Origin: Gordonibacter massiliensis (ex Traore et al. 2017)
GTDB taxonomy: Bacteria; Actinomycetota; Coriobacteriia; Coriobacteriales; Eggerthellaceae
Length of the DNA: 64,000 bases
Direction of reading: 5' to 3'
Assembly (NCBI GenBank): GCA_900170005.1
Contig: LT827128.1
Location: 3,282,168 to 3,346,167, forward strand
Made by a program: the position numbers and the translations under genes. This document shows positions 1 to 64,000 of this stretch, piece after piece; position 1 is the first letter of the stretch; every line of letters begins with the position of its first letter. The notes beneath the pieces are model-generated. The model was not told where the DNA came from and made no database searches. It saw only the letters and a program-made list of their open reading frames with translations.

Positions 1-1278
1 CGCCAAACGCGCGACTCCGTGCAGGAGAAGCTGGAGAGCAGCGGCGCCCTCGGCACCGCGCTCGCGAACTTCGGCCGCAACATGAAAGAGTCGATGAAGC
101 AGTTCGTGCTCCCGCGCACCATGATATTCGAGCAGCTGGGCATCCTGTGCACGGCTCCCATCGACGGCCACGACATCGGCGCGCTCAAGGAGACGCTGGG
201 TTTGGTGCTGGCCGCCGACGCTCCCGTGCTCATGCACGTGGTGACGAAGAAGGGCGCCGGCTACGAGCCCGCCGCCCGCAACCCCGAGAAGTTCCACGGC
301 ATCGCGCCGTACGACATCGCCACGGGCGAGGTGAGGAAGAAGCCGGTCGCCGCCCCGTCTTACACAAGCGTGTTCGGCAAGGCGCTCGCCGAGGAGGCGC
401 GCGCCGACGACCGCATCGTGGCCATCACGGCCGCCATGAAGGACGGCACGGGGCTTGCGGATTTCGCCGAGGAGTTCCCGAATCGCTTCGTGGACGCGGG
501 CATTGCCGAAGAGCACGCGGTGGGCTTGGCCTCGGGCCTGGCGGTGGGCGGCAAGAAGCCCGTCGTGGCCATTTACTCCACGTTCCTGCAGCGCGCCATC
601 GACCAGCTCATCATCAACAACGCGCTGCCGAACCTCGACGTGGTGTTCGCCATCGACCGCGCCGGTGTCGTGGGCGAGGACGGTCCCACGCACCACGGCA
701 TATTCGATCTGGCCTACACGCGCATGGTGCCGAACATGCGCGTGCTCGCGCCCTCGAACGAGGCGGAGCTCGTGCATGCGCTGCATACGGCGCTCGCGCT
801 GGGAGGGCCGTATGCCATCCGCTACCCGCGCGGGGCGGCCGAGGGCGTGCCCCTGCCCGAGAAGCCGGAGGTGCTGGAGGTGGGGCGTGCGCGGACCGTG
901 CGCGAAGGAGACGACGTTGCCATCCTCGCGTTCGGGCGCATGGTGAGCCGCGCGCTGGGAGCTGCGGAGCTGCTGGCCGAGCGCGGCATAGAGGCGCGCG
1001 TCGTGGACATGCGCTGGGCGAAGCCGCTCGACGCCGACGCCGTCGCCCGTGCCGCGCAAACGAGGCTCGTCGTCACCGTGGAGGGCGGCGTGGTGTCCGG
1101 AGGTGCGGGGGAGGGCGTGCTCGGCGAGCTCGCTCGCCAGGGCCTCGCGGTGCCCGCGCTCACGCTGGGCGTTCCCGACGTGTTCGTGCCCCAGGGCAAG
1201 GCGGACCTGCTGCTGCGCGACCTCGGGCTCGACCCGCAGGGCATCGCTGCCTCGGTCGAAGCGCGCTTGGGGAAATAG
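1..1278 (+). CDS. dxs: 1-deoxy-D-xylulose-5-phosphate synthase, 3' part
   Basis: The frame is open from the first base, so this is the C-terminal part (about 425 residues) of a protein that begins upstream of the window; the GTG at 19 is internal. The enzyme makes 1-deoxy-D-xylulose 5-phosphate from pyruvate and glyceraldehyde 3-phosphate using thiamine diphosphate, the first step of the MEP isoprenoid pathway, in the cytoplasm. Visible parts are the end of the N-terminal TPP domain (PIDGHD), the pyrimidine-binding transketolase domain with the DAGIAEEHAVGLASGLA segment and the GEDGPTHHG motif, and the C-terminal transketolase domain ending EARLGK. These features are diagnostic of DXS rather than of transketolase. 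The next gene starts 280 bp downstream with its own promoter-like sequence. Confidence 0.95.
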   Translation, partial: RQTRDSVQEKLESSGALGTALANFGRNMKESMKQFVLPRTMIFEQLGILCTAPIDGHDIGALKETLGLVLAADAPVLMHVVTKKGAGYEPAARNPEKFHGIAPYDIATGEVRKKPVAAPSYTSVFGKALAEEARADDRIVAITAAMKDGTGLADFAEEFPNRFVDAGIAEEHAVGLASGLAVGGKKPVVAIYSTFLQRAIDQLIINNALPNLDVVFAIDRAGVVGEDGPTHHGIFDLAYTRMVPNMRVLAPSNEAELVHALHTALALGGPYAIRYPRGAAEGVPLPEKPEVLEVGRARTVREGDDVAILAFGRMVSRALGAAELLAERGIEARVVDMRWAKPLDADAVARAAQTRLVVTVEGGVVSGGAGEGVLGELARQGLAVPALTLGVPDVFVPQGKADLLLRDLGLDPQGIAASVEARLGK

Positions 1279-1450
1279 CCCGAACGTCGGCCCAGGCGTC
1301 TGTTTGCGCTTGCTTGTTCCGGTTGCGCCCGGCAATCCACGTACCCGGTTGTCCGTAGGAGCGCCCTTGCATGCAAGGCCCGATTTGCCCGCCTGCGCGC
1401 ACCATGCTGTCAGCGACTTTACCTAAACTTGATCTTCCCGTTGCGTGGAA

Positions 1451-1477
1451 TTGACAATCCTTTCCTATCATTAAACT
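1451..1477 (+). promoter_or_regulatory. possible promoter of the phosphate carrier gene
   Basis: A perfect TTGACA lies at 1451-1456, followed after a short 15-nt spacer by TAAACT at 1472-1477, about 80 nt before the gene. The -35 is convincing and the -10 and its spacing are weak. Nothing else stands out in 1279-1557. Confidence 0.35.
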
Positions 1478-1557
1478 CCGTGTGCTTGGTTACCGAAGCC
1501 GTGGAGGGGCGTCAGGCGCGTTCGCCGATGCGCGCTCCCGCACGGGGAGGAGTTTGC

Positions 1558-2610
1558 ATGAGCTACGATTTCGGCGCGTTCGCCGCGGCGTTCGTGAGCG
1601 ATCCCATACTTGCGCTCATCGTCATCCTGACGCTGGGTGCCACGGTGGTGAACGGGGCGACCGATGCCCCCAACGCCATCGCCACCGTCGTGGGAACGAA
1701 GGCCATGAAGCCCACGCCCGCTATCGCCATGGCGGCGGTGTGCAACTTCATCGGGCTGGCGGCCATCACCATGATCTCGTCGGCCGTGGCGGCCACCATC
1801 TTCAAGATGGTCGACTTCGGAGGCGACAACCACGCCGCGCTCGTCGCGCTGGCGGCGGCCATGGTGGCCATCATCGTGTGGGGCGTGGCGGCGTGGTACT
1901 TCGGCATACCCACGTCGCAGAGCCACTCGCTCATCGCCGGCATCACCGGCGCGGCCATCGCGCTGCAGGGCGGCTTGGGCGGCGTCAACGGCGGCGAGTG
2001 GATGAAAGTGGTGTACGGCCTGGTCATCTCCACGGTGCTCGGGTTCGGCACCGGGTGGCTGTTCACGCGCATGATCAAACGGCTCTGTCGAGGCGCCGAG
2101 CGCGCCAAGGCCAACTCGTTCTTCAAGTGGGCGCAGATCATCTCCGGCGCTGGCGTGGCCGTGCTGCACGGCGCGCAGGACGGCCAGAAGTTCCTGTCGC
2201 TATGCATGCTGGGCATCATGCTGGCCATGACCGGTCAATCCGGCGGCGACGTGTCGTTCCCCTTCTGGCTCATCATCCTCGTGTCCGCCACCATGGCGCT
2301 CGGCACGGCGGTGGGAGGCAAGAAGATCATCAAATCGGTGGGCATGAACATGGTGAAGATGGAGCAGTACCAGGGGTTCGCCGCGTGCCTGTCGGCCTGC
2401 TTCTGCATCGGCCTGGCCACGTTCACGGGCCTGCCGGTGTCCACCACGCACACGAAGACCACCGCCATCATGGGCGTGGGCGCGGAGAAGAGCCTGCGCA
2501 ACGTGAAGTGGGGCCTTGCCGGCCGCATGGTGGGCACCTGGGTGCTCACGTTTCCCGGCTGCGGTCTGCTCGCGTTCGGCTTCACGCACCTGTTCCTGGC
2601 GTTCTTCTGA
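1558..2610 (+). CDS. pit: PiT-family inorganic phosphate transporter
   Basis: A 350-residue hydrophobic protein of the PiT (PF01384) family, expected to take up phosphate or metal-phosphate with H+ or Na+ across the cytoplasmic membrane. The family's duplicated signatures are visible: NGATDAPNAIATVVGTKA near residues 30-45 and HGAQDGQKFLSL near residue 205, plus a C-terminal GLPVSTTHTKT stretch. The start at 1558 is preferred because GGGGAGG stands 6-7 nt upstream; the frame is open to 1429 but those residues do not resemble the family. No PhoU-like partner is adjacent. A strong hairpin terminator follows. Confidence 0.9.
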   Translation: MSYDFGAFAAAFVSDPILALIVILTLGATVVNGATDAPNAIATVVGTKAMKPTPAIAMAAVCNFIGLAAITMISSAVAATIFKMVDFGGDNHAALVALAAAMVAIIVWGVAAWYFGIPTSQSHSLIAGITGAAIALQGGLGGVNGGEWMKVVYGLVISTVLGFGTGWLFTRMIKRLCRGAERAKANSFFKWAQIISGAGVAVLHGAQDGQKFLSLCMLGIMLAMTGQSGGDVSFPFWLIILVSATMALGTAVGGKKIIKSVGMNMVKMEQYQGFAACLSACFCIGLATFTGLPVSTTHTKTTAIMGVGAEKSLRNVKWGLAGRMVGTWVLTFPGCGLLAFGFTHLFLAFF

Positions 2611-2660
2611 CGGCTTGCCGGGCGATTCCGTAGGGGCGTCCTAGCGGTTCTCTTCATGAA

Positions 2661-2695
2661 AAAGCGCCCCGGATCGCGTCGATCCGGGGCGCTTT
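2661..2695. terminator. bidirectional intrinsic terminator
   Basis: Perfect 15-bp inverted repeat (2661-2675 against 2681-2695) with a 5-nt loop. It begins with an A run and ends with TTT, so it could serve both the phosphate carrier (+) and the DUF1508 gene (-), which converge here. Confidence 0.85.
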
Positions 2696-2718
2696 CGCAA
2701 ACGGTTGGCGGAAAGGCC

Positions 2719-2895
2719 TTACGCCTCTTCCTCCACCACTTCGGCGTCGGGCGCGTTCTTCTTCACGCTCTCGATGCCCTTCTTGCAAGATTCCTTGGAC
2801 TTGTAGTGCTGCGACGTGGCGATGATCTCGCCGTTGTCGGCCTTCAGCACGAAGTGGCATCCCGAGTCGGACGTCTTGATAACGAACTTGCCCAT
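2719..2895 (-). CDS. DUF1508 (YegP-like) small protein
   Basis: A 58-residue protein starting MGKFVIKTSDSG and ending in an acidic tail (AEVVEEEA). It matches the single-repeat form of DUF1508, marked by the F-x-LKADNGEIIATS and SK-x-SC-x-KGI-x-SVK-x-NAPDA segments. The function of the family is not established. The start at 2895 is preceded by AAGGAGAGAGCC. The same frame is open much further upstream on the minus strand, but the strong ribosome site and the family boundary place the start here. It ends just before the shared terminator. Confidence 0.85.
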   Translation of the reverse strand: MGKFVIKTSDSGCHFVLKADNGEIIATSQHYKSKESCKKGIESVKKNAPDAEVVEEEA

Positions 2896-3023
2896 GGCTC
2901 TCTCCTTCTCTTCGCGAACGATAGCGAAGATGATACACCGCACGAAGCCGCAGGTCGGATCAGGTACGAGGTTGAACCAAGGTTTGAGGGTCGCCCGCGT
3001 CCGGACGTGCCGCAGCCGTCCGG

Positions 3024-3533
3024 CTAGTCCACACGCCTCTCCATGACGAAGTCGTCCATGATGAAGCCCTGCCCGATGTCCGTTTCCACCGAATCGATGG
3101 TCTCGAACCCTTTGCCCCGGTAGGCGCGCACGCCCAGGTCGTTGTGCTTGTTCACCGTCAAGTACATCGCTTCGAACCCGCGCTCGCGGCACAGGTTCTC
3201 GTAGAAGCGGATGGTCTGACTGGCGAAACCGTGCCCGCGCTCCTCGGCCAGCAGGTATATCTTCGAGATGAAGAAGCGGTTCGTCTCGGGCTCGGGGCGT
3301 CCGCCCGTGTAGCCAGCGATGCGCCCGTCGTCGGCGCGCAGGAACCAGTACTCGTAGCCGTGTTCGGCCATGTCGCGCTCGATGGCCTCCAGGCTCTGAA
3401 ACTGCTCCACCATGTAGTCGGTCTGCGACTCGCCGATGAGGGCGGGCCAGTACTCGTGCCATATCTCGTCGGCAAGCGCCGCCAAGCGCTGCCGGTCCTC
3501 CGGCGTCTCGACCGCAACGAACTCGATCGTCAT
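3024..3533 (-). CDS. GNAT-family N-acetyltransferase
   Basis: A 169-residue acetyltransferase-fold protein. The acetyl-CoA-binding motif A appears as IYLLAEERGHGFAS near residues 92-106 (the R/Q-x-x-G-x-G/A loop is ERGHGFA). The downstream NKHNDLGVRAYRGKGFE segment is typical of the fold's C-terminal half. It would transfer an acetyl group from acetyl-CoA to an amine; the substrate cannot be told from sequence. AAGGAG lies 7 nt before the ATG. It reads toward the DUF1508 gene and is transcribed divergently from amt. Confidence 0.85.
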   Translation of the reverse strand: MTIEFVAVETPEDRQRLAALADEIWHEYWPALIGESQTDYMVEQFQSLEAIERDMAEHGYEYWFLRADDGRIAGYTGGRPEPETNRFFISKIYLLAEERGHGFASQTIRFYENLCRERGFEAMYLTVNKHNDLGVRAYRGKGFETIDSVETDIGQGFIMDDFVMERRVD

Positions 3534-3786
3534 GCAATGCTCCTTTCTTGTGGCGTTCCCTTCCCACTATACCGCAACCGGCACGGCGCGCATCCGCCTC
3601 TCGGGACGATTCGCGCGGTTGCCCGCGGGAGCGTGTTTCCGTTCGGTAACACGGGTGCTTCCCGTTTGTTAAAAGGCGTTTCCAAGCTCGTTAACAGTGG
3701 GCAGCTTTACGTTTTACCTGATGGAACGATGCGATCATCGAATACGTCACCTGACAGGGAAAAGCAAATGAAGGAGGTAGATGCAT

Positions 3787-5061
3787 ATGTTTGACTCCGG
3801 TTCGACGGGCTTCATGATCGTGTGCGCGATGCTCGTCTTGTTGATGACGCCGGGCTTGGCGTTCTTCTACGGGGGCCTCAGCCGCCGCAAGAACGTCGTG
3901 AACACCATGATCATGTCGTTTGCGGTGCTGGGCATCGTCGGCATCACGTGGACGCTCTGCGGCTGGTCGTTCGCCTACGGCGGCGACGGCTCGATTCCGT
4001 TCTTCGGGGGCTTCGATCAGATCGGGCTTCAGGGGCTCGTGGCCAGCGTCACGAGCGAGGCTCCCGAAGCGCTGAGTCACGACGCGTATCCCGCGCTGGC
4101 CGACGTCGTGTTCCAGCTGGCGTTCTGCATGATCACCACGGCCATCATCACGGGCGCGGTGGCCGGACGCGTGAAGTTCGGCGCGGTGTGCGCGTTCGTG
4201 GCCGTGTGGACCATCGTGGTGTACCCGCCGCTCGCCCACATGGTGTGGGGCGGCGAGGGGAGCCTCGTGGGCGACACCATCGGCGCGCTCGACTTCGCCG
4301 GCGGCGACGTGGTGCACATCTCGTCCGGCCTCACGGGCCTCGTTCTCTGCCTGATCGCAGGCAAGCGCCGCGGGTTCGGCATGATAAGCTACCGGCCCCA
4401 CAACGTGCCGTTCGTCGCGTTGGGCGCCACGCTGCTGTGGTTCGGCTGGTTCGGCTTCAACGCGGGCTCCGAGTTCGCCCCCGACGGCGTGGCGGCGCTG
4501 GCCCTGGTGAACACCGTGGTGGCCTCCGGTGCAGCGCTCGTGTCGTGGATGGTCATCGAGCGCGTGCGCGTGGGCAAGCCCACGCTCGTCGGCGCCGCCA
4601 CGGGCCTGGTGGCCGGCCTCGTGGTCATCACGCCGGCGGCCGGTTTCGTGGAGCCGTGGGCTGCGGTCGTCATGGGCCTGATCGTGTCGCCCGTGTGCTA
4701 CTTCGCCATCTCGTTCCTGAAGAAGAAGATCGGCTACGACGACGCGCTCGACGCGTTCGGCTGCCACGCCGTCGGCGGCGTCACCGGCGGCATCCTCACC
4801 GGCCTGTTCTGCGTGCCTGAGCTCTCCTGGACCGACTTCGGCGGCCTGTTCTACACGGGCGATCCCACGCTGCTGGGCGCGCAGGTGCTCGGCATCCTCG
4901 TGACCGTCGTGTTCGTGGGCGTGCTCGATGTGGTCATCGGCTTCGCCGTCAAGCTCGTGTTCAGGGGCAGCCTGCGCGTGAGCGAGCAGGAGGAGGCGCA
5001 GGGCCTGGACGTGGCGGCCCACGGCGAGAGCGCGTATCCGGCTTACGTGGGCCTGGACTAG
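3787..5061 (+). CDS. amt: ammonium transporter Amt
   Basis: A 424-residue membrane protein of the Amt/Rh family with about 11 predicted segments. Family signatures include FFYGGLSRRKN near residue 25, the LDFAGGDVVHISSGLTGL region (residues 167-184) and DDALDAFGCHAVGGVTGGI near residue 320, which carries the twin-His region of the pore. It conducts NH3/NH4+ inward. The start at 3787 is chosen over the ATG at 3781 because AAGGAGGT at 3771-3778 is only 2 nt from 3781 but 8 nt from 3787. It is followed after 15 bp by the PII gene, the usual amt-glnK pair in which PII blocks the channel. Confidence 0.95.
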   Translation: MFDSGSTGFMIVCAMLVLLMTPGLAFFYGGLSRRKNVVNTMIMSFAVLGIVGITWTLCGWSFAYGGDGSIPFFGGFDQIGLQGLVASVTSEAPEALSHDAYPALADVVFQLAFCMITTAIITGAVAGRVKFGAVCAFVAVWTIVVYPPLAHMVWGGEGSLVGDTIGALDFAGGDVVHISSGLTGLVLCLIAGKRRGFGMISYRPHNVPFVALGATLLWFGWFGFNAGSEFAPDGVAALALVNTVVASGAALVSWMVIERVRVGKPTLVGAATGLVAGLVVITPAAGFVEPWAAVVMGLIVSPVCYFAISFLKKKIGYDDALDAFGCHAVGGVTGGILTGLFCVPELSWTDFGGLFYTGDPTLLGAQVLGILVTVVFVGVLDVVIGFAVKLVFRGSLRVSEQEEAQGLDVAAHGESAYPAYVGLD

Positions 5062-5076
5062 GGAAGGAGCGTACCT

Positions 5077-5415
5077 ATGAAGAAGATAGCCGCGATCGTG
5101 CGGCCCGAGAAGCTCGAGCCGCTCAAGGACGCGCTGTTCGCCGCGAAGGTGAACGGCATGACCATCTCGCAGGTGCAGGGATGCGGGAACCAGCACGGTT
5201 GGAAGGAGTACTACCGCGGCACCGAGGTCATGTTGAACATGATACCGAAGGTGAAGTTCGAACTCGTCGTCGACGACGAGCAGGTCGACCCCCTGGTGGA
5301 GCTCATCCGCTCCACGGCGCGCACGGGCGAGGTGGGCGACGGCAAGATATTCATCTTCCCCGTGGACGAGGTCGTGCGCATCCGCACGGGCGAGACGGGC
5401 GACGCCGCCGTGTAG
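5077..5415 (+). CDS. glnK: PII nitrogen-regulatory protein (GlnK/GlnB type)
   Basis: A 112-residue PII protein with the GDGKIFIFPVDEVVRIRTGE C-terminal signature and the Q39 region of the ATP/2-oxoglutarate site. By count the T-loop reads EYYRGTEV with Y46 present but Val at position 51, where enteric GlnB/GlnK carry the tyrosine that is uridylylated and other actinobacteria adenylylate. Control therefore probably relies on effector binding alone. The pairing with amt indicates that it gates ammonium uptake. GGGAAGGAG precedes the ATG. Confidence 0.93.
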   Translation: MKKIAAIVRPEKLEPLKDALFAAKVNGMTISQVQGCGNQHGWKEYYRGTEVMLNMIPKVKFELVVDDEQVDPLVELIRSTARTGEVGDGKIFIFPVDEVVRIRTGETGDAAV

Positions 5416-5714
5416 GGGAGGGCGCGGGGCGAACGACTGTGGAGGCCCGTTCGGCGAAAGCCGGGCGGGCCGCCTTGCTGGCGCGGCCGCCGCCGATGGG
5501 CGCCCCCTCGCCGTTCCCGCCCCCTTCGCATCCCCGTGCTAGGTGCCGTTCCCGTGTCCTTTGCTGCGGTAGCGCACCCGCCTCCATCCATCCTTCACGG
5601 ATCGACGTCGTTTCCCGAGCGCCCCTTCCCATTTGACGCTAATGAGATATAATCCTATTTGAATTACGATACGGATTACTACCTCATCATCTTCGGCGCG
5701 AAAGGAGCCTCCCC
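5416..5714. other. intergenic region, AT-rich promoter before the Fur-family gene
   Basis: No gene is seen in these 299 bp. The first 200 bp are GC-rich; the stretch 5635-5690 is AT-rich with TATAAT at 5648-5653 and the spaced repeat ATTACGATACGGATTAC at 5661-5677, a plausible promoter and self-binding site for the downstream regulator. Confidence 0.35.
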
Positions 5715-6137
5715 ATGGCCGGTACGGTTTCCGACAAGCAGGGAAGCGCGGCAACGCGCAACACCATTCAAAGGGCGCTGGTGCTGGAAGCGGTGCGATC
5801 GCTGCACGACCACCCCACGTCGGCCGACGTGTACGAGGCGGTTCGCCGCACGTACCCGAACATCTCGCGGGCCACGGTCTACCGCAATCTGGGCGTGTTG
5901 GCCAACCGTGGCGACGTGCTGCGCGTGGAGGTGCCCAACGGCGCCGACCGCTACGACTTCTTCAACGAGCCCCACTACCACGCGAAATGCCGCGTGTGCG
6001 GGCGCATCGTGGACGTCGACATGCCCTACGAGTCCGACATCGCCTCGAAGGTGTCCGACGCGCACGGGTTCGCCATCGAGGGGCACGAGATCATCTTCGA
6101 CGGCGTGTGCCCCGCCTGTCAGAAGGCCGGTGCCTGA
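5715..6137 (+). CDS. Fur-family transcriptional regulator (PerR-like)
   Basis: A 140-residue Fur-superfamily repressor. The winged helix holds SRATVYRNLGVLA (about residues 52-64). The dimerisation domain has the PHYHAKCRVCG metal ligands and a second pair in GVCPAC, the two CxxC motifs of the structural zinc site. The length and the short C-terminus resemble PerR more than Fur, but metal and peroxide specificity cannot be decided from sequence. The AT-rich region just upstream may hold its own operator. No co-transcribed gene is obvious. Confidence 0.9.
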   Translation: MAGTVSDKQGSAATRNTIQRALVLEAVRSLHDHPTSADVYEAVRRTYPNISRATVYRNLGVLANRGDVLRVEVPNGADRYDFFNEPHYHAKCRVCGRIVDVDMPYESDIASKVSDAHGFAIEGHEIIFDGVCPACQKAGA

Positions 6138-6325
6138 CGGCGTTGCCGGCCTTCGGGTCGGCTTCGTTTTTCGTTCGGCACCGCTTGTTCGGCCCGAAGT
6201 CGCTCGCCGTGGAGTAAGATGTAAAGCTGATCGTCAAAGCGTTCGCGCGCGGCGGTCGAACGGACGAGGGCGCTTTTCGCCCCGTTCGGCGGGAGAGGCG
6301 AGGAGACGACGCGAAAGAGGGCCGC

Positions 6326-7660
6326 ATGTCTGACCCCTACGAACTATTCGACGAGCTGGCAGAGATCATCTACGTGAGCGATCCGGATACCCACGAAATG
6401 CTCTACGTCAACGAATCCGCGAGGCGCATCGTCGGCGATTGGCAAGGACGCACCTGCTACGATGTGGTGCTGGGTCGCGATGCTCCCTGCGATTTCTGCA
6501 ACATCGATCGGCTTTCCACCGATTCGTTCCTGTCGTGGATGCATTACAACGAGAAGTACGGTCGCCACTACCTGCTCAAGGACAAGCTCGTCGAGTGGCA
6601 CGGCCGTTCGGCGCGTTTGGAGATGGCCTTCGACATGACCGCCGAAGAGGAGCGGCGCCAGGCGTTGGAAACGAGGCTGGGCCTGGAGACGCTGCTCGTG
6701 CGGTGCGCTATGAAGCTGCAGAACATCGACGGCTTCGCGGGAGACATGACGTCGGTGCTGGAAATGATCGGCGAGTTTCTGGAGGCCGACCGCGTGTACC
6801 TGTTCCAAGTGTCGTCCGACGGCACCTCGTTCAGCAATTCCCACGAATGGTGCGCCGAAGGCGTCACGCCCCAGATCGACGAGCTGCAGGATATGGACAT
6901 GTCGTGGGTGACGGAATGGATGCCGCTGTTCCTGAAGCGCGAGACCGTTATCGTCAAGCATCTGGAGGACCTGCGCGAGACATCGCCGAGCGAGTACGAA
7001 ATGCTCGCCCCGCAGGGCATCACCTCCCTGGTCGACGCCCCTTTGCTCGTGGAGGGCGAGCTCATCGGCTCCATTGGGGTGGACAATCCGGCCGCCGTCC
7101 ACCTCGACCACTGCGCCGAGTTCTTCACCAGCCTGTCTTACTTCCTTTCCATGGAGCTGGAACGCTACCGTGCGAAGGAGCGCTTTCGCGAGCTGAGCTA
7201 CACCGATGCGCTTACCGGTTTGGCGAACCGCAACCGCTTCATCGAGGACGTCGAGCGGCTCGACGCCGACGGCCCTCGACGCGGCTTCGGGGTGATCTAC
7301 GTGGACATGAACGGCTTGAAGGACTTCAACGATCTGGAGGGGCATGCGAAAGGCGACCAGGCGCTCGTCGCGGCAGGGCACGCGCTGGAGGAGGCGCTTG
7401 CGGGCACCCGCGTCTACCGCATGGGCGGCGACGAGTTTCTCGCCGTCGTGCTCGATGCGTCTGCGGAGGGCTTCGGCGCGCTGGTCGATACCGTGCGGGA
7501 GCGCCTGGCGCAGACGGGCTGCTCCATGGCCATGGGCTTGCACTATGCGGCGGAGCCGTGTTTGGTGGACGAGGCGGTTCGGCGGGCCGACGGTGCCATG
7601 TACGAGGACAAGCGCACCTACTACCGCTCGCATCCCGCATCCGCACGCTATCGCGAGTGA
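6326..7660 (+). CDS. diguanylate cyclase with PAS-like and GAF-like sensors
   Basis: A 444-residue cytoplasmic protein. Residues 1-110 form a PAS-like domain with the DAPCDFCNIDRLS motif (a C-x-x-C pair); 110-285 look like a GAF domain; 285-440 form a GGDEF domain with YTDALTGLANRNRF and an intact GGDEF at about 367-371. It should make cyclic di-GMP from two GTP. No membrane segment or signal peptide is seen. The following gene encodes a larger protein starting with the same two sensor domains, so the pair looks like a duplication. Length and motif order support the call; the signal sensed is unknown. Confidence 0.88.
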   Translation: MSDPYELFDELAEIIYVSDPDTHEMLYVNESARRIVGDWQGRTCYDVVLGRDAPCDFCNIDRLSTDSFLSWMHYNEKYGRHYLLKDKLVEWHGRSARLEMAFDMTAEEERRQALETRLGLETLLVRCAMKLQNIDGFAGDMTSVLEMIGEFLEADRVYLFQVSSDGTSFSNSHEWCAEGVTPQIDELQDMDMSWVTEWMPLFLKRETVIVKHLEDLRETSPSEYEMLAPQGITSLVDAPLLVEGELIGSIGVDNPAAVHLDHCAEFFTSLSYFLSMELERYRAKERFRELSYTDALTGLANRNRFIEDVERLDADGPRRGFGVIYVDMNGLKDFNDLEGHAKGDQALVAAGHALEEALAGTRVYRMGGDEFLAVVLDASAEGFGALVDTVRERLAQTGCSMAMGLHYAAEPCLVDEAVRRADGAMYEDKRTYYRSHPASARYRE

Positions 7661-7800
7661 CGGCAGGGGCCTTTCGCCCGCGCCGCTGCCTCAACTTCGT
7701 TCGATACGGCGGTTTCCGATGGCGCGCACTCTGAAAAAGGACTAGTATTGCTCGACAACGGTTACGCCGTGACGGGCGTTGACGAAATGGCGGCGGGCAC

Positions 7801-10800
7801 GTGTTCGAATATATGGACGATATTTCCGAGGTGGTGTACGTTGCCGATCTCGAGACGCACGAGCTGCTCTACCTGAACGATTCCGGCAAGCGCCTGGCGG
7901 GCGTCGAGGACATAGCCAGCCAGACCTGCCACGCCGTGCTGCAGCGGCTCGACGCGCCCTGTGCCTTCTGCACGAACGACCGGCTCTCGTACGACGACAT
8001 CTACACATGGGAGCATGTGAACTCCATTACGAACCATCGCTATCTGCTGAAGGATCGGCTCATCGACTGGGAAGGGCGTCCCGCGCGCCTTGAGGTTGCG
8101 CTCGACATGACGGCGAGCGGCACGAGCGAAGACGACCTGCGCAAGGCGCTCGACGCCGAGGGCATGGTGCTGCAGTGCGCGCGCGACCTGTACGGAGCGA
8201 GCGACCTGGAAGAGGCCACGCATCGCATGTTGGACAGCCTGGGAAAGTACCTCGCCGCCGACCGCATGCGCTTCTTCCGCCTAAGGGACGGGCGGGTTTC
8301 GGCGACGTTCGAATGGCGTGCCGACGGTCGCACGCAGCAGGTGGCGGTTCGTCAGGACCTCGACGGCGCGCTGGTCGAGCGCTGGCGTCGCCTGTTCGGG
8401 CGCGGAAAATGCGTCATCATCGAGGACGTGGCGAGCCTTCCCGCCGAATGCGCGGACGAACGGGCGTTCCTCGAGCGGCGCCGGGTGTCCTCCCTTGCGG
8501 CCGTGCCCCTTGAGCGTCAGGGCAGCGTCGTCGGCTTTCTGTGCATCGAGAACCCGGCGTCGTCGCTCGTGCGCAACATAGCCTCGCCGCTCAAGACGCT
8601 TTGCTACTTCTTCATGTCCACGGTCGCGCGTATCGAAAACGAGCGGCGGCTCACGTCGCTGAGCTTCCACGACGACCTGACCGGCCTGTACAACCGCAAC
8701 CGCTATTTAAGCGACGTCGAGGCGCTCAAGCGGGACGGCGGCTCGCTGGGCATCCTGTTCCTCGACGTGAACGACCTCAAAGTCGTGAACGACCGCTACG
8801 GCCATGATCGCGGCGACGAGTTGCTGCGCTTCTGCGCCGCGCAGATGCGCGGCGCGCTTGAGGGGGCGAATCTGTACCGCATCGGCGGCGACGAGTTCGT
8901 GGCGCTCGCCCCCGGGGTGGACGAGGCGCGGTTCGAGCGCATGGCCGCAGATTTGGACGATGCGTTCGCCGAGGCGTGCGTCGAGGGGCGCTTCGGCCTC
9001 GGGTCCGCCGAGCGGTTCGTGTCGATGGGTGCGCAATGGGCGGAGAACCCCTCCGACGTGCCCGCTCTGCTGCTGGCCGCCGACGCGCAGATGTACGAGC
9101 GCAAGCGCACGTTCCACCTGGACAAGGCGCTGGCCGGCATGACGCCCGCGGCGCCTGACGCCACGACGAGTGCGACGTTCATGCCCTCCATCGGCGAAAG
9201 CGCCCTGCTGCGCGATTACAACATGCTCATGAGCGCCCTGCATGTGAGCGTGAGCAAGCACTTGATGACAGAGAAGTTCGAGGTCGTGTGGGCGAACGAC
9301 TTCTACTACGAGATGACGGGCTACACGCGCGAGGAGTACGTCACACTGTTCAACAACAACTGCGCCGACTACTTCGCCGACTTCCCCGACGTGTTCGAAG
9401 AGCTGAGCGCGACCGTCATGGGCGCGGTGGCCGCCGGCGAGCCCGGCTACGAGTGCCTGCTCCAGATGCCCGTGAAGGGCGGCAGCCGCCTGTGGATACG
9501 CGTGGTGGGCCTGTTCACCAGCGAGAAGGTGGACGGCGTGCCCGTCATTTACGCCACGTTCACCGGCGTGAACGACGTCGTGCAGATGGAGCAGGAGCGC
9601 TCCGTCACGTACGACAACCTGCCCGGATTCGTGGCCCGCTACCGCGTGGGTGCGGACGGGCTTCACCTGACATGGGGAAACGAGCGCTTCACCGAGTTCT
9701 TCGGCATCGTGGGCGCGGACGAGGCGAACCGGCTGTTCGACCTCAACGTGAAGGCCAACGAGCGCGCCATCAACTCGCGTTTCGCCGACTTCCGCGCCGG
9801 CAGGCCCACGTCGTTCGAGATCGAGGCCATCGGCCGCGACGATCGGAAGGCGTACTTCACCATCGTGGGCGACTGCATCGACTGGGTGGACGGCGACCCT
9901 GTCTACCTGGTGCTGTACCTCGACACCACCGAGGTGACCGAGCAGCGCCGCCTGACCGACGAGGCAAACGAACGGCTGCGGCGGCTCGCATTCGTCGACG
10001 AGGTCACGAAGGGGCGCAACCGCACGAGCTTCGAGTTGGACGCGGGCGCCGCCGTGAAGGCCGCCCCGGCGAACGCCTACGCGCTCGTATCCCTCGACAT
10101 CCAGAAGTTCAAGGTGGTGAACGACCAATTCGGCATCGAGAACGGCAACCGAGTGCTTGCCTACGTTCACGACCGTCTCGCATCCTGCCTCGACGAGGGC
10201 GAGTACGTGGCCCGCGTGTCGGCCGACCTGTTCAGCCTCTTGGTCAAGGCGGGGCCGCACGATGTCCTTGAGGAGCGTCTCGAGGACCTGGCCCACGCCG
10301 TCAACGACGACCTCGATTTGGGAGGGCGCACGTACCTGCTGACCATGACGGCCGGCGTGTACGTGATCGACGAGCCCGACCTTCCCATGATGCAGCTGCA
10401 GGACCGCGCGAACGTGGCCCGCAAGAAGATAGGGCGCTCCGCCGCGGGCGGCCGCCTGTGCGCGTGCCGGTTCTACAGCGACGAAGATCGCCTGCGCCTT
10501 GCCGAGGAGAAGGAGCTGGAAAACCGCATGCGCGTCGCGCTCGATGCCGGCGAGTTCGTGATCTTCCTGCAGCCGAAACTCGAGCTGCGCACGAACGCCA
10601 TCGTGGGGGCCGAGGCGCTCGTGCGATGGGCGGACCCGGTGCGGGGGCTCGTGCCGCCGAACGACTTCATCCCGCTGTTCGAGCGCAACGGCTTCGTGGT
10701 CGACCTCGATTTGAACGTGTTCGAGCAGGTGTGCGCTTTGCTGCGCGCTTGGGCGGATGCCGGTCTTCAGCCGGTTCCTCTCTCGGTGAACCTGTCGCGC

Positions 10801-11322
10801 GCCCACTTGGCCGACCCGAGCTTCGTCGAGCGCTACGAAGAGATACGACGCCGCTACGAAGTGCCGGCACCGCTCATCGAGATCGAGTTGACCGAGACGC
10901 TCGTGTTCGAGGATCCGGAGCGGCTTGCTCGCGTCATCGACGCGCTCCACGCGGCGGGCTACCGCTGCTCCCTGGACGATTTCGGAAGCGGTTACTCCTC
11001 GCTCAACGTGCTCAAGGACATCGACGTCGACACGCTCAAGCTCGACGGCGTGTTCTTCGACGCGCCGGACTTCTCCCAGGGGCGCGGCGCCGACATCATC
11101 GACATCGTCATCGAGCTGTCGCGGCGCTTGGGCATGCGCACCGTGGCCGAGGGCGTGGAAACGGAGGAGCAGGCGGCGTTCCTCAAGCGTGCGGGGTGCG
11201 ACATGATCCAGGGCTATCTGTTCTCGCGCCCGATTCCTCCCGCCGCATTCGAGCGGCTCGTATTCGGCCAAGGCTGCCAAGGCGGCGACGGGCGGGCAAC
11301 GGGCTTTGGAGAGCGGAAATAA
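7801..11322 (+). CDS. large PAS/GAF/GGDEF/PAS/GGDEF/EAL cyclic-di-GMP protein
   Basis: A 1173-residue soluble protein. In order: a PAS-like domain with DAPCAFCTNDRLS (1-110), a GAF-like domain (115-285), a GGDEF domain with intact GGDEF at 362-366, two PAS-like modules (about 480-715), a second GGDEF-like domain whose signature is degenerate (SADLF near 805), and an EAL domain with EALVRW near 938 and DDFGSGYSS near 1059. The first GGDEF should be an active cyclase and the EAL an active phosphodiesterase; the second GGDEF probably binds GTP or is structural. The start is GTG 7801, forced by an in-frame stop at 7780; the ribosome site is weak. It follows the related gene by 140 bp. Confidence 0.88.
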   Translation: MFEYMDDISEVVYVADLETHELLYLNDSGKRLAGVEDIASQTCHAVLQRLDAPCAFCTNDRLSYDDIYTWEHVNSITNHRYLLKDRLIDWEGRPARLEVALDMTASGTSEDDLRKALDAEGMVLQCARDLYGASDLEEATHRMLDSLGKYLAADRMRFFRLRDGRVSATFEWRADGRTQQVAVRQDLDGALVERWRRLFGRGKCVIIEDVASLPAECADERAFLERRRVSSLAAVPLERQGSVVGFLCIENPASSLVRNIASPLKTLCYFFMSTVARIENERRLTSLSFHDDLTGLYNRNRYLSDVEALKRDGGSLGILFLDVNDLKVVNDRYGHDRGDELLRFCAAQMRGALEGANLYRIGGDEFVALAPGVDEARFERMAADLDDAFAEACVEGRFGLGSAERFVSMGAQWAENPSDVPALLLAADAQMYERKRTFHLDKALAGMTPAAPDATTSATFMPSIGESALLRDYNMLMSALHVSVSKHLMTEKFEVVWANDFYYEMTGYTREEYVTLFNNNCADYFADFPDVFEELSATVMGAVAAGEPGYECLLQMPVKGGSRLWIRVVGLFTSEKVDGVPVIYATFTGVNDVVQMEQERSVTYDNLPGFVARYRVGADGLHLTWGNERFTEFFGIVGADEANRLFDLNVKANERAINSRFADFRAGRPTSFEIEAIGRDDRKAYFTIVGDCIDWVDGDPVYLVLYLDTTEVTEQRRLTDEANERLRRLAFVDEVTKGRNRTSFELDAGAAVKAAPANAYALVSLDIQKFKVVNDQFGIENGNRVLAYVHDRLASCLDEGEYVARVSADLFSLLVKAGPHDVLEERLEDLAHAVNDDLDLGGRTYLLTMTAGVYVIDEPDLPMMQLQDRANVARKKIGRSAAGGRLCACRFYSDEDRLRLAEEKELENRMRVALDAGEFVIFLQPKLELRTNAIVGAEALVRWADPVRGLVPPNDFIPLFERNGFVVDLDLNVFEQVCALLRAWADAGLQPVPLSVNLSRAHLADPSFVERYEEIRRRYEVPAPLIEIELTETLVFEDPERLARVIDALHAAGYRCSLDDFGSGYSSLNVLKDIDVDTLKLDGVFFDAPDFSQGRGADIIDIVIELSRRLGMRTVAEGVETEEQAAFLKRAGCDMIQGYLFSRPIPPAAFERLVFGQGCQGGDGRATGFGERK

Positions 11323-11365
11323 TCGTGGGGCCTTGCGAATAGTGGTTCTGCGGGCGTTTCCCGTG

Positions 11366-11374
11366 TGCTATACT
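11366..11374 (+). promoter_or_regulatory. extended -10 promoter element for rpsA
   Basis: TGCTATACT, an extended -10 (TGnTATACT), lies about 160 nt before the rpsA start, leaving a long 5' leader as is common for S1, which regulates its own mRNA in other bacteria. No convincing -35 was seen. Confidence 0.5.
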
Positions 11375-11535
11375 AATGCGGCTTATCGGGAAACCTCCCG
11401 TAAGCCACGTAACTGCAGGCCCCCGAGACATGTTTTTGTTGCACAGCTGAGCGAGCAAGCTTTTGCAGAGCGAACATGGTGTAAGCAATCAATCATGACG
11501 AAGGGTCCCCGACTTAAGTTTGAAAGGGGTCCGTT

Positions 11536-12762
<1,227 letters not shown>

Positions 12763-12790
12763 CCTGAACCTTCCATCAGCATGAACCTCG

Positions 12791-12820
12791 CAAGGGCCGG
12801 CGCGCAAGCGCCGGCCCTTG
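12791..12820 (+). terminator. intrinsic terminator of rpsA
   Basis: Perfect 12-bp GC-rich stem (12791-12802 with 12809-12820) and a 6-nt loop, followed by TTG, 29 nt after the rpsA stop. The T run is short. Confidence 0.7.
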
Positions 12821-12863
12821 TTGCGTAGGGGGGCGCTTGCGGTTCGCTTCGGAGACGGCGGCC

Positions 12864-13005
12864 CGTAGGGGCGGCCTGCTGGCCGCCCGGCGCGATGCGT
12901 TCCGAAAACGGAGGTTCGCGCGGCGGACGCACTGCGCGCTCGCCGCGCGAATGCCGTCGATATAGAGGCATGTGCGCGGCGAGCAGCCGTCAGGCCGCCC
13001 CTACG
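12864..13005. repeat. CGTAGGGG-type inverted repeat, copy A
   Basis: Perfect 15-bp inverted arms (12864-12878 and 12991-13005) beginning CGTAGGGGC and bounding 112 bp of GC-rich sequence. The right arm supplies the stop codon of the acyltransferase gene (TAG read on the minus strand at 13001-13003), so the element reaches into the gene end. Confidence 0.75.
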
Positions 13006-14938
13006 AGATCGGCCCCACCATGTTTCGGGCGGCGGCTTCCACACCGGTACGGGTGGTTGCCGTAATCTCCTCCACGGCCAGTTCGGCGGGCGTCTTCACC
13101 ACCGCCACGTCTTCGTCCTCGTGATGCTCGGGCAGCTGGTCCGCAACGGCTTGGTAGACCAGGTCGATGTAGAACTGCGCGCCCTCCTCGGTGAGGTGGG
13201 TGCCGTCGCCGTCGAAGAGGTCGTCGCGGCCGGCGCTCGCGCCGTACCAATCGATAAGGTGCACGTTGCCGTAGCGCTCGGCGGCGCTCGCCAGCGCGTC
13301 GTTCGTGGACTGCACCCAGTCGCGCGGACTACGGGTGTTCACGAGCCATATCTGCTTGTCGGAGCCCACGTCGCCGATGATCTCATCCAGCTGCTCGTCG
13401 GTGGCGGGGCCGTTCGTGCCCAGCGCCAGCACCACGATGCCGCCCACGAGGTCTTGGTCTTTGTACTGGTCGTACACCTCGCGGCCCACGTAGAGCTGCC
13501 GGTTCACGGCGGCGTCGATGGCTCCGTAGGGGAACGTCTCCTCGAAGTAGGGCACGGCGCGCACCGATACCGAGTCGCCAATCATGAGCACGTCGAACTT
13601 CGGCTTCTCGGCCGCAGCTTCGCCGTCGGAAGCTCCCTCGGGCGCTGCGGGCAGGTTCGCCGGCCCCTGGCTTTGCTGCTCCTCCGCCTGCTTCAGCAAG
13701 TCGCCGCCCTCGAGCGCCGATGTCGACGGCACGAGCACGAGGCCGCCCACGGCCACGACCACGAGCGCCCCGGCTCCCACAGCGGGCGCGGCGTGCCTGC
13801 GCAGCCAATCCGGCAGCGACACCTCGCCTGCGCGCACGTTCTTCACCAGGCGGCCGATGGCGCCGTGGCGGATGGGGTTCTCCACGAAGCGGTACGAGAA
13901 CGCGGCGCAGGCGAACACCGCCGCCAGCTGCAGCAGATAGAGCCACCACGGCGTCTCGCTCACCGTGCCGGCGTCCATGAGCAGCAGCAGCGGGTAGTGC
14001 CACAGGTATATGCCGTAGCTGCGCTTGCCTATCCACACAAGCGGCGCCGCGCCGGCCACGCTGCCAAGGCGGCTGGCCGGATGCACCATGACGGCGATGA
14101 CCACGGCCGTGAGCACCGAGCACAGCACCAGGCCGCCCCGGTACAGAAACGGCGAGAACCCGTTCGAGAACACCACCAGTAGCACCAGGCCCACCAAGGC
14201 TGCGGCGCCCACGCCGTCGAACACGGAGCGCTCGCGCTTCGTCAGGCGCACGCCGCTTTTCGCGCCCAGCATGTGCGAGGGCCATACGAACGCGAGCCAT
14301 GCGCCGATGAGCAGCGAGAACGCGCGCGTGTCGGTGCCGTAGTACACGCGGCTCGGGTCGGCGGTGGGGCTGAACAGCAGCGCCATCTCCACGGCGGACA
14401 GCACGGCCAGCACGAGCGTGGCGTTGCGCAGCGAGGTTTTCTTCACGCCCTTCCTCAGGCAGAGGAACAGCGCCACGGGCCATATGAGGTAGAACTGCTC
14501 TTCGATGGCCAGCGACCAGAAATGGGCGAGCGGCGAAGGCGATCCCAGAGCCTCGAAGTACGACACGTCGTGGAATATCTGCCACCAGTTGTTGAAGAAG
14601 AGCAGCGACGGCACCACGTCGGGGCGCATTTTCGTGAGCAAGGCGTGGTTGAACACGGTGCACAGCACGGCCGTGCACGCGATGACGAACACGATGGCGG
14701 GCACGAGCCGCCGCACGCGCCGCAGCCAGAATTGGGGAAGGTCGATTTTGCCGGTGTTGTCGAACTCGATGAGCAGCAAGCTGGTGATGAGATACCCGGA
14801 CAGCACGAAGAACACCGTGACGCCCAGCAGGCCTCCCGGTGCCCATTCCATGCGCATATGGTAGGCGATAACGGCGAGCACGGCGAAGGCCCGCAGGCCG
14901 TCAAGCGCCGGTATGTAACGGGATTTCGAGCCCGACAT
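13001..14938 (-). CDS. OafA/YrhL-type membrane acyltransferase with C-terminal SGNH domain
   Basis: A 645-residue protein. Residues 1-370 are an acyltransferase-3 membrane domain with about ten segments, opening YIPALDGLRAFAVLAVIAYH (the conserved R and H of the family). Residues 430-645 form an extracytoplasmic SGNH hydrolase-like domain with MIGDSVSVRA near 480 and a late GDGTHLT (Asp/His). Such proteins O-acylate cell-wall or surface polysaccharides using acyl groups passed across the membrane. The frame is open to 15028, but the start at 14938 has AGGGGAA upstream and matches the family boundary. It stands alone, divergent from mnmA. Confidence 0.88.
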   Translation of the reverse strand: MSGSKSRYIPALDGLRAFAVLAVIAYHMRMEWAPGGLLGVTVFFVLSGYLITSLLLIEFDNTGKIDLPQFWLRRVRRLVPAIVFVIACTAVLCTVFNHALLTKMRPDVVPSLLFFNNWWQIFHDVSYFEALGSPSPLAHFWSLAIEEQFYLIWPVALFLCLRKGVKKTSLRNATLVLAVLSAVEMALLFSPTADPSRVYYGTDTRAFSLLIGAWLAFVWPSHMLGAKSGVRLTKRERSVFDGVGAAALVGLVLLVVFSNGFSPFLYRGGLVLCSVLTAVVIAVMVHPASRLGSVAGAAPLVWIGKRSYGIYLWHYPLLLLMDAGTVSETPWWLYLLQLAAVFACAAFSYRFVENPIRHGAIGRLVKNVRAGEVSLPDWLRRHAAPAVGAGALVVVAVGGLVLVPSTSALEGGDLLKQAEEQQSQGPANLPAAPEGASDGEAAAEKPKFDVLMIGDSVSVRAVPYFEETFPYGAIDAAVNRQLYVGREVYDQYKDQDLVGGIVVLALGTNGPATDEQLDEIIGDVGSDKQIWLVNTRSPRDWVQSTNDALASAAERYGNVHLIDWYGASAGRDDLFDGDGTHLTEEGAQFYIDLVYQAVADQLPEHHEDEDVAVVKTPAELAVEEITATTRTGVEAAARNMVGPIS

Positions 14939-15135
14939 AGTGCGTTCCCCTGTTCTCTGGTTCGTTTCTGGTGTGCGGAAAGCGCAATGATTCAGTATAA
15001 CGCTCCATAGACACCAAAAGCGCATCATAGCGCTGCGCGGCCGTTCTGCGTAGGCTCTTCACGAATCGTTGAAAGGTTATCGACTATACTTGCCTTGGAA
15101 GGCGGACGCGAGCGCACGACAGGAAAGGAAGGCCG

Positions 15136-16206
15136 ATGGCGGTTGGCGACAACGGGCCGCAGCGCGTGGCGCTGGGTATGAGCGGAGGCGTGGACAGCGC
15201 CGTGTCCGCTGCGCTGCTCATGCGTGCGGGCTACGAGGTGGTAGGCGTGACGTGCCGTTTCACCGACGACGCCGCGGCCGACCGGGCGGCGGCCGACGCG
15301 GCGGCCGTGTGCGCCCGTCTGGGCGTGCGCCATGCGGAACGGGACTGCACCGGCCTGTTCGAGTGCGAGGTGGTTCGACCGTTCGTAGACGGCTACGCCG
15401 CCGGGCTCACGCCCAGTCCCTGCGTGGGTTGCAACGCGCGCTGCAAGCTGCCCGCGCTGCTGGACGCGGCCGACGAGCTGGGCTGCCGCGCGGTTGCCAC
15501 CGGCCACTACGCGCGCATCGTCCAGCTTGCGGAGAGCGGCCGGTACGCGGTGAAAGCCGCGCTCGACGTGCGCAAGGACCAAAGCTACATGCTGGCGCTG
15601 CTCGACCAGGACCAGTTGGCCCGCCTCGTGCTGCCGCTGGGCGGCACGACGAAAGCGGAGGTGCGCGTGCTCGCGGCCGATCTCGGGTTGCCGGTGGCCG
15701 AGAATCCCGAAAGCCAGGACGTGTGCTTCATCGAAGGCGACTACCGCGCGTTTCTGCAGGCACGCGGCGTGGACGACCGGCCGGGCGACATCGTCGACCG
15801 TTCGGGCACCGTGCTCGGTCGGCACGACGGGCTCGCCAACTTCACGGTGGGGCAGCGCAAGGGCATCGGCATCGCGGCATCCGAGCCGTACTACGTGGTG
15901 GACAAGCGGCCCGATACGGCCGATCTGGTGGTGGGCTTCGCGAACGAGGCGCTCATCGGCGGCGTGCTCGCGGGGCCGATGAGGTGGCAGGCCATCGAGC
16001 GTTTGGACGAGCCGCGCGCCGCCAGCGTGAAACTGCGGTACCGCAGCCGCGCGGTTCCGTGTATCATAGAGCCCGAGCCCGAAGGGCGCGTGCGCGCGGT
16101 GCTGCGCGAGCCCCAGCCGACCACGGCGCCGGGTCAGTTCGCCGTGTTCTCCGTTGGTGACACCGTGCTCGGAGGCGGCATGATCGAGGAGGTAACATCG
16201 GTATGA
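15136..16206 (+). CDS. mnmA: tRNA-specific 2-thiouridylase MnmA
   Basis: A 356-residue enzyme that adds sulfur to U34 of tRNAs for Lys, Glu and Gln. The PP-loop ATP site is GMSGGVDSAVSA near residue 14. The first catalytic Cys lies in TPSPCVGCN and the second in SQDVCFIEGDY, both positions conserved in MnmA. HYARIV and GQRKGIGI are further family motifs. AGGAAAGGAAGG lies before the ATG. The stop overlaps the coaE start by 4 bp, so the two are co-transcribed. TATACT at 15085-15090 is a likely -10. Confidence 0.95.
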   Translation: MAVGDNGPQRVALGMSGGVDSAVSAALLMRAGYEVVGVTCRFTDDAAADRAAADAAAVCARLGVRHAERDCTGLFECEVVRPFVDGYAAGLTPSPCVGCNARCKLPALLDAADELGCRAVATGHYARIVQLAESGRYAVKAALDVRKDQSYMLALLDQDQLARLVLPLGGTTKAEVRVLAADLGLPVAENPESQDVCFIEGDYRAFLQARGVDDRPGDIVDRSGTVLGRHDGLANFTVGQRKGIGIAASEPYYVVDKRPDTADLVVGFANEALIGGVLAGPMRWQAIERLDEPRAASVKLRYRSRAVPCIIEPEPEGRVRAVLREPQPTTAPGQFAVFSVGDTVLGGGMIEEVTSV

Positions 16207-16799
16207 AGAAGCTGTTCATCATCGGCGGCATGGGCGCCGGCAAGTCGACGGCCCGCAAGGCCCTTGTGGACGCGGGCTTGCCGTACATCGACCTCGACAA
16301 GGTGGGCCACGACGTCCTCACCTGGGATACGGTGAAGGAGGAACTGGTCGACACCTTCGGCCCCGACATCATGGACGGCGACGCGGTCGACCGCAAGGCG
16401 CTCGCGCACAAGGCGTTCGTGAGCCCCGCCGAAACGCGCAAGCTCAACCGCATCACCGTGCCGCGCATCGAGGACGCCTATCGCGACAAAGTCGCCGAGC
16501 TTGAGGCCGCGGGCAACAAGGCCGTGGTCGTGGAGCATTCCGTGTTCAAGAACCGCACGTCCTCGCTCGCTTACGACGCCGACGTGGTCATTGCCGTGCT
16601 GGCGCCGCTCGACGTGCGCATCGAACGCGCCGTGGCATCGGGCTTCGACGAGGCCGACGTGCGTCGCCGCATCGCCCGCCAGATCACCGACGCCGACCGC
16701 ATCGAGGCCGCCGACGTGGTGTTCAACAACGACGGCACCCCCGAGGAGCTGCACAACCAGGTGATAGCTTGGTGGGATACCTACCGCAAAGATCTGTAA
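16203..16799 (+). CDS. coaE: dephospho-CoA kinase
   Basis: A 198-residue kinase for the last step of coenzyme A synthesis. The P-loop GGMGAGKST is at residues 8-16, followed by YIDLDKVGHDVL (the CoaE DaD-x-x-xH-like segment) and a lid with RRRIARQITDADR. It is translationally coupled to mnmA through an ATGA overlap. Length and motifs are normal for CoaE. Confidence 0.93.
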   Translation: MKKLFIIGGMGAGKSTARKALVDAGLPYIDLDKVGHDVLTWDTVKEELVDTFGPDIMDGDAVDRKALAHKAFVSPAETRKLNRITVPRIEDAYRDKVAELEAAGNKAVVVEHSVFKNRTSSLAYDADVVIAVLAPLDVRIERAVASGFDEADVRRRIARQITDADRIEAADVVFNNDGTPEELHNQVIAWWDTYRKDL

Positions 16800-16811
16800 C
16801 ATCTCAATAAC

Positions 16812-16847
16812 GAACATCTGTTCATAGTCGGTGCGCTGTGCTACACT
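16812..16847 (+). promoter_or_regulatory. LexA-type SOS operator and promoter of uvrB
   Basis: GAACATCTGTTC at 16812-16823 fits the Gram-positive/actinobacterial LexA consensus GAAC-N4-GTTC. TACACT at 16842-16847 is a good -10, placing the operator over the -35 position, where repression is expected. It lies 54 nt before uvrB, a classic SOS gene. Confidence 0.75.
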
Positions 16848-16877
16848 AGTTCCCTTACGTACGCGGGAAGGAGCAGC

Positions 16878-19028
16878 ATGGCGCATCTCTCTAATCTCGA
16901 GGGCTTGGAAATGGAAGGCAAGCTGCCGGAGGTGCGGCTGGCCAACACGCCGTTTCAGGTGGTGTCGCCCTTCGAGCCGTCGGGCGACCAGCCTCAAGCT
17001 ATCGAGAAGCTTGCGCATGGCGTGGAGGAGGGCCTGCGCTACCAGACGCTGCTCGGCGTGACGGGCTCGGGCAAGACGTTCACCATGGCCAAGACCATCG
17101 AGGCCGTGCAGAAGCCCACGCTGGTCATGGCGCCGAACAAGACGCTGGCCGCGCAGCTGGCCAGCGAGCTCAAGGAGTTCTTCCCCAACAACTCGGTGGT
17201 GTACTTCGTGAGCTACTACGACTACTACCAGCCCGAGGCCTACGTGCCTTCGTCCGACACGTTCATCGAGAAGGACGCCTCCATCAACGAGGAGGTGGAG
17301 AAGCTGCGCCACGCGGCCACGTCGGCGCTGCTCTCCCGCCGCGACTGCATCGTGGTGGCGTCGGTGTCGTGCATCTACGGCATCGGCAGCCCCATGGACT
17401 ACGCCGGCATGGCCGTGTTCGTGGACAAGCAGAAGGAGATGGACCGCGACGACGTCATCCACGAGCTCATCGACATCCAGTACGATCGCAACGACTACGA
17501 GCTGAAGCGCGGCACGTTCCGCGTGCGCGGCGACAACCTGGACGTGTTCCCGCCTTACGCGGACAACCCGCTGCGCATCGAGTTTTGGGGCGACGAGATC
17601 GAGCGCATAACGGAGGTGGACAACGTCACGGGCGAGGTGGTGAACGAGTTCGAGGCGCTGCCCATCTGGCCCGCGTCGCACTACGTGGCCACGCGCCCGA
17701 AGATGGACCGCGCGCTGGGCACTATCCGCGACGAGCTGCGCGAGCGCCTGCAGCAATTCAAGGAGGAGGGCAAGCTGCTGGAAGCGCAGCGTTTGGAGAT
17801 GCGCACGAACTACGATCTGGAGATGATGGAGACCATGGGCTTCTGCTCCGGCATCGAGAACTACTCGCGCCACATCGACGGGCGCCAGCCGGGCGAGCCG
17901 CCCTACACGCTCATCGACTACTTCCCGAAGGACTTCCTCTGCATCATCGACGAGAGCCACGTGACGGTGCCGCAGATCCGCGGCATGCACGAGGGCGACC
18001 GCTCGCGCAAGATCACGCTGGCAGAGCACGGGTTCCGCCTGCCCAGCTGCCTGGACAACCGCCCCTTGCGCTTCGACGAGTTCGAGGAGCGCATTTCTCA
18101 GTTCGTGTACGTGTCGGCCACGCCGGGCGACTACGAGGAGAAGGTGTCGCAGCAGAAGGTGGACCAGATCATCCGTCCCACGGGCCTGCTGGACCCCGAG
18201 ATCATCGTGCGCGGCAGCGCGTCGCAGATCGACGACATCATCGACGAGTCGAAGGAGCGCGCCGCGCGCGACGAGCGCGTGCTCATCACCACGCTCACGA
18301 AGAAGATGGCCGAGGACCTGACCGACCACCTGTTGGACCAGGGCGTGAAGGCGCGCTACATGCACTCGGACATCGCCACGCTCGAACGCGTGGAGATACT
18401 GCGCGAGCTGCGCCAGGGCAAGTTCGACGTGCTGGTGGGCATCAACCTCTTGCGCGAGGGCCTGGACCTGCCGGAGGTGTCGCTCGTGGCCATCCTCGAT
18501 GCCGACAAGGAGGGCTTCCTGCGCAACCACCGCTCGCTCATCCAGACCATCGGCCGCGCCGCGCGCAACGTGTCGGGCCAGGTGATCATGTACGCCGACA
18601 AGACCACCGACTCAATGGCGCTGGCCATCGAGGAGACGAAGCGCCGCCGCGCCATACAGATGCAGTACAACCAAGACCACGGTATAGAACCGCAGACCAT
18701 CCGCAAGGCCATCAACGACATCATGGACTACGTGACCGACGAGGTGGGCAACACCACGGCCGAGCAAGTGAACATGGAGCTGGCCGCGCTCTCGCGCGAG
18801 GAGGTGCTGCGCATCATCGCCTCCATGGAGGACGAGATGGCGTCGGCATCGCTCAGCATGGACTACGAGGAAGCTGCCCGCCTGCGCGATCAGGTGGTGA
18901 AGCTTCGAGCCCAGGTGGAAGGCGCGAGCGAGGAGGACGTGCTGAAGGATCTGAAGAAGGGCGCCCGCAAGGGCAGCGCCTTCGGCAACCGCAAGCACGC
19001 CGCCTACGGCTCGAGCCGCAGCTCGTAG
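16878..19028 (+). CDS. uvrB: excinuclease ABC subunit B
   Basis: A 716-residue UvrB helicase-like DNA-damage verifier. Visible motifs are GVTGSGKT (Walker A, near residue 56), the beta-hairpin [18 protein letters not shown] (Walker B region), [45 protein letters not shown] and a C-terminal UVR domain. It works with UvrA and UvrC in nucleotide excision repair. The ribosome site is GGGAAGGAG. The upstream LexA-type box suggests SOS induction. UvrA is not in the window. Confidence 0.97.
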
Positions 19029-19241
19029 GTTTCTCCGCGCCCGCGGGCCCCGCGCGGGCGCAGGATAGGCGGGCACCGGCCGCAGCCGCTTGCAGGCCAT
19101 GGCGCGCCGTTCGACAGGTGCGTTTCGGGGAAAGAAACCGCTGGCCGAACACGTCTTTTTGCTTGCGGAGCGCAGGACTCCGCGCTCGATGCGCCACGAT
19201 ACCATACGAGCAGGCGGTATTGGCGAGTCGAAGGAGACGAC

Positions 19242-20006
19242 ATGGACAGAGGCTTGAAGGACAAGGTGGTTCTCATCACCGGCGGCGGTGGCGGCATCGC
19301 GCGCGGTATCGAGCGGGCGTTCGCGACCGAAGGGGTGAGGTTCATTCTCACCGACCTGTTCCCGGGTGGCTTGGAGGCTGCCAAGGAGGAGTTGGAGCGC
19401 GATTTCGGCTCCGAGGTGTTCACCGTCATCGCCGACGGGTCGAAAGAGGACGAGGTCCGCGCAGCCGTCGATGCGGGCGCCGAGCATTTCGGCGGCATCG
19501 ACGTGCTCATCAACAACGCCCAGGCCTCCGCATCGGGGCTCACGCTGGTGCAGCACTCCGAAGAGGACTTCGACTTGGCGGTCCGATCGGGCCTGTACGC
19601 GACGTTCTTCTACATGAAGCACGCGTACCCGTACCTCAAGAAGTCCGCCGGCTCCGTCATCAACTTCGCCTCCGGTGCGGGCATCGGTGGAAATCCCGGT
19701 CAGAGCTCGTATGCGGCGGCGAAGGAGGGCATTCGCGGCATGAGCCGCGTGGCGGCGTCGGAGTGGGGCCCCGACGACATCAACGTGAACATCGTGTGCC
19801 CCATCGTCATGACGAAGGCGCTCGAGGAGTGGCGCGAGCGCGAGCCCGAGATGTACGAGAAGAACATGAAGGCCATCCCGCTCGGCCGCTTCGGCGACGC
19901 GGAGAAGGACGTGGGACGCGTGTGCGTGTTCCTGGCCAGCTCCGACGCGTCATTCGTGACGGGCGACACCATCATGGTGCAAGGCGGTTCGGGCATGAAG
20001 CCGTAG
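19242..20006 (+). CDS. short-chain dehydrogenase/reductase
   Basis: A 254-residue classical SDR. It has the nucleotide-binding motif TGGGGGIARGI at about residue 13, an NNAQ motif near 91, the active-site Tyr and Lys in SSYAAAKEG, and a C-terminal SSDASFVTGDTIMVQGGSGM stretch typical of the family. It should oxidise or reduce an alcohol or ketone with NAD(P)H; the substrate is unknown. Related SDRs of gut Coriobacteriia include bile-acid hydroxysteroid dehydrogenases, but nothing in the sequence proves this. AAGGAG precedes the ATG. It stands alone. Confidence 0.9.
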   Translation: MDRGLKDKVVLITGGGGGIARGIERAFATEGVRFILTDLFPGGLEAAKEELERDFGSEVFTVIADGSKEDEVRAAVDAGAEHFGGIDVLINNAQASASGLTLVQHSEEDFDLAVRSGLYATFFYMKHAYPYLKKSAGSVINFASGAGIGGNPGQSSYAAAKEGIRGMSRVAASEWGPDDINVNIVCPIVMTKALEEWREREPEMYEKNMKAIPLGRFGDAEKDVGRVCVFLASSDASFVTGDTIMVQGGSGMKP

Positions 20007-20278
20007 GGCTGCGTTCAGATCCTTTCTTCAAAGCGGAAAAGGTGACGCGTCGAAAGCCGTAAAACGCTCTTCGTGGAGGCGGGACTTGTCCCGCCTCCAC
20101 GGTAAGATGCGTCTTCGCAGGTCGAGTTGGCGGGGCTTGCCCCGCTCTAGGGGCGGTCGCCGAGCAAGAGCTGCAGCGACTTTCGATACGGCTCCTTCGG
20201 CTTCAAAACACCGGCCCGTTTTTCGAATGCCCCATAAGATGCCTGATCCCTTTTGGGGCATTCGCGGTGCGCTTCCGC
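20007..20278. repeat. intergenic palindromes between convergent genes
   Basis: No gene is seen. The region has a compact 12-bp palindrome (20073-20084 with 20089-20100, loop CTTG), a related half copy near 20130-20146, and a 10-bp stem with a 19-nt loop at 20225-20263 that begins in an AT-rich patch. Any of these could end transcription of the SDR gene (+) or the MFS gene (-). Confidence 0.5.
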
Positions 20279-21580
20279 CTATTCGGGCTGAACCGCCTCG
20301 GGCTCGATCGCGTTCCCATCCGCAACGCGCGGTGCGCGGTCGAGTGCGCGCACGCTCTTGGGCAGGTACACCACCGCGCCCAGAGCCAGGCAGATGGCGC
20401 CGTCCACCACGAAGAACGGGGCTACGCCGATGCTCTCGGCCAGCATGCCGCCCAGCGCGATGCCCACGGGCGAGGCCAAGCCCATGGCCGCCATGCACAG
20501 GCCCAGCGCGCGGCCCGTCTTCTCCTCGGGCACGTTGCGCTGGACGAGCGTGATGAGCGGGCCGTTGAACCAGGCGCAGGCCACGGCCATGACGGCGCAG
20601 AGCGCCACGAACGCCCAGAACATCGTGGGCGTGAGGAACCCGCAGGCCATGGTGGTGGCGCCCACGATAAGGGCCGCCACGCCGATGAGCAGCGCCAGGC
20701 GCTTGCCGCCGCCCCAGGCCATCAGCACGACCGATCCGGCCACCATGCCCACGCCGAACGCCGCTTCCACGATGGAGGCCGCGTAGCCGTCGCCGCCGAA
20801 GTGGTCGAACGTCATGAGCGGGAAGATGGCGCCCAGCGGCGCGAACGCCACCATGCCCACCGTCACGCCGGCTATGAGGATGACCAGGCCACGGTTGGCC
20901 GAAAGCGCGCGCCAGCCGTCGCGCAGGTTCGCCAGCACGTGCTGGTTCTCGGCCGCCTTGTCGATAACGGTGGGGATCTTCGCCAGAGCCAGGCCCGCCA
21001 CGGCCACGAGCGCGCCGGCGAAGTCGAGGAACATGACGGAGTGGAAGCCGATGGTGGTGTACAGGAAGATGCCGAACGCTGGCGCGCCGATGGACGCCAC
21101 GCTCATGAGCAGCTGGTCGAGCGTGTTGATGCGCAGCAGGTGCTTCTCGGGCACGAGCAGCGGCATGGCGGCCATCATGGCGGGCCCGTGGAACGCCTGG
21201 CCCACGCTGCGTACGATGACGAGGATCATGAGCAGTGCGAACGACACCTGGCCCAGCAGGATGGCGATGCCCAAACCCAACGACACCACGCCCACGCTCA
21301 GGTCGGCGATGATCATGACGGTTTTACGGTTGTGCTTGTCGGCGATGACGCCGCCGAAGGGCGACAGCAGCCCCTGCGGCAGGTACGCGCAGATGGCGGC
21401 TGCGGACAGCATGAGGGCGCTGCCGGTGGTCTCGGTGATGTACCAGACCACCGCATAGCCGGCGGCGTAGCTGGTTATCATGGAAACGGCTTGGCCGATC
21501 CAGATGGTGGCGATGACGGCGAGCCAGCGCTTGGGAAGCGGATGGCCCGCGGCGCTCAGGGTCATGGTGGACTCAGTCAT
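20279..21580 (-). CDS. MFS exporter (MefA/EntS-like)
   Basis: A 433-residue 12-segment major facilitator transporter of the MefA/EntS-like subgroup. The loop 2-3 motif appears as GVIADKHNRKTVMI, and DxLLM-type segments follow. It probably exports a drug or small metabolite with proton antiport. AAGGAG lies before the ATG at 21580. It is clearly paralogous to the MFS gene at 54100-55413: the starts (PLPKRWLAVIAT and PLPRRWLAVVAA) and several inner stretches match. No regulator is adjacent. Confidence 0.87.
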   Translation of the reverse strand: MTESTMTLSAAGHPLPKRWLAVIATIWIGQAVSMITSYAAGYAVVWYITETTGSALMLSAAAICAYLPQGLLSPFGGVIADKHNRKTVMIIADLSVGVVSLGLGIAILLGQVSFALLMILVIVRSVGQAFHGPAMMAAMPLLVPEKHLLRINTLDQLLMSVASIGAPAFGIFLYTTIGFHSVMFLDFAGALVAVAGLALAKIPTVIDKAAENQHVLANLRDGWRALSANRGLVILIAGVTVGMVAFAPLGAIFPLMTFDHFGGDGYAASIVEAAFGVGMVAGSVVLMAWGGGKRLALLIGVAALIVGATTMACGFLTPTMFWAFVALCAVMAVACAWFNGPLITLVQRNVPEEKTGRALGLCMAAMGLASPVGIALGGMLAESIGVAPFFVVDGAICLALGAVVYLPKSVRALDRAPRVADGNAIEPEAVQPE

Positions 21581-21856
21581 GGATGGAGCTCCTTCAAGGT
21601 CGATGCGATGGGCGGCCGCGCGACGCGAGGTCGAGCGGTGTGCATTTCAGTGTGGGGTTGCGAACGCGGCCGCGCCAGCCATTCCGGTTGGCAAAAGAGG
21701 ATGCAACGGGAAGTTGCGATGAGCGTCGGCGCGTGCGAACGTGCCGACTACAGAAATGCGTGGTGCATCGAAACAGCGCTCCTTGGTAGGTTTCAAGTCT
21801 GCACAGTCTAACGGCGCGTGCGAGGCGTGTCAAGCATGGGGGGAGGAGGGACGTGG

Positions 21857-21983
21857 CCCCCTTGTCATCCTGAGCGGAGGGCGCTTAGCGCCCGTAGCCG
21901 AAGGATCTTCGGCTACGCGGGACCTCCTTTGTCGAAGATTCTTCGACTCCGCGCTGCGCGCTCCGCTCAGGATGACAAGGGGG
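21857..21983. repeat. TCATCCTGAGCGGA-type inverted-repeat element
   Basis: Perfect 22-bp inverted arms (21857-21878 and 21962-21983) with inner hairpins, in the 408-bp space 21581-21988 between the divergently placed MFS gene and the end of the GH25 gene. The rest of that space holds the MFS promoter region and nothing else recognisable. The same core recurs inside the MoxR gene and its duplicate. Confidence 0.8.
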
Positions 21984-21988
21984 GGCTT

Positions 21989-22879
21989 CTACTTGGTGTC
22001 GAGCAACAGGTTCAGATCCACGTTCGTGTTGATGCCCGCCACGGTGCCGGCGTTCGTGTACTGCCACATGATGAAGTCGAACTGCGCGTGGGGCAGGGCG
22101 GCGTCGTACTCCGCGAACCATACGGGACGGCCGCCCAGGCCGGCGCGGTCGTAGCGCGCCATATCGCCGCTGTTGCCGTAGATCATCGTGGAGTAGCCGC
22201 CCTGCTCGATGCGTTCGCAGAACGCCCGGGCGCAGGCGGTGAGCGTCTCGCGGTCGAGCGCGTTCGCGCGGCCCGCGGCATCGTTCACCGGCTCGTGGTC
22301 GTACACGACGGGCAGGGCAAGATAACGGCCGGCCAGCAGATTCAGCACGAATTCAGCCTCCTCGCGCGCTTCCTCGACGCTCGTGGCCTGCGAGAAGAAG
22401 TACGCGCCCACGTCCAGCCCGGCGCTCGTCGCGCCGTCGATGTTCTCGGCATACCGATCGTCGGCGTACAGGACGCCTTCGGTGTAGCCGCGGTTGCCCA
22501 CGCGCACCAGGGCGAATTCGACGCCGTCGGCGGCAACGGCATTCCAGTCGATGGAGCCCTGATGGTCGGACACGTCGATGCCGAATCGGGAGCTCAATAC
22601 GCCGTCCTCGTAATAGGCCAAACGATCGCCAGAGCGCTCGAGGCCGCTCCAATCGTAAGGGCTCACATAGCCCGTCGGTGCGGCGACGTCGCTCGAGGGC
22701 GAGCAGCGCGCGGACAACAGGCCGAAGACGCCTGCCACGATTGCCAGCGCGACAAGGCCCACGACGATGCGCAGGGGCGTACGGCTTTCGGGTTCGCGCG
22801 ACGCGGCGCCGTGCGAACCGCGCCGCGTTGGTCGCGGCGCGCGGGGTGGGAGGGAGCCTTTCGTGTTCATGCGGTTCAT
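21989..22879 (-). CDS. GH25 lysozyme-like muramidase, membrane-anchored
   Basis: A 296-residue protein. A basic N-terminus (RAPRPTRRGSHG) precedes one membrane segment (about residues 37-58), which anchors an extracellular domain. Residues 85-296 form a glycoside hydrolase 25 barrel: FGIDVSDHQGSIDW carries the catalytic Asp region, VVYDHEPV the Glu, and MIYGN and WFAEY are typical strands. It should cut the muramic acid-glucosamine bond of peptidoglycan. The first ATG at 22879 is used; the ATG three codons later is possible, with AGGA upstream. It is followed on the same strand's 5' side by a GT51 peptidoglycan polymerase gene. Confidence 0.88.
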   Translation of the reverse strand: MNRMNTKGSLPPRAPRPTRRGSHGAASREPESRTPLRIVVGLVALAIVAGVFGLLSARCSPSSDVAAPTGYVSPYDWSGLERSGDRLAYYEDGVLSSRFGIDVSDHQGSIDWNAVAADGVEFALVRVGNRGYTEGVLYADDRYAENIDGATSAGLDVGAYFFSQATSVEEAREEAEFVLNLLAGRYLALPVVYDHEPVNDAAGRANALDRETLTACARAFCERIEQGGYSTMIYGNSGDMARYDRAGLGGRPVWFAEYDAALPHAQFDFIMWQYTNAGTVAGINTNVDLNLLLDTK

Positions 22880-23008
22880 CCTAGCAAAGCTCTGCGCCTT
22901 CTCGCGCGTTCTGCCGCTGACACCGTTGCGATTACAGAATTCCTCCGGTGCGTCCGGCGGCCTCTTCGGCCGTCAAGAGAGCTCGGATGCAGCGGAAGGG
23001 CCTTTTTT

Positions 23009-23171
23009 CGAGCAGAATTGACGGTAGGGTACGCCCTTCGAAGGTGCGCGAGCGCTTTCGAAGGGTCTTTCGCGCCCACGGGGTGATTACCGAAATGCGC
23101 GAGCAGGAGAAACGTCGTCGTGCCGCCCGAGTGTGAAGCCCTGACGCGTACCCTACCGTCAATTCTGCTCG
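23009..23171. repeat. 163-bp element with perfect 26-bp terminal inverted repeats
   Basis: The arms 23009-23034 and 23146-23171 are perfect reverse complements over 26 bp and bound 111 bp, which includes a second hairpin (23034-23042 with 23057-23065). It lies in the 373-bp gap 22880-23252. No open frame of note is inside. The form resembles a miniature inverted-repeat element, but no target-site duplication is evident and no other copy is in the window. Confidence 0.7.
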
Positions 23172-23252
23172 GAAATCGGGGCTCGCACTGCGTTGGTCGG
23201 CGGGCCGCTGCGGTCGCATCTGCGACCAGCGAGTTGCACCGGGCGGCGAGTA

Positions 23253-23999
23253 CTAGGCGCAAGCGCCTTGCGTGCCGATACGCGCGGCATCGGCCTCGTC
23301 GAGATAGTTGTACGCCACGAGCTTCTTCAGCACCTGCCCTTGGCGCTGATGGGCGAGGTCGGGGTTTTCCGAAAGCGCATAGGCGCTCGGGGCGTTCGGG
23401 ATGCCGGCCAGCAGGGTGCATTCGCTCGCGTCGAGCGCGCGTGGCGGTTTGCCGAAGTAGCCGGCGCTGGCGTTGCCGATGCCCTCGTAGCCGTCGCCGA
23501 AGTAGATCGAGTTCACGTACATCTCCAATATCTGCCGCTTCGAGAAGTGCTGCTCCATGGTCAGCGCCATGAACACCTCGGCCACCTTGCGCTCGAGCGT
23601 TTGCTCTTGGGTGAAGTACTCGTTCTTCGCCAACTGCTGCGTGATGGTGCTGCCGCCTTCCACCACAGCACCCGCCTTGATATCGTTCACCAGCGCGCGG
23701 CCGGTGGCTATGATGTCGAAGCCCGGATGGGCGTAGAAGCGATGGTCTTCCACGGCCACCACGGCTTGCAAGTACAAATCGGGCAGCTCGTCGATGGGGG
23801 TGAACCCCTGTCGGCCTTCGATGCGTTGCTCGAGGTCGTTCAGAGGCAGGGCTTCGAGGGCGTCTCGGTACAGGTTGAACCCGCGCGCCGCGAAAAACGC
23901 GCTTGCGAGCACGACGAGGACGGTAGCCAGCACGAGCAGGTGCCCGGCAACCCGGGCGACGCGCTCGGCCGTGGTGGTGCGATGGGTGCTCGGAGCCAT
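23253..23999 (-). CDS. mtgA: monofunctional peptidoglycan glycosyltransferase (GT51)
   Basis: A 248-residue protein with one N-terminal membrane segment (about 20-41) and a GT51 transglycosylase domain, without the penicillin-binding domain of class A PBPs. Motifs: AVVAVEDHRFYAHPGFD (catalytic Glu), GGSTITQQLAKN, and KRQILEMYVNSIYFGDGYEGI. It polymerises lipid II into glycan strands outside the membrane. It lies head-to-tail with the GH25 muramidase gene, separated by the inverted-repeat element. A palindrome TTCCTTAAGGAA (24051-24062) is in its upstream region. Confidence 0.9.
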   Translation of the reverse strand: MAPSTHRTTTAERVARVAGHLLVLATVLVVLASAFFAARGFNLYRDALEALPLNDLEQRIEGRQGFTPIDELPDLYLQAVVAVEDHRFYAHPGFDIIATGRALVNDIKAGAVVEGGSTITQQLAKNEYFTQEQTLERKVAEVFMALTMEQHFSKRQILEMYVNSIYFGDGYEGIGNASAGYFGKPPRALDASECTLLAGIPNAPSAYALSENPDLAHQRQGQVLKKLVAYNYLDEADAARIGTQGACA

Positions 24000-24133
24000 G
24001 GTGGCCGCCTTTCCTTTGATGCATGTCTACGTTATCCGTTATACCAAGCCTTCCTTAAGGAAACCTTACCCACCACTTGCCCCGGTCTTACATTCCTGAA
24101 AGGAAGACCGGTGCGGATATGATACCTTTGCGC

Positions 24134-24139
24134 TATACT
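24134..24139 (+). promoter_or_regulatory. -10 element before the Rrf2 gene
   Basis: TATACT about 90 nt before the start, in an AT-rich stretch shared with the divergent GT51 gene. Confidence 0.4.
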
Positions 24140-24227
24140 TAACACAGGCGAGTGGTGATTCGCTCTCGCTACGAGGGTGTTTGCTTCGCGAGCGACCAGG
24201 GCAATGCGGTTAGGATGGTGGGGAAAC

Positions 24228-24638
24228 ATGATGATTTCGACGAAGGGGCGCTACGCCTTGCGACTCATGATCGACATCGCCAGCCGCGCGGAGGACGGTG
24301 TGCCCGTGACCATGCGCCAAGCGGCCGAGCGGCAAGACCTTTCCGTCAAATACCTCGAGCAACTGGGCGGCGCCTTGGTGAAGGCCGGCGTGCTGAAAAG
24401 CATTCGCGGCGTGAGCGGCGGCTACCTGCTGGCCCGGCCGGCCGAGGGCATCACCGCCGGCGACGTGCTGCGTGCCACCGAGGGCAGCTGTGCGCCTGTG
24501 GCCTGCCTCGAGGAGGGCGCCGAAGCGTGCCCGCGCCGCGACGAGTGCGTGGCCATCAACTTCTGGCGCGGTTTGGATCGCACCATCGAGGACTACGTGG
24601 ACGGCGTCTCGCTGGCCGACCTGGTAAAGATGGGCTAG
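24228..24638 (+). CDS. Rrf2-family transcriptional regulator
   Basis: A 136-residue regulator. MISTKGRYALRLMIDIA opens the winged helix typical of IscR/CymR/NsrR proteins, and a C-terminal segment holds four cysteines (SCAPVACLEE, then EACPRRDECV), a spacing able to hold an Fe-S cluster. The start at 24228 is preferred because GGTGGGGA precedes it and the family begins here. No iscS or suf gene follows; the next gene is on the other strand. The regulated genes are unknown. Confidence 0.87.
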   Translation: MMISTKGRYALRLMIDIASRAEDGVPVTMRQAAERQDLSVKYLEQLGGALVKAGVLKSIRGVSGGYLLARPAEGITAGDVLRATEGSCAPVACLEEGAEACPRRDECVAINFWRGLDRTIEDYVDGVSLADLVKMG

Positions 24639-24647
24639 CGGCGAGCG

Positions 24648-25361
24648 CTAGAACTCCCGTTTCTCGTAGATTCTCATTGACGCAAAGCAAGAGGCCAGGT
24701 AGAGCGCGATGCCTATCATCACGATGGCGCCCGCTGCGATGAAAGTGCCTGTCGGCGTGAACATGATGTTCTGCACATCGTCAGCGAAGGGAGCCATGGC
24801 GTCGTAGATGGGTTGGAGTTGATCACGCAGTAGGGATGCTGCCGCGAACAGGATAAGCGGAACAACGGGAATAAAGCGCGTGGCTCTGGTGAGACTGAAG
24901 CGCGCAAGGGGCGGCAAAATAAGTGCCATCGTCGCCATCGGGATCGCTATGGACGCTGCCACTACGAGCACAAGTATTTGCCCGTCGAAGTCGATGGGCC
25001 GCATCGCAAGCGCGGAGGCAGCGGGTGCGCCCAAGCTGATCGCCCATGCCAAGAGGTAGGCGACCATGCCGACGAGCGCACCACCGAACACGATCAGCAC
25101 GTAGGTGACGTAGCGCCCGCGCATCACGCTCGCGCGCGTCAGGGGCAACGCGAGGCGAAACCCCTCCCAATCTCGACGCGCGTCGAGCATGAGCAGCGAG
25201 CTTGCCCAGCTTAACGGTAAGATGAAGCTGACAAAAAGGATTATCCACGGTGCATTTCCGGCGACGAGCGTGACGAACGCGCCAAGAACCACGAACCCTA
25301 CCGCCATCTTGACGAAGTAGTTCCTCATTAAGAAAAAGTCAGACAGGATCATAGCGTACAT
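24648..25361 (-). CDS. ABC-2 type permease
   Basis: A 237-residue protein with six likely membrane segments, ending LYLASCFASMRIYEKREF. It matches the ABC-2 permeases (BcrB/YtrC-like) that sit beside a GntR regulator and an ATPase. The second permease upstream ends in nearly the same tail (LLSVKLYEKREF) and shares DAR/DERxDWExFRLxLPLxRAxxxRGRY, so the two are paralogs that probably form a heterodimer. It is the last gene of a four-gene minus-strand operon. Confidence 0.85.
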   Translation of the reverse strand: MYAMILSDFFLMRNYFVKMAVGFVVLGAFVTLVAGNAPWIILFVSFILPLSWASSLLMLDARRDWEGFRLALPLTRASVMRGRYVTYVLIVFGGALVGMVAYLLAWAISLGAPAASALAMRPIDFDGQILVLVVAASIAIPMATMALILPPLARFSLTRATRFIPVVPLILFAAASLLRDQLQPIYDAMAPFADDVQNIMFTPTGTFIAAGAIVMIGIALYLASCFASMRIYEKREF

Positions 25362-25440
25362 GGTGACTCCCTTTTGTGCGTTCGGATGCGGGAGGATCGG
25401 CGGATTCCGGGTTCCTCGAGAGCGCGCGTTTCGCCTCGCC

Positions 25441-26142
25441 CTAGAACTCCCGTTTCTCGTACAGCTTCACGGATAGTAGGCACGAGAACGCGGCGAGCAC
25501 GGCCACGAGGGCGAGCGCGGCCAGCGACAGGACGATGGTGCCTTCCGAGGTGACGGCCCAGGTGACCAGATCGACGACGAATGCGGGCGGCGGACCCGCT
25601 TTCTGCGCCAACACGGTGCCGATAGGTAGAAAGATGATGAAGGCCAGCGGGATGAAGCGCACCGCCTTCGTCATGCCGAAGCGTGCGACCAAGGGCAGCG
25701 CGATGAGCCAGAGGACGAGCGAGAACGCGACAGAGGCCACGGCCATCGCTAGCAGCACCTGCCAGCCGAGCGGCTCCGAAAGCGCAGAGAGTATCGGCGC
25801 GTCCGGCATGGCCTGGGCCAGGCCGTAAACGATGGCGGTGAGCAGCGCGCCCACGACCAGCCCCACCAGCGTCATAATGACGAACGTGCCGTAGCGGCCG
25901 CGAATGATGTCCGCGCGCGAGAGGGGCAGCGTCAGGCGGAACCGCTCCCAATCGTTGCGCTCGTCGTAGGCCACGAGCGTGAACCCGACCGAGTAGGCCA
26001 GCATGAGCGCCATGATGGGCATGATGGTGATGGGGGTTTGGGTGGACACCGCGATGACAAGGGACACGGCCACTCCCAGCACCATCTGGGACATCGCGAT
26101 CTTTTTCGCGGTGAGCAGGTCGAACATGAGCATGGTTTTCAT
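25441..26142 (-). CDS. ABC-2 type permease
   Basis: A 233-residue, six-segment permease, starting MKTMLMFDLLTAKKIAMSQ. The start overlaps the stop of the ATPase gene by 4 bp (ATGA), so translation is coupled. It is paralogous to the permease that follows. The substrate is unknown; related systems export peptides, antibiotics or act in cell-envelope stress. Confidence 0.87.
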   Translation of the reverse strand: MKTMLMFDLLTAKKIAMSQMVLGVAVSLVIAVSTQTPITIMPIMALMLAYSVGFTLVAYDERNDWERFRLTLPLSRADIIRGRYGTFVIMTLVGLVVGALLTAIVYGLAQAMPDAPILSALSEPLGWQVLLAMAVASVAFSLVLWLIALPLVARFGMTKAVRFIPLAFIIFLPIGTVLAQKAGPPPAFVVDLVTWAVTSEGTIVLSLAALALVAVLAAFSCLLSVKLYEKREF

Positions 26143-27026
26143 CGGGCGTCTCCCTTCAGCATAAGCGACATGTAAGATTCGATGTCGGCGCGGTCGAGCG
26201 CGATGGAGGGGAACCGCGCGGCGAACTCCTGGCGGTCGGGAACGAGGACGGACGTGCCGTAGGTGCTGCGCTCGTAATGCAGGGCGCCCGGAGCGAAGAA
26301 GCCGCTGTCCACCACGGCGTCGAACTCGGCCGCACGGCACTGGGCCACGCCGGCTAGGTCGGTGATGACGTCCTTCTCCACGGAGAACACGATGCGGCCC
26401 TCGTCGATGCACACGATGTAGTCGGCTATCTTCTCGAGGTCGCTCGTGATGTGGCTGGACATGAGGATGCCGCGATGCTCGTCGTTCATGAACAGGCGCA
26501 GCGTGTCGAGCGCCTCCTCGCGGGCCATGGGGTCGAGGCCGGCCGTGGCTTCGTCGAGCACGAGCAGGTCGGGGTTGTGCGCCAAGGCGCACGCCAGCGA
26601 CAGCTTCATGCCCATGCCGCGCGACAACTCCTTCACGGTTTTGTCCAGCGGGAGCTTGAAGGCGCGCGCGAACGTGTGGAACGCGCCCGGGTTCCAGTTC
26701 TTGTAGCACTGGTCCATGAGCTTGCCCACCATGTCCACCGTGAGCTCTTCAGGGAACGAGCACGTGTCGAACACCACGCCGATGCGCTGTTTGAGCTGGG
26801 CGAGTCGCTTTTCGGGCGCGTTCGAGACCTCTTCGCCGAACAGCGTTACGGAGCCGCCGTCGGGTCTGATGAGCCCGAGCACGGCCTTGATGGTGGTGGT
26901 CTTGCCGGCGCCGTTGGAGCCGACGAAGCCTACGACGCTGCCCGTCGGCACGCTGAGGGAGACGCCTTCGAGGTCGAAGTCGTCGTAGTGCTTTTCCAAG
27001 TTTTGTATGCGCAGTAAATCGCTCAT
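26139..27026 (-). CDS. ABC transporter ATP-binding protein
   Basis: A 295-residue ATPase. Walker A is GSNGAGKTT near residue 37, the signature is ELSRGMGMKLSLA (SRGMG in place of SGGQ), and Walker B is LLVLDEATAGLD. Residues 220-295 are a small C-terminal domain as in YtrB/BcrA relatives. It powers the two permeases coded downstream and lies 68 bp after the GntR gene. Confidence 0.92.
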   Translation of the reverse strand: MSDLLRIQNLEKHYDDFDLEGVSLSVPTGSVVGFVGSNGAGKTTTIKAVLGLIRPDGGSVTLFGEEVSNAPEKRLAQLKQRIGVVFDTCSFPEELTVDMVGKLMDQCYKNWNPGAFHTFARAFKLPLDKTVKELSRGMGMKLSLACALAHNPDLLVLDEATAGLDPMAREEALDTLRLFMNDEHRGILMSSHITSDLEKIADYIVCIDEGRIVFSVEKDVITDLAGVAQCRAAEFDAVVDSGFFAPGALHYERSTYGTSVLVPDRQEFAARFPSIALDRADIESYMSLMLKGDAR

Positions 27027-27094
27027 CAGTCGTCACTTTCTTCTTGCGGTTGAACGGTCGGCGGATCCGAGCCCGTGCAGGCGGGGTTCCGCGA

Positions 27095-27466
27095 TCAGTC
27101 CTCCATAAGGAGGTCGAGCATGTCGTGGAGTTCCTGCGCATCGACGCCGGCGTTTCTCGCCTCGTCGACCGCGCTGCCCAGCAGCTCCTCGATGTGCCGT
27201 AGGCGCTCTTCGCGCAAAAGCTCCATGTTGCCGCCGGCCACGAAACTGCCCTTGCCCTGCACCGTCTCGATGAACCCTTGGGCCTCGAGGTCGGCGTAGG
27301 CGCGCTTCGTGGTGATGACGCTGATGCGCAGGTCGTTCGCCAGCGCGCGCATCGAGGGGAGCTGGGCCCCTTCTGCGAGCGTGCCGTTCATGATGAGGTT
27401 CTTCATCTGAGCGGTGATCTGCTCGTAGATGGGCTTGTCGCTTGCGTTCGAGATGATGATGTCCAC
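27095..27466 (-). CDS. GntR-family (YtrA-like) regulator
   Basis: A 123-residue short GntR protein of the YtrA group: PIYEQITAQMKNLIMNGTLAEGAQLPSMRALANDLRIS, then the recognition helix and the GKGSFVAGG wing, and a short coiled dimerisation tail. The start is GTG 27466 behind AAAGGAG. It heads the ABC operon, the usual place for an autorepressor of such transporters. Confidence 0.92.
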   Translation of the reverse strand: MDIIISNASDKPIYEQITAQMKNLIMNGTLAEGAQLPSMRALANDLRISVITTKRAYADLEAQGFIETVQGKGSFVAGGNMELLREERLRHIEELLGSAVDEARNAGVDAQELHDMLDLLMED

Positions 27467-27628
27467 GGTGCTCCTTTATGGTTCCAGCGGGGAAGCGCCC
27501 GGCGTCCCGTGCGCCTCCGGCGGTGCGGCGGCGACGTCTCGTCGCCGCACCTGAGCGGCTGGAAACACGTTCTTTCCCACCGCCCGAGGGTTTTCGCTCT
27601 GCCGCGCGTCCTGCTTCGCAGTGTGCAG

Positions 27629-27653
27629 AGTGTATATACCCTATATGCACACT
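27629..27653. promoter_or_regulatory. imperfect palindrome, probable GntR operator
   Basis: A 25-bp AT-rich imperfect palindrome (AGTGTATATA on one side, TATATGCACACT on the other), 160 bp upstream of the GntR gene and next to ACTATAAACACTAT. It is the natural site for YtrA-type autorepression and may hold the operon's promoter. Confidence 0.5.
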
Positions 27654-27712
27654 ATAAACACTATGAAGGGCGCGTGTCAAGCGGAATAGGAAGGGAATTT
27701 TGCGACTTGAAA

Positions 27713-27727
27713 GTAATACGGTATTAC
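27713..27727. promoter_or_regulatory. palindrome at the toxin-antitoxin promoter
   Basis: GTAATACGGTATTAC is a perfect 7-bp inverted repeat around a central base. It stands 33 bp before the antitoxin start, where an antitoxin would bind to shut its own promoter. Confidence 0.55.
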
Positions 27728-27759
27728 GATATAGTGGGTGCAAAGAAGGGAGATCGGCC

Positions 27760-28161
27760 ATGGATGCTGTAGCGGAAAAGGGCGCCTCCAAGAAGGCTCC
27801 GAAGAAAACGACGGGCAAGGCTCCGGCAAAGCCGAGCCGGACCGATTCCATCGTCACGGCCCGCGTGCCGCAAGAGATTCGGGAACAGGGGAACAAAGTG
27901 CTCAAGAAGATCGGCGCGACGCCGACGGAGCTGGTCAATGCCGCTTATGAATACGTTCTCGAACACGAAGAGCTCCCCAGGGTCACGCCGTCTCTCGAGG
28001 ACTTGCGGGGAAAACGACGTGAGCTCACCCCCGAACAAAAAGAGAAGTTGCGGGAGCGTGCACGATCTATGACGCTCAAGGCACCTGCCGAATGGGAGGG
28101 CAAATCATTTAAGGAGTTGCTCGACGAGGCACGGGAGGAGCGTTATGCGCGCTTTGCTTGA
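27760..28161 (+). CDS. RelB/DinJ-like antitoxin
   Basis: A 133-residue protein. A lysine-rich N-terminus (residues 7-27) leads to a ribbon-helix-helix segment TDSIVTARVPQEIREQGNKVLKKIGATPTELVN cut here to its core idea: the DxxVTARVP strand and a helix pair, as in RelB/DinJ. The C-terminus (from residue 65) is charged and likely binds the toxin. The start at 27760 follows AGAAGGGAG; the frame is open to 27700 without a good site. It overlaps the PIN gene by 17 bp. Confidence 0.75.
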   Translation: MDAVAEKGASKKAPKKTTGKAPAKPSRTDSIVTARVPQEIREQGNKVLKKIGATPTELVNAAYEYVLEHEELPRVTPSLEDLRGKRRELTPEQKEKLRERARSMTLKAPAEWEGKSFKELLDEAREERYARFA

Positions 28162-28591
28162 TACGAACGTCCTGGTCGATTTGTTCACCGGACGACCGCC
28201 CGAAGGTGAGTACGCGATGAAGCTTCAGATCATGCAGGAGCTTGACGATGTAGAGCTCTGGGTCTCCGCGAAATCCTTCACCGACGCCTTTTACGTGATG
28301 ACGAAGAACAACAAGAGCGCAGACGTGCAGCGCGCGTTCATTAGGAGCATGGAATATTTGAACGTATGCGCTGTGGATGCCGATGATGTTCGCATGACCG
28401 CCGAGCGATGCTGGCCCGATTTCGAGGACTGCCTGATCGACGTATGCGCGGAAAAGGTCAAAGCGGATTATCTTCTCACACGGGATCGCAAAGGGTTCGA
28501 AAACTCGCATACGACGGCGCTGTCGCCGCGAGATTTCTTCGCAAAGCTGGAATCGGAGCTCGGACTGGTCTACGAGGATATCGACTGGTAA
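28145..28591 (+). CDS. PIN-domain toxin (VapC-like ribonuclease)
   Basis: A 148-residue PIN protein. LLDTNVLVDLF holds the first catalytic Asp, an acidic residue is near 22, and DFEDCLIDVCAEKVKADYLLTRDRKGF holds the later acidic positions. It would be an Mg-dependent RNase held in check by the partner coded just upstream. The RelB-type antitoxin with a PIN toxin is a mixed pairing that is seen in other bacteria. Confidence 0.85.
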   Translation: MRALLDTNVLVDLFTGRPPEGEYAMKLQIMQELDDVELWVSAKSFTDAFYVMTKNNKSADVQRAFIRSMEYLNVCAVDADDVRMTAERCWPDFEDCLIDVCAEKVKADYLLTRDRKGFENSHTTALSPRDFFAKLESELGLVYEDIDW

Positions 28592-28637
28592 GGAGATTCG
28601 AATCATGTTCGATAAGCGATTTGAAAAGGAGCAATTG

Positions 28638-29003
28638 ATGACTGACGTGCTGTTCGTGGAGTATCCGAAGTGCTCTACCTGCAAGAAGGCGAAGGCGTGG
28701 CTCGACGCGCACGGGGTGGGCTACGTCGACCGGCATATCGTGGAGGACAACCCGACGGCGGAGGAGCTGGCGGCATGGCGCGCGAAAAGCGGGTTGCCGC
28801 TGCGACGCTTCTTCAACACGAGCGGCATGCTGTACCGCGAACGCAACGTGAAGGCGCTGCTAGATGCGGGCATGAGCGACGAGGACGCCTACGCGCTGCT
28901 CGCCGAGAACGGCATGATGGTGAAGCGCCCCATCGTGGTGGGGGACGATTTCGTGCTCGTGGGCTTCAAAGAAGCGGAATGGGAGCGCGCGCTGCTGGGC
29001 TAG
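28638..29003 (+). CDS. ArsC/Spx-family (YffB-like) protein
   Basis: A 121-residue thioredoxin-fold protein: VEYPKCSTCKKAKAWLDAHGV has the CxxC pair near residue 10, and RRFFNTSGMLYRERNVK and NGMMVKRPIVV are typical of the arsenate reductase-like family. The family includes true reductases and the Spx regulators; the single short domain favours a YffB-type reductase of unknown substrate. An upstream ATG at 28605, also with a good AAGGAG, would add 11 residues. It follows the toxin gene by 46 bp and may share its transcript. Confidence 0.82.
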   Translation: MTDVLFVEYPKCSTCKKAKAWLDAHGVGYVDRHIVEDNPTAEELAAWRAKSGLPLRRFFNTSGMLYRERNVKALLDAGMSDEDAYALLAENGMMVKRPIVVGDDFVLVGFKEAEWERALLG

Positions 29004-29037
29004 AACCGACGCGCGGCATCGATCGTGTTGGTTGCTC

Positions 29038-29143
29038 CGTAGGGGCGCTCTCCAGAGCGCCCGCTCGCGCGGAGCGCGAGAACGCGGCCCATGGTTGCTT
29101 TTCCGGCTTCGCCGGAACGGGCGCTCTGGAGAGCGCCCCTACG
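29038..29143. repeat. CGTAGGGG-type inverted repeat, copy C
   Basis: Perfect 26-bp arms (29038-29063 and 29118-29143). Each arm also contains its own small palindrome (GCGCTCTCCAGAGCGC type). It lies between convergent genes and could act as a terminator. Confidence 0.85.
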
Positions 29144-29164
29144 GGTCGACAGGGAGGGATGCGC

Positions 29165-29611
29165 TTACAGATTGTCGGTGTCGAGCACGAGCGTGAAGGG
29201 GCCGTCGTTCACTAAGGACACGTCCATGTAGGCGCCGAAGCGGCCGGTTTCCACGCGGGAGACGTCGCGCCGGGCGCGGTCGGCGAACCATTCGTAGAGA
29301 CGGTTGGCCTCGTCGGGCGCGCCGGCTTCGGTGAACGAGGGGCGGTTGCCCTTCTTGCAGTTGGCGTAGAGCGTGAACTGGGACACCACCAGCACGTCGC
29401 CCGCCACGTCGGCCAGCGACAGGTTCGTCTTGCCGTCGGCGTCTTCGAAGACGCGCAGCCGGGATATCTTGCTCCACAGGCGCTCGGCCTGCTCTTCGCC
29501 GTCGTCATGTCCCACGCCCAGCAAGATGAGCAGCCCGCGTCCGATGCTGCCCGCCGTTTCGCCGTCGATGTCGACTCGTGCGCTGCTCACGCGCTGAATG
29601 ACCGCCCGCAT
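29165..29611 (-). CDS. dtd: D-aminoacyl-tRNA deacylase
   Basis: A 148-residue enzyme that frees D-amino acids wrongly attached to tRNA. The conserved [17 protein letters not shown] motif is at about residues 77-93, and the [12 protein letters not shown] end carries the cross-subunit Gly-cisPro-like substrate site region. [13 protein letters not shown] is the normal family start. A bidirectional -10-like box (AGTATA, 29693-29698) lies upstream, between this gene and the divergent flavodoxin gene. Confidence 0.94.
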
Positions 29612-29796
29612 GGACGCCTCCTTCGAGATGCCGCTCGTCGCACCGCTCGCCTTCGCATGAGCTACGGTGCCGCTGGTTTTGCCGTTCGGTTTAGTATAAC
29701 GGGGTTTACAGCGTTGTCGGGCGGGCGTATAACCGTCGCATCCGATTCGCCGACGGCCCTGGTGCCGTCGATTCGAGAACGAGAGGGGCATCGCCC

Positions 29797-30318
29797 ATGA
29801 CGTACGCCATCGTATACGACAGCAGGACCGGCAACACCGAGCAGCTTGCACGTGCGGTGGCCGAGGCGCTGCCGGAAGAGGGCCGCCTGGCATTCGGGCG
29901 CGTGGGCGAGGTTGACGCCTCCGCTGCAGCGCGGGCCGATCGCCTGTACGCGGGCTTCTGGACGAACCGGGGCGATTGCACCGACGAGATGGCGGAGGTG
30001 CTGGCCGGTTTCGGGGGCAGGGAGGTGTTCCTGTTCGGCACGGCCGGGTTCGGCGCCGACGAGACGTACTTCGCGGGCGTGGCGGCGCGCGTGGCCGTGC
30101 ACGTGCCCGAGTCGGTCCAGGTGGTGGGCATGTTCATGTGCCAAGGCCGCATGCCGCGCAGCGTGCGCGACCGCTACGAGCGCACAGCCGAGCAGAACCC
30201 GGCGCAGGCCGCGCGCATGGGGCAGCTCATTGAGAACTTCGACGAGGCGGCCGACCATCCCGGCGCCGACGACCTTGCGCGCTTGCGCGACAAGGTGCGG
30301 TCGGTGCCGCTGGGCTGA
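29797..30318 (+). CDS. flavodoxin-like protein
   Basis: A 173-residue flavodoxin-fold protein. The FMN phosphate loop is [11 protein letters not shown] near residue 8; an [13 protein letters not shown] segment around 82-94 matches the second FMN loop. It would act as a one- or two-electron carrier or as a small oxidoreductase. GAGAGGGGC precedes the ATG. The next gene starts 61 bp downstream on the same strand. Confidence 0.85.
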
Positions 30319-30379
30319 CGGGCTTGCGCACGTCCGACGGTTCCCCATCCCGCACGATCCGAACGAGAACGGAGACGCC

Positions 30380-30640
30380 ATGACGAAACTCACCGACCTT
30401 CCCAATATCGGTCCCCATGCCGCCGAGCAGCTCGCCGAGGTGGGCATTGCGACCGCCGAGGATCTGCTCGCCGTCGGCGCCGAACAGGCGTGGCTCAAAG
30501 TGCAGACCATCGATCCCGGCGTGTGCCTGCACATGCTTTACGCCTTGGAGGGCGCCGTGCAAGGCGTTCCCAAGAAGGAGTTGGATCCCGTACGCAAGCA
30601 GGAGCTCAAGGCGTTCATGGCCGCGAACCAGCCCGCGTAG
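30380..30640 (+). CDS. TfoX C-terminal domain protein
   Basis: An 86-residue protein made of the TfoX C-terminal (helix-hairpin-helix-like) domain only: LTDLPNIGPHAAEQLAEVGI, then a helical core ending in KKELDPVRKQELKAF. The N-terminal TfoX domain is missing. Stand-alone versions are common; their role is unknown. GGAGACGCC precedes the ATG. Confidence 0.85.
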   Translation: MTKLTDLPNIGPHAAEQLAEVGIATAEDLLAVGAEQAWLKVQTIDPGVCLHMLYALEGAVQGVPKKELDPVRKQELKAFMAANQPA

Positions 30641-30676
30641 TCTGGCGACCGCGTCGAGCGCATGCGATGACAGGAG

Positions 30677-30730
30677 GGGGAGCGCGGCCGACAGGCCGCT
30701 CCTACGGGGAACAGCCCGCCCCTAAGGGGA
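30677..30730. repeat. degenerate CGTAGGGG-type palindrome, copy D
   Basis: GCGGCC-GACA-GGCCGC followed by CTCCTACGGGG and a second broken CCCCTAAGGGG arm. It closes the TfoX-domain gene and precedes the NrfD operon promoter. Confidence 0.55.
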
Positions 30731-30788
30731 ACGACCACTACGATGGTTCTCGCTTCTTAGGCGATTTTGCTCGTTATCCTCGGTGGGG

Positions 30789-30817
30789 CTGATTGTCGCA
30801 CGACAAAATGTTATCCT
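30789..30817 (+). promoter_or_regulatory. promoter with GntR-type operator, nrfD unit
   Basis: CTGATT (30789-30794), 17 bp, TATCCT (30812-30817). The near-palindrome TTGTCGCACGACAA occupies 30793-30806, overlapping the -35 end and the spacer. The GT-N6-AC core fits the GntR-family operator rule. The same motif in the same position lies before the dmsCAB-like unit at 33335-33384. Confidence 0.75.
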
Positions 30818-30850
30818 GTGTGGCGAACCCGAAGCGGCGAGAGGGGAGCG

Positions 30851-31777
30851 GTGGCGTTCGGCGAGCTTATCGTGTGGTACCTGTTCCTGGGCGGCACCGC
30901 CGCCGGGAGCTTCGCGGTGCTCTCTGCCGTCGACCTCTACACGGCCTTCTCTCCGGCGGTCAACCCGCGTTTCGCCCGAACGCCCTGCGGGTACGTGGGC
31001 AATCGCTCGCATTCGACCACGCAAAGACGCATCGCGCGGACGGGATACGCCATCGCCTTCGCCCTGCTCGTGGTGGGCATGCTGTGCCTGCTGGCCGACT
31101 TGGGGCGGCCCGAGGCGTTCTACCTGCTCTTCCTCTATCCCACGAGCAGCTTCGTGTCGATCGGCACGTTCGCGCTCACGCTGTTCGCGGTGTGCTTGGC
31201 CGTGGCGCTTGCGGAGTCCGTGCTGACGCTCGGACCTGTGTGGGAGAAGGTCTCGCTTGCCGCGAAGGCGCTTGGCGCGGTGTTGGCGGTCGTCGTCATG
31301 GTGTACACGGGACTGCTGTTGCAGAACGTCGTTGCGGTGAGCCTGTGGCGGTCTGCGTGGCTGCCCGTCCTCTTCCTGCTGTCGGCGCTCTCGTGCGGGT
31401 GCGGAGTCGTTCTTCTGAGCACCTGCCTGTGCGAGAACTACACGGGTGCGCTCGCGTGGATCCGCGGTCTTTCGCTGGTGGACGCGTGCGTTATCGTGCT
31501 CGAAGCGGTTGCGGCTGCGGCGTGCGCGGTGACGGTGAACGCCGCGAGTGCCGCGCGGCCGTTCGACGCGCTGCTGGTCGGCGACCAATCCGCGGTGTTT
31601 TGGCTCGGTTTCGCAGGCTGCGGTATACTTGCGCCGCTGGTCCTCGAAACGTCCGCGCTGGTCGCTCGGCGCAGCCACCGAAGCGGCGTCGTGGCCGCCA
31701 TGGCGGCGCTCATCCTAATCGGCGGTCTGAGCTTGCGGTTCGTGCTCGTGAACGCCGGCGTCCAAACCGCAGTCTGA
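30851..31777 (+). CDS. NrfD/PsrC-type quinol-interacting membrane subunit
   Basis: A 308-residue membrane protein with eight or more segments, starting FGELIVWYLFLGGTAAGSF, which is typical of NrfD/PsrC subunits that exchange electrons between menaquinol and an iron-sulfur partner. LLADLGRPEAFYLL matches the family's second-segment motif. The start is GTG 30851 with GAGGGG upstream; the frame extends to 30767, but that stretch includes the promoter. No iron-sulfur or catalytic gene follows directly; the likely partners are coded from 33567 onward. Confidence 0.85.
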   Translation: MAFGELIVWYLFLGGTAAGSFAVLSAVDLYTAFSPAVNPRFARTPCGYVGNRSHSTTQRRIARTGYAIAFALLVVGMLCLLADLGRPEAFYLLFLYPTSSFVSIGTFALTLFAVCLAVALAESVLTLGPVWEKVSLAAKALGAVLAVVVMVYTGLLLQNVVAVSLWRSAWLPVLFLLSALSCGCGVVLLSTCLCENYTGALAWIRGLSLVDACVIVLEAVAAAACAVTVNAASAARPFDALLVGDQSAVFWLGFAGCGILAPLVLETSALVARRSHRSGVVAAMAALILIGGLSLRFVLVNAGVQTAV

Positions 31778-31794
31778 GGAAACGGCGAGACAGA

Positions 31795-32199
31795 ATGGTG
31801 ACGAAGGAAATACCGGCATTCGCTTTCAACGATCAGAGCGATCTGCCGCTTTGGGTGCAACTGCGCGACCGCATGGCGTTCCTCATCAACTCGGGGTTCT
31901 ACAAGCCCGGAGAGAAGCTGCCCACCGTGCGCAAGTACGCCGCCGATTTGCACATAGCCTACAACACGGTCAGCAAGGCGTACATGGGCCTCGAACGCGA
32001 CGGTTACGTGACCACGGTGCGCGGCAGCGGCGTGTTCGTGAACGATCTGGGCACGTCGCATCGCGAGGACGGCCACGTCGACGTGCTGGTCGAGGAGTTC
32101 GTGAGAAGCTGCCTGGAAGAGGGAATGACGTACGACGACATACCCAAGCTCGTGTCCAAGCACATTCGGAAGGTGAAGAGGGCTCATGAAGAGAAATAG
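31795..32199 (+). CDS. GntR-family (YtrA-like) regulator
   Basis: A 134-residue short GntR protein: PLWVQLRDRMAFLINSGFYKPGEKLPTVRKYAADL, the recognition region with YNTVSKAYMGLERDGY, the RGSGVFV wing, and a short C-terminal helix pair that replaces the usual effector domain. It starts 18 bp after the NrfD gene and overlaps the SPFH gene by 14 bp. Its own operon and the next one carry matching operators, so it is the best candidate for their regulator. Confidence 0.9.
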   Translation: MVTKEIPAFAFNDQSDLPLWVQLRDRMAFLINSGFYKPGEKLPTVRKYAADLHIAYNTVSKAYMGLERDGYVTTVRGSGVFVNDLGTSHREDGHVDVLVEEFVRSCLEEGMTYDDIPKLVSKHIRKVKRAHEEK

Positions 32200-33154
32200 C
32201 AAAGAGTGCGCCGAACGGGACGAACGGGACTCGTATCGGCGCTCCGAGATGGAGTTTGGCGTGGCGGCCGACGCCTACCGATCCGACCCCAGCAGGAAGG
32301 CCACGCGCAACGGCGCCGTGATGGTGACCGTCGTGCTGGCGCTGGCGGCCTTTCTCGCGGTTCTCGCGCTGTGGTACGCGGTGTCGGGGGGACTCAGCCT
32401 GATCGGTATCGCCGTGGCGGTGTGCGTGGGGCTTGCGGTGCTCTCGTCCGTGCACGTGTGCTTGGAGTGGGAGCGCGCGGTGATCATGCGGCTGGGGCGC
32501 TTCAACCGCCTGGCGGGCCCCGGCATCTTCTTCAGCATCCCGCTGATCGAGTTCAGCACGCTGCGCGTCGACCAGCGCACGACCGCCACGCCGTTCGGGG
32601 CGGAGGAGGCGCTGACGAGCGACTTGGTGCCGCTCGATGTGGACGCCGTGCTGTTCTGGATGATATGGGATCCCGAGAAAGCCTGCATGGAGGTGGAGGA
32701 CTGCCGCTTCGCCGTGGCGCTGACCGCGCAGACGGCGCTGCGCGACGCCATCGGGCGCGCGTCGGTGTCCAACGTGGTGATGCGGCGGCACCAGCTCGAC
32801 CAGGAGCTGCAGGAGGCGGTGGAGGCGAAGGTCACCGACTGGGGCATCACGGTGCTGTCGGTGGAGATTCGCGACATCATCATCCCGAAGGAGCTGCAGG
32901 GCGTCATGTCGCTCGAAGCGCAGGCCGAGTGCCGCAAGAACGCGCGCATCACGCTCATGGAGGCCGAGCGCGACGTGTCCGCCATTTTGCAGGAGGTCGC
33001 AGAGACCTACACCCACGACGAGATCGCGCTCTCGTTGCGCAAGATCCACCTGGTGTACGAGGGCATGCAGGACAACGAGGGCACCGTGGTGGTGCCGAGC
33101 GCCTACAGCGAGGGCTTCACGATGGATCCGAACAAGGACGCTCCGAAGAAGTAG
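32186..33154 (+). CDS. SPFH/band-7 (stomatin-like) membrane protein
   Basis: A 322-residue slipin/stomatin-type protein. Two membrane segments lie at about residues 45-85, followed by the band-7 domain from WERAVIMRLGRFNRLAGPGIFF to about residue 270 (VSNVVMRRHQLDQELQEAVE and VEIRDIIIP are typical), and a short C-terminal tail. Such proteins form membrane-bound rings and organise or protect membrane complexes. Linkage in one operon with an NrfD subunit and a GntR regulator is unusual. Confidence 0.9.
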   Translation: MKRNSKECAERDERDSYRRSEMEFGVAADAYRSDPSRKATRNGAVMVTVVLALAAFLAVLALWYAVSGGLSLIGIAVAVCVGLAVLSSVHVCLEWERAVIMRLGRFNRLAGPGIFFSIPLIEFSTLRVDQRTTATPFGAEEALTSDLVPLDVDAVLFWMIWDPEKACMEVEDCRFAVALTAQTALRDAIGRASVSNVVMRRHQLDQELQEAVEAKVTDWGITVLSVEIRDIIIPKELQGVMSLEAQAECRKNARITLMEAERDVSAILQEVAETYTHDEIALSLRKIHLVYEGMQDNEGTVVVPSAYSEGFTMDPNKDAPKK

Positions 33155-33167
33155 CCGCTCTGATCGT

Positions 33168-33254
33168 CCCGTAGGGGAAGGGCTCTGCCCTTGCCGCCGA
33201 CCTGCGGAAACGCCGCCTGTTGAACGGTGAGGGCAGAGCCCTTGCCCTACGGGG
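33168..33254. repeat. CGTAGGG-type inverted repeat, copy E (GGGCTCTGCCC subtype)
   Basis: Near-perfect arms of about 24 bp at 33168-33191 and 33231-33254, with an inner GACCTGCGGAAACG stretch shared with copy F and a TTGAACGG stretch shared with copy I. It lies directly after the SPFH gene and may end the first transcript. Confidence 0.85.
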
Positions 33255-33334
33255 AGCGCCCTCTTCCATCGCGGATGGGCCTTCTGTTCGCAAACGCTCT
33301 CCGCGCGTCTATCTCAAAATAGAATAAAGTTAGC

Positions 33335-33384
33335 AAAAATTGTCGTGCGACACTCTTGATTGTCGCACGACAATTTTTCATAAT
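33335..33384 (+). promoter_or_regulatory. double GntR-type operator and promoter, dmsCAB-like unit
   Basis: Two copies of the motif form a perfect 18-bp inverted repeat (33335-33352 and 33361-33378): TTGTCGTGCGACAC at 33340-33353 and TTGTCGCACGACAA at 33360-33373, centred exactly 20 bp apart. TTGATT (33356-33361), 17 bp, CATAAT (33379-33384) form a good promoter around the second copy. A 180-nt leader with a small hairpin (33446-33452 with 33463-33469) follows. Confidence 0.85.
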
Positions 33385-33566
33385 GGGCACCAGAGGGATT
33401 TGGCCGATTTCCTGCAAGACATGCATCCGGGCGGTTTTCGCGCAGGCGCCCTTCTCAAAGGGAGGGCGCTCGCTTCAAACGCTTGGATGGGGCGTGCGCC
33501 GACCGGGTGCGCGCCGCAAAGCGAACGCCTGCTGAAAGCTGGCGTGAGGGAAGTGGAGGCTTGAGC

Positions 33567-34340
33567 ATGGGGCTTGAATCTTTGTATCTGTTCACTATGC
33601 TGGGGGGCTTGGCTGCCGGCGCGTACGCGTTCGAGACCGGCCTGCGCCGCAAGCGCGAGGGCGCGCGGCCTTGGCTCGTTCCCCTGGTCGTCGTCGTGCT
33701 GTTCGCCGTGGGGATGATCGCGGCGGCGACGCACGTGCACAGCATTCCGCGCGCCATCGAATCGGTGTTCGGCGGCACGGTCAACTTCGGATCCGGCATG
33801 ATTCAGGAAGTGGCCGTCGCCGGGTGCTTCCTGGTGCTGGCCGTCGTCGACCTTGTCGTCACGTTGGTGAAGAAGGGCAGCCCTTACGCGCTGCGCATCG
33901 CGGGCGCCGTCGTCGGCGTGGTCTGCATGGTTATGATGGGCCTGGCTTACACCGACATATACGGAAGTCCCGTCTGGTGCAACGTCCCGGCGACCGTCGT
34001 CTCGTTCCTCGCCGGCGACCTGGCGATGGGCCTGGCCTTGTTCGCCCTGCTGGGTTCCGCGAGCTACGACGAGAAGCCGCTGCGCTGGTCGGCCTTCATC
34101 GTGAACGCCGCGCTGGCCATCGGCCTGTGCCTGGAGGCCGTCGCGTTCAACGGCGTCGGACTGAGCCCGATAACCCAGATCGCGGGACTCGTCATCGCGC
34201 CGGTCGCATCCGTCGTGCTCGTGGCGCTTTCGTCGAAGATCAAAAACAAGACGGTGCTCGCGATTGCTGTCTGCGTCGTATCGATTGTCGGCATCGCCAT
34301 CGCGCGCTACGCGTTCTACGCGGCCTGCATGGTGGCATAA
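33567..34340 (+). CDS. DmsC-like membrane anchor subunit
   Basis: A 257-residue hydrophobic protein with about eight segments, starting LYLFTMLGGLAAGAYAFETGL, and resembling DmsC-type anchors that oxidise menaquinol for DMSO-reductase-family enzymes. The start at 33567 has GTGGAGG upstream; the frame is open to 33483. The catalytic subunit gene begins 22 bp after its stop, so a DmsC-A-B order applies here instead of the usual A-B-C. Confidence 0.8.
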   Translation: MGLESLYLFTMLGGLAAGAYAFETGLRRKREGARPWLVPLVVVVLFAVGMIAAATHVHSIPRAIESVFGGTVNFGSGMIQEVAVAGCFLVLAVVDLVVTLVKKGSPYALRIAGAVVGVVCMVMMGLAYTDIYGSPVWCNVPATVVSFLAGDLAMGLALFALLGSASYDEKPLRWSAFIVNAALAIGLCLEAVAFNGVGLSPITQIAGLVIAPVASVVLVALSSKIKNKTVLAIAVCVVSIVGIAIARYAFYAACMVA

Positions 34341-34362
34341 GGAAGCGAAGGGGGATTTAATC

Positions 34363-36990
34363 GTGAGCATTCAATCCAAGAACATATCGCGTCGCGGCTT
34401 TCTCGGAGCCTCTGCGGCGGTTGCGGCGAGCGTCGCGCTGCTTTCGAGCACGGGCTGCTCCGCCGAGTCGAGCCTCAACGTTGCCAACAAGCACCAGCTG
34501 CCGACCGACCCGGCCGAAGGCGGGGAGTGGGTTGCGGCCGCATGCTGGCACAACTGCGGCGGGCGCTGCATGAACAAGGTCATGGTCAAAGACGGCGCCG
34601 TCGTTCGCCAGAAGACCGACGACACGCACGCCGACTCGCCCGACTACCCGCAGCAGCGCGGCTGCGTGCGCGGCAAGGCCCAGCAGCAGCAATGCTTCGG
34701 GGCCGACCGCCTCAAGTACCCCATGAAGCGCAAGAGCTGGTCGCCCGAGAATCCGAACGGCGAGAAGCGCGGCGTCGACGAGTGGGAGCGCATCAGCTGG
34801 GACGAGGCCATCGGCTACATCGCCGACCAGTTCAAGACCATCAAGGAGAAGTACGGCAACCAGGCCTTCCTCATCGGCAGCTACGGCTCGCGCCTGGCGT
34901 TCGCCCCGCTTCTGGCGTACGGCGGCCACACCTCCGTCGCCGACTCCACGTCGCACGGCGCGTACTTGCTGAACACGGCCGACACCATCGGCATCCCGCG
35001 GACCGACGCGGGCGTGTGCAACGACCGCACCGACATGCTGAACGCGGAGACCATCGTGCTCTACGCGTCGAACCCGGCCTGGTCGGCCGCCGGCACGCCG
35101 AGCTACCACTACATCCGCGCCAAGGAAGCGGGCGTGAAGTTCATCACGGTCGACCCCATCTACACGGCGTCCGCCCAGATTCTCGATGCCTACTGGATTC
35201 CCATCCGCACGGGCACGGACACGGCGTTCATGCTGGGCGTTGCCTCCGAGATGATCCGCCTGGACAAGGCCGAGGGCAACGTCGTCGACTGGGAGTTCCT
35301 GGACAAGTACACCGTGGGCTTCGACGCCGACCACAAGCCGGCCGACCTGACCGAGGACGTCAACTTCCTGGACTACCTGAACGGCGTCTACGACGGCGAG
35401 CCCAAAACCGCCGAATGGGCGTCCGCCATCTGCGGCGTGCCGGTTGAGAAGATCACCTACTTCGCCCGCGAGATCGGCAAGACGCATGACGTGTGGATGC
35501 TCCACAACTTCGCGGCCGCCCGCTGCAACGGGTCCGAGAACGTTCCCCAGCTGTTCATGACGCTCTCCGCCATGGGCGGCCACTACGGCAAGCCGGGCAA
35601 CTGCTCCGCCAACAACTACCACGCCAACGCCGGCAACGGCGGGCCGGCCCTCGTGAAGGGCGGCGCCTCCGGCCTGCCGAGCCTGAAGAACCCCATCGAG
35701 GGCGTCATTCCCGGCCCCCAGGCTTGGGAGGCGTGCTTCACGGGCAAGTACCGCAACGTGGGCGACTGGTACAGCGGGTCCGGCGCGCACGCGGGCGTTG
35801 ACGAGACGTGCGACATCCACTGCATCGTGCACGACGAGAACGCCTACCTGCAAACCGGCCCCAACATGAAGCGCGGCATCGAGGCCCATCGCAAAATGGA
35901 CTTCGTCATGGCGAAGGCGCAGTTCCTCACCACGCAGGCCCTGTACTCCGACATCGTGCTGCCCGTGACGACGCAATGGGAGGTTCCCGGCGGCCTGGCG
36001 GCTTCGAACCGCGAGTTCCTCTACTGCTTCTCCAAAGTGACGGAGCCGCTGTACGAGGCGAAGACCGACGTGGAGATCAACACGCTGATCATGGAGGCTC
36101 TGGGGCTCGACCCGAGCGCCGTCTACCCCATCAGCGAAACCCAGGCGTTCTTCAACCAGATCGCCGGCGCCACGGTCATCAAGGAGGACGGCTCCGGCAA
36201 GTACGAGCCGCTCGTCACCATCACCGAAGCCGACATCAAGGAATGGGGCGTCACCGGCAAGCCGCAGACCGGCCGCGTGGGGCTCAAGGAATTCGTCGAC
36301 AACGGCGGCTACCAGGTCGAGCGCAAGCTGGGCGATGCATACAGCTCGTTCATCGGCTACGCCGACTTCATCAAAGACCCCGAGGCGAACCCGCTGAAGA
36401 CCAAGAGCGGCAAGCTGGAGATAACCTGCCAGGCCAAGGCGGACCTGTTCAACAGCATCGGCCTGATCGACAAGGAATACCAGCCCTATCCCGAGTACCT
36501 CGTGCCCACCGTGGGCTACGAGACCACGTTCAAGGACGGGAAGATCGACGGCGAGGCGGGCGAGTACCCGTACCTGATGTTCAACCCGCACTACTTCAGG
36601 CGCTCCCACAGCGTGTTCAACAACTGCCCGTGGCTGCGCGAGGCGTGGCCGAACCCGGTGTTCCTCAACGCGAGCGACGCCGAGGCGAAGGGCATCGCGG
36701 ACGGCGACACCGTGCGCGTGTGGACGAAGTACGGCGAGGTGCTGCGCAAGGCCTGCTGCATGGAGAACATGCGGCCGGGAGAGGTGGGCATCCCCCACGG
36801 TGCGTGGGTGCGCGTGGACGAGAGCACGGGTATCGACCATGGCGGAGCCGACAACTACCTTATCGGCAACGACATCTCCGGTGGCGGCTTGACCAGCTAC
36901 AACAACAATAACTGCAACTTCGAGAAGTACACGGGCGCCGCGTTGGAAGACGACTGCGACACCGACAAGCGCATCATCGAGCTTGGCTAG
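34363..36990 (+). CDS. Tat-exported molybdopterin oxidoreductase, DMSO reductase family
   Basis: An 875-residue catalytic subunit. A twin-arginine signal (SRRGFLGAS, residues 9-17) precedes a hydrophobic stretch. C61, C65, C69 and C101 (C-x3-C-x3-C ... RGCVRGK) should bind the FS0 [4Fe-4S] cluster. The Mo-bis-MGD domain follows; a DSTSHGAY segment near 197-204 is where a Ser ligand to Mo would be expected, by comparison with DmsA. The C-terminal dinucleotide-binding domain holds NASDAEAKGIADGD. It would reduce or oxidise a small molecule outside the membrane; the substrate is not evident. The start is GTG 34363 after GAAGGGGG. Confidence 0.9.
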   Translation: MSIQSKNISRRGFLGASAAVAASVALLSSTGCSAESSLNVANKHQLPTDPAEGGEWVAAACWHNCGGRCMNKVMVKDGAVVRQKTDDTHADSPDYPQQRGCVRGKAQQQQCFGADRLKYPMKRKSWSPENPNGEKRGVDEWERISWDEAIGYIADQFKTIKEKYGNQAFLIGSYGSRLAFAPLLAYGGHTSVADSTSHGAYLLNTADTIGIPRTDAGVCNDRTDMLNAETIVLYASNPAWSAAGTPSYHYIRAKEAGVKFITVDPIYTASAQILDAYWIPIRTGTDTAFMLGVASEMIRLDKAEGNVVDWEFLDKYTVGFDADHKPADLTEDVNFLDYLNGVYDGEPKTAEWASAICGVPVEKITYFAREIGKTHDVWMLHNFAAARCNGSENVPQLFMTLSAMGGHYGKPGNCSANNYHANAGNGGPALVKGGASGLPSLKNPIEGVIPGPQAWEACFTGKYRNVGDWYSGSGAHAGVDETCDIHCIVHDENAYLQTGPNMKRGIEAHRKMDFVMAKAQFLTTQALYSDIVLPVTTQWEVPGGLAASNREFLYCFSKVTEPLYEAKTDVEINTLIMEALGLDPSAVYPISETQAFFNQIAGATVIKEDGSGKYEPLVTITEADIKEWGVTGKPQTGRVGLKEFVDNGGYQVERKLGDAYSSFIGYADFIKDPEANPLKTKSGKLEITCQAKADLFNSIGLIDKEYQPYPEYLVPTVGYETTFKDGKIDGEAGEYPYLMFNPHYFRRSHSVFNNCPWLREAWPNPVFLNASDAEAKGIADGDTVRVWTKYGEVLRKACCMENMRPGEVGIPHGAWVRVDESTGIDHGGADNYLIGNDISGGGLTSYNNNNCNFEKYTGAALEDDCDTDKRIIELG

Positions 36991-37003
36991 GGGAGGAGGA
37001 ATC

Positions 37004-37582
37004 ATGGCTGTTGGATTTTACCTTGACGTGACGCGCTGCATCGGCTGCCGTGCGTGCCAGGTTGCGTGCAAGGACAAGAACCGCCTCGAGGTCGGAACGC
37101 TGTACCGCGAGGCCCATAGCTACACGGTGGGGACGTTCCCCGAGGTCGACGGTTACAGCTACTCGTTCGGCTGCAACCATTGCGAGGAGCCCATCTGCCT
37201 GAAGAACTGTCCGACGGGCGCCATCTACAAGGCCCCCGACGGAACGGTCGTGCAGGATCAGAGCAAGTGCATCGGATGCCGCATGTGCGTCATGTCGTGC
37301 CCGTACGGCCAGCCGAAGTACTTCCCCGACGCGGGCGTGTCCGGCAAGTGCGACGGCTGCTACGGCCTGCGCGAGGCCGGCGGCGACCCGGCGTGCGTCG
37401 CAGGGTGCCCCAACCGTGCGCTCATGTTCGGCGACATGGACGACCTGCGCGCGGAATTCGGCGGAGATTTGGACAACGGCAGCATCGCCGTGCTGCCCTC
37501 TCCGAGCGAGACGCATCCGAACATCCTCATCAAGACGAAGGATTGCGCGTTCGATCAGGGATACCGGGAGCTGAACTGGTAG
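37004..37582 (+). CDS. DmsB-like ferredoxin subunit with four [4Fe-4S] clusters
   Basis: A 192-residue electron-transfer subunit. Four cysteine groups are visible: CIGCRACQVAC (about 13-23), CNHCEEPICLKNC, CIGCRMCVMSCPYG and CDGCYGLREAGGDPACVAGC. It carries electrons between the membrane anchor and the molybdenum subunit. GGGGAGGAGG precedes the ATG at 37004, which is 13 bp after the catalytic gene's stop, so the two are tightly coupled. Confidence 0.93.
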   Translation: MAVGFYLDVTRCIGCRACQVACKDKNRLEVGTLYREAHSYTVGTFPEVDGYSYSFGCNHCEEPICLKNCPTGAIYKAPDGTVVQDQSKCIGCRMCVMSCPYGQPKYFPDAGVSGKCDGCYGLREAGGDPACVAGCPNRALMFGDMDDLRAEFGGDLDNGSIAVLPSPSETHPNILIKTKDCAFDQGYRELNW

Positions 37583-37723
37583 CTTCCGTTCCCGCCGCGC
37601 CGCAAACCCCCTCCCTCCTGCGGCGCGGCGTTTTCCTTCCGGGGCGGGCGCCTTTGGCAGCCGTCCCGGAAGGCTGCTAAAGGAATCGCCAGCGCGCTCG
37701 CCTTTGGCGATCGCGCTCCCTTT

Positions 37724-37803
37724 GTAGGGCAAGGGCTCTGCCCTTGCCGACGACCTGCGGAAACGTTTCTTGCCGAGCGGCAAGGACAGGGCCTTTGCCC
37801 CAC
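37724..37803. repeat. CGTAGGG-type inverted repeat, copy F (GGGCTCTGCCC subtype)
   Basis: Imperfect 26-bp arms (37724-37749 and 37778-37803) in the 274-bp gap before the chaperone gene, with the inner GACCTGCGGAAACG stretch of copy E. It might weaken read-through from the reductase genes to the chaperone gene. Confidence 0.8.
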
Positions 37804-37856
37804 GAAGAGCGCGATGTTTCCGCAAAGCTAGACCTATGTGCAAGACAGGAGCTGCT

Positions 37857-38627
37857 ATGTCGAACAACGAGCGCGAAAGCGCGATAGCGATGATGCTCGC
37901 CCGTCGGGCGTACCTGTACCGCTTGCTGCACGTCGTGTTCGGCGGCCGGCCGAGCGGCGACGTCGTTTCCCCGCTGTTCGGCGAAGAGACGCTGGCCACG
38001 TTCGCGTACGTGAGGGATACGCTCTACCAAGACGAATACGCCGATCTTGCGGCGCGGCCCGCCGGCACGACCGGCCGCAGCCTGGCCGCGTGCGTCGACG
38101 AGGCGATAGCCTGCATCGAGAGGGCTGGGCGCGAGGCGGCCGATCCGACGCTGGCCGACAGCTTCGTCGAAGGCCTGCGGACCGACTACGACCAGCTGTT
38201 CCAGGTACCCGGCGACCGTTACGTGCATCTGTGGGAGTCTCCCTACACGGGCCAGGAGTCCATGGTGTTCCAGGAGAGCACGCTCGACGTGCGGGCGTAC
38301 TACCACGCCGCCGGATTCAAGCTGCAGGCCGAGAAGCGTTTCCCCGACGACCATATCGCTGCTATGATGGACTACCTCGGCTGCATGGGCCAGCGCGCGT
38401 ACGAGGCTTTCGCCGACGGTTGCGACGACGAGGTGCTCCAGACGCTCGCAACGCAGCGTCGGTTCGCCGAGCGGCATGTGCTGAATTGGGTCGATCTGTT
38501 CGCCGACAAGGTTGTCGAGCAGGACGTGCGCGGGTATTACGCCGCGTTCGCGCTCGGCATGGCGGCGTTCGTCCGCTTGGACGACGAGATGGTCGGTCGG
38601 CTCGAGAAGGAGCTGGCCGGGGAATAG
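37857..38627 (+). CDS. TorD/DmsD-family molybdoenzyme chaperone
   Basis: A 256-residue helical protein of the TorD family. The marker region is a WESPYTGQESMVFQEST segment followed by an YYHAAGFK segment; the DHIAAMMDYLG helix matches the D-H-x-x-x-x-L motif. Such chaperones bind the Tat signal and help insert the molybdenum cofactor. The start at 37857 has ACAGGAG upstream; the frame is open to 37770. Its place right after the reductase genes fits a dedicated role. Confidence 0.88.
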   Translation: MSNNERESAIAMMLARRAYLYRLLHVVFGGRPSGDVVSPLFGEETLATFAYVRDTLYQDEYADLAARPAGTTGRSLAACVDEAIACIERAGREAADPTLADSFVEGLRTDYDQLFQVPGDRYVHLWESPYTGQESMVFQESTLDVRAYYHAAGFKLQAEKRFPDDHIAAMMDYLGCMGQRAYEAFADGCDDEVLQTLATQRRFAERHVLNWVDLFADKVVEQDVRGYYAAFALGMAAFVRLDDEMVGRLEKELAGE

Positions 38628-38653
38628 ACGGGCGTTGAAACAGGAGGGGCAGC

Positions 38654-39955
38654 GTGGATCTCAGGGAATACACGCAGGCGTTCGACGAGGCCGAGCAGGA
38701 CTTCGAGGGCGCGGTCGAGGAATACGGCGTTCCGTTCGAGCGTGCGGAAACCTGCCCCCGCGAAGCGCGCGCCCGCACGGCGGAATCGTGCGGGTGCCGC
38801 TGCGAGAACGGCGCCGCCTCGCTGGTGCGGAACTGGATATCGCCCGCATGCCTGGCCTGCCGTACCGGCGAGGAGACGGCGACGTTCTTCGTCGATCTCA
38901 GGTGCACGAAGAACTGCTACTTCTGCTTCAATCCCAACCAAGACCACTACGAGTACTTCCTCAACCATGCGCGCGACATCGTGGCCGAGCTCGAGCAGGC
39001 GCACGCCGCAGGGGCCCGGTTCCGCTGCCTCGCCGTGACGGGCGGCGAGCCCATGCTGTATCCCGACCAGGTGAACGCTTTCCTCGAGCGCGCCGCCCAG
39101 CTGTACCCGGGCGTCCACACGCGCCTGTACACGAGCGGCGACCTGCTTGACGGGAAGGGCCTGCGGAGGCTCGCCGACAGCGGGCTTTCCGAGATACGCT
39201 TCAGCATCAAGCCGCCCGACGCCGATGACGGGCAGGAGGGCGTGTACGCGCTGATGGAGCAGGCGGTGGGCGTGATCCCCGACGTGGTGGTGGAGGTGCC
39301 CGTGATACCGGGCTCGCTCGCCGAGATGAAGGAGCTGCTGCGGCGTTCGGACGCCGTCGGCATCAGCGGGGTCAACCTGCTGGAGTTCTGCTTCCCCTTG
39401 CACAACGCCGCGGAGTTCGCGAAGCGCGGTTTCGAGCTGCGCAAGCATCCTTTCACGTTCCTGTACAACTACTGGTACGGCGGCGGAATCCCCGTTGCCG
39501 GGAGCGAGGCCGAGGCCTTGGAGCTTTTGGAGTTCGCCCATCGCGAGGGTCTGAAGCTGGGAATCCATTACTGCAGCTCGGACAACAAGAACACCGGTCA
39601 GATATTCCAGCAGAACACGGCGTTTTTCGCCGATCCGGCCCTGCGCCAGGCGCATCCGTGGATGCGCGCGGACGACGGCGACCGGTTCCTGAAATGCGCG
39701 AAGGCCTTCGGCGACGACGCGGAGCTCGTGCGCGCATGGGCCGACGCGGCCGGCTTGGACGGTTACGGGTACGACCCGGACGTGCCGAGCATCGCCTTCC
39801 CGAGCGACTGGGTCGATGGGCTGCGGAAGGCTTGCTCGACGGTGGTTCTGGGCGAAAGCGTGAACGTGGTGGAGGCGCGCGAGCCGCAGGCGGGGCGCGC
39901 CTCGGCCCGCCCCGACCTCTACCTGCGGGAAGTGGCCGTGCGAGAGCTTTCCTAG
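38654..39955 (+). CDS. radical SAM protein, partner of the molybdoenzyme cluster
   Basis: A 433-residue protein. An N-terminal region with six or more cysteines (SCGCRCENG and SPACLACRTGEE, residues 45-75) precedes the radical SAM motif CTKNCYFCFNPN (near residue 84) and TGGEPMLYPDQV. The rest forms a partial TIM barrel; a C-terminal HYCSSDNKNTGQ follows. It would cleave S-adenosylmethionine to start a radical reaction, and the extra cysteines could hold an auxiliary cluster. The start is GTG 38654 behind AGGAGGGG, 26 bp after the chaperone gene. I do not recognise a specific family; a role in maturing the reductase is inferred from position only. Confidence 0.85.
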   Translation: MDLREYTQAFDEAEQDFEGAVEEYGVPFERAETCPREARARTAESCGCRCENGAASLVRNWISPACLACRTGEETATFFVDLRCTKNCYFCFNPNQDHYEYFLNHARDIVAELEQAHAAGARFRCLAVTGGEPMLYPDQVNAFLERAAQLYPGVHTRLYTSGDLLDGKGLRRLADSGLSEIRFSIKPPDADDGQEGVYALMEQAVGVIPDVVVEVPVIPGSLAEMKELLRRSDAVGISGVNLLEFCFPLHNAAEFAKRGFELRKHPFTFLYNYWYGGGIPVAGSEAEALELLEFAHREGLKLGIHYCSSDNKNTGQIFQQNTAFFADPALRQAHPWMRADDGDRFLKCAKAFGDDAELVRAWADAAGLDGYGYDPDVPSIAFPSDWVDGLRKACSTVVLGESVNVVEAREPQAGRASARPDLYLREVAVRELS

Positions 39956-40007
39956 CGGGAAGGGGCGGTGCTGAAAGCCGTCGAGCGCGCGCTCTCGCTG
40001 ACCGCCC

Positions 40008-40038
40008 CGTAGGGCAAGGGCAGAGCCCTTGCCCTACG
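40008..40038. repeat. CGTAGGGC hairpin, copy G
   Basis: Perfect 13-bp stem (40008-40020 with 40026-40038) and 5-nt loop, between convergent genes. It is the most compact copy of the family and a good terminator shape, though without a long T run. Confidence 0.8.
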
Positions 40039-40105
40039 AAAAACCCCGATGCTATTGTCGATATGGCTCTTGACGGCCCGGCAGGCTCGCTTGGGCGGGG
40101 TGCTT

Positions 40106-41611
40106 CTATATCTTCACGTGCCCGAACGTGATGATGGAGTAGATGAGCCCGGCGATGCCCAGCGCCACCACCACGGCCACGATGACCTTGTCGGAGGTCT
40201 TCGCGAACAGCTTCGCCTTCGGGTCGTGCTGGCGCACGCCCACGATGTAGAGCGGCAGGCCGATGGCGTACACGATGCACGCCACCATGAGGTAGTTCAA
40301 GCCGGCGGCGTAGATGAGCCACAGGCCGTAGAGCGAGCCCGCCGCGCCGGTGAACACGGCCATGTTTCGGCTGGCGAATATCCCCTGGGGATATTCTTTC
40401 TTAATGGCTATCTTGAACAGGAACAACGTGCAGAACAGGTAGCACGGCAGCGCCATGACGCTCGTGATGCTGATCATGGTGGTCCAGGCGTTGCTGCCGA
40501 TGAAGAACGAGATGATAAGCACCACCTGCACCACGATGGTGGTCCACAGAAGCGACGTGGACGGCGAGCCCTTCTTGTTCTCCTTCGTGAATGCCTTGGG
40601 GAAGATGCCGCTCTTCGAGGCGGCCAGCGGCATCTCGCCCAGCATGAGCATCCACACGAGCCAGGAGCTCAAGACCGAGATGATGACGCCGGCGTTCACC
40701 ATGATCTCGCCCCATTTGCCGAACTTGTCCAGCATGATGGCGGCCATGGAGGGGTTGGCCATGTTGCCGATGTCGGCCTGGGAGTACACGCCCAAGGGCA
40801 GCAGCGACACGATGATGTAAAGCGCCAGCGTGACCAAGAAGCCGATGGTCGTGGCCTTGCGCACGGCGGCCTGCGACTTCGCCTTGCCCGACACCACCAC
40901 GGCGCCCTCGATGCCGAGGAACAGCCACAGCGTGACGAGCATCGTGGCCTGCACCTGCGGCATGACGTTGTCCCAGGTGAAACTGAGGTCGATAGTGCCG
41001 TGCATGCCCCAGAAGCCCTCCATGAACACCGAAAGCTTGAACACGGTGGCCACGGCCAGGATGAAGATGGCCACCGGCAGCAGCTTGCCGATGGTGCCGA
41101 TGATGTTCAGGAAGCTGGTCTGCTTCGCGCCCTGCAGGGCCAGCAGGTACATGACCCACGTGATGATGGACCCGCCGATGATGGACGGGATGTTGTTTCC
41201 GCCCGTGAAGTCAGGCACGAAGTAGTTGAGCGTGGCCATGACCAGCACCGAGTACGCCACGAGGGCGAAGCAGTTGCAGATCCAGTAGCCGTAGGCCACG
41301 AAGAAGCCGATGAGCTTGCCGAAACCCTTCTCGGCGTAGGTGTACAGGCCGTTCGTGAGCTCCGGGCGGGCGGCCGAGAGGATGCGGAACGTGTTCGCGA
41401 TGAACCAGATGCCGATGCCCGTCACCACCCAGGCGATGATGATGGCTCCTGCGGAGGCGTCCTGCGCCATGTTCTGGGGAAGGCTGTAGATGCCTCCGCC
41501 GATCATAGCGCTGATGACGATGCCCACGAGGCCTATCAGGCCAACCTTTTTGGTGCTGTCCTGGGCCTTCGCCGGCGCGCCGCTGGAGCTGGATGTGGTT
41601 TTGTCTGCCAT
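40106..41611 (-). CDS. hdcP: APC-family amino acid/amine antiporter, probable histidine-histamine exchanger
   Basis: A 501-residue membrane protein with 12-13 segments. The N-terminal GLIGLVGIVISAMIGGGIYSLP is the basic amino acid/polyamine antiporter (ArcD-like) signature. By sequence alone it would be called an arginine-ornithine antiporter; the adjacent histidine decarboxylase gene makes histidine in and histamine out the better guess. AAGGA precedes the ATG. It is second in a two-gene operon, 119 bp after hdcA, with a hairpin between. Confidence 0.85.
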   Translation of the reverse strand: MADKTTSSSSGAPAKAQDSTKKVGLIGLVGIVISAMIGGGIYSLPQNMAQDASAGAIIIAWVVTGIGIWFIANTFRILSAARPELTNGLYTYAEKGFGKLIGFFVAYGYWICNCFALVAYSVLVMATLNYFVPDFTGGNNIPSIIGGSIITWVMYLLALQGAKQTSFLNIIGTIGKLLPVAIFILAVATVFKLSVFMEGFWGMHGTIDLSFTWDNVMPQVQATMLVTLWLFLGIEGAVVVSGKAKSQAAVRKATTIGFLVTLALYIIVSLLPLGVYSQADIGNMANPSMAAIMLDKFGKWGEIMVNAGVIISVLSSWLVWMLMLGEMPLAASKSGIFPKAFTKENKKGSPSTSLLWTTIVVQVVLIISFFIGSNAWTTMISITSVMALPCYLFCTLFLFKIAIKKEYPQGIFASRNMAVFTGAAGSLYGLWLIYAAGLNYLMVACIVYAIGLPLYIVGVRQHDPKAKLFAKTSDKVIVAVVVALGIAGLIYSIITFGHVKI

Positions 41612-41635
41612 GATTCCAGTCCTTGTCGAATGAGA

Positions 41636-41660
41636 GCGCGTCCGCGAAGGGCGGACGCGC
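41636..41660 (-). promoter_or_regulatory. intercistronic hairpin between hdcA and the antiporter gene
   Basis: Perfect 10-bp stem (41636-41645 with 41651-41660), 5-nt loop, no T run after it. It may slow transcription or stabilise the hdcA message, so that decarboxylase and antiporter are made in different amounts. Confidence 0.5.
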
Positions 41661-41730
41661 GTTTGCCGATGGTCGCGCGCTCGGCCGTTCGGTCGACGCG
41701 CTCATGCGGGGAGGACGCTCCCCGTCACCG

Positions 41731-42687
41731 CTACTTGGAGAGCTTCGTCAGCGACTTGAAGTCCATTTCCTTCAGCCAGTCGGACAGGTTCATGTCGTTG
41801 AGGGAGTTGAAGCCGGTCACGGGCACGGCGTTGCGTGCGAGCGTGATGTAAGGGCCCACCGTGATGGCGTTGCCGATCTCGCCCGGCTTCATCATGCGAT
41901 GCGCGAAGCCCACGTAGGTGCGATCGAACAGCACGTTGGAATCGCGGCCGCACTCCACGACGGACCAGACGATCTCCTTGCGGTGCTGCTCTAGGAAGGC
42001 CACCATGTCCTTCTCGTTGTCGTTCTTCGTCCAAATGCCGGCGTCCTCGATGAACAGGTCGGCCGCGAAATCGCGGTCGGCGGACAGCGAGATGGCGATG
42101 AACGACCACACGCCGTACCCCTCGCCGTCCTTCAGCGCGCGGTCCTTCTTCGGACGGTAGGCCGTGACGCCCTTGTTCGCGCAGATGGTGTGCGCGCCGG
42201 GGATGGGGTGGTAGCGGCGGTTGTTCGCCGTGCCGAACAGCTCGATGCCGGCGTCCAGCAAAGGAGCGGCGTCGAACACCTTGAGCTTGCTGCCGTCGAA
42301 CTGCTTCTCGGTGAACAGCGGCTTGCTCTTGCCCGACGTGATGTCGTCGTGACGGGCCAGGTCGTAACCCCATACCTGGCCGGCCATGCCGCAGAACGAC
42401 GAGGCCGTGAGCATGTTGATCTGGCCGATGTAGGCATCGGCCGTCTCGGCCTTGTCGTAGGTGACGATGCGGTCGATGAGGCCGTCGCTGGTCTTCTCTA
42501 CCGTGCCGGCCGAAACCTTCAGCACCGACACGTAGCCGTTTCCGTAGGCGCCGGGCATGCCGTAGCCGTCGCTGTAATCGTCGTAAGGGCTGATGGCGGT
42601 CTTGTCGATGTGCGGTGCGCGCATGCTGGCGTGGTAGTCGGCCTCTCGGGCGATGGTGCGGTTCCTGCGTTCCTCGATGTTCTTCAT
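41731..42687 (-). CDS. hdcA: pyruvoyl-dependent histidine decarboxylase
   Basis: A 318-residue proenzyme of the pyruvoyl histidine decarboxylase family known from Lactobacillus 30a. Matching landmarks are AISPYDDYSDGY, IGNGYVSVLKV-like GNGYVSVLKVSAG, AETADAYIGQINMLTASSF, CANKGVTAYRPKKD, GYGVWSFIAIS, VECG and GEIGNAITVGPYI. The Ser-Ser pair in TASSF (near residues 98-99) is the self-cleavage site that gives the beta chain and the pyruvoyl alpha chain. It turns histidine into histamine and CO2. AAAGGAGAG precedes the ATG. With the antiporter it would give acid tolerance or proton motive force. Confidence 0.93.
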   Translation of the reverse strand: MKNIEERRNRTIAREADYHASMRAPHIDKTAISPYDDYSDGYGMPGAYGNGYVSVLKVSAGTVEKTSDGLIDRIVTYDKAETADAYIGQINMLTASSFCGMAGQVWGYDLARHDDITSGKSKPLFTEKQFDGSKLKVFDAAPLLDAGIELFGTANNRRYHPIPGAHTICANKGVTAYRPKKDRALKDGEGYGVWSFIAISLSADRDFAADLFIEDAGIWTKNDNEKDMVAFLEQHRKEIVWSVVECGRDSNVLFDRTYVGFAHRMMKPGEIGNAITVGPYITLARNAVPVTGFNSLNDMNLSDWLKEMDFKSLTKLSK

Positions 42688-43000
42688 TGAGGACTCTCCT
42701 TTCGATGGGAACGGTGTTCAGCGGTGATTGTAGGGCGCTCCGCTCATGATGGGTTTCGCGAGGGGGTTTCGACGGCGAGCCGTGTTTTCTCCGAAACCCG
42801 GAAGACATCGGCGTGAAAGGAGGGCGTTGATTTTTCCCGTGAGAAGGCCGTTCGCGCGGGGTAATGGTATCAGCACCATAACGATTGAAGCGAAGGGAGG
42901 AAAGTTGTGTCAACGACCGTGCGCGGGATTAGGACGGGCGCCGAAGTGCGTCGTACGGACGAAGAAGGGGGAGCTTTATGGGGTCGCGGTGCCCCGCGTG
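42688..43000. other. intergenic region upstream of hdcA
   Basis: These 313 bp hold no convincing gene. The segment must carry the hdc promoter (minus strand) and the end of the toxin gene; I could not pick out a clear promoter, riboswitch or operator. Confidence 0.4.
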
Positions 43001-43321
43001 TTATTCGGGGAGGTCGATGAGGGCGTACGTGTCGATGTCTCGGCGCTGGTGGAGGATGCGGTACACCGTGAGCGTCGAATCGTCGAAGCGATAGTAGACG
43101 GTATAGGGGCCCGCCAGCACCGTGCGGTACTCTTTGAGGCGGAACCCCTCCATGGCGAAGCGGCCTCCGGCGTCGGGAAAGGCGCGCACGTGGTCGATGG
43201 CGGCATCGATGCGCGTGATCGCCGCAAGGGCTGCCCGGGGGTTCTTGCATTCGAGGCCCAGGTAGATGGCGATCGACTCTCTGTCGAGGTGGGCGCGCGG
43301 CCTCCATGCGAGATCGAGCAT
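43001..43321 (-). CDS. RelE/ParE-type toxin
   Basis: A 106-residue protein of the RelE/ParE fold: WRPRAHLDRESIAIYLG, then FRLKEYRTVLAGPYTVYYRFDDSTLTVYRILHQRRD, which has the R-x-L and the VYRILHQRRD end typical of ParE. It would poison translation (RelE) or gyrase (ParE). It starts 2 bp after the antitoxin stop. Downstream of the antitoxin in the same operon is the usual order. Confidence 0.85.
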   Translation of the reverse strand: MLDLAWRPRAHLDRESIAIYLGLECKNPRAALAAITRIDAAIDHVRAFPDAGGRFAMEGFRLKEYRTVLAGPYTVYYRFDDSTLTVYRILHQRRDIDTYALIDLPE

Positions 43322-43323
43322 GG

Positions 43324-43641
43324 TCAGTTTCCGTTCGGCGCGTAGTCGAGCCCCCAGAGCGCGAATATCTCGCGCATGTTCGCGTCGGATTCCTCGGCGG
43401 TAAGGGCGGTGGGGCGGTACTGCTCTTCGATCTCCGCTTCGCGCAGCGCAAGGTAGATGCGGTTGCGCCGTTCCGCCGTTTCGTACGCGTTGCTGTCCAT
43501 GAGGACGAACGAGGCCACGCCGTTCTTGGTGAGCACGATGGGCTCCTGCGCTTCGCTCGCTTGCGTGCACACGTCGTTGAGCTGCGTGCGCAGATCGGTG
43601 ATGGGCCTGATGATGGGAAGCGGCGCGGCGAGTGCTGGCAT
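43324..43641 (-). CDS. Phd/YefM-type antitoxin
   Basis: A 105-residue antitoxin. IIRPITDLRTQLNDVCTQA and EPIVLTKNGVASFVLMDSNAYE are the Phd/YefM DNA-binding fold; the C-terminal tail (from residue 60) is charged and would wrap the toxin. The ATG at 43641 has GAAAGGA upstream; a TTG at 43656 would add five residues. Confidence 0.88.
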   Translation of the reverse strand: MPALAAPLPIIRPITDLRTQLNDVCTQASEAQEPIVLTKNGVASFVLMDSNAYETAERRNRIYLALREAEIEEQYRPTALTAEESDANMREIFALWGLDYAPNGN

Positions 43642-43655
43642 GGCGATTCCTTTCA

Positions 43656-43687
43656 ATGTATGTTATTCAGTATATAATAACATACAT
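43656..43687. promoter_or_regulatory. perfect 12-bp inverted repeat, toxin-antitoxin operator
   Basis: ATGTATGTTATT (43656-43667), 8-bp spacer, AATAACATACAT (43676-43687). It lies in the AT-rich promoter zone 15 bp before the antitoxin ATG and fits autoregulation by the antitoxin; it may also touch the divergent MerR gene promoter. Confidence 0.75.
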
Positions 43688-43834
43688 AATAAAGTAATGC
43701 GAAGCAGTGAAAAACGTTTCGTTTTGGCCTTGACCCTCACGCTGCGTGAGGGCGTATGCTGTGTCTTGCACGACGAAGCGAGCGCTGAAACCCGGGAGCG
43801 GCTCCGTCCGTGCGCAAGGTGAAAGGAACGCAGG

Positions 43835-44605
43835 ATGACCGATGGAAGAACCTACACGGTGCATGAGATGGCCGAGCTGTCGGGCTGCACGGTGCGCGCG
43901 CTGCACCATTACGATGAGCTGGGGCTGGTGCGGGCGCGGCGAGCGGAGAACGGATACCGGCTGTACGGACCGGAGGAGGTCGACCGCTTGCAGCAGGTGC
44001 TGCTGTACCGCGAGGCCGACTTGGCTTTGGCCGATATCAAACGACTGCTCGACGACCCGTCGTTCGACGCGTGCGATGCGCTGTTCGGCCACCTGCGCGA
44101 ACTGCGCTCCCGCCGGGAGCGTTTGGATGGATTGATCGCGAGCGTGGAGAAGACGCTCGCCAGCATGGAAGGAAACGAACCGATGAAAGACGAAGAGAAG
44201 TTCGATGCGTTCAAACAGGGCCTCGTGGATGAGAACGAGCAGCGCTATGGGAAGGAGGTGCGCGAGCGCTGGGGCGACGAGGCCGTCGACGCCAGCAACG
44301 CGAAGATGATGGGCATGAGCGAGAATGAGTACCGGCGCACCCAGGAGCTGGAGTCGCAGATCAAAGAGGCGTTGCTGGCCGGCATGGCCGTCGGCGACCC
44401 AGCGGGCGAGGACGCCCAACGCGCCGCCGACCTGCATCGCCAGTGGCTGTGCGCGTTCTGGAAGGACGGCACGTACTCGAAGCAGGCGCATGCAGGCATG
44501 GCCGAGATGTACGTGGCCGACGAGCGCTTCAAGGCCCACTACGAGGCCTGGGCGCCCGGAGCCACCGAGTTCCTCCGCGACGCCGTCAAGGCGTATTGCG
44601 CGTAA
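43835..44605 (+). CDS. MerR-family regulator with TipAS effector domain
   Basis: A 256-residue protein. Residues 5-75 are the MerR winged helix (YTVHEMAELSGCTVRALHHYDELGLV). A coiled helix spans 75-115. Residues 120-256 are a TipAS antibiotic-recognition domain, ending in HAGMAEMYVADERFKAHYE and AVKAYCA. TipA-type proteins sense thiopeptide or other antibiotics and switch on efflux. No exporter is adjacent. GAAAGGA precedes the ATG. The last bases run into repeat R1. Confidence 0.9.
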   Translation: MTDGRTYTVHEMAELSGCTVRALHHYDELGLVRARRAENGYRLYGPEEVDRLQQVLLYREADLALADIKRLLDDPSFDACDALFGHLRELRSRRERLDGLIASVEKTLASMEGNEPMKDEEKFDAFKQGLVDENEQRYGKEVRERWGDEAVDASNAKMMGMSENEYRRTQELESQIKEALLAGMAVGDPAGEDAQRAADLHRQWLCAFWKDGTYSKQAHAGMAEMYVADERFKAHYEAWAPGATEFLRDAVKAYCA

Positions 44606-44780
44606 GGAGTCTGACGCCCCGTCGCTTGCGAGGCAACGGGGCGAACTGCGGGAGGCCGGCGTTGCAAATTCACTTGCGACCAGGCGATAATGCGACCAAC
44701 TCAATTGCAAACACAGCGTGTTCACAATTGGAAACGACGTCGGATGGACGGCGAGTGCGTCCGGTTTTGGTCGAGCGGCT
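44602..44780. repeat. repeat R1, partly similar to the DUF1016 gene
   Basis: A direct repeat of the segment at 46546-46730 (shared runs include CTTGCGAGG, GGGGCGAACTGC, AATTGGAAACGACGTC-like and GTGCGTCCGGTTTTGG). Its core is an imperfect palindrome (44702-44714 with 44718-44730). The part 44684-44735 closely matches 45585-45640 inside the DUF1016 gene; read on the minus strand it gives LSWSHYRL. The rest of 44606-44862 holds no gene that I recognise. Confidence 0.7.
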
Positions 44781-44862
44781 CGATTTGGCGCACGACGTGT
44801 GCCGAATCGAGGGTGCGGCCCGGCAATGACGCCGCTGCGATGCGCCCTTGCCGATAACTCGC

Positions 44863-45909
44863 TTATCCATCCGCGTCGGTTTTCGACCAATCTGCTTCTT
44901 CGCTTGCGAGTAGGCAGGTTGTTTCGAGGGCTTGCGACAGTTCCTCCTCGGTTGGCAAGCAGAGCACATATTGCGAGGCGAATATTCCCTTCTTGTCGGC
45001 AAGCACGGAATATTTGGCCACTGCTTCGTTGTGGTTCGCGCAGAGGACGATGCCGATAGTGGGGTTGTCGTCGGGCCGGGTGCATTGTGCGTCGAACAGG
45101 CGGACGTAGAAGTCCATTTGCCCGATGTCTTGCGGCGCGAGCTTTCCGGTTTTCAAATCGATGAGCACGAAGCACTTGAGGATGTAGTGGTAGAACACGA
45201 GATCGATGTAATAATGGTCGCCGTCGGCGTCGATTCGCTGCTGGTGCGCGACGAACGAGAACCCCTTGCCGAGCTCCAACAGGAATTGCTGGAGCTTGTC
45301 CATGAGGGCTTGTTCCAAGTCCGTTTCCAGGTAGTCCGCGTTGCCGTTCAGATCGAGGAAGTCCAGCACGTAAGGGTCTTTGAGGATGCCGTCTGCCTTT
45401 GTTGGCGGTTCGAGCTGCCGAACTTCTTGCCGAACCTTGTCTCTCCCCTCTGCCCGGGTGGCCAAAAGCCGCTCGTAATAGAACGAGTGGATCTGCCTAT
45501 CAAGCTGGCGCACCGTCCAACGCTCTTCGACGGCGGAACGCACGTAGAAGTCGCGTCGAACGGGGTCTTCTATGCGGATGATCAGGCGATAATGCGACCA
45601 ACTCAATTCCGCACACAGTGTGTGCGGAATTGGAAACGCTTGGTAGAACTGCCGCATGGCCTGCAAATTCCGTTCCGTGAACCCCTTGCCGAACTCAGCA
45701 GTCAGCCGCTCGGACAGGTACTCCATCAGGTGCTTGCCGTACTCGGCGCGGTCGCCTTGCGCCTCGGTTATCTGTCGGCCGATCTCCCAGTATGCTGCAA
45801 CCATGGCATCGTTCACCGCCGCAGCCGCCTTTGCGCGCGCGGTTTCGAGCGTGGTGCAAACCGATAGGTAGACGGCTTCGTCTGGAGAAGGGTCGTAGAG
45901 CTGTTCCAT
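44863..45909 (-). CDS. DUF1016 (YhcG-like) PD-(D/E)XK nuclease-domain protein
   Basis: A 348-residue protein. The N-terminal DUF1016 helical domain has VNDAMVAAYWEIGRQI and the hallmark ELSWSHYRLI (near residue 102). The C-terminal nuclease-like domain has DLVFYHYILKCFVLIDLKTGKL, where an Asp and the IDLK stretch fit the PD-(D/E)XK core. The function is unsettled; such genes are common in accessory regions near restriction systems. AAAGGAGG precedes the ATG. The gene is flanked by the R1 and R2 repeats, and a 29-bp palindrome (45604-45632) lies within its coding sequence. Confidence 0.87.
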   Translation of the reverse strand: MEQLYDPSPDEAVYLSVCTTLETARAKAAAAVNDAMVAAYWEIGRQITEAQGDRAEYGKHLMEYLSERLTAEFGKGFTERNLQAMRQFYQAFPIPHTLCAELSWSHYRLIIRIEDPVRRDFYVRSAVEERWTVRQLDRQIHSFYYERLLATRAEGRDKVRQEVRQLEPPTKADGILKDPYVLDFLDLNGNADYLETDLEQALMDKLQQFLLELGKGFSFVAHQQRIDADGDHYYIDLVFYHYILKCFVLIDLKTGKLAPQDIGQMDFYVRLFDAQCTRPDDNPTIGIVLCANHNEAVAKYSVLADKKGIFASQYVLCLPTEEELSQALETTCLLASEEADWSKTDADG

Positions 45910-46020
45910 GAACAGCCTCCTTTCGAGAAGGCGGCTGTCCTTTGCGAGAAAGTTAGGGTAGCACCCAGCCAGCGGATACAGTGCCCTTCATTATACGGAA
46001 CAAAAGTTCGTTTTTCAAGC

Positions 46021-46537
46021 CTATTCCTTGTTCAGGTCCAGTTGGTTGATGCGGTCGGCCAGGTCGGAGCCTCGTTCGTTGAACAGGAGGGCCTCGTTGT
46101 GGGCGAAGTAACGCTCGCAGCCGTGGTCGTTGATGAAGGCCATGCCGTAGCGGTTGGCCGACAGGTCGGTCACCAGCAGCAGCATCTCCTGGCCCTCGCC
46201 GAACGCGTCCTCCACGAAGCGGAACGCGTGGTCGAGCGCCGCCGACGCGTCCGCGATGCGCGCGTCGAGCGCGTCGACCATCTCGCCGAACAGGTTTTTG
46301 ACCTGCGAGAACGAAACGCTTCCTGTCGCATCGACCCGCTGCGCGCGGTCGAGCAACCCGAGCGTGCGTTCGTAGGCCAGGTACTTCTCGTCCGAGAGCA
46401 GGCCGCTTTTGCGCTCGGCGTCCAAACGGCGCTGCAGGGCGGCCGTTTCCTCGCGCACGAGCGGCAGCACGTCGGCGGCGTCGATGGCTGTCGCCGCAGG
46501 GGATCCTTCGACTGCGCTCGCTCCGCTCAGGATGACA
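46021..46537 (-). pseudogene. duplicated 3' fragment of the MoxR-type ATPase gene
   Basis: Bases 46033-46537 are a near-identical copy of 48598-49111, the 3' end of the intact gene. The open part (46021-46470, 149 codons from a GTG) encodes the C-terminal domain, from LPLVREE to NQLDL, but lacks the whole AAA+ domain and has no visible ribosome site. The copy stops in the TCATCCTGAGCGGA repeat, so that repeat may have been the breakpoint. The reading frame is intact, so recent origin or selection is possible. Confidence 0.85.
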
Positions 46538-46955
46538 TCCTGCGCATAAGGAATCTTGCGCCCCGTCTCTTGCGAGGTGACGGGGCGAACTGCAGAAGTT
46601 CAGCGATGCGAATTCGCTTGTAATCAGGTTATTGGCCAACTCGATTGTGAACACGGAGTGTTCACAATCGAGACAACGTCGGACGGGCGGCTCGTGCGTC
46701 CGGTTTTGGGCGAGCAGCTCAAGAGGCCGTATCAAAAGTGGTCAAAACGCGCGTTTTTCGAGGTCGCCCCGTAGGGCAAGGGCAGAGCTCTCGCCCTACA
46801 TGACCGACGAAACGGGCCTTTTGGTACAGCCCGTGCAAACGCCAGAAAACGCTTCATGCAGAGCAGGTTCTCTTTTTGCGAGCCCTTTGGTAAATTCGTT
46901 GGTGGTTGATTTTCATTTCCAGGCTGAATTCGTCAGCCTCGTTCCCTGTGGGCAA
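46471..46955. repeat. repeat R2 and a degenerate CGTAGGG palindrome (copy H)
   Basis: Bases 46546-46730 are the second copy of R1, in the same orientation, with a perfect 15-bp inverted repeat (46640-46654 with 46658-46672). Bases 46767-46800 are a broken copy of the CGTAGGGCAAGGGC palindrome. No coding gene is seen in the stretch. Confidence 0.7.
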
Positions 46956-47879
46956 TCACGGTTTCCTCGGCAGGCAGGAGATGACGATGGCTGCGAACAT
47001 GAGTGCGCACCCGAGCGCTTCGCGAGGGCTGATTGCCTGGCCGAGGACGATCCAGCCTGATAAAACGGAAAACACCGACTCCATGCTGAGAACAAGCGAT
47101 GCGGTGATCGGCTCTACCGTTTTTTGCCCCCACGCTTGCAGCGTGTATGCCACACCGCATGAGAGGATTCCCGTGTACAGGATGGGGACGCCCGCAGACG
47201 CGATCGCCTCCAACGAAGGCGACTCCGCAAGCAGCGCGACGACGAGGCTTAAAATTCCGCATGTGAGGAATTGCATGCACGACAGCTCGAAGCAATCGAC
47301 GTAAGGAGTCAAGCGGTCGAGGACGGCTATGTGGAGCGCCGTGGTGAACGCGCAGGCTAGCACGAGGGCGTCGCCGAGGTTGATGGCGAGCCCCTCGCGC
47401 ATGCAGAGCAGGTACATACCCGCGACGGCGAGCGCGATGCACCCGAGGGTGCGAATGCGCGGTCGTTTTCCTTCGAGCAGCCCGAACAGCGGAACGATAA
47501 CGATGTAGAGCGAGGTGATGAATCCGGCCTTGCCCACCGTGGTGTGCGCGATGCCTATCTGCTGGAACGCTGCGGTCGCGAACACGATGACCCCGCACAG
47601 CATTCCTCCGCGCACGCTCGAAGCCCGGCGAGCGCGGGTTTGCCCGCATGCGCTTCGGAGCTTGGCAGGATGGGCTTTCCTGGCGATGACGATCGGTAGA
47701 AGGACGGCGGAACCGAGCAGGAATCGGGCGGCGTTGAACGCGAAAGGCCCGAGGTCGTCGCTCCCCAGGCGTTGCGCCACGAGCGAGGTCCCCCAGATGA
47801 GCGTCGCAATGGTCAGCATCGCGACCCCGCGGCCCTGCGCTTCCTTTCCCGCCTCGCCTCCCGATCCGGCATGTTTCAT
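46956..47879 (-). CDS. EamA/DMT-superfamily transporter
   Basis: A 307-residue membrane protein with ten segments in two EamA repeats: IATLIWGTSLVAQRLG begins the first, and a second repeat ends VFSVLSGWIVLGQ and GCALMFAAIVISCLP. It would export a metabolite or amino acid. The ATG at 47879 has GAAGG upstream; an ATG at 47891 adds four residues with a weak site. It is divergent from a CGNR-type gene, which may regulate it. Confidence 0.87.
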   Translation of the reverse strand: MKHAGSGGEAGKEAQGRGVAMLTIATLIWGTSLVAQRLGSDDLGPFAFNAARFLLGSAVLLPIVIARKAHPAKLRSACGQTRARRASSVRGGMLCGVIVFATAAFQQIGIAHTTVGKAGFITSLYIVIVPLFGLLEGKRPRIRTLGCIALAVAGMYLLCMREGLAINLGDALVLACAFTTALHIAVLDRLTPYVDCFELSCMQFLTCGILSLVVALLAESPSLEAIASAGVPILYTGILSCGVAYTLQAWGQKTVEPITASLVLSMESVFSVLSGWIVLGQAISPREALGCALMFAAIVISCLPRKP

Positions 47880-47891
47880 TGTAACCTTCAT

Positions 47892-48019
47892 TCCAGATTA
47901 TCAGCGTTACATAAACTTCTCCCTATGATGGACGGGTAAAAAGTAACTGTCAATATATATTTTGAACGTTACCATGATTCAGGTGTATCATGATCGCTGG
48001 AACGAAGGGAGGGGGAAGT
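47892..48019. promoter_or_regulatory. AT-rich divergent promoter region with GTTAC repeats
   Basis: The gap between the EamA and CGNR genes is AT-rich and has GTAAC/GTTAC motifs at about 47904, 47943-47947 and 47969-47973; the last two form a spaced inverted repeat around ATATATATTTT. These could be binding sites for the CGNR protein. Confidence 0.4.
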
Positions 48020-48583
48020 ATGCTGTGTCTCGAATTCGCCGATAGCAGATGGTACGCGCGCCACAAACCCTACGCCGATCCGCTCGATGACGCATCGTGG
48101 CGCGAGCGGTTCTGCACGGCATGGGAGCTGCCGCGGCTGCCTCAGGGCGGCGACGCTTTGGATGAGCTCAAAAGCTTTCGCGAGACCGTGTTCGAAGCCG
48201 TCACGATGCTCAGCAGGGAAGGCCGGGTGGATCCTGCCGCTATCGACAGGATGAACCGGGTGCTCGCAAGCGACGCGAGGTCGATCGAGCTTGTGCGCGA
48301 GAATGATCGCTACGTCGTCTCGACGGTGTGCGGTGCGAGCGACCTTGCTATCGTGCAGGGCGAGATAGCCCGATCGTTCGTCGAGCTGGCCACGGAAAAG
48401 CCCCTCGATCGACTCAGGATATGCGCGAACCCTTCGTGCGGCTGGGTGTTCTTCGACGAAAGCAAGAGCGGGACGCGGAAGTGGTGCGACAATCGCTGTG
48501 CCAGCCTCATGAAGGTGCGCAAGCACCGCGCACTCAAAAAAAGCGCTGAGGAACTAGGCACTATCGACAGCGCATCCCGCTAG
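48020..48583 (+). CDS. CGNR-type zinc-finger protein (ABATE domain)
   Basis: A 187-residue probable regulator. The N-terminal LCLEFADSRW begins the ABATE (DUF1470) domain; the C-terminus has ICANPSCGWVFFDESK and RKWCDNRCASLMKVRKHR. The four Cys of the zinc finger are kept, but the motif reads CDNR in place of CGNR. The start at 48020 follows GGGAGGGGG; an upstream ATG at 47990 has no good site. It overlaps the end of the MoxR-type gene by 4 bp, tail to tail. Confidence 0.83.
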   Translation: MLCLEFADSRWYARHKPYADPLDDASWRERFCTAWELPRLPQGGDALDELKSFRETVFEAVTMLSREGRVDPAAIDRMNRVLASDARSIELVRENDRYVVSTVCGASDLAIVQGEIARSFVELATEKPLDRLRICANPSCGWVFFDESKSGTRKWCDNRCASLMKVRKHRALKKSAEELGTIDSASR

Positions 48584-50172
48584 CTCTCTTCTCCCGTCAG
48601 GTCCAGTTGGTTGATGCGATCGGCCAGGTCGGAGCCTCGTTCGTTGAACAGGAGGGCCTCGTTGTGGGCGAAGTAACGCTCGCAGCCGTGGTCGTTGATG
48701 AAGGCCATGCCGTAGCGGTTGGCCGACAGGTCGGTCACCAGCAGCAGCATCTCTTGGCCCTCGCCGAACGCGTCCTCCACGAAGCGGAAGGCGTGGTCGA
48801 GCGCCTCCGACGTGGCGGCGATGCGCGTGTCAAGCGCATCAACCATCTCACCAAACAGGTTTTTGACCTGCGAGAACGAAACGCTTCCTGTCGCATTGAC
48901 CCGATGCGCGCGGTCGAGCAGCGCGAGCGTGCGCTCGTAGGCCAGGTACTTCTCGTCTGAGAGCAGGCCGCTTTTGCGCTCGGCGTCCAAACGGCGCTGT
49001 AGGGCGGCCGCTTCCTCGCGCACGAGCGGCAGCGCGTCGGCGGCGTCGATGGCTGTTGCCGCAGGGGATCCTTCGACTGCGCTCACTCCGTTCGCTCCGC
49101 TCAGGATGACAGAGGGAGCGTCAGCTCCGCTCAGGATGGTATCCCGCATCGCGGCCAGCCGCCCGTGCGCGAATTCCACCGCGTGCTCCTCCAGCACGGC
49201 GTCGCGCAGTCGCCCGCCTAGCGCGTCCGTGATCAACCCCATGAGCGACACCCGTTCGTCGAACGCGGCCGCGCGGGCGCGTTCGACGATGCCCTCGTCG
49301 GCTTCGCCTGCCAGGATGCGGTCGATCTGGTAGTCGGCGCGGTACTTCGAGAACAGGTCGTAGTACACGCTGAAGCGCTTCGCGATCTCCGCGTTCTGCA
49401 CGTATTGGCCCACCAGCAGCTCGTCGACGGGGATGCCCTGCTCCTCGTACAGCTTCACCATGGCCGAGAGGTCGTCCCAGCCGCGCGCGGTGACGAACGA
49501 CTTGCCGTCCACCGTGGTCTCCACGCGGTAGAAGTGGTCGCGCTCGATGTCCAGGTACGTGAGCACGGCCGGGTGCACGCCGGTCTCCACGGCGAAGGCG
49601 CGCCAGGCCGCGAAGTCGGGCTCCACGTCGATGCGCTTGAGGCGGTCCCAGGTGGCGATGTCGAAGTCGTGCGCCGTGCGGTTGTACTCGGGCGGGTTGC
49701 CGGCCGTGACCACGATCCAGCCGTCCGGCACGCGGTGGCGCCCGAACACCTTGTACTGCAGGAACTGGAGCATGGCCGGCGTGAGCGTTTCCGACACGCA
49801 GTTGATCTCGTCGAGGAACAGGATACCCTCGGGATGCCCCGTGGCCTCCATCGCGTCGTACACGGCGGCGATGATCTCGCTCATGGTGTACTCGGACACG
49901 TCGTACTCCACGTTGCCGTAGGTCTTCTTCGCGATGAACGGCAGGCCGAGCGCGCTCTGCCGCGTGTGGTGCGTCATGGAGTACGACACGAACCCCACGT
50001 CCAGCTCCTGCGCGATCTGCTCCATGATGGCCGTCTTGCCGATGCCGGGCGCGCCCAGCAGGAACACCGGGCGCTGCCGCTCGGAGGGCAGACGGTAGTT
50101 GCCGAACTCGTCCTTCGCGAAGTACGCGAACATGGCGTTCTTGATTTGCTGCTTCGCTTGCTGGATGTCCAT
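48580..50172 (-). CDS. MoxR-type AAA+ ATPase
   Basis: A 530-residue protein. Residues 25-300 are a MoxR-like AAA+ domain: GAPGIGKT (Walker A, near 39), LFLDEINCVSE (Walker B), TAGNPPEYN (sensor 1). Residues 300-345 link to a C-terminal domain of about 150 residues that I do not recognise; it ends NQLDLTGEES. Around residues 345-370 the repeat family TCATCCTGAGCGGA has been inserted twice, in frame (ILSGADAPSV then ILSGANGVSA). MoxR ATPases act with VWA proteins to mature or remodel complexes, and the gene beyond (50315) is such a partner. The start at 50172 has GAGGAGAGG upstream. Confidence 0.88.
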   Translation of the reverse strand: MDIQQAKQQIKNAMFAYFAKDEFGNYRLPSERQRPVFLLGAPGIGKTAIMEQIAQELDVGFVSYSMTHHTRQSALGLPFIAKKTYGNVEYDVSEYTMSEIIAAVYDAMEATGHPEGILFLDEINCVSETLTPAMLQFLQYKVFGRHRVPDGWIVVTAGNPPEYNRTAHDFDIATWDRLKRIDVEPDFAAWRAFAVETGVHPAVLTYLDIERDHFYRVETTVDGKSFVTARGWDDLSAMVKLYEEQGIPVDELLVGQYVQNAEIAKRFSVYYDLFSKYRADYQIDRILAGEADEGIVERARAAAFDERVSLMGLITDALGGRLRDAVLEEHAVEFAHGRLAAMRDTILSGADAPSVILSGANGVSAVEGSPAATAIDAADALPLVREEAAALQRRLDAERKSGLLSDEKYLAYERTLALLDRAHRVNATGSVSFSQVKNLFGEMVDALDTRIAATSEALDHAFRFVEDAFGEGQEMLLLVTDLSANRYGMAFINDHGCERYFAHNEALLFNERGSDLADRINQLDLTGEES

Positions 50173-50215
50173 GGTTCCTCTCCTCGCGGGCGATCGGTTG
50201 CTCGACGTGCGGTTT

Positions 50216-50301
50216 CGTAGGGCAAGGGCTCTGCCCTTGCCGCCCGCTCGGAAAAACCTTCGCGGGTTGAACGGCAAGGGCAGAACCCTTGCCCTACGGG
50301 G
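50216..50301. repeat. CGTAGGG-type inverted repeat, copy I (GGGCTCTGCCC subtype)
   Basis: Near-perfect 26-bp arms (one mismatch), between the VWA-type gene and the ATPase gene on the same strand. The inner sequence has the GGTTGAACGG of copy E. If transcribed it would form a strong hairpin between the two cistrons. Confidence 0.85.
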
Positions 50302-50314
50302 TCTCCCGCATCGG

Positions 50315-51844
50315 CTATTCTTCCAGAATGACGGTTTCGTCCAGGACCACTTTCATGGCCCAGGTGGGGACGGGCGGGCTCGCGGCGGCGGAGGCGTCGT
50401 CCACGAACACGAACGCCGCGTCGTAGTCGGGCTTGCGGGCGGGATAGGTGCCCTGCCCGTCGGTGAAGTAGATGAGGCCGCCCAGGTTCGTCAGGTCGCC
50501 GCGTTCCACGGCGGCATCCACGTAGGCGAACACGGGGCGGAAGTCAGTGCCGCCCAGCCCCTTGATCTCCAGATCGTCGAGGTAGGCTTCGAGGTCGGCC
50601 GGCGATCCGATGCGCGCGACGTCCGCGATGGCGGCGTCGCACTGCACTACGAGCACGTTCATGTCGGCGAAGAAACTCGTCTCGGCTTCGAGGATGGCGT
50701 AGGTCTTCTCGATGAAGCGGCGCACGAGGCCGTCCTTCGTGGAGGCCGAGGTGTCGATGGCGATGACGAAGTCGCGGATGCGCTTCTCCTCCACGTACTC
50801 CAGCGGCTCGACGAGTGGCAGGTTGCCGTACGTGCTCAGGCCGTAGCAGTAGTACACGTAGTCGAACTCGTCGTCGTTCACGCGTATCTGCTCTCCCATA
50901 CGGGCGAACTTGCGCAGGAACTCCCGGTAGTCCTGCTTCTCGCGCGTCACGGCGCGCAGGTTCATGGCCAGGTTCGCGCCGTTCACGCCCCAGAGCTTCG
51001 CGTACGCGTCCAACTGCACGCCCATCTCCAGCGCGGCGTTCTTCCATTGCTCGCGGGAACGGTCGAGGTTCACGGTGTCGGCGAAGCGCTCGCCTGCGGC
51101 GCGCGCGGCGTCCTCGGGCGCCTGCTTCTGCACGATGTCAGAAGGGTTCATGCCGCGCTGCGACGCGTGGCTGCGCTTGGCGGCGGCCGCGTCGGGCGGC
51201 AGGTCGGCGTCGGTCCCGTTCTCGGCCGGGCCGGCAGCAGGCGCGGCCGCGTCGCCTTCCTGCTCTTCGGCGCGGCCGCCGCCCTCGTTCGCGGCGGCAC
51301 CGCCTTCGGCGACGCGGGGACGGTGCCAGGGCTCGTGATCGTCGACGAGGAACGGCGCGCGGAGGTCTTCGAGCTCCTCAGCGGAGAGGCCCTCGTCGGC
51401 CAGGTAGCGGTAGACGGTCTCGGCCGTCACCACGGGCAGCGCGGCGTCGATGCGCGCGAGGGCGGCTTGCTGGCGCGCTCCTCGGGTGGTGCGGGTGGCG
51501 GGCAGGTCGAGCTCGGCGATGGTCCGCTCCACCGCGATGTCGCAGGCCGCGTCCCAGCGGGCGGCGTCGACGCCGTCGCCGGCGAAGGGATGCAGGAACA
51601 CGTTGTGCAGCACGACGTGCAGATAGGCTCGCGAAAGCGAGGCGGGCTCGGCGGCGTAGGAGCGCGCGAGGGACGCGGGGTCGTAGCGCAGGTGCGCGCC
51701 GTCGGTGGCCAGGGTGGAGCCGGGCACGGGCAAGGGGGCGAGGCGCGCGAAGGCGGCGTTCATGAACCGCAGGTTCACGAGCAGCGCGTTCTTCGCAAGG
51801 TCGAGCGCTTGCCGGGCAAGCGGTTCGACGGCTTCGGCAGTCAT
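50315..51844 (-). CDS. DUF2201-type metallopeptidase-like/VWA protein
   Basis: A 509-residue protein. The N-terminal domain has YLHVVLHNVFLHPF (near 95-108), a His-rich helix that resembles the zinc site of DUF2201. A low-complexity Ala/Glu/Gly linker covers about 205-260. The C-terminal VWA-like domain has FVIAIDTSASTKDG (a MIDAS-type DxSxS) near 365 and FTDGQG near 460. It is coded directly upstream of the MoxR-type ATPase, a pairing typical of MoxR-VWA systems. The start at 51844 follows AAGGAG. Confidence 0.87.
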   Translation of the reverse strand: MTAEAVEPLARQALDLAKNALLVNLRFMNAAFARLAPLPVPGSTLATDGAHLRYDPASLARSYAAEPASLSRAYLHVVLHNVFLHPFAGDGVDAARWDAACDIAVERTIAELDLPATRTTRGARQQAALARIDAALPVVTAETVYRYLADEGLSAEELEDLRAPFLVDDHEPWHRPRVAEGGAAANEGGGRAEEQEGDAAAPAAGPAENGTDADLPPDAAAAKRSHASQRGMNPSDIVQKQAPEDAARAAGERFADTVNLDRSREQWKNAALEMGVQLDAYAKLWGVNGANLAMNLRAVTREKQDYREFLRKFARMGEQIRVNDDEFDYVYYCYGLSTYGNLPLVEPLEYVEEKRIRDFVIAIDTSASTKDGLVRRFIEKTYAILEAETSFFADMNVLVVQCDAAIADVARIGSPADLEAYLDDLEIKGLGGTDFRPVFAYVDAAVERGDLTNLGGLIYFTDGQGTYPARKPDYDAAFVFVDDASAAASPPVPTWAMKVVLDETVILEE

Positions 51845-51959
51845 GGTCGCTCCTTCGAAACGTTGACGCTTGCCTTTGCCTCCGTCCGCAGTGTAGCATG
51901 GGGGCAGCGGGTGGTAAACAGATACGTTGTCGATATGTTTTGGGAGGCCGCACAATATT

Positions 51960-54074
51960 ATGACCGGAAACATGCTGGTGTTTTACGATGCGGCAACCGA
52001 TATCGACATACTTGTTGATCAAGTGAGCAAAAATCCTCCCCGTTTGGACGCGCGCGACGTCGAGGTGGTCCGCGCGGCGAAGGCCGCCGAGGGGGAGGTA
52101 TGGTCGCCTCGGCTGCTGCCGTATCAGGACTGGTCGACGCGGGTCGAAGTGGACGGCTGCGGGGAAGGGGCCGACGGGGGCGGTGTCGACGGCGACCTGC
52201 TGGTCGTCGGCGCGCTGGGCATGGGCCTTGCGGACGACGAGCGCGAGCGGCTGCTCGCGCGCGCGGCCGAGCAGCGAAGCGGCGTCGCGGCCGCGGTGTC
52301 GCCCGGGCGCATGGACGACGGTTTGCGCGGGGCGCTGCGCGTGCGGCAGGACGAGGACGGGTACGCGCTCGCGGGGGTCGACCTGCATCGGCTCGCTCAG
52401 GCGGCGGGGCGGGACGACGGCCTCGTGGTCCGCCTTCCCGCGTTCGTGGACGGCGTGCCCGTCGTGCGCGTGACGGCCGAAGCGTTCGCCCGACGGCTCG
52501 TGCAGGGCGTCGGCGTGCGCGTGCTCGCGGTGCCCGACACCGTGGAGAGCGTCGGCGCCGGTGCGTTCCTGGCGTTGTCGGCCCAACGCATCCATCTGGG
52601 TCGCGGCGTGCGGGTGCTGGGCGAGCAACCGTGCGACTTGGCGGGCGTATCGCCTCGGTTGGCGCGGCGCACGTACTCCGTCGACGTGCGCAACCCCCGC
52701 TTCTCGGCGCGCGCGGGCAGCCTGTTCGCCGACGGGGGAGCCGAGCTGCTGTTCCTGGCGTCGCCCTATGCGACTCATGCGGCGCTTCCCGACGGCGTGG
52801 AGCGGGTGGGCGCGGCCGCGTTCGCCGCAGGGTGCGAGCCGCCGTCGGTCGTGGACGTTCCGGCTACGCTCGCGCGCGTGGACTCGAAGGCTTGGGACGA
52901 CGCCGTATGGCGCTGCCCGCAGCGCACGGCGGCGCACCGCGCGCTGGCCAAGCGCGGCGTGCGCCTGGCCGGGCCGCGCGCTGTGGAGCGCGACGGCTGC
53001 TGGTACGACTTCGACGACGAGGGGGCCGTGCTCGTGGCGGGCCCGCCGGCGCCCACTTCGGTGTCGAAGCGGTTCGCGGTGGAGGCGGCCGTCCGCGCGG
53101 CGGCGGTGCGCGGACAGGGCGCAGAGGACGACGGGTCGCCGGCGCATGCAGACGGAGCTTCGTCTGCGGGCACGGCCTCCCAACCCGCTGCCGCGCCGAA
53201 GGACGCGCTCGTGCTGCCGCGCGAGGTGGAGGGGCGGCCGCTCGTGCGCATTGGCGTCCGCGCGCTGCCGTTCGCACCGGAAACGCTCGTCGTGCCCGAC
53301 ACGGTACGCGTCATCGAGCGCGATAGCGCCTGCCGGGGCACGAAACGCCTCGTACTTCCCGAGGGCCTGCGCTCCATCGGAGCGCACTGCTTCTGGTCGC
53401 GCACGCTGGAGGGCCCCGTTCCCATCCCCGCGAGCGTGCGCGCCGTTGGCGAGGGCGGTTTCGAGTACGCCGTGTGCCGCCTGGAGCATACGGGTTCCGT
53501 CGTGCACGTGTCGGCCGACCAGCTGCTCAGCTGTTTCGTGGGCGAGCCTTTGGACGCGGCGTCCGCGGGCGGCGGGGAAGGGGCCGCGGCGAACGATCGC
53601 CCGGACGCGGCAGCCGCGCAACCTGCCCTCGGGGATGAAGAGGGTGCGACGCCGGAGGAAAAGGCGTCGGCACGGGAAGGCGCGAGCCCGCTTGTCCCGT
53701 TCGACTTCGAGCGTTACGACGAGCTGCTGCGGTCGGGCAAGAACCTGCCCGACCGGCTGGGCGCCGTGCTGCACCGCCTGGCCGTGCCGTATCGCCTGTC
53801 CGCAGAGACGCGGACGGCGCTCGTGGGCTATCTGCGCGAGCACGAGCGCGAGGCGCAGGAGCGCGTGGCGCGCGAGGGCGACCGCGCTCTGGTGGAGGCG
53901 CTCGTGGACGCCGGCTTCATCGACGAGCGCGCGTTCGACCGGCAGATAGAGCTCTTGCGGGCCGCCAACCGCACCGACTGCGTGATCTACCTCATGGAGG
54001 AGCATCGCAAGCGAACCGACTCTTCCAGCCGAGAAGGCGGCGCCCCGTCCGCTCGCGAACGGTTCGCGCTGTAA
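51960..54074 (+). CDS. BspA-type leucine-rich repeat protein, apparently cytoplasmic
   Basis: A 704-residue protein with LRR_5 (BspA) repeats in two blocks: around residues 155-215 (VPDTVESVGAGAFLAL) and 405-490 (VPDTVRVIERDSAC, LPEGLRSIGAHCFW and IPASVRAVGEGGFEYA). Linkers rich in Ala and Gly follow. A C-terminal helical region (about 560-690) has EHEREAQERVAREGDRALVEALVD. No signal peptide or sorting motif is seen, although BspA relatives are usually on the surface. The start is uncertain: ATG 51960 is used; TTG 51927 and ATG 51972 are possible. It is divergent from the VWA gene. Confidence 0.75.
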   Translation: MTGNMLVFYDAATDIDILVDQVSKNPPRLDARDVEVVRAAKAAEGEVWSPRLLPYQDWSTRVEVDGCGEGADGGGVDGDLLVVGALGMGLADDERERLLARAAEQRSGVAAAVSPGRMDDGLRGALRVRQDEDGYALAGVDLHRLAQAAGRDDGLVVRLPAFVDGVPVVRVTAEAFARRLVQGVGVRVLAVPDTVESVGAGAFLALSAQRIHLGRGVRVLGEQPCDLAGVSPRLARRTYSVDVRNPRFSARAGSLFADGGAELLFLASPYATHAALPDGVERVGAAAFAAGCEPPSVVDVPATLARVDSKAWDDAVWRCPQRTAAHRALAKRGVRLAGPRAVERDGCWYDFDDEGAVLVAGPPAPTSVSKRFAVEAAVRAAAVRGQGAEDDGSPAHADGASSAGTASQPAAAPKDALVLPREVEGRPLVRIGVRALPFAPETLVVPDTVRVIERDSACRGTKRLVLPEGLRSIGAHCFWSRTLEGPVPIPASVRAVGEGGFEYAVCRLEHTGSVVHVSADQLLSCFVGEPLDAASAGGGEGAAANDRPDAAAAQPALGDEEGATPEEKASAREGASPLVPFDFERYDELLRSGKNLPDRLGAVLHRLAVPYRLSAETRTALVGYLREHEREAQERVAREGDRALVEALVDAGFIDERAFDRQIELLRAANRTDCVIYLMEEHRKRTDSSSREGGAPSARERFAL

Positions 54075-54099
54075 CACCGTTCGCGCGCCGCGTCCCCAA

Positions 54100-55413
54100 C
54101 TATTCCGCAACGGGGAGTGCCGTCTTCTGCTTGCCGTCGCCAGCCCCTGCGGCGTCGAGCGCCCTCACGCTGGGAAGCAGGCCCGCCACGATGCCGATTC
54201 CCAAGATGAACAAGCCGTCGACCACGAAGAAGCTCGTCACGCCGATGCCCTCCGCCAAGGCGCCGCCCAACGCGGTTCCCAGCGGTATGCCCAGCCCCAT
54301 GAGTGCGGACAGCAATCCCATCACGCGCCCGAGCTTGTCCTCGGCCACGTTCTTCTGCAGAAGCGTCATGAGCGGCCCGTTGAACCAGGCGCACGCCACG
54401 GCCATGACGCCCATGGCCGCCACGAACGCCGGGAACAATCCGGACGGCAGCAGGCCGCCCACGGTGGTGGCCGCGCCCACGACGAGCGCCGCCACCACGA
54501 TGACGCGCGTCAGCCGGCTGGCGTCGCCGCGCGCCATGAGCGCGAGCGAGCCCGCCAGCATGCCGATGCCGAACACGGCCGTGACCAACGAGGCCAGATA
54601 GCCGTCGCCGCTGAAATGCGACGCCACCATGAGCGGCAGCAGGGAGTCGATGGGCCCGTAGGCCATCATGCCCAGCACCACGGCGAGCACGAGCGCGAGC
54701 AGCCCTTTGTTGGTAACGAGCGCGCGCCATCCTTCCACGACGTTTTGCCGAGCGCTCTGGCTGGCGGTCTCCTCGGACACGACGGTGGGGATGCGGGCGA
54801 ACAACATGGCGGCCACCGAGGCCAGCGCGCCGAAGGCGTTCAGGAAAAGCACGGCTTGGAAGCCGATGGTCGTGTACAGGAAGATGCCGAGCGCCGGAGC
54901 GGCTATCATGGAGAAGCTGCCCAGCAGGTTGTCCAGCATGTTGATGCGCAGCAGATGCTTCTCGGGCACCATGAGCGGCATGGCGGAATTGAACGAGGGA
55001 GTGCGGAACGCCTGACCCACCCCGCATGCGCACACCAGAACCAAGATGAGCTCGAGCGACACGTGCCCGAGCGCGATGCACGTGCCCATGCCCAGCGCCA
55101 CGGCGGCTATGAACAGGTCGCATACGATGATGACGCGCTTGCGGTTGAAGCGGTCGGCCACCACGCCGCCCAAAGGCGACAACAGGCCCACGGGCAGGAA
55201 GGCGCACACGTACACGAAGGCGAGCGCGAGCGGGCTGCCCGTCGACTCCGTGACGTACCAAACGGCGGCGTAGTTCGCGGCCATGCTGGCGAAGCTGGTG
55301 AAGGCGAAGCCCACCCACACGGCCGCCACCACGGCCAGCCACCGGCGCGGCAGCGGGCGTCCGCCCACGGCGACGGCCGGGGTGCAATCGTTGCTTTCGA
55401 GGTTCATGCTCAT
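54100..55413 (-). CDS. MFS exporter (MefA/EntS-like), paralog of the 20.3-kb gene
   Basis: A 437-residue, 12-segment major facilitator protein. The motif GGVVADRFNRKRVII and the start PLPRRWLAVVAAVWVGFAF match the gene at 20279-21580 along their length. It probably exports a toxic compound or metabolite. AAGGAG lies 8 nt before the ATG at 55413. It converges with the LRR gene and diverges from recN. Confidence 0.88.
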   Translation of the reverse strand: MSMNLESNDCTPAVAVGGRPLPRRWLAVVAAVWVGFAFTSFASMAANYAAVWYVTESTGSPLALAFVYVCAFLPVGLLSPLGGVVADRFNRKRVIIVCDLFIAAVALGMGTCIALGHVSLELILVLVCACGVGQAFRTPSFNSAMPLMVPEKHLLRINMLDNLLGSFSMIAAPALGIFLYTTIGFQAVLFLNAFGALASVAAMLFARIPTVVSEETASQSARQNVVEGWRALVTNKGLLALVLAVVLGMMAYGPIDSLLPLMVASHFSGDGYLASLVTAVFGIGMLAGSLALMARGDASRLTRVIVVAALVVGAATTVGGLLPSGLFPAFVAAMGVMAVACAWFNGPLMTLLQKNVAEDKLGRVMGLLSALMGLGIPLGTALGGALAEGIGVTSFFVVDGLFILGIGIVAGLLPSVRALDAAGAGDGKQKTALPVAE

Positions 55414-55742
55414 GTTGGCTCTCCTTGCGGTTCTCGGTTCTCTTTCGATATAAACCACAATGAGGTTGCGGCGCGGTTTCCTCCACCGATTCCAATAGGC
55501 AAACGCCGCAATTATTGGTTGCGGGGGGTCGAAACAAGGAAAATCTGCTGTGTAATTCCGGACTCGACGCACGCTGTGCCGGCGCGGAAAAGCGTCGAGC
55601 GTCGGAAGATCGCTCGAGGGGCGTTGGGATTCCGTTGGGTTTGCGCAAGGTTCGCACGGTTGCCCGAATCGACTTTCACGCGTTCGGCGGCGCTGGTATA
55701 CTTGATGGCTCGAAGCTGTTTTGCAGGCAAGAGAGGTGCGCG

Positions 55743-57443
55743 ATGATCGATGAGATCCAGGTTGAGAACCTTGCGCTGATCCGCGAGGCGGCGCTCGAGC
55801 CGGCACGGGGCCTGACCGTGCTCACGGGCGAGACCGGTGCGGGCAAAACGGCGCTGCTCTCGGCGTTGAAGCTGCTCATGGGTGCGCGTGCCGACAAGGA
55901 GGCCGTGCGCGACGGTGCCGAGGCGCTCGCGGTGTCGGGTCGGTTCTACGGCGCGTTCCCCGCTGCGGTCGCCGAGGGGGTCGAGGCGGACGATGCTGGG
56001 CGGTCGGAAGCCGACTTGGGCGCGGTCGACGTCGAGCTCGTGGTCGCGCGCCGGGTCACGGTCGACGGCCGCTCGCGCGTCACGCTCGACGGGTGCATGG
56101 CGAGCGTGGGGGAGCTCGCGCGCGCCGTCGCCCCCACCATCGACCTGTGTGGCCAGCACGAGCACCAGCAGCTCATGAAGCCCGCCGTGCACGTGCGCAT
56201 GCTCGACGCCTGGGCCGGCGACGCCGTGGCCGAGGTGCGCGCCGCGTACGAGGAGGCGTTCGCCGCGGCCGCTGCCGCCGCTGCGGAGCTTGCGCGCGTG
56301 CGCGAGGCCGGCGAGGCGTCTTCGGCGAAGCTGGACGAAGCCCGGTTCACGCTCTCCCGCATTGACGCGGTCGACCCGCGCGAAGGCGAGTACGACGAGC
56401 TCGCGGCCGATCTGGCGAAGGTCGAGCACGCCGAAGCGCTGGCAACGGCCGCGAACGCGGCCCATGAGGCGCTCGCGGGGGAGGACGGCGCCATTGACGC
56501 CCTTAACGGCGCCGTGTCGGCCCTCGACGGAGGCGCGCGCTTCGACTCGTCGCTCGGCGCCTACGCGGACTCTCTGCGCGAGGTGGGCTACGTGCTGGAG
56601 GACGTGGCGCGCGAAACGCGCGATTACCGCGACAAGGTGGAGTTCGACCCCGAAACGCTCGCGCAGCAGCAGGAGCGCATGGCCGCGCTGCAGGGGCTCA
56701 TGCGCGCGTACGGCCCCCGCATGGAAGACGTGCTGGAACGTCGCGCCGAGGCCGCCGACCTCGTGTCGCTCGTGGACGACGCCGCCGAGCGCGAACGAGC
56801 GGCACAAGAGGCCGCCCGCGCGGCGGAGGACGCGCTCGCCGACGCCGCCCGCGCGCTCGACGCCGCCCGCGCCGACGCCGCTCCCCGCTTCGCCGACGCG
56901 GTGGGGGCGCAGATGGACCGCTTGGAGATGGGAGGGGCCCAGCTCGTGTGCGAGCTCGTTCCCCTCGAGCGCGCGCAGTGGACGAAGGCGGGCCCCTCGG
57001 CCGTGGAGTTCCTGTTCCGTCCCGGCGCCGGCATGCAGGCGCGCCCGTTGGCGCGCATCGCGTCGGGCGGCGAGGTGAGCCGCGTCATGCTGGCTATCAA
57101 GGTGGTGCTGGGCTCCACCGACGACGTGGACACGCTCGTGTTCGACGAGGTGGACGCCGGCGTGGGCGGTTCGACTGCCGTGGCGCTGGCCGAGGTGCTG
57201 GCCGATCTCGCGCGCACGCACCAGGTGATCGTGGTCACGCATCTGGCGCAGGTTGCCGTGCGCGGCGAGGCCCACTACGTCGTGCGCAAGGTCGAAGGCG
57301 AGGGCGGCATGCCCGAAACCGACCTGCGCCGCCTTTGCGCAGACGAGCGCCCTGCCGAGATCGCCCGCATGCTCTCCGGCGACGCCACCGAAACCTCCCT
57401 GGCCCACGCCCGCGAGATGCTGGAAGCCGTGAAACGCGACTAG
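55743..57443 (+). CDS. recN: DNA repair protein RecN
   Basis: A 566-residue SMC-like ATPase for double-strand break repair. The N-terminal IQVENLALIREAALEP and GETGAGKTALLSALKLLMG (Walker A near 29-36), a long coiled-coil middle with CGQHEHQQLM near 138, and the C-terminal ASGGEVSRVMLAIK and FDEVDAGVGG motifs are diagnostic. The start at 55743 is used (AGAGGTG upstream); the frame is open to 55515. It overlaps the stop of the next gene by 4 bp, tail to tail. I saw no clear LexA box upstream. Confidence 0.95.
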   Translation: MIDEIQVENLALIREAALEPARGLTVLTGETGAGKTALLSALKLLMGARADKEAVRDGAEALAVSGRFYGAFPAAVAEGVEADDAGRSEADLGAVDVELVVARRVTVDGRSRVTLDGCMASVGELARAVAPTIDLCGQHEHQQLMKPAVHVRMLDAWAGDAVAEVRAAYEEAFAAAAAAAAELARVREAGEASSAKLDEARFTLSRIDAVDPREGEYDELAADLAKVEHAEALATAANAAHEALAGEDGAIDALNGAVSALDGGARFDSSLGAYADSLREVGYVLEDVARETRDYRDKVEFDPETLAQQQERMAALQGLMRAYGPRMEDVLERRAEAADLVSLVDDAAERERAAQEAARAAEDALADAARALDAARADAAPRFADAVGAQMDRLEMGGAQLVCELVPLERAQWTKAGPSAVEFLFRPGAGMQARPLARIASGGEVSRVMLAIKVVLGSTDDVDTLVFDEVDAGVGGSTAVALAEVLADLARTHQVIVVTHLAQVAVRGEAHYVVRKVEGEGGMPETDLRRLCADERPAEIARMLSGDATETSLAHAREMLEAVKRD

Positions 57444-58882
57444 TTTGCGCCTTCCGCCGGTTGCACGGCTTCACGTGCTCGCGTCGGTCCGTCCGTCCGG
57501 TTCGGCGTCCCTTGCGGCGCACCCTTCCGCTCGATATGGCGGGGGAGCGTCCACGACATCGCGACGCCCACGGCGGCCGCGGCGATGCACAGGGCGAACA
57601 CGGGCAGGGCGTTGTCCACGAACGATGCGCCGGCCACCGCGCCGCAGGCGGCCGACCCCACGGTGCCGCCCAGCCCGCGGAAGAACAGCGACAAAGAAGT
57701 GGCTTTCCCCATGTTGCGCGGTTCCACGGCGGTCTGCGCCGCGATGTTCGTCATGGGCATGTTCGTCCCGATGCCGAATCCGAGCACGGCTGACGAGCAC
57801 GCGAGCTGCACCATGCCGGTGGTGCGGGTGACCAGGCACAGCAGCAGCGCTCCGGCGCCCAGCACCACGAACCCGATGCGGCTGATGGGGCGCATCCTCC
57901 CGTTCGCGCCGAATACCCGCCCCGCCAGCGTGCTCCCCACCACCAGCGCGAGCGTCAGGGGAATGGTGGCCAGCGCCGAGGCGGTCGACGACAGGCCGAG
58001 CCCCTCCTGCACGAACCGGGGTACGAACATCACGCCCACGAGCAGAACGAACTGGGCGCAGAACCCCAGCGCTATCGCTCCGTTCATCTGCGCCCGCCTG
58101 AAAAACGACACGGGGACGATGGCGTGCTCGCGGTTGCGCTCGACCAGCGCGAGCACGAGCGCCATGACGCCGGCCAGCCCGAGCAGGCCGAAGAACGGCG
58201 CGGACCACCAGGAGAAGGCGCTTCCCGTCAGGCTGAACGCGAGCGTCAGCGGAACGACGACGCCTGTTGCGCACACGGCACCCGAAACGTCGAACGAGCG
58301 CGGCGCGTGCGCCTGCTTTCCCGGAAGGAACCGCACCACCAGCACGAGCGCGACCACGCTCAGGGGCAGGTTGATAAGGAATATCCAATGCCAGCCGGCC
58401 AAATCGGCGATGAGACCGCCCGCAAGGGGCCCCGCGACGCTGGCCAAGCCGTACATGGACGAGAGGATGCCCATGTACTTCCCGCGCACGCGCGGCTCGA
58501 ACAGCTCGGCCATGGCAATGAACACGCCCGCCTCCACCAAGCCGCCGCCTATGCCCTGCACGGCGCGCCACGCCGAGAGCACGTCCAAGCTGCTCGACAG
58601 CGCGCAGCAGGCCGAGGCGACGGCGAACACGGTGATGCCGCAGGCGAACACTCTCTTGTGCCCGAACCGGGCCGAGCATGCCCCGCACAGCAGGGTGGCC
58701 AGCGTGCAGGTGAGCAGGTAGGTGGTGAAGGGCCACGTGTAGTGGTCGAAGCTGTTCAGGCTTTCCGCGATGCGCGGCATGGCCGTGCTCACGATGGTGG
58801 CGTCGAGGGCCGCCATGAACAGGCTCAAAGCGAGGCCTGCCAGCACGGCGCCCGTGGGAAAGGGTTTCTCGTACGTGTCCAT
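57440..58882 (-). CDS. MFS drug exporter, EmrB/QacA family
   Basis: A 480-residue protein with 14 predicted segments. Motif A is ARFGHKRVF, motif C lies in GIGGGLVEAGVFIAMAELF, and LDATIVSTAMPRIAES is the typical first-helix D1 motif of the DHA2 family. It should pump out drugs or dyes with protons. TAGGAG precedes the ATG. The operator ACTATCAGTGATAGT sits 22 bp upstream and matches that of the PadR gene, so it is probably PadR-controlled. Confidence 0.9.
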   Translation of the reverse strand: MDTYEKPFPTGAVLAGLALSLFMAALDATIVSTAMPRIAESLNSFDHYTWPFTTYLLTCTLATLLCGACSARFGHKRVFACGITVFAVASACCALSSSLDVLSAWRAVQGIGGGLVEAGVFIAMAELFEPRVRGKYMGILSSMYGLASVAGPLAGGLIADLAGWHWIFLINLPLSVVALVLVVRFLPGKQAHAPRSFDVSGAVCATGVVVPLTLAFSLTGSAFSWWSAPFFGLLGLAGVMALVLALVERNREHAIVPVSFFRRAQMNGAIALGFCAQFVLLVGVMFVPRFVQEGLGLSSTASALATIPLTLALVVGSTLAGRVFGANGRMRPISRIGFVVLGAGALLLCLVTRTTGMVQLACSSAVLGFGIGTNMPMTNIAAQTAVEPRNMGKATSLSLFFRGLGGTVGSAACGAVAGASFVDNALPVFALCIAAAAVGVAMSWTLPRHIERKGAPQGTPNRTDGPTRAREAVQPAEGAN

Positions 58883-58904
58883 ATTATCTCCTATCTAAAA
58901 TACT

Positions 58905-58919
58905 ACTATCAGTGATAGT
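58905..58919. promoter_or_regulatory. PadR-type operator, copy 1 (before the MFS gene)
   Basis: ACTATCAGTGATAGT, perfect 7-bp arms around one base, 22 bp upstream of the exporter ATG. The same palindrome lies before the PadR gene. Confidence 0.8.
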
Positions 58920-58924
58920 TAATA

Positions 58925-58954
58925 CCGAAAAAAGAAACCGGGAGAACCGGTTTC
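58925..58954 (-). terminator. intrinsic terminator of the PadR gene
   Basis: On the minus strand an 8-bp stem (58934-58941 with 58947-58954, loop of 5) is followed by a run of T, giving a standard terminator before the exporter's operator. Confidence 0.8.
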
Positions 58955-59002
58955 CGTCGTCGTGTCCCTTTCCGTCGCACCGCGCAAAGGGCGAGGCTTG
59001 CC

Positions 59003-59530
59003 TCAAGGCGTGCCGTAAAGGTCTTCCTTGAACCGTTCCAAATGTTCTGCCACCAGGCGATACGTTGCGGAGCACAGCTCCATGGTCGCCCGCGCCTCGA
59101 TGCGGTCGTAAGAGGGGACCATGCCGTCGACGCGTTCCGCCGTGCCCAGGTGCGTCTCGATCAGCTCGTCGATCAGGGCGCGTCCCGTGTCCTCGCTCAC
59201 CAGGGTGATGTTCGCCAAGATGGGCAGGAAACCGAAGTCCACCCGTGCGGGCAGCGCCGCCGCCTCGTCCATGAGCTCGGCGAACCGCTCGCGGCCCTTG
59301 TCGGTGATGGTGTACACCGTCTTCTCCGGCATCTCGCCTTCCTTGATGACCGCGCCGTCGGCGCAGCCCTCGTCGCACAGGCGAAGGAGGTTGCGGTACA
59401 CCGAGGGCGAGCTGATGCGTATCCAGCGCCGGACGTTGCGCTGCTCCATCGTCTTGTCCATCTCGTACGCGCTCATGGGCCGCTCGATGAGCGCGCCCAG
59501 AATCATGATCTCGATCGAATGGCTGGCCAT
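59003..59530 (-). CDS. PadR-family transcriptional regulator
   Basis: A 175-residue PadR protein: HSIEIMILGALIERPMSAYEM starts the winged helix, ISSPSVYRNLLRLCDEG is the recognition region, YTITDKGRERF the wing. The C-terminal helices (from 90) form the dimer and effector site. Such proteins sense phenolics or drugs and repress an adjacent exporter, here the MFS gene coded next on the same strand. AAAGGGA precedes the ATG. Confidence 0.92.
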   Translation of the reverse strand: MASHSIEIMILGALIERPMSAYEMDKTMEQRNVRRWIRISSPSVYRNLLRLCDEGCADGAVIKEGEMPEKTVYTITDKGRERFAELMDEAAALPARVDFGFLPILANITLVSEDTGRALIDELIETHLGTAERVDGMVPSYDRIEARATMELCSATYRLVAEHLERFKEDLYGTP

Positions 59531-59566
59531 TTCCGGTCCCTTTCGGTTCTCGCTGGCAAGAGATAT

Positions 59567-59581
59567 ACTATCACTGATAGT
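59567..59581. promoter_or_regulatory. PadR-type operator, copy 2 (before the PadR gene)
   Basis: ACTATCACTGATAGT, extended by AT on both sides, 37 bp upstream of the PadR ATG. It differs from copy 1 only at the central base, which points to autoregulation together with control of the exporter. Confidence 0.8.
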
Positions 59582-59610
59582 ATAAAACGCAAGAGGAGCC
59601 CGCAGAAATC

Positions 59611-60627
59611 TCACCGACGGAGGGTGCGAGCGCTCGCACGCCACTCTCGGGGCGGGAGGCCGTACCGGGCGCGAAACGCTTCGGAGAAGCTGCCCTGACG
59701 GGAATAACCCACGCGTGCGGCGATTTCGGCCAGAGACAGGTCGGTGGTCTCGAGCAGCTCGCAGGCGTGATGCATGCGCACATCGCGCGCGTACTCCTGC
59801 GGCGTCATGCCGCAGGATAGCCTGAACAGCTCGATGAGCTTGCTCGTCCCCACGCAAGTCGCGCGGCAGAGCTCCTCGGTGGTGACGGGGCGCGCGAGGT
59901 CTTGCTGGACGAGGTGCTGGGCAACCGCCACCGCGGCGACATCGTCTGCCGAGAGCGCGCTGGGCGCGCGACCGCATGCGAGCCGCCAGTCCACGATGAG
60001 CGCGCACGCTTCCACCACCTTGCTCTCGTAGAACGCCTCCGCCACGACGGCGCTCGGTCGGGCCCGCCGCATGTCGTCGAGCAGGGAAGGCAGCCTGGCG
60101 GGGCAGGACGTGCCGTCGAGCGCGGCGATCGCCGCGCTCAGCACCACGGGGTCGCAGTGCAGCCGCAGACTGACGTCCCGCAGCGCCTCGGGCAAGAGCA
60201 TGACGAACGTCTCTTCCAGCCTCACCCCGCCCTGCACCCGCTGATGGTAGGGGACACGCTTCCAAGCGTGCCCCACCACGGTACGGTCGGGTAGTGCCGG
60301 TTCGATGCTCAAGTAGGGAAGCATTCCTTGGTTGTAGGAACCGAAGTAAAAGCAATCGGCCGCGTTGCAGAAGAATCCTCCCTCCTCGCGAAGCGCAAAG
60401 TCGAACGCGCCTACCGCTAGGCGGTCGCCGATGGGGAAGTACCAGAAGGAGCCCTTGCCGACTGCCGGATCGATCAGCCACAGGAGTCCTTGCCGCCCGT
60501 GTGCGGCCGCATCGACCAGCACGCCGCCGAGCTGCCGTACCTGTGGCTCGAACAGCGCGTCGATGGCCCCGCCGGTCCCGGCAGCCGTTTCGGCGCGATT
60601 CTTGAAGTTTTCGGCGGGATTGCGCAT
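59611..60627 (-). CDS. AraC-family transcriptional regulator
   Basis: A 338-residue protein with a C-terminal AraC DNA-binding domain (from about 235): TTEELCRATCVGTSKLIELFRLSCGMTP, then a second helix pair with LSLAEIAARVGYSRQGSFSEAFRARYGLPP. Residues 1-220 are the effector region and resemble no domain I can name. AAGGAGG precedes the ATG at 60627. It is divergent from the ECF operon, which it may regulate. A palindrome-like stretch at 60246-60277 lies within the coding sequence. Confidence 0.9.
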   Translation of the reverse strand: MRNPAENFKNRAETAAGTGGAIDALFEPQVRQLGGVLVDAAAHGRQGLLWLIDPAVGKGSFWYFPIGDRLAVGAFDFALREEGGFFCNAADCFYFGSYNQGMLPYLSIEPALPDRTVVGHAWKRVPYHQRVQGGVRLEETFVMLLPEALRDVSLRLHCDPVVLSAAIAALDGTSCPARLPSLLDDMRRARPSAVVAEAFYESKVVEACALIVDWRLACGRAPSALSADDVAAVAVAQHLVQQDLARPVTTEELCRATCVGTSKLIELFRLSCGMTPQEYARDVRMHHACELLETTDLSLAEIAARVGYSRQGSFSEAFRARYGLPPREWRASARTLRR

Positions 60628-60664
60628 AGGCGCCTTCCTCCTTCCCGTTACCCCGATGGACGCT

Positions 60665-60692
60665 AGTATAGTTAACCATGGATAACAATACT
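60665..60692. promoter_or_regulatory. 28-bp imperfect palindrome over the EcfT start codon
   Basis: AGTATAGTTAACCA and its near reverse complement meet at 60678-60679 (12 of 14 positions match), so the ATG of the EcfT gene lies in the centre. TAGTAT (60664-60669) looks like a -10 only 8 nt before the ATG. A repressor bound here would block the promoter. Confidence 0.5.
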
Positions 60693-61568
60693 ACTACAAA
60701 CAGGGCCTCGGGGGAACCGTCTGCCCATGGCGCGAACGCAGCGCCGCCATTCGCCTGCACCGCCACTTTGAAAGCCGCGGGCGTGACGGGGTCGTTGCAT
60801 GCGGGCGGCGGGGACGTCTACGCCGCGAAAACGTCGGAGCGGACCGGCGACGGGGCTGCGGCAGTACCGCCCGTGCACCGCATCGATCCCCGGGTCTCGT
60901 TGGTTTGCATTCTGTTGATCGGCCTGTCCACGTTCGCTTCCGCATCGGTGGCGGTTGAGTTGGCGGCGGTGGGCGGGTGCGTGCTCGCCGGCATCTGGTG
61001 CGGGCGGCCCTCCTCGGCTCTGCGCTGGGCAGCGGCCTGGGCGGCGCTGTTCGTCCTCTGCTGGCTGTGCGCGCACTCCGGCGTGGTGCTCATGGCCATG
61101 GGCGCCTCGTTCGCGATGCTGCGCCGCATGCTGTGCGCCTTCATGATGGCTGCGAACATGGTGGGCACCACGCGCACCGGGGAGCTCGCCTACAGCTTGC
61201 AGCGCCTCGGCCTGCCGAAGCGGATGTCGGCGGCGCTGTGCGTGATGCTGCGCTTCGCCCCCACGCTCGGCCAGGAGTTCGGTGCGGTGCTTGATGCCAT
61301 GAAGGTGCGCGGCATCGCGCTCTCGCCGGCACGCGTTTTGCGGCATCCCGTGCAGGTGGTCGAGAACCTGCTGGTGCCGGTGGTGGGACGCGTGGGTATC
61401 GTGGCCGACGAGCTGGCGAACGCGGCGGCCGTGCGCGGCATCGACGCGCCGAATCGGCGCACGAGCTACTACGAGCTGCGCATCGGCGCGGCTGACGCGC
61501 TGCTGCTTGCGTACTTCGTCGCGCTTGCGGGCGTGTCCGTGGCGCTGGGCGCGGGAGTGCTGGCATGA
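60678..61568 (+). CDS. ecfT: ECF transporter transmembrane subunit T
   Basis: A 296-residue CbiQ/EcfT protein. Residues 1-75 are an unusual polar extension; the membrane domain starts at IDPRVSLVCILLIGLSTF and has about five segments. The coupling motif appears as a MKVRGIAL segment near 205 and AAAVRGIDAPNRR near 252 (the A-R-G motifs that touch the ATPases). No ribosome site is visible upstream, and a -10-like box lies 8 nt away, so the message may be leaderless or the start wrong. It overlaps the ATPase gene by 4 bp. Confidence 0.85.
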   Translation: MDNNTTTNRASGEPSAHGANAAPPFACTATLKAAGVTGSLHAGGGDVYAAKTSERTGDGAAAVPPVHRIDPRVSLVCILLIGLSTFASASVAVELAAVGGCVLAGIWCGRPSSALRWAAAWAALFVLCWLCAHSGVVLMAMGASFAMLRRMLCAFMMAANMVGTTRTGELAYSLQRLGLPKRMSAALCVMLRFAPTLGQEFGAVLDAMKVRGIALSPARVLRHPVQVVENLLVPVVGRVGIVADELANAAAVRGIDAPNRRTSYYELRIGAADALLLAYFVALAGVSVALGAGVLA

Positions 61569-63130
61569 CGGCGTCGCAAAGGCTGCGCGATGGCGTGGCC
61601 GTGGAATTCCATGGAGCGGCGTTCTCCTATGCCGATGCGGAAGGAAACCTGTTCGAGCCGGTGTTGAAGGGTGTGAACCTGTCCGTCGCGCGAGGGCAGT
61701 GCGTGGCGGTGACGGGTTGTTCCGGTTGCGGGAAGACCACGCTCATGCGCCTCGTGAACGGGCTGGCGCCCCAAGCCTACGACGGTGAGCTTTCCGGTAC
61801 GGTGCGCGTGCTGGGGCAGGATGCAGCCGACTTGGGCATCGAGGGGCTCTCGCTGCGCGTGGGCTCCGTGTTCCAGAATCCGCGCAGCCAGTTCTTCAAC
61901 CTGGACACCACCTCCGAGATCGCCTTCGGGTGCGAGAACGCGGGCCTGCCGCACGATGAGATCCACCTTCGCGTTCGCAGCGCCGCGGCCGACCTGGGCA
62001 TCTCCCATCTGCTCGACCGTGACATCCGGAAGCTTTCTGGAGGTCAGCGCCAGATGGTGGCCCTTGCGTCGGTGCATGCGCTGGGCCCGGAGGTGTTCGC
62101 TCTCGACGAGCCCACGGCCGCACTCGATGTGGCTTCCATGCGCGCCCTCGCGCGCCTCGTTCGACGTCTGAAAGAACTGGGGCGCACGGTGATCGTCTCC
62201 GAGCATCGGCTGTGGTGGCTGCGGGGGATAGCCGATCGGGTGGTGCATATGGAGAACGGGCGCATCGCCCACGACTGGGCGGCCGCGGAATTCGAGCGCC
62301 TGCCCGCGCGCGAGCTTCACCGGATGGGCCTGCGGGCCTGGCGCATCGAGGATGCCTGCGCCGAAGACGCGCCGACGGCCGGGCAGGACCCCGCCGCTCC
62401 CTTGCTCGCTCCGAACGCCGCCTCCGCTGCAGCGCTCTCGTTCAGCGACCTTCGTGCGGGCTATCGTCGCGGCGGCGATGTGCTGCGCGGGGCCGCCGGC
62501 GTGTTCGCGCCCCGGCGTGTCGCGGCTTTGGTGGGAGGCAACGGCGCGGGGAAGTCGACGCTTGCGCGCTGCCTGGCCGGGTTGCATCGCGAGCGCGCGG
62601 GACAGGTGGCGTTCGGGGGCCGATCGGTGCCGTATCGCAGACGGGCTGGCCGGGCGTTCCTGGTGATGCAGGAGCCGGGCTACCAGCTGTTCGCCCATAC
62701 GGCCGCATGCGAGCTGGAAGCGGCCGCGGCCCGCTGCCTCGGCCGCGGCAAGGCGGCGCGGGCGGCGGCCAGCGAGGCGCTCGACCGTTTCGGCCTGGCG
62801 CATTTGGCCGATCGGCATCCGCTGTCGCTCTCGGGCGGCGAGCGCCAGCGATTGGCCATTGCGGCCGGGGTGCTGCAGGGGGCCCGCGTTCTGGTGCTGG
62901 ACGAGCCCACGAGCGGGCTCGATTTCGCCAACATGCAGGCCGTGGCCAGGGAGCTTGCGCGCGTGCGCGATGGCGGCACGTGCGTGACGGTGATCACGCA
63001 CGACTACGAGTTCATCGTCGCCGCATGTGACGAGGTGGCCGTGGTGGCCGATGGCCGTGTGAGCGTCCAGGAGCCGCTTGCGCGAGCGAACCTGCCCGCC
63101 GTGCGCCGCATGCTCGGCTTCGACGGGTGA
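61565..63130 (+). CDS. ecfA: ECF transporter dual ATPase (fused EcfA1-EcfA2)
   Basis: A 521-residue protein with two ABC ATPase domains. Domain 1: GCSGCGKTT near 52, LSGGQRQMVALAS, FALDEPTAALD. Domain 2: GGNGAGKSTLARCLAGL near 323, LSGGERQRLAIAAG, LVLDEPTSGLD. One chain thus supplies both ATP sites that drive the EcfT-S pair. The start is joined to the EcfT stop by ATGA. Confidence 0.92.
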   Translation: MTASQRLRDGVAVEFHGAAFSYADAEGNLFEPVLKGVNLSVARGQCVAVTGCSGCGKTTLMRLVNGLAPQAYDGELSGTVRVLGQDAADLGIEGLSLRVGSVFQNPRSQFFNLDTTSEIAFGCENAGLPHDEIHLRVRSAAADLGISHLLDRDIRKLSGGQRQMVALASVHALGPEVFALDEPTAALDVASMRALARLVRRLKELGRTVIVSEHRLWWLRGIADRVVHMENGRIAHDWAAAEFERLPARELHRMGLRAWRIEDACAEDAPTAGQDPAAPLLAPNAASAAALSFSDLRAGYRRGGDVLRGAAGVFAPRRVAALVGGNGAGKSTLARCLAGLHRERAGQVAFGGRSVPYRRRAGRAFLVMQEPGYQLFAHTAACELEAAAARCLGRGKAARAAASEALDRFGLAHLADRHPLSLSGGERQRLAIAAGVLQGARVLVLDEPTSGLDFANMQAVARELARVRDGGTCVTVITHDYEFIVAACDEVAVVADGRVSVQEPLARANLPAVRRMLGFDG

Positions 63131-63176
63131 TGAGCTCGCGCGTTTCGGCATTACTTCCGACGAAAGGAGTTCTTGT

Positions 63177-63800
63177 ATGGAATCGACAGCAACGAAAGGG
63201 CGCACGCTCGCCCGCGGCACCCGGCTTACCGGTCGCGACTACGTGGTGCTCGCCGTATTCGGCGTGCTTCTGTTCGCGGTGTTCATGGCCTTCTCGATAG
63301 TGTGCTCCCTCAGTGCCACCACGTCATGGTTCACCCATGGGGTGGGCGCTGTTCCGGCCGGCATCGTGTGGACGTATGTGCTGGCCCGTGTTCCCAAACG
63401 CGGCGCGATGGCGCTCATGTGCCTGCTGGTGGCGCTTCTCGGCCTGGTGATGGGTATGTTCTGGACAGGTCCTCTGGGCATCGCCCTTGGCGGTGTGGCG
63501 GCCGAGCTCGTGTTGGGCGCGCCGGGCAAGCGTACCGCCTTTCGCCGTGTGGCGGCGTTCGTCGCCTTCGTCGTGTGCTTCTGGGCGGGGCACGTCTCGC
63601 TTATCTACCTCACGGGCCAGGCGTACGTGGACATGGTTGTGGCCTCGGGTATGACGGCCGAGTACGGCCAGCAGCTCGTGGATTTCATGTACGGTCCGCT
63701 CGCCCTGGTGGCGCTTGCAGCTGCCGTGGCGGGTCCCATCGTCGGCGGTCTTTTAGGAGAGCGCGTGTTCAAGAAGCATTTCGCGCGTATGGGCGCCTAG
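63177..63800 (+). CDS. ECF transporter substrate-binding (S) subunit, MptD-like
   Basis: A 207-residue membrane protein with about six segments, starting after a polar head with RLTGRDYVVLAVFGVLLFAVFM, and like the Trep_Strep/MptD group of S components. It gives the transporter its substrate, which cannot be told; members have been linked to vitamins or precursors. GAAAGGAG precedes the ATG at 63177. It lies 46 bp after the ATPase gene. Confidence 0.82.
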   Translation: MESTATKGRTLARGTRLTGRDYVVLAVFGVLLFAVFMAFSIVCSLSATTSWFTHGVGAVPAGIVWTYVLARVPKRGAMALMCLLVALLGLVMGMFWTGPLGIALGGVAAELVLGAPGKRTAFRRVAAFVAFVVCFWAGHVSLIYLTGQAYVDMVVASGMTAEYGQQLVDFMYGPLALVALAAAVAGPIVGGLLGERVFKKHFARMGA

Positions 63801-63859
63801 GCGCATCGAGGTGAGCCGACGCGGTCTCGGCAGGCTGCGTTCGAAGAAAGAAAGGAAGT

Positions 63860-64000
63860 ATGATGGCAGAAGCAACAACGGCAGCCGGCGCGCCGTATGG
63901 AACCGCCGGCTCCGATGGGACGACTCCGCTGGCGGGCGCCCCCGCCGCGGCGGGGGCGGAGAGCGGGTGCGCGCCGGCGGTTGACGGGGCGATGCCCGTG
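63860..64000 (+). CDS. start of an unidentified gene, cut by the window edge
   Basis: Forty-seven codons are open from ATG 63860 (a second ATG follows at once) behind GAAAGAAAGGAAG, and run off the end. The visible residues are Ala/Gly/Pro/Thr-rich, like the polar head of the EcfT protein, so no function can be read. It is probably part of the same operon, since it starts 59 bp after the S subunit gene. Confidence 0.6.
   Translation, partial: MMAEATTAAGAPYGTAGSDGTTPLAGAPAAAGAESGCAPAVDGAMPV

Follow-up and report, generated by a model that had tools for sequence, protein, structure and literature searches.

A radical SAM protein that accompanies one clade of DMSO-reductase-family enzymes, and its probable part in their maturation

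What might a radical SAM protein be doing at the end of an operon that codes for an exported molybdenum reductase? The question is raised by a stretch of 64,000 nucleotides of DNA from Gordonibacter massiliensis, here called the window and analysed as a whole, in a genome made of a single contig of 3.95 Mb. Between positions 33567 and 39955, on the forward strand, five genes follow one another: a membrane anchor (DmsC), a molybdopterin catalytic subunit exported by the Tat system (MoA), a four-cluster ferredoxin subunit (FeB), a TorD-type chaperone (TorD) and the radical SAM protein (rSAM). Coordinates are collected in Table 1. All five are in the stretch given in a preliminary description of the locus, which was right about the gene set, the shared direction, the Tat-exported Mo subunit, the four-cluster ferredoxin, TorD and the 26 bp that separate TorD from the rSAM gene, but not about the place of the anchor, which comes first, not third. 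That description did not include a cassette lying upstream (about 30851-33154), made of NrfD, GntR and SPFH genes, which carries the same operator as the reductase genes.

Table 1. Features of the reductase unit and of its upstream cassette (positions are those of the window).
Feature	Position	Strand	Basis or remark
Single operator TGTCGCACGACA	30794-30805	.	Exact match, ahead of NrfD cassette
NrfD-type membrane anchor	30851-31777	+	GTG start inferred by eye; PF03916 115 bits (cut-off 25.8), scored on the longer frame 30767-31777
Short GntR-type regulator	31795-32199	+	PF00392 46.6 bits (cut-off 27)
SPFH / band 7 protein	32186-33154	+	PF01145 102.1 bits (cut-off 23.6)
Paired operator TGTCGTGCGACA / TGTCGCACGACA, 20 bp apart, with promoter-like TTGATT-17-CATAAT	33341-33384	+	
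DmsC-like membrane anchor	33567-34340	+	Named by position and clustering with like genes
MoA, Tat-exported molybdopterin catalytic subunit, DmsA-like	34363-36990	+	GTG start 34363 inferred
FeB, four-cluster ferredoxin subunit, DmsB-like	37004-37582	+	TIGR02951 190.1 bits
Intergenic stretch, stable fold and repeat	37583-37856	+	RNA fold z -8.4; repeat recurs in window
TorD-type chaperone	37857-38627	+	PF02613 87.8 bits (cut-off 22.2)
rSAM, radical SAM protein of unnamed family	38654-39955	+	PF04055 54.1 bits (cut-off 29.5)

The reductase itself is of a familiar kind. MoA belongs to the DMSO reductase family (Mo-bisPGD) by its matches to PF00384 (101.4 bits) and PF01568 (66.7 bits), each exceeding the cut-off. 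It bears a Tat signal, with an RRGFLG motif and a match to TIGR01409 (19.5 bits, cut-off 16.7); the Pfam TAT model gives 20.0 bits, under its cut-off of 22.7. Ser197, invariant among 57 core MoAs, may be the serine ligand of molybdenum typical of Dms and Tor enzymes. By a count made by eye, the four cluster motifs of FeB hold 16 cysteines; TorD clearly belongs to the family of TorD / NarJ-type chaperones. For the anchor, neither NCBIfam (at E 0.01) nor Pfam (at its cut-offs) has a matching family. A Tat-exported molybdopterin subunit, a four-cluster ferredoxin, an anchor and a TorD-type chaperone are also what makes up DmsABC or YnfEFGH with DmsD or TorD. The present unit nevertheless falls below the corresponding cut-offs, widely for MoA (393.9 bits against the 777.7 of TIGR02166, dmsA/ynfE) and just so for FeB (cut-off 214.1 for DmsB), and it adds to the known set the radical SAM protein, a second anchor of NrfD type, an SPFH protein and a GntR gene with operators. 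Furthermore, FeB and TorD are separated by a strongly folding stretch of 274 bp. As this folded and repeat-bearing stretch precedes TorD and rSAM, the expression level of these two genes may differ from that of MoA. Scans of the window with Rfam (at gathering cut-offs) and for tRNAs came out empty.

A palindrome, TGTCGYRCGACA, marks the whole ensemble: it is found as a pair at 33341 and 33361, and once at 30794. The genome has seven exact sites, three of them in this unit. The other four fall inside open reading frames of at least 120 codons, in two cases where a histidine-kinase SHDIRTP motif is encoded. In the collected loci (described below, duplicates included) there are 46 exact matches to TGTCGNNCGACA, most of them ahead of DmsC or at NrfD, where single copies occur in other loci too, and a few in other genes. 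The exact pair is present in 12 distinct loci, spaced by 20 bp in 11 of them and by 19 bp in one, with TTGATTG in all 12; the search used the exact palindrome, so that its sameness is there by construction and the evidence resides in spacing and spacer. Of the 14 distinct loci in which a DmsC was called, 11 show the pair and one, L090, a lone exact copy; in L099 and L140 no exact copy turned up in the sequence stretch examined. Members of the NrfD cluster neighbour rSAM in 24 of 100 loci and those of the SPFH cluster in 32. The GntR protein probably binds the operators, and the unit is best read as one of eight genes, in the order NrfD-GntR-SPFH-DmsC-MoA-FeB-TorD-rSAM that is that of the window's group: a respiratory reductase with two anchors of NrfD/DmsC type, an SPFH protein and a GntR switch, marked by shared operators.

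What kind of protein, then, is rSAM? Besides the Pfam match, its membership of the radical SAM superfamily comes from a CxxxCxxC motif (C84, C88, C91) kept in all 94 sequences compared (set A2: 93 left after a cut at 80% identity, plus the second copy of the family in the G. massiliensis genome). The closest named relative found is a protein of Gordonibacter sp. 28C, 91% identical. Named radical SAM families were tried as its identity and none reached cut-off; the window protein is matched by no NCBIfam model at the model's own threshold, and the objection that it might simply belong to an unrelated known family thus finds no curated family to claim it. The best NCBIfam match is HxsC (TIGR03977), the radical SAM maturase of the His-Xaa-Ser system, the model of which matches 94 of 94 family members at E 0.001. 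In the window protein, however, this similarity is confined to the core (residues 70-170) and scores 38.8 bits where 267.9 are required. Another candidate relative is TIGR04317, whose NCBIfam name points to radical SAM maturation of a tungsten cofactor oxidoreductase, and to which 21 of the 94 members show weak profile similarity (best E 6.1e-9). Yet the window protein is unmatched by it at E 0.01, its partner is of the DMSO reductase family, and a Pfam scan of the window protein and of its genome's second copy gave no SPASM family at E 0.01. There may be a divergent or twitch-like auxiliary cluster: C66, C69 and C307 are invariant in the 94 sequences, position 246 is a cysteine in 83 of them, and these extra cysteines, as far as sequence goes, are compatible with an auxiliary Fe-S cluster. 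The structure model (pLDDT 95.4) comprises a barrel and a C-terminal alpha/beta domain; a Foldseek search of the PDB with the latter, modelled alone (pLDDT 92.8), gave nothing at or below E 0.001. The complete model matches many radical SAM barrels at similar Z (NifB 16.8, viperin-like 16.7, SuiB 16.2), SkfB being also among the fold matches. NifB, the maturase of the nitrogenase cofactor and hence a metalloenzyme maturase too, tops the VIA-align 2 list (209 residues, rmsd 3.2), but with 16% identity, and tied within 1 Z unit with viperin-like proteins and SuiB, it shows only the common barrel.

The association of rSAM with a molybdenum reductase is repeated in numerous genomes from two phyla. 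The family is present in 85 of 138 Eggerthellaceae genomes (at E 1e-30), in 28 of 193 genomes of the Bacillaceae, the family of Neobacillus, in 11 of 398 sampled Bacillota and in 7 of 396 sampled Actinomycetota, all seven Eggerthellaceae. Regions around the gene were gathered, 100 from matches of the Eggerthellaceae search (one region spans two matches) and 37 from Bacillota; the 137 matches in gene calls were reduced to 126 by a filter for full length and start codon, then to 122 by removal of duplicate loci. Genes were called with a simple custom script, so that neighbour lists are approximate, and some cluster names were given by eye, with no basis in Pfam (PucR, polyferredoxin, AGCS, TatA, two-component genes). 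MoA is within seven genes of rSAM in 67 of the 100 first-mapped loci, four duplicates among them. When a Mo-reductase cluster is taken to require, on the strand of rSAM, either a MoA no more than four genes away or both FeB and TorD nearby, 29 of 35 Bacillota rSAMs and 45 of 87 from Eggerthellaceae belong to one. One and 12, respectively, are near such a cluster and 5 and 30 are alone, although 20 of these 35 are close to the end of the sequence stretch examined. Not all partners are equally similar to the enzyme of the window: of the 76 MoAs encoded on the strand of rSAM and at most three genes away from it (duplicates included), 48 reach at least 500 bits against the window MoA and 28 score less.

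TorD directly adjoins rSAM, in the same direction, in 41 of 126 full-length loci (a denominator that includes up to four duplicates), being upstream in 17 and downstream in 24, so that the pair is retained in either gene order. Among the 28 loci of Bacillaceae (L009 and L187-L213), 24 have rSAM followed by TorD-MoA-FeB-DmsC on the same strand, with one small frame in between in L009, while L187, L195, L207 and L213 depart from this arrangement. A polyferredoxin gene is usually present there, and a divergent PucR-like gene on the other side (both named by eye).

Linked genes can travel together, and cases where they are unlinked therefore weigh most. The presence of rSAM was compared with that of MoA, using a MoA profile (A3) of 13 sequences, every one chosen near rSAM genes, run at E 1e-200. 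Among the 193 Bacillaceae, 27 have both, one has rSAM only (G532), one MoA only (G667) and 164 neither, with a Fisher p of about 1e-30 that is uncorrected for kinship. In the sample of 398 Bacillota, which overlaps with the former by at least one genome (G138), both are found in nine, rSAM only in two (G901 and G1018), MoA only in one (G969, a partial match) and neither in 386 (p 9e-16, again uncorrected for kinship). At most four, six and two candidates were scored per genome in Bacillaceae, Eggerthellaceae and Bacillota, respectively, so that misses are possible. The three genomes with rSAM only do have more distant MoAs (best 386, 380 and 348 bits in G532, G901 and G1018), located right beside rSAM in G901 and about 3 kb from it in G532. 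Five rSAMs of Bacillota have no MoA called in the stretch around them. In four of these genomes (G838, G1060, G1062 and G1099) MoAs at E 1e-200 or better are found elsewhere; the fifth, G1018, has only the distant MoA, and a TorD close to rSAM. G1060 and G1099 each combine one rSAM with at least nine MoAs of the clade, a lower bound since scoring covered 79 of 150 candidates in the one and 79 of 102 in the other; this is as expected of a shared maturase. The picture in the 138 Eggerthellaceae is less tidy, with 59 genomes having both genes, 26 rSAM only, 18 MoA only and 35 neither at the cut-off of the profile. At 1286 bits, a threshold for core MoAs picked after the list was seen, 27 of 28 genomes with a core MoA have rSAM, and the exception, G132, has a completeness of 77%.

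All this leads us to think that rSAM is probably a dedicated maturation factor, acting in trans, for one clade of enzymes of the DMSO reductase family; this view is built on comparison of sequences and of gene neighbourhoods. As the partnership recurs in distant bacilli, rSAM probably helps to build the reductase. TorD-type chaperones act in the cytoplasm. The company of TorD, the association with one clade of MoA and the single copy kept apart from several MoAs make it best to read rSAM as a cytoplasmic maturase of this clade, operating with TorD before Tat export. It would act on the apo Mo subunit, or on the bis-PGD cofactor, while TorD holds the subunit. Using the 5′-deoxyadenosyl radical, and probably an auxiliary Fe-S cluster, it would install a modification needed by the molybdenum enzyme, and Tat export of the subunit would come only after this step. 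The more specific scenario, where one copy of rSAM would serve nine reductases by a modification, either post-translational or of the cofactor, made with TorD before export, falls a little short of being probable.

The preliminary description had listed maturation of the reductase among several possibilities. It has become the best-supported of them, owing to the pairing with TorD and to co-occurrence in two phyla, and the check proposed there, conservation of rSAM beside the Mo subunit, shows the gene to be a conserved partner of this reductase. That rSAM could act on the substrate of the reductase is now less likely, because MoA is exported via Tat and no export signal was recognised in rSAM. 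The suggestion of a substrate of host or diet origin, finally, is not supported: the unit is also present in Bacillaceae, including Neobacillus, so that a substrate specific to the gut is not implied.

Other explanations have to be weighed. The operon might be a pathway, in which rSAM makes or modifies a small molecule, preparing the respiratory substrate or processing the product within the cytoplasm. Radical SAM enzymes are known for much small-molecule chemistry, the gene is found in Mo-reductase clusters, and transporters are present within seven genes of it (APC20 in 7 of 100 loci, AGCS, named by eye, in 11). Yet no transporter accompanies rSAM as constantly as TorD does. In each of the two genomes discussed above, nine MoAs of the clade go with a single rSAM, and so many enzymes would hardly share one substrate. 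Because the reductase is exported, substrate and rSAM would also be in different compartments. This makes a pathway role unlikely. It is quite improbable, too, that rSAM is a peptide maturase of the RiPP type, or a regulatory radical SAM protein, which would travel with the operons by gene transfer. The best profile match is indeed to a peptide maturase, HxsC, the fold matches include SuiB and SkfB, and linked inheritance is common in operons. But no precursor-peptide gene was recognised in passing among the called frames (those under 80 or under 70 codons being uncalled), the absence of a SPASM match in the two proteins scanned speaks against such an identity, and rSAM and MoA are both kept where they are unlinked. 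As for the idea that rSAM and the reductase genes are neighbours by accident, in Eggerthellaceae genomes crowded with molybdoenzymes, it could appeal to the 72 matches to the Mo subunit in the G. massiliensis genome (some of them two pieces of one gene) and to a second rSAM clade mostly outside reductase operons, but it is hardly credible, the agreement of presence and absence in Bacillaceae (the kinship-uncorrected Fisher value given above), a nearly fixed operon in these bacteria and the shared operator all going against it, and chance clustering was rejected on the Bacillaceae counts.

That second clade, found in Eggerthellaceae, deserves a comment. The other rSAM copy of the G. massiliensis genome belongs to it. 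AAA/VWA genes (Pfam names) are often beside its members, and several genomes have another molybdoenzyme at a distance of three or four genes. The concern that the gene would be found mostly elsewhere than with reductases is justified for this clade, the role of which may differ, and not for the clade of the window, found mostly in Mo-reductase clusters. Some further observations do not sit easily with a maturase. No MoA reaches E 1e-200 in G017, a genome whose rSAM is of the window's clade and has an arginine as residue 246. A search for modification sites among residues that set the core MoA clade apart yielded 88 columns, too many to single one out. Finally, the linked cases of rSAM and MoA could be explained by operon transfer alone.

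Radical SAM maturases of metalloenzymes are a known kind, witness the one that NCBIfam names for tungsten cofactor oxidoreductases. Dedicated accessory factors of Mo-bisPGD enzymes also exist, such as FdhD, which serves formate dehydrogenase according to passages of a review on molybdoenzyme maturation (PMC10609526); FdhD is a sulfurtransferase, unlike the radical SAM enzyme of the window. The term 'radical SAM' is absent from the main text of that review, and in two other articles (PMC6650914 and PMC7759655) a search for the term finds it in the reference lists only. Titles and abstracts of the open-access literature held no report of this radical SAM family with DMSO-reductase operons, most subscription papers being outside the search. 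If the present reading is true, the DMSO reductase family would gain a radical-dependent maturation step, the first to be found for it in that literature search.

The consequences would be felt first in the gut Eggerthellaceae, which are rich in molybdenum reductases: besides the many matches in the genome studied here, a passage of PMC3306737 gives 34 such genes for Eggerthella lenta DSM 2243. Catechol dehydroxylases of gut Actinobacteria are described in the abstract of PMC11887054 as hard to obtain from standard expression systems. Should the clade need a dedicated rSAM maturase, this could explain some of the failed expression. The rSAM gene would also be a marker for sorting reductases of unknown substrate and, more generally, a radical step would be added to the assembly of the molybdenum enzyme itself.

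The palindrome TGTCGYRCGACA, which stands in the window both singly and as a pair, occurs as the exact pair at 12 distinct loci of the radical SAM family. It is a putative operator, and probably serves the adjoining short regulator of the GntR type. A gene for an SPFH/band 7 protein is likewise recurrent near the radical SAM gene (32 of the 100 mapped loci), and there it is often accompanied by genes for the membrane anchor NrfD and for GntR.

Features of the window
Feature	Position	Strand	Remarks
Single palindromic operator TGTCGYRCGACA	30794-30805		
SPFH/band 7 protein	32186-33154	+	
Paired palindromic operator TGTCGYRCGACA	33341-33372		with promoter-like hexamers
Copies of the GTAGGGCAAGGGCTCTGCCCTTGC repeat	33171, 33227, 37724, 40009-40037, 46776, 50217, 50274	both	
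Amino-acid permease	40106-41611	-	accompanies the histidine decarboxylase
Histidine decarboxylase, pyruvoyl-type	41731-42687	-	PF02329, 565 bits
Relatives of AAA ATPase (MoxR-like) and VWA/DUF2201 genes	48580-51973	-	

An interspersed repeat built around GTAGGGCAAGGGCTCTGCCCTTGC gave 8 matches with at most three mismatches, counting both strands, against a mean of 0 in the shuffles used as background. One copy lies in the gap between the ferredoxin subunit and TorD chaperone genes.

While the search for the molybdenum subunit returned 72 matches in the own genome, some of them a single gene in two pieces, strong radical SAM matches were only two, a third being partial (21 bits). Genes for a MoxR-like AAA ATPase and a VWA/DUF2201 protein often adjoin the radical SAM gene of the second, mostly stand-alone clade, at loci that include this genome's second copy (L081) and L115; the window's relatives of these genes lie approximately 9 kb from its radical SAM gene.

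Finally, the histidine decarboxylase and permease genes sit downstream of the radical SAM gene, in convergent orientation. Neighbourhood mapping placed the permease cluster within seven genes of the radical SAM gene in 7 of the 100 mapped loci. It is possible that histamine is made by this gut bacterium.
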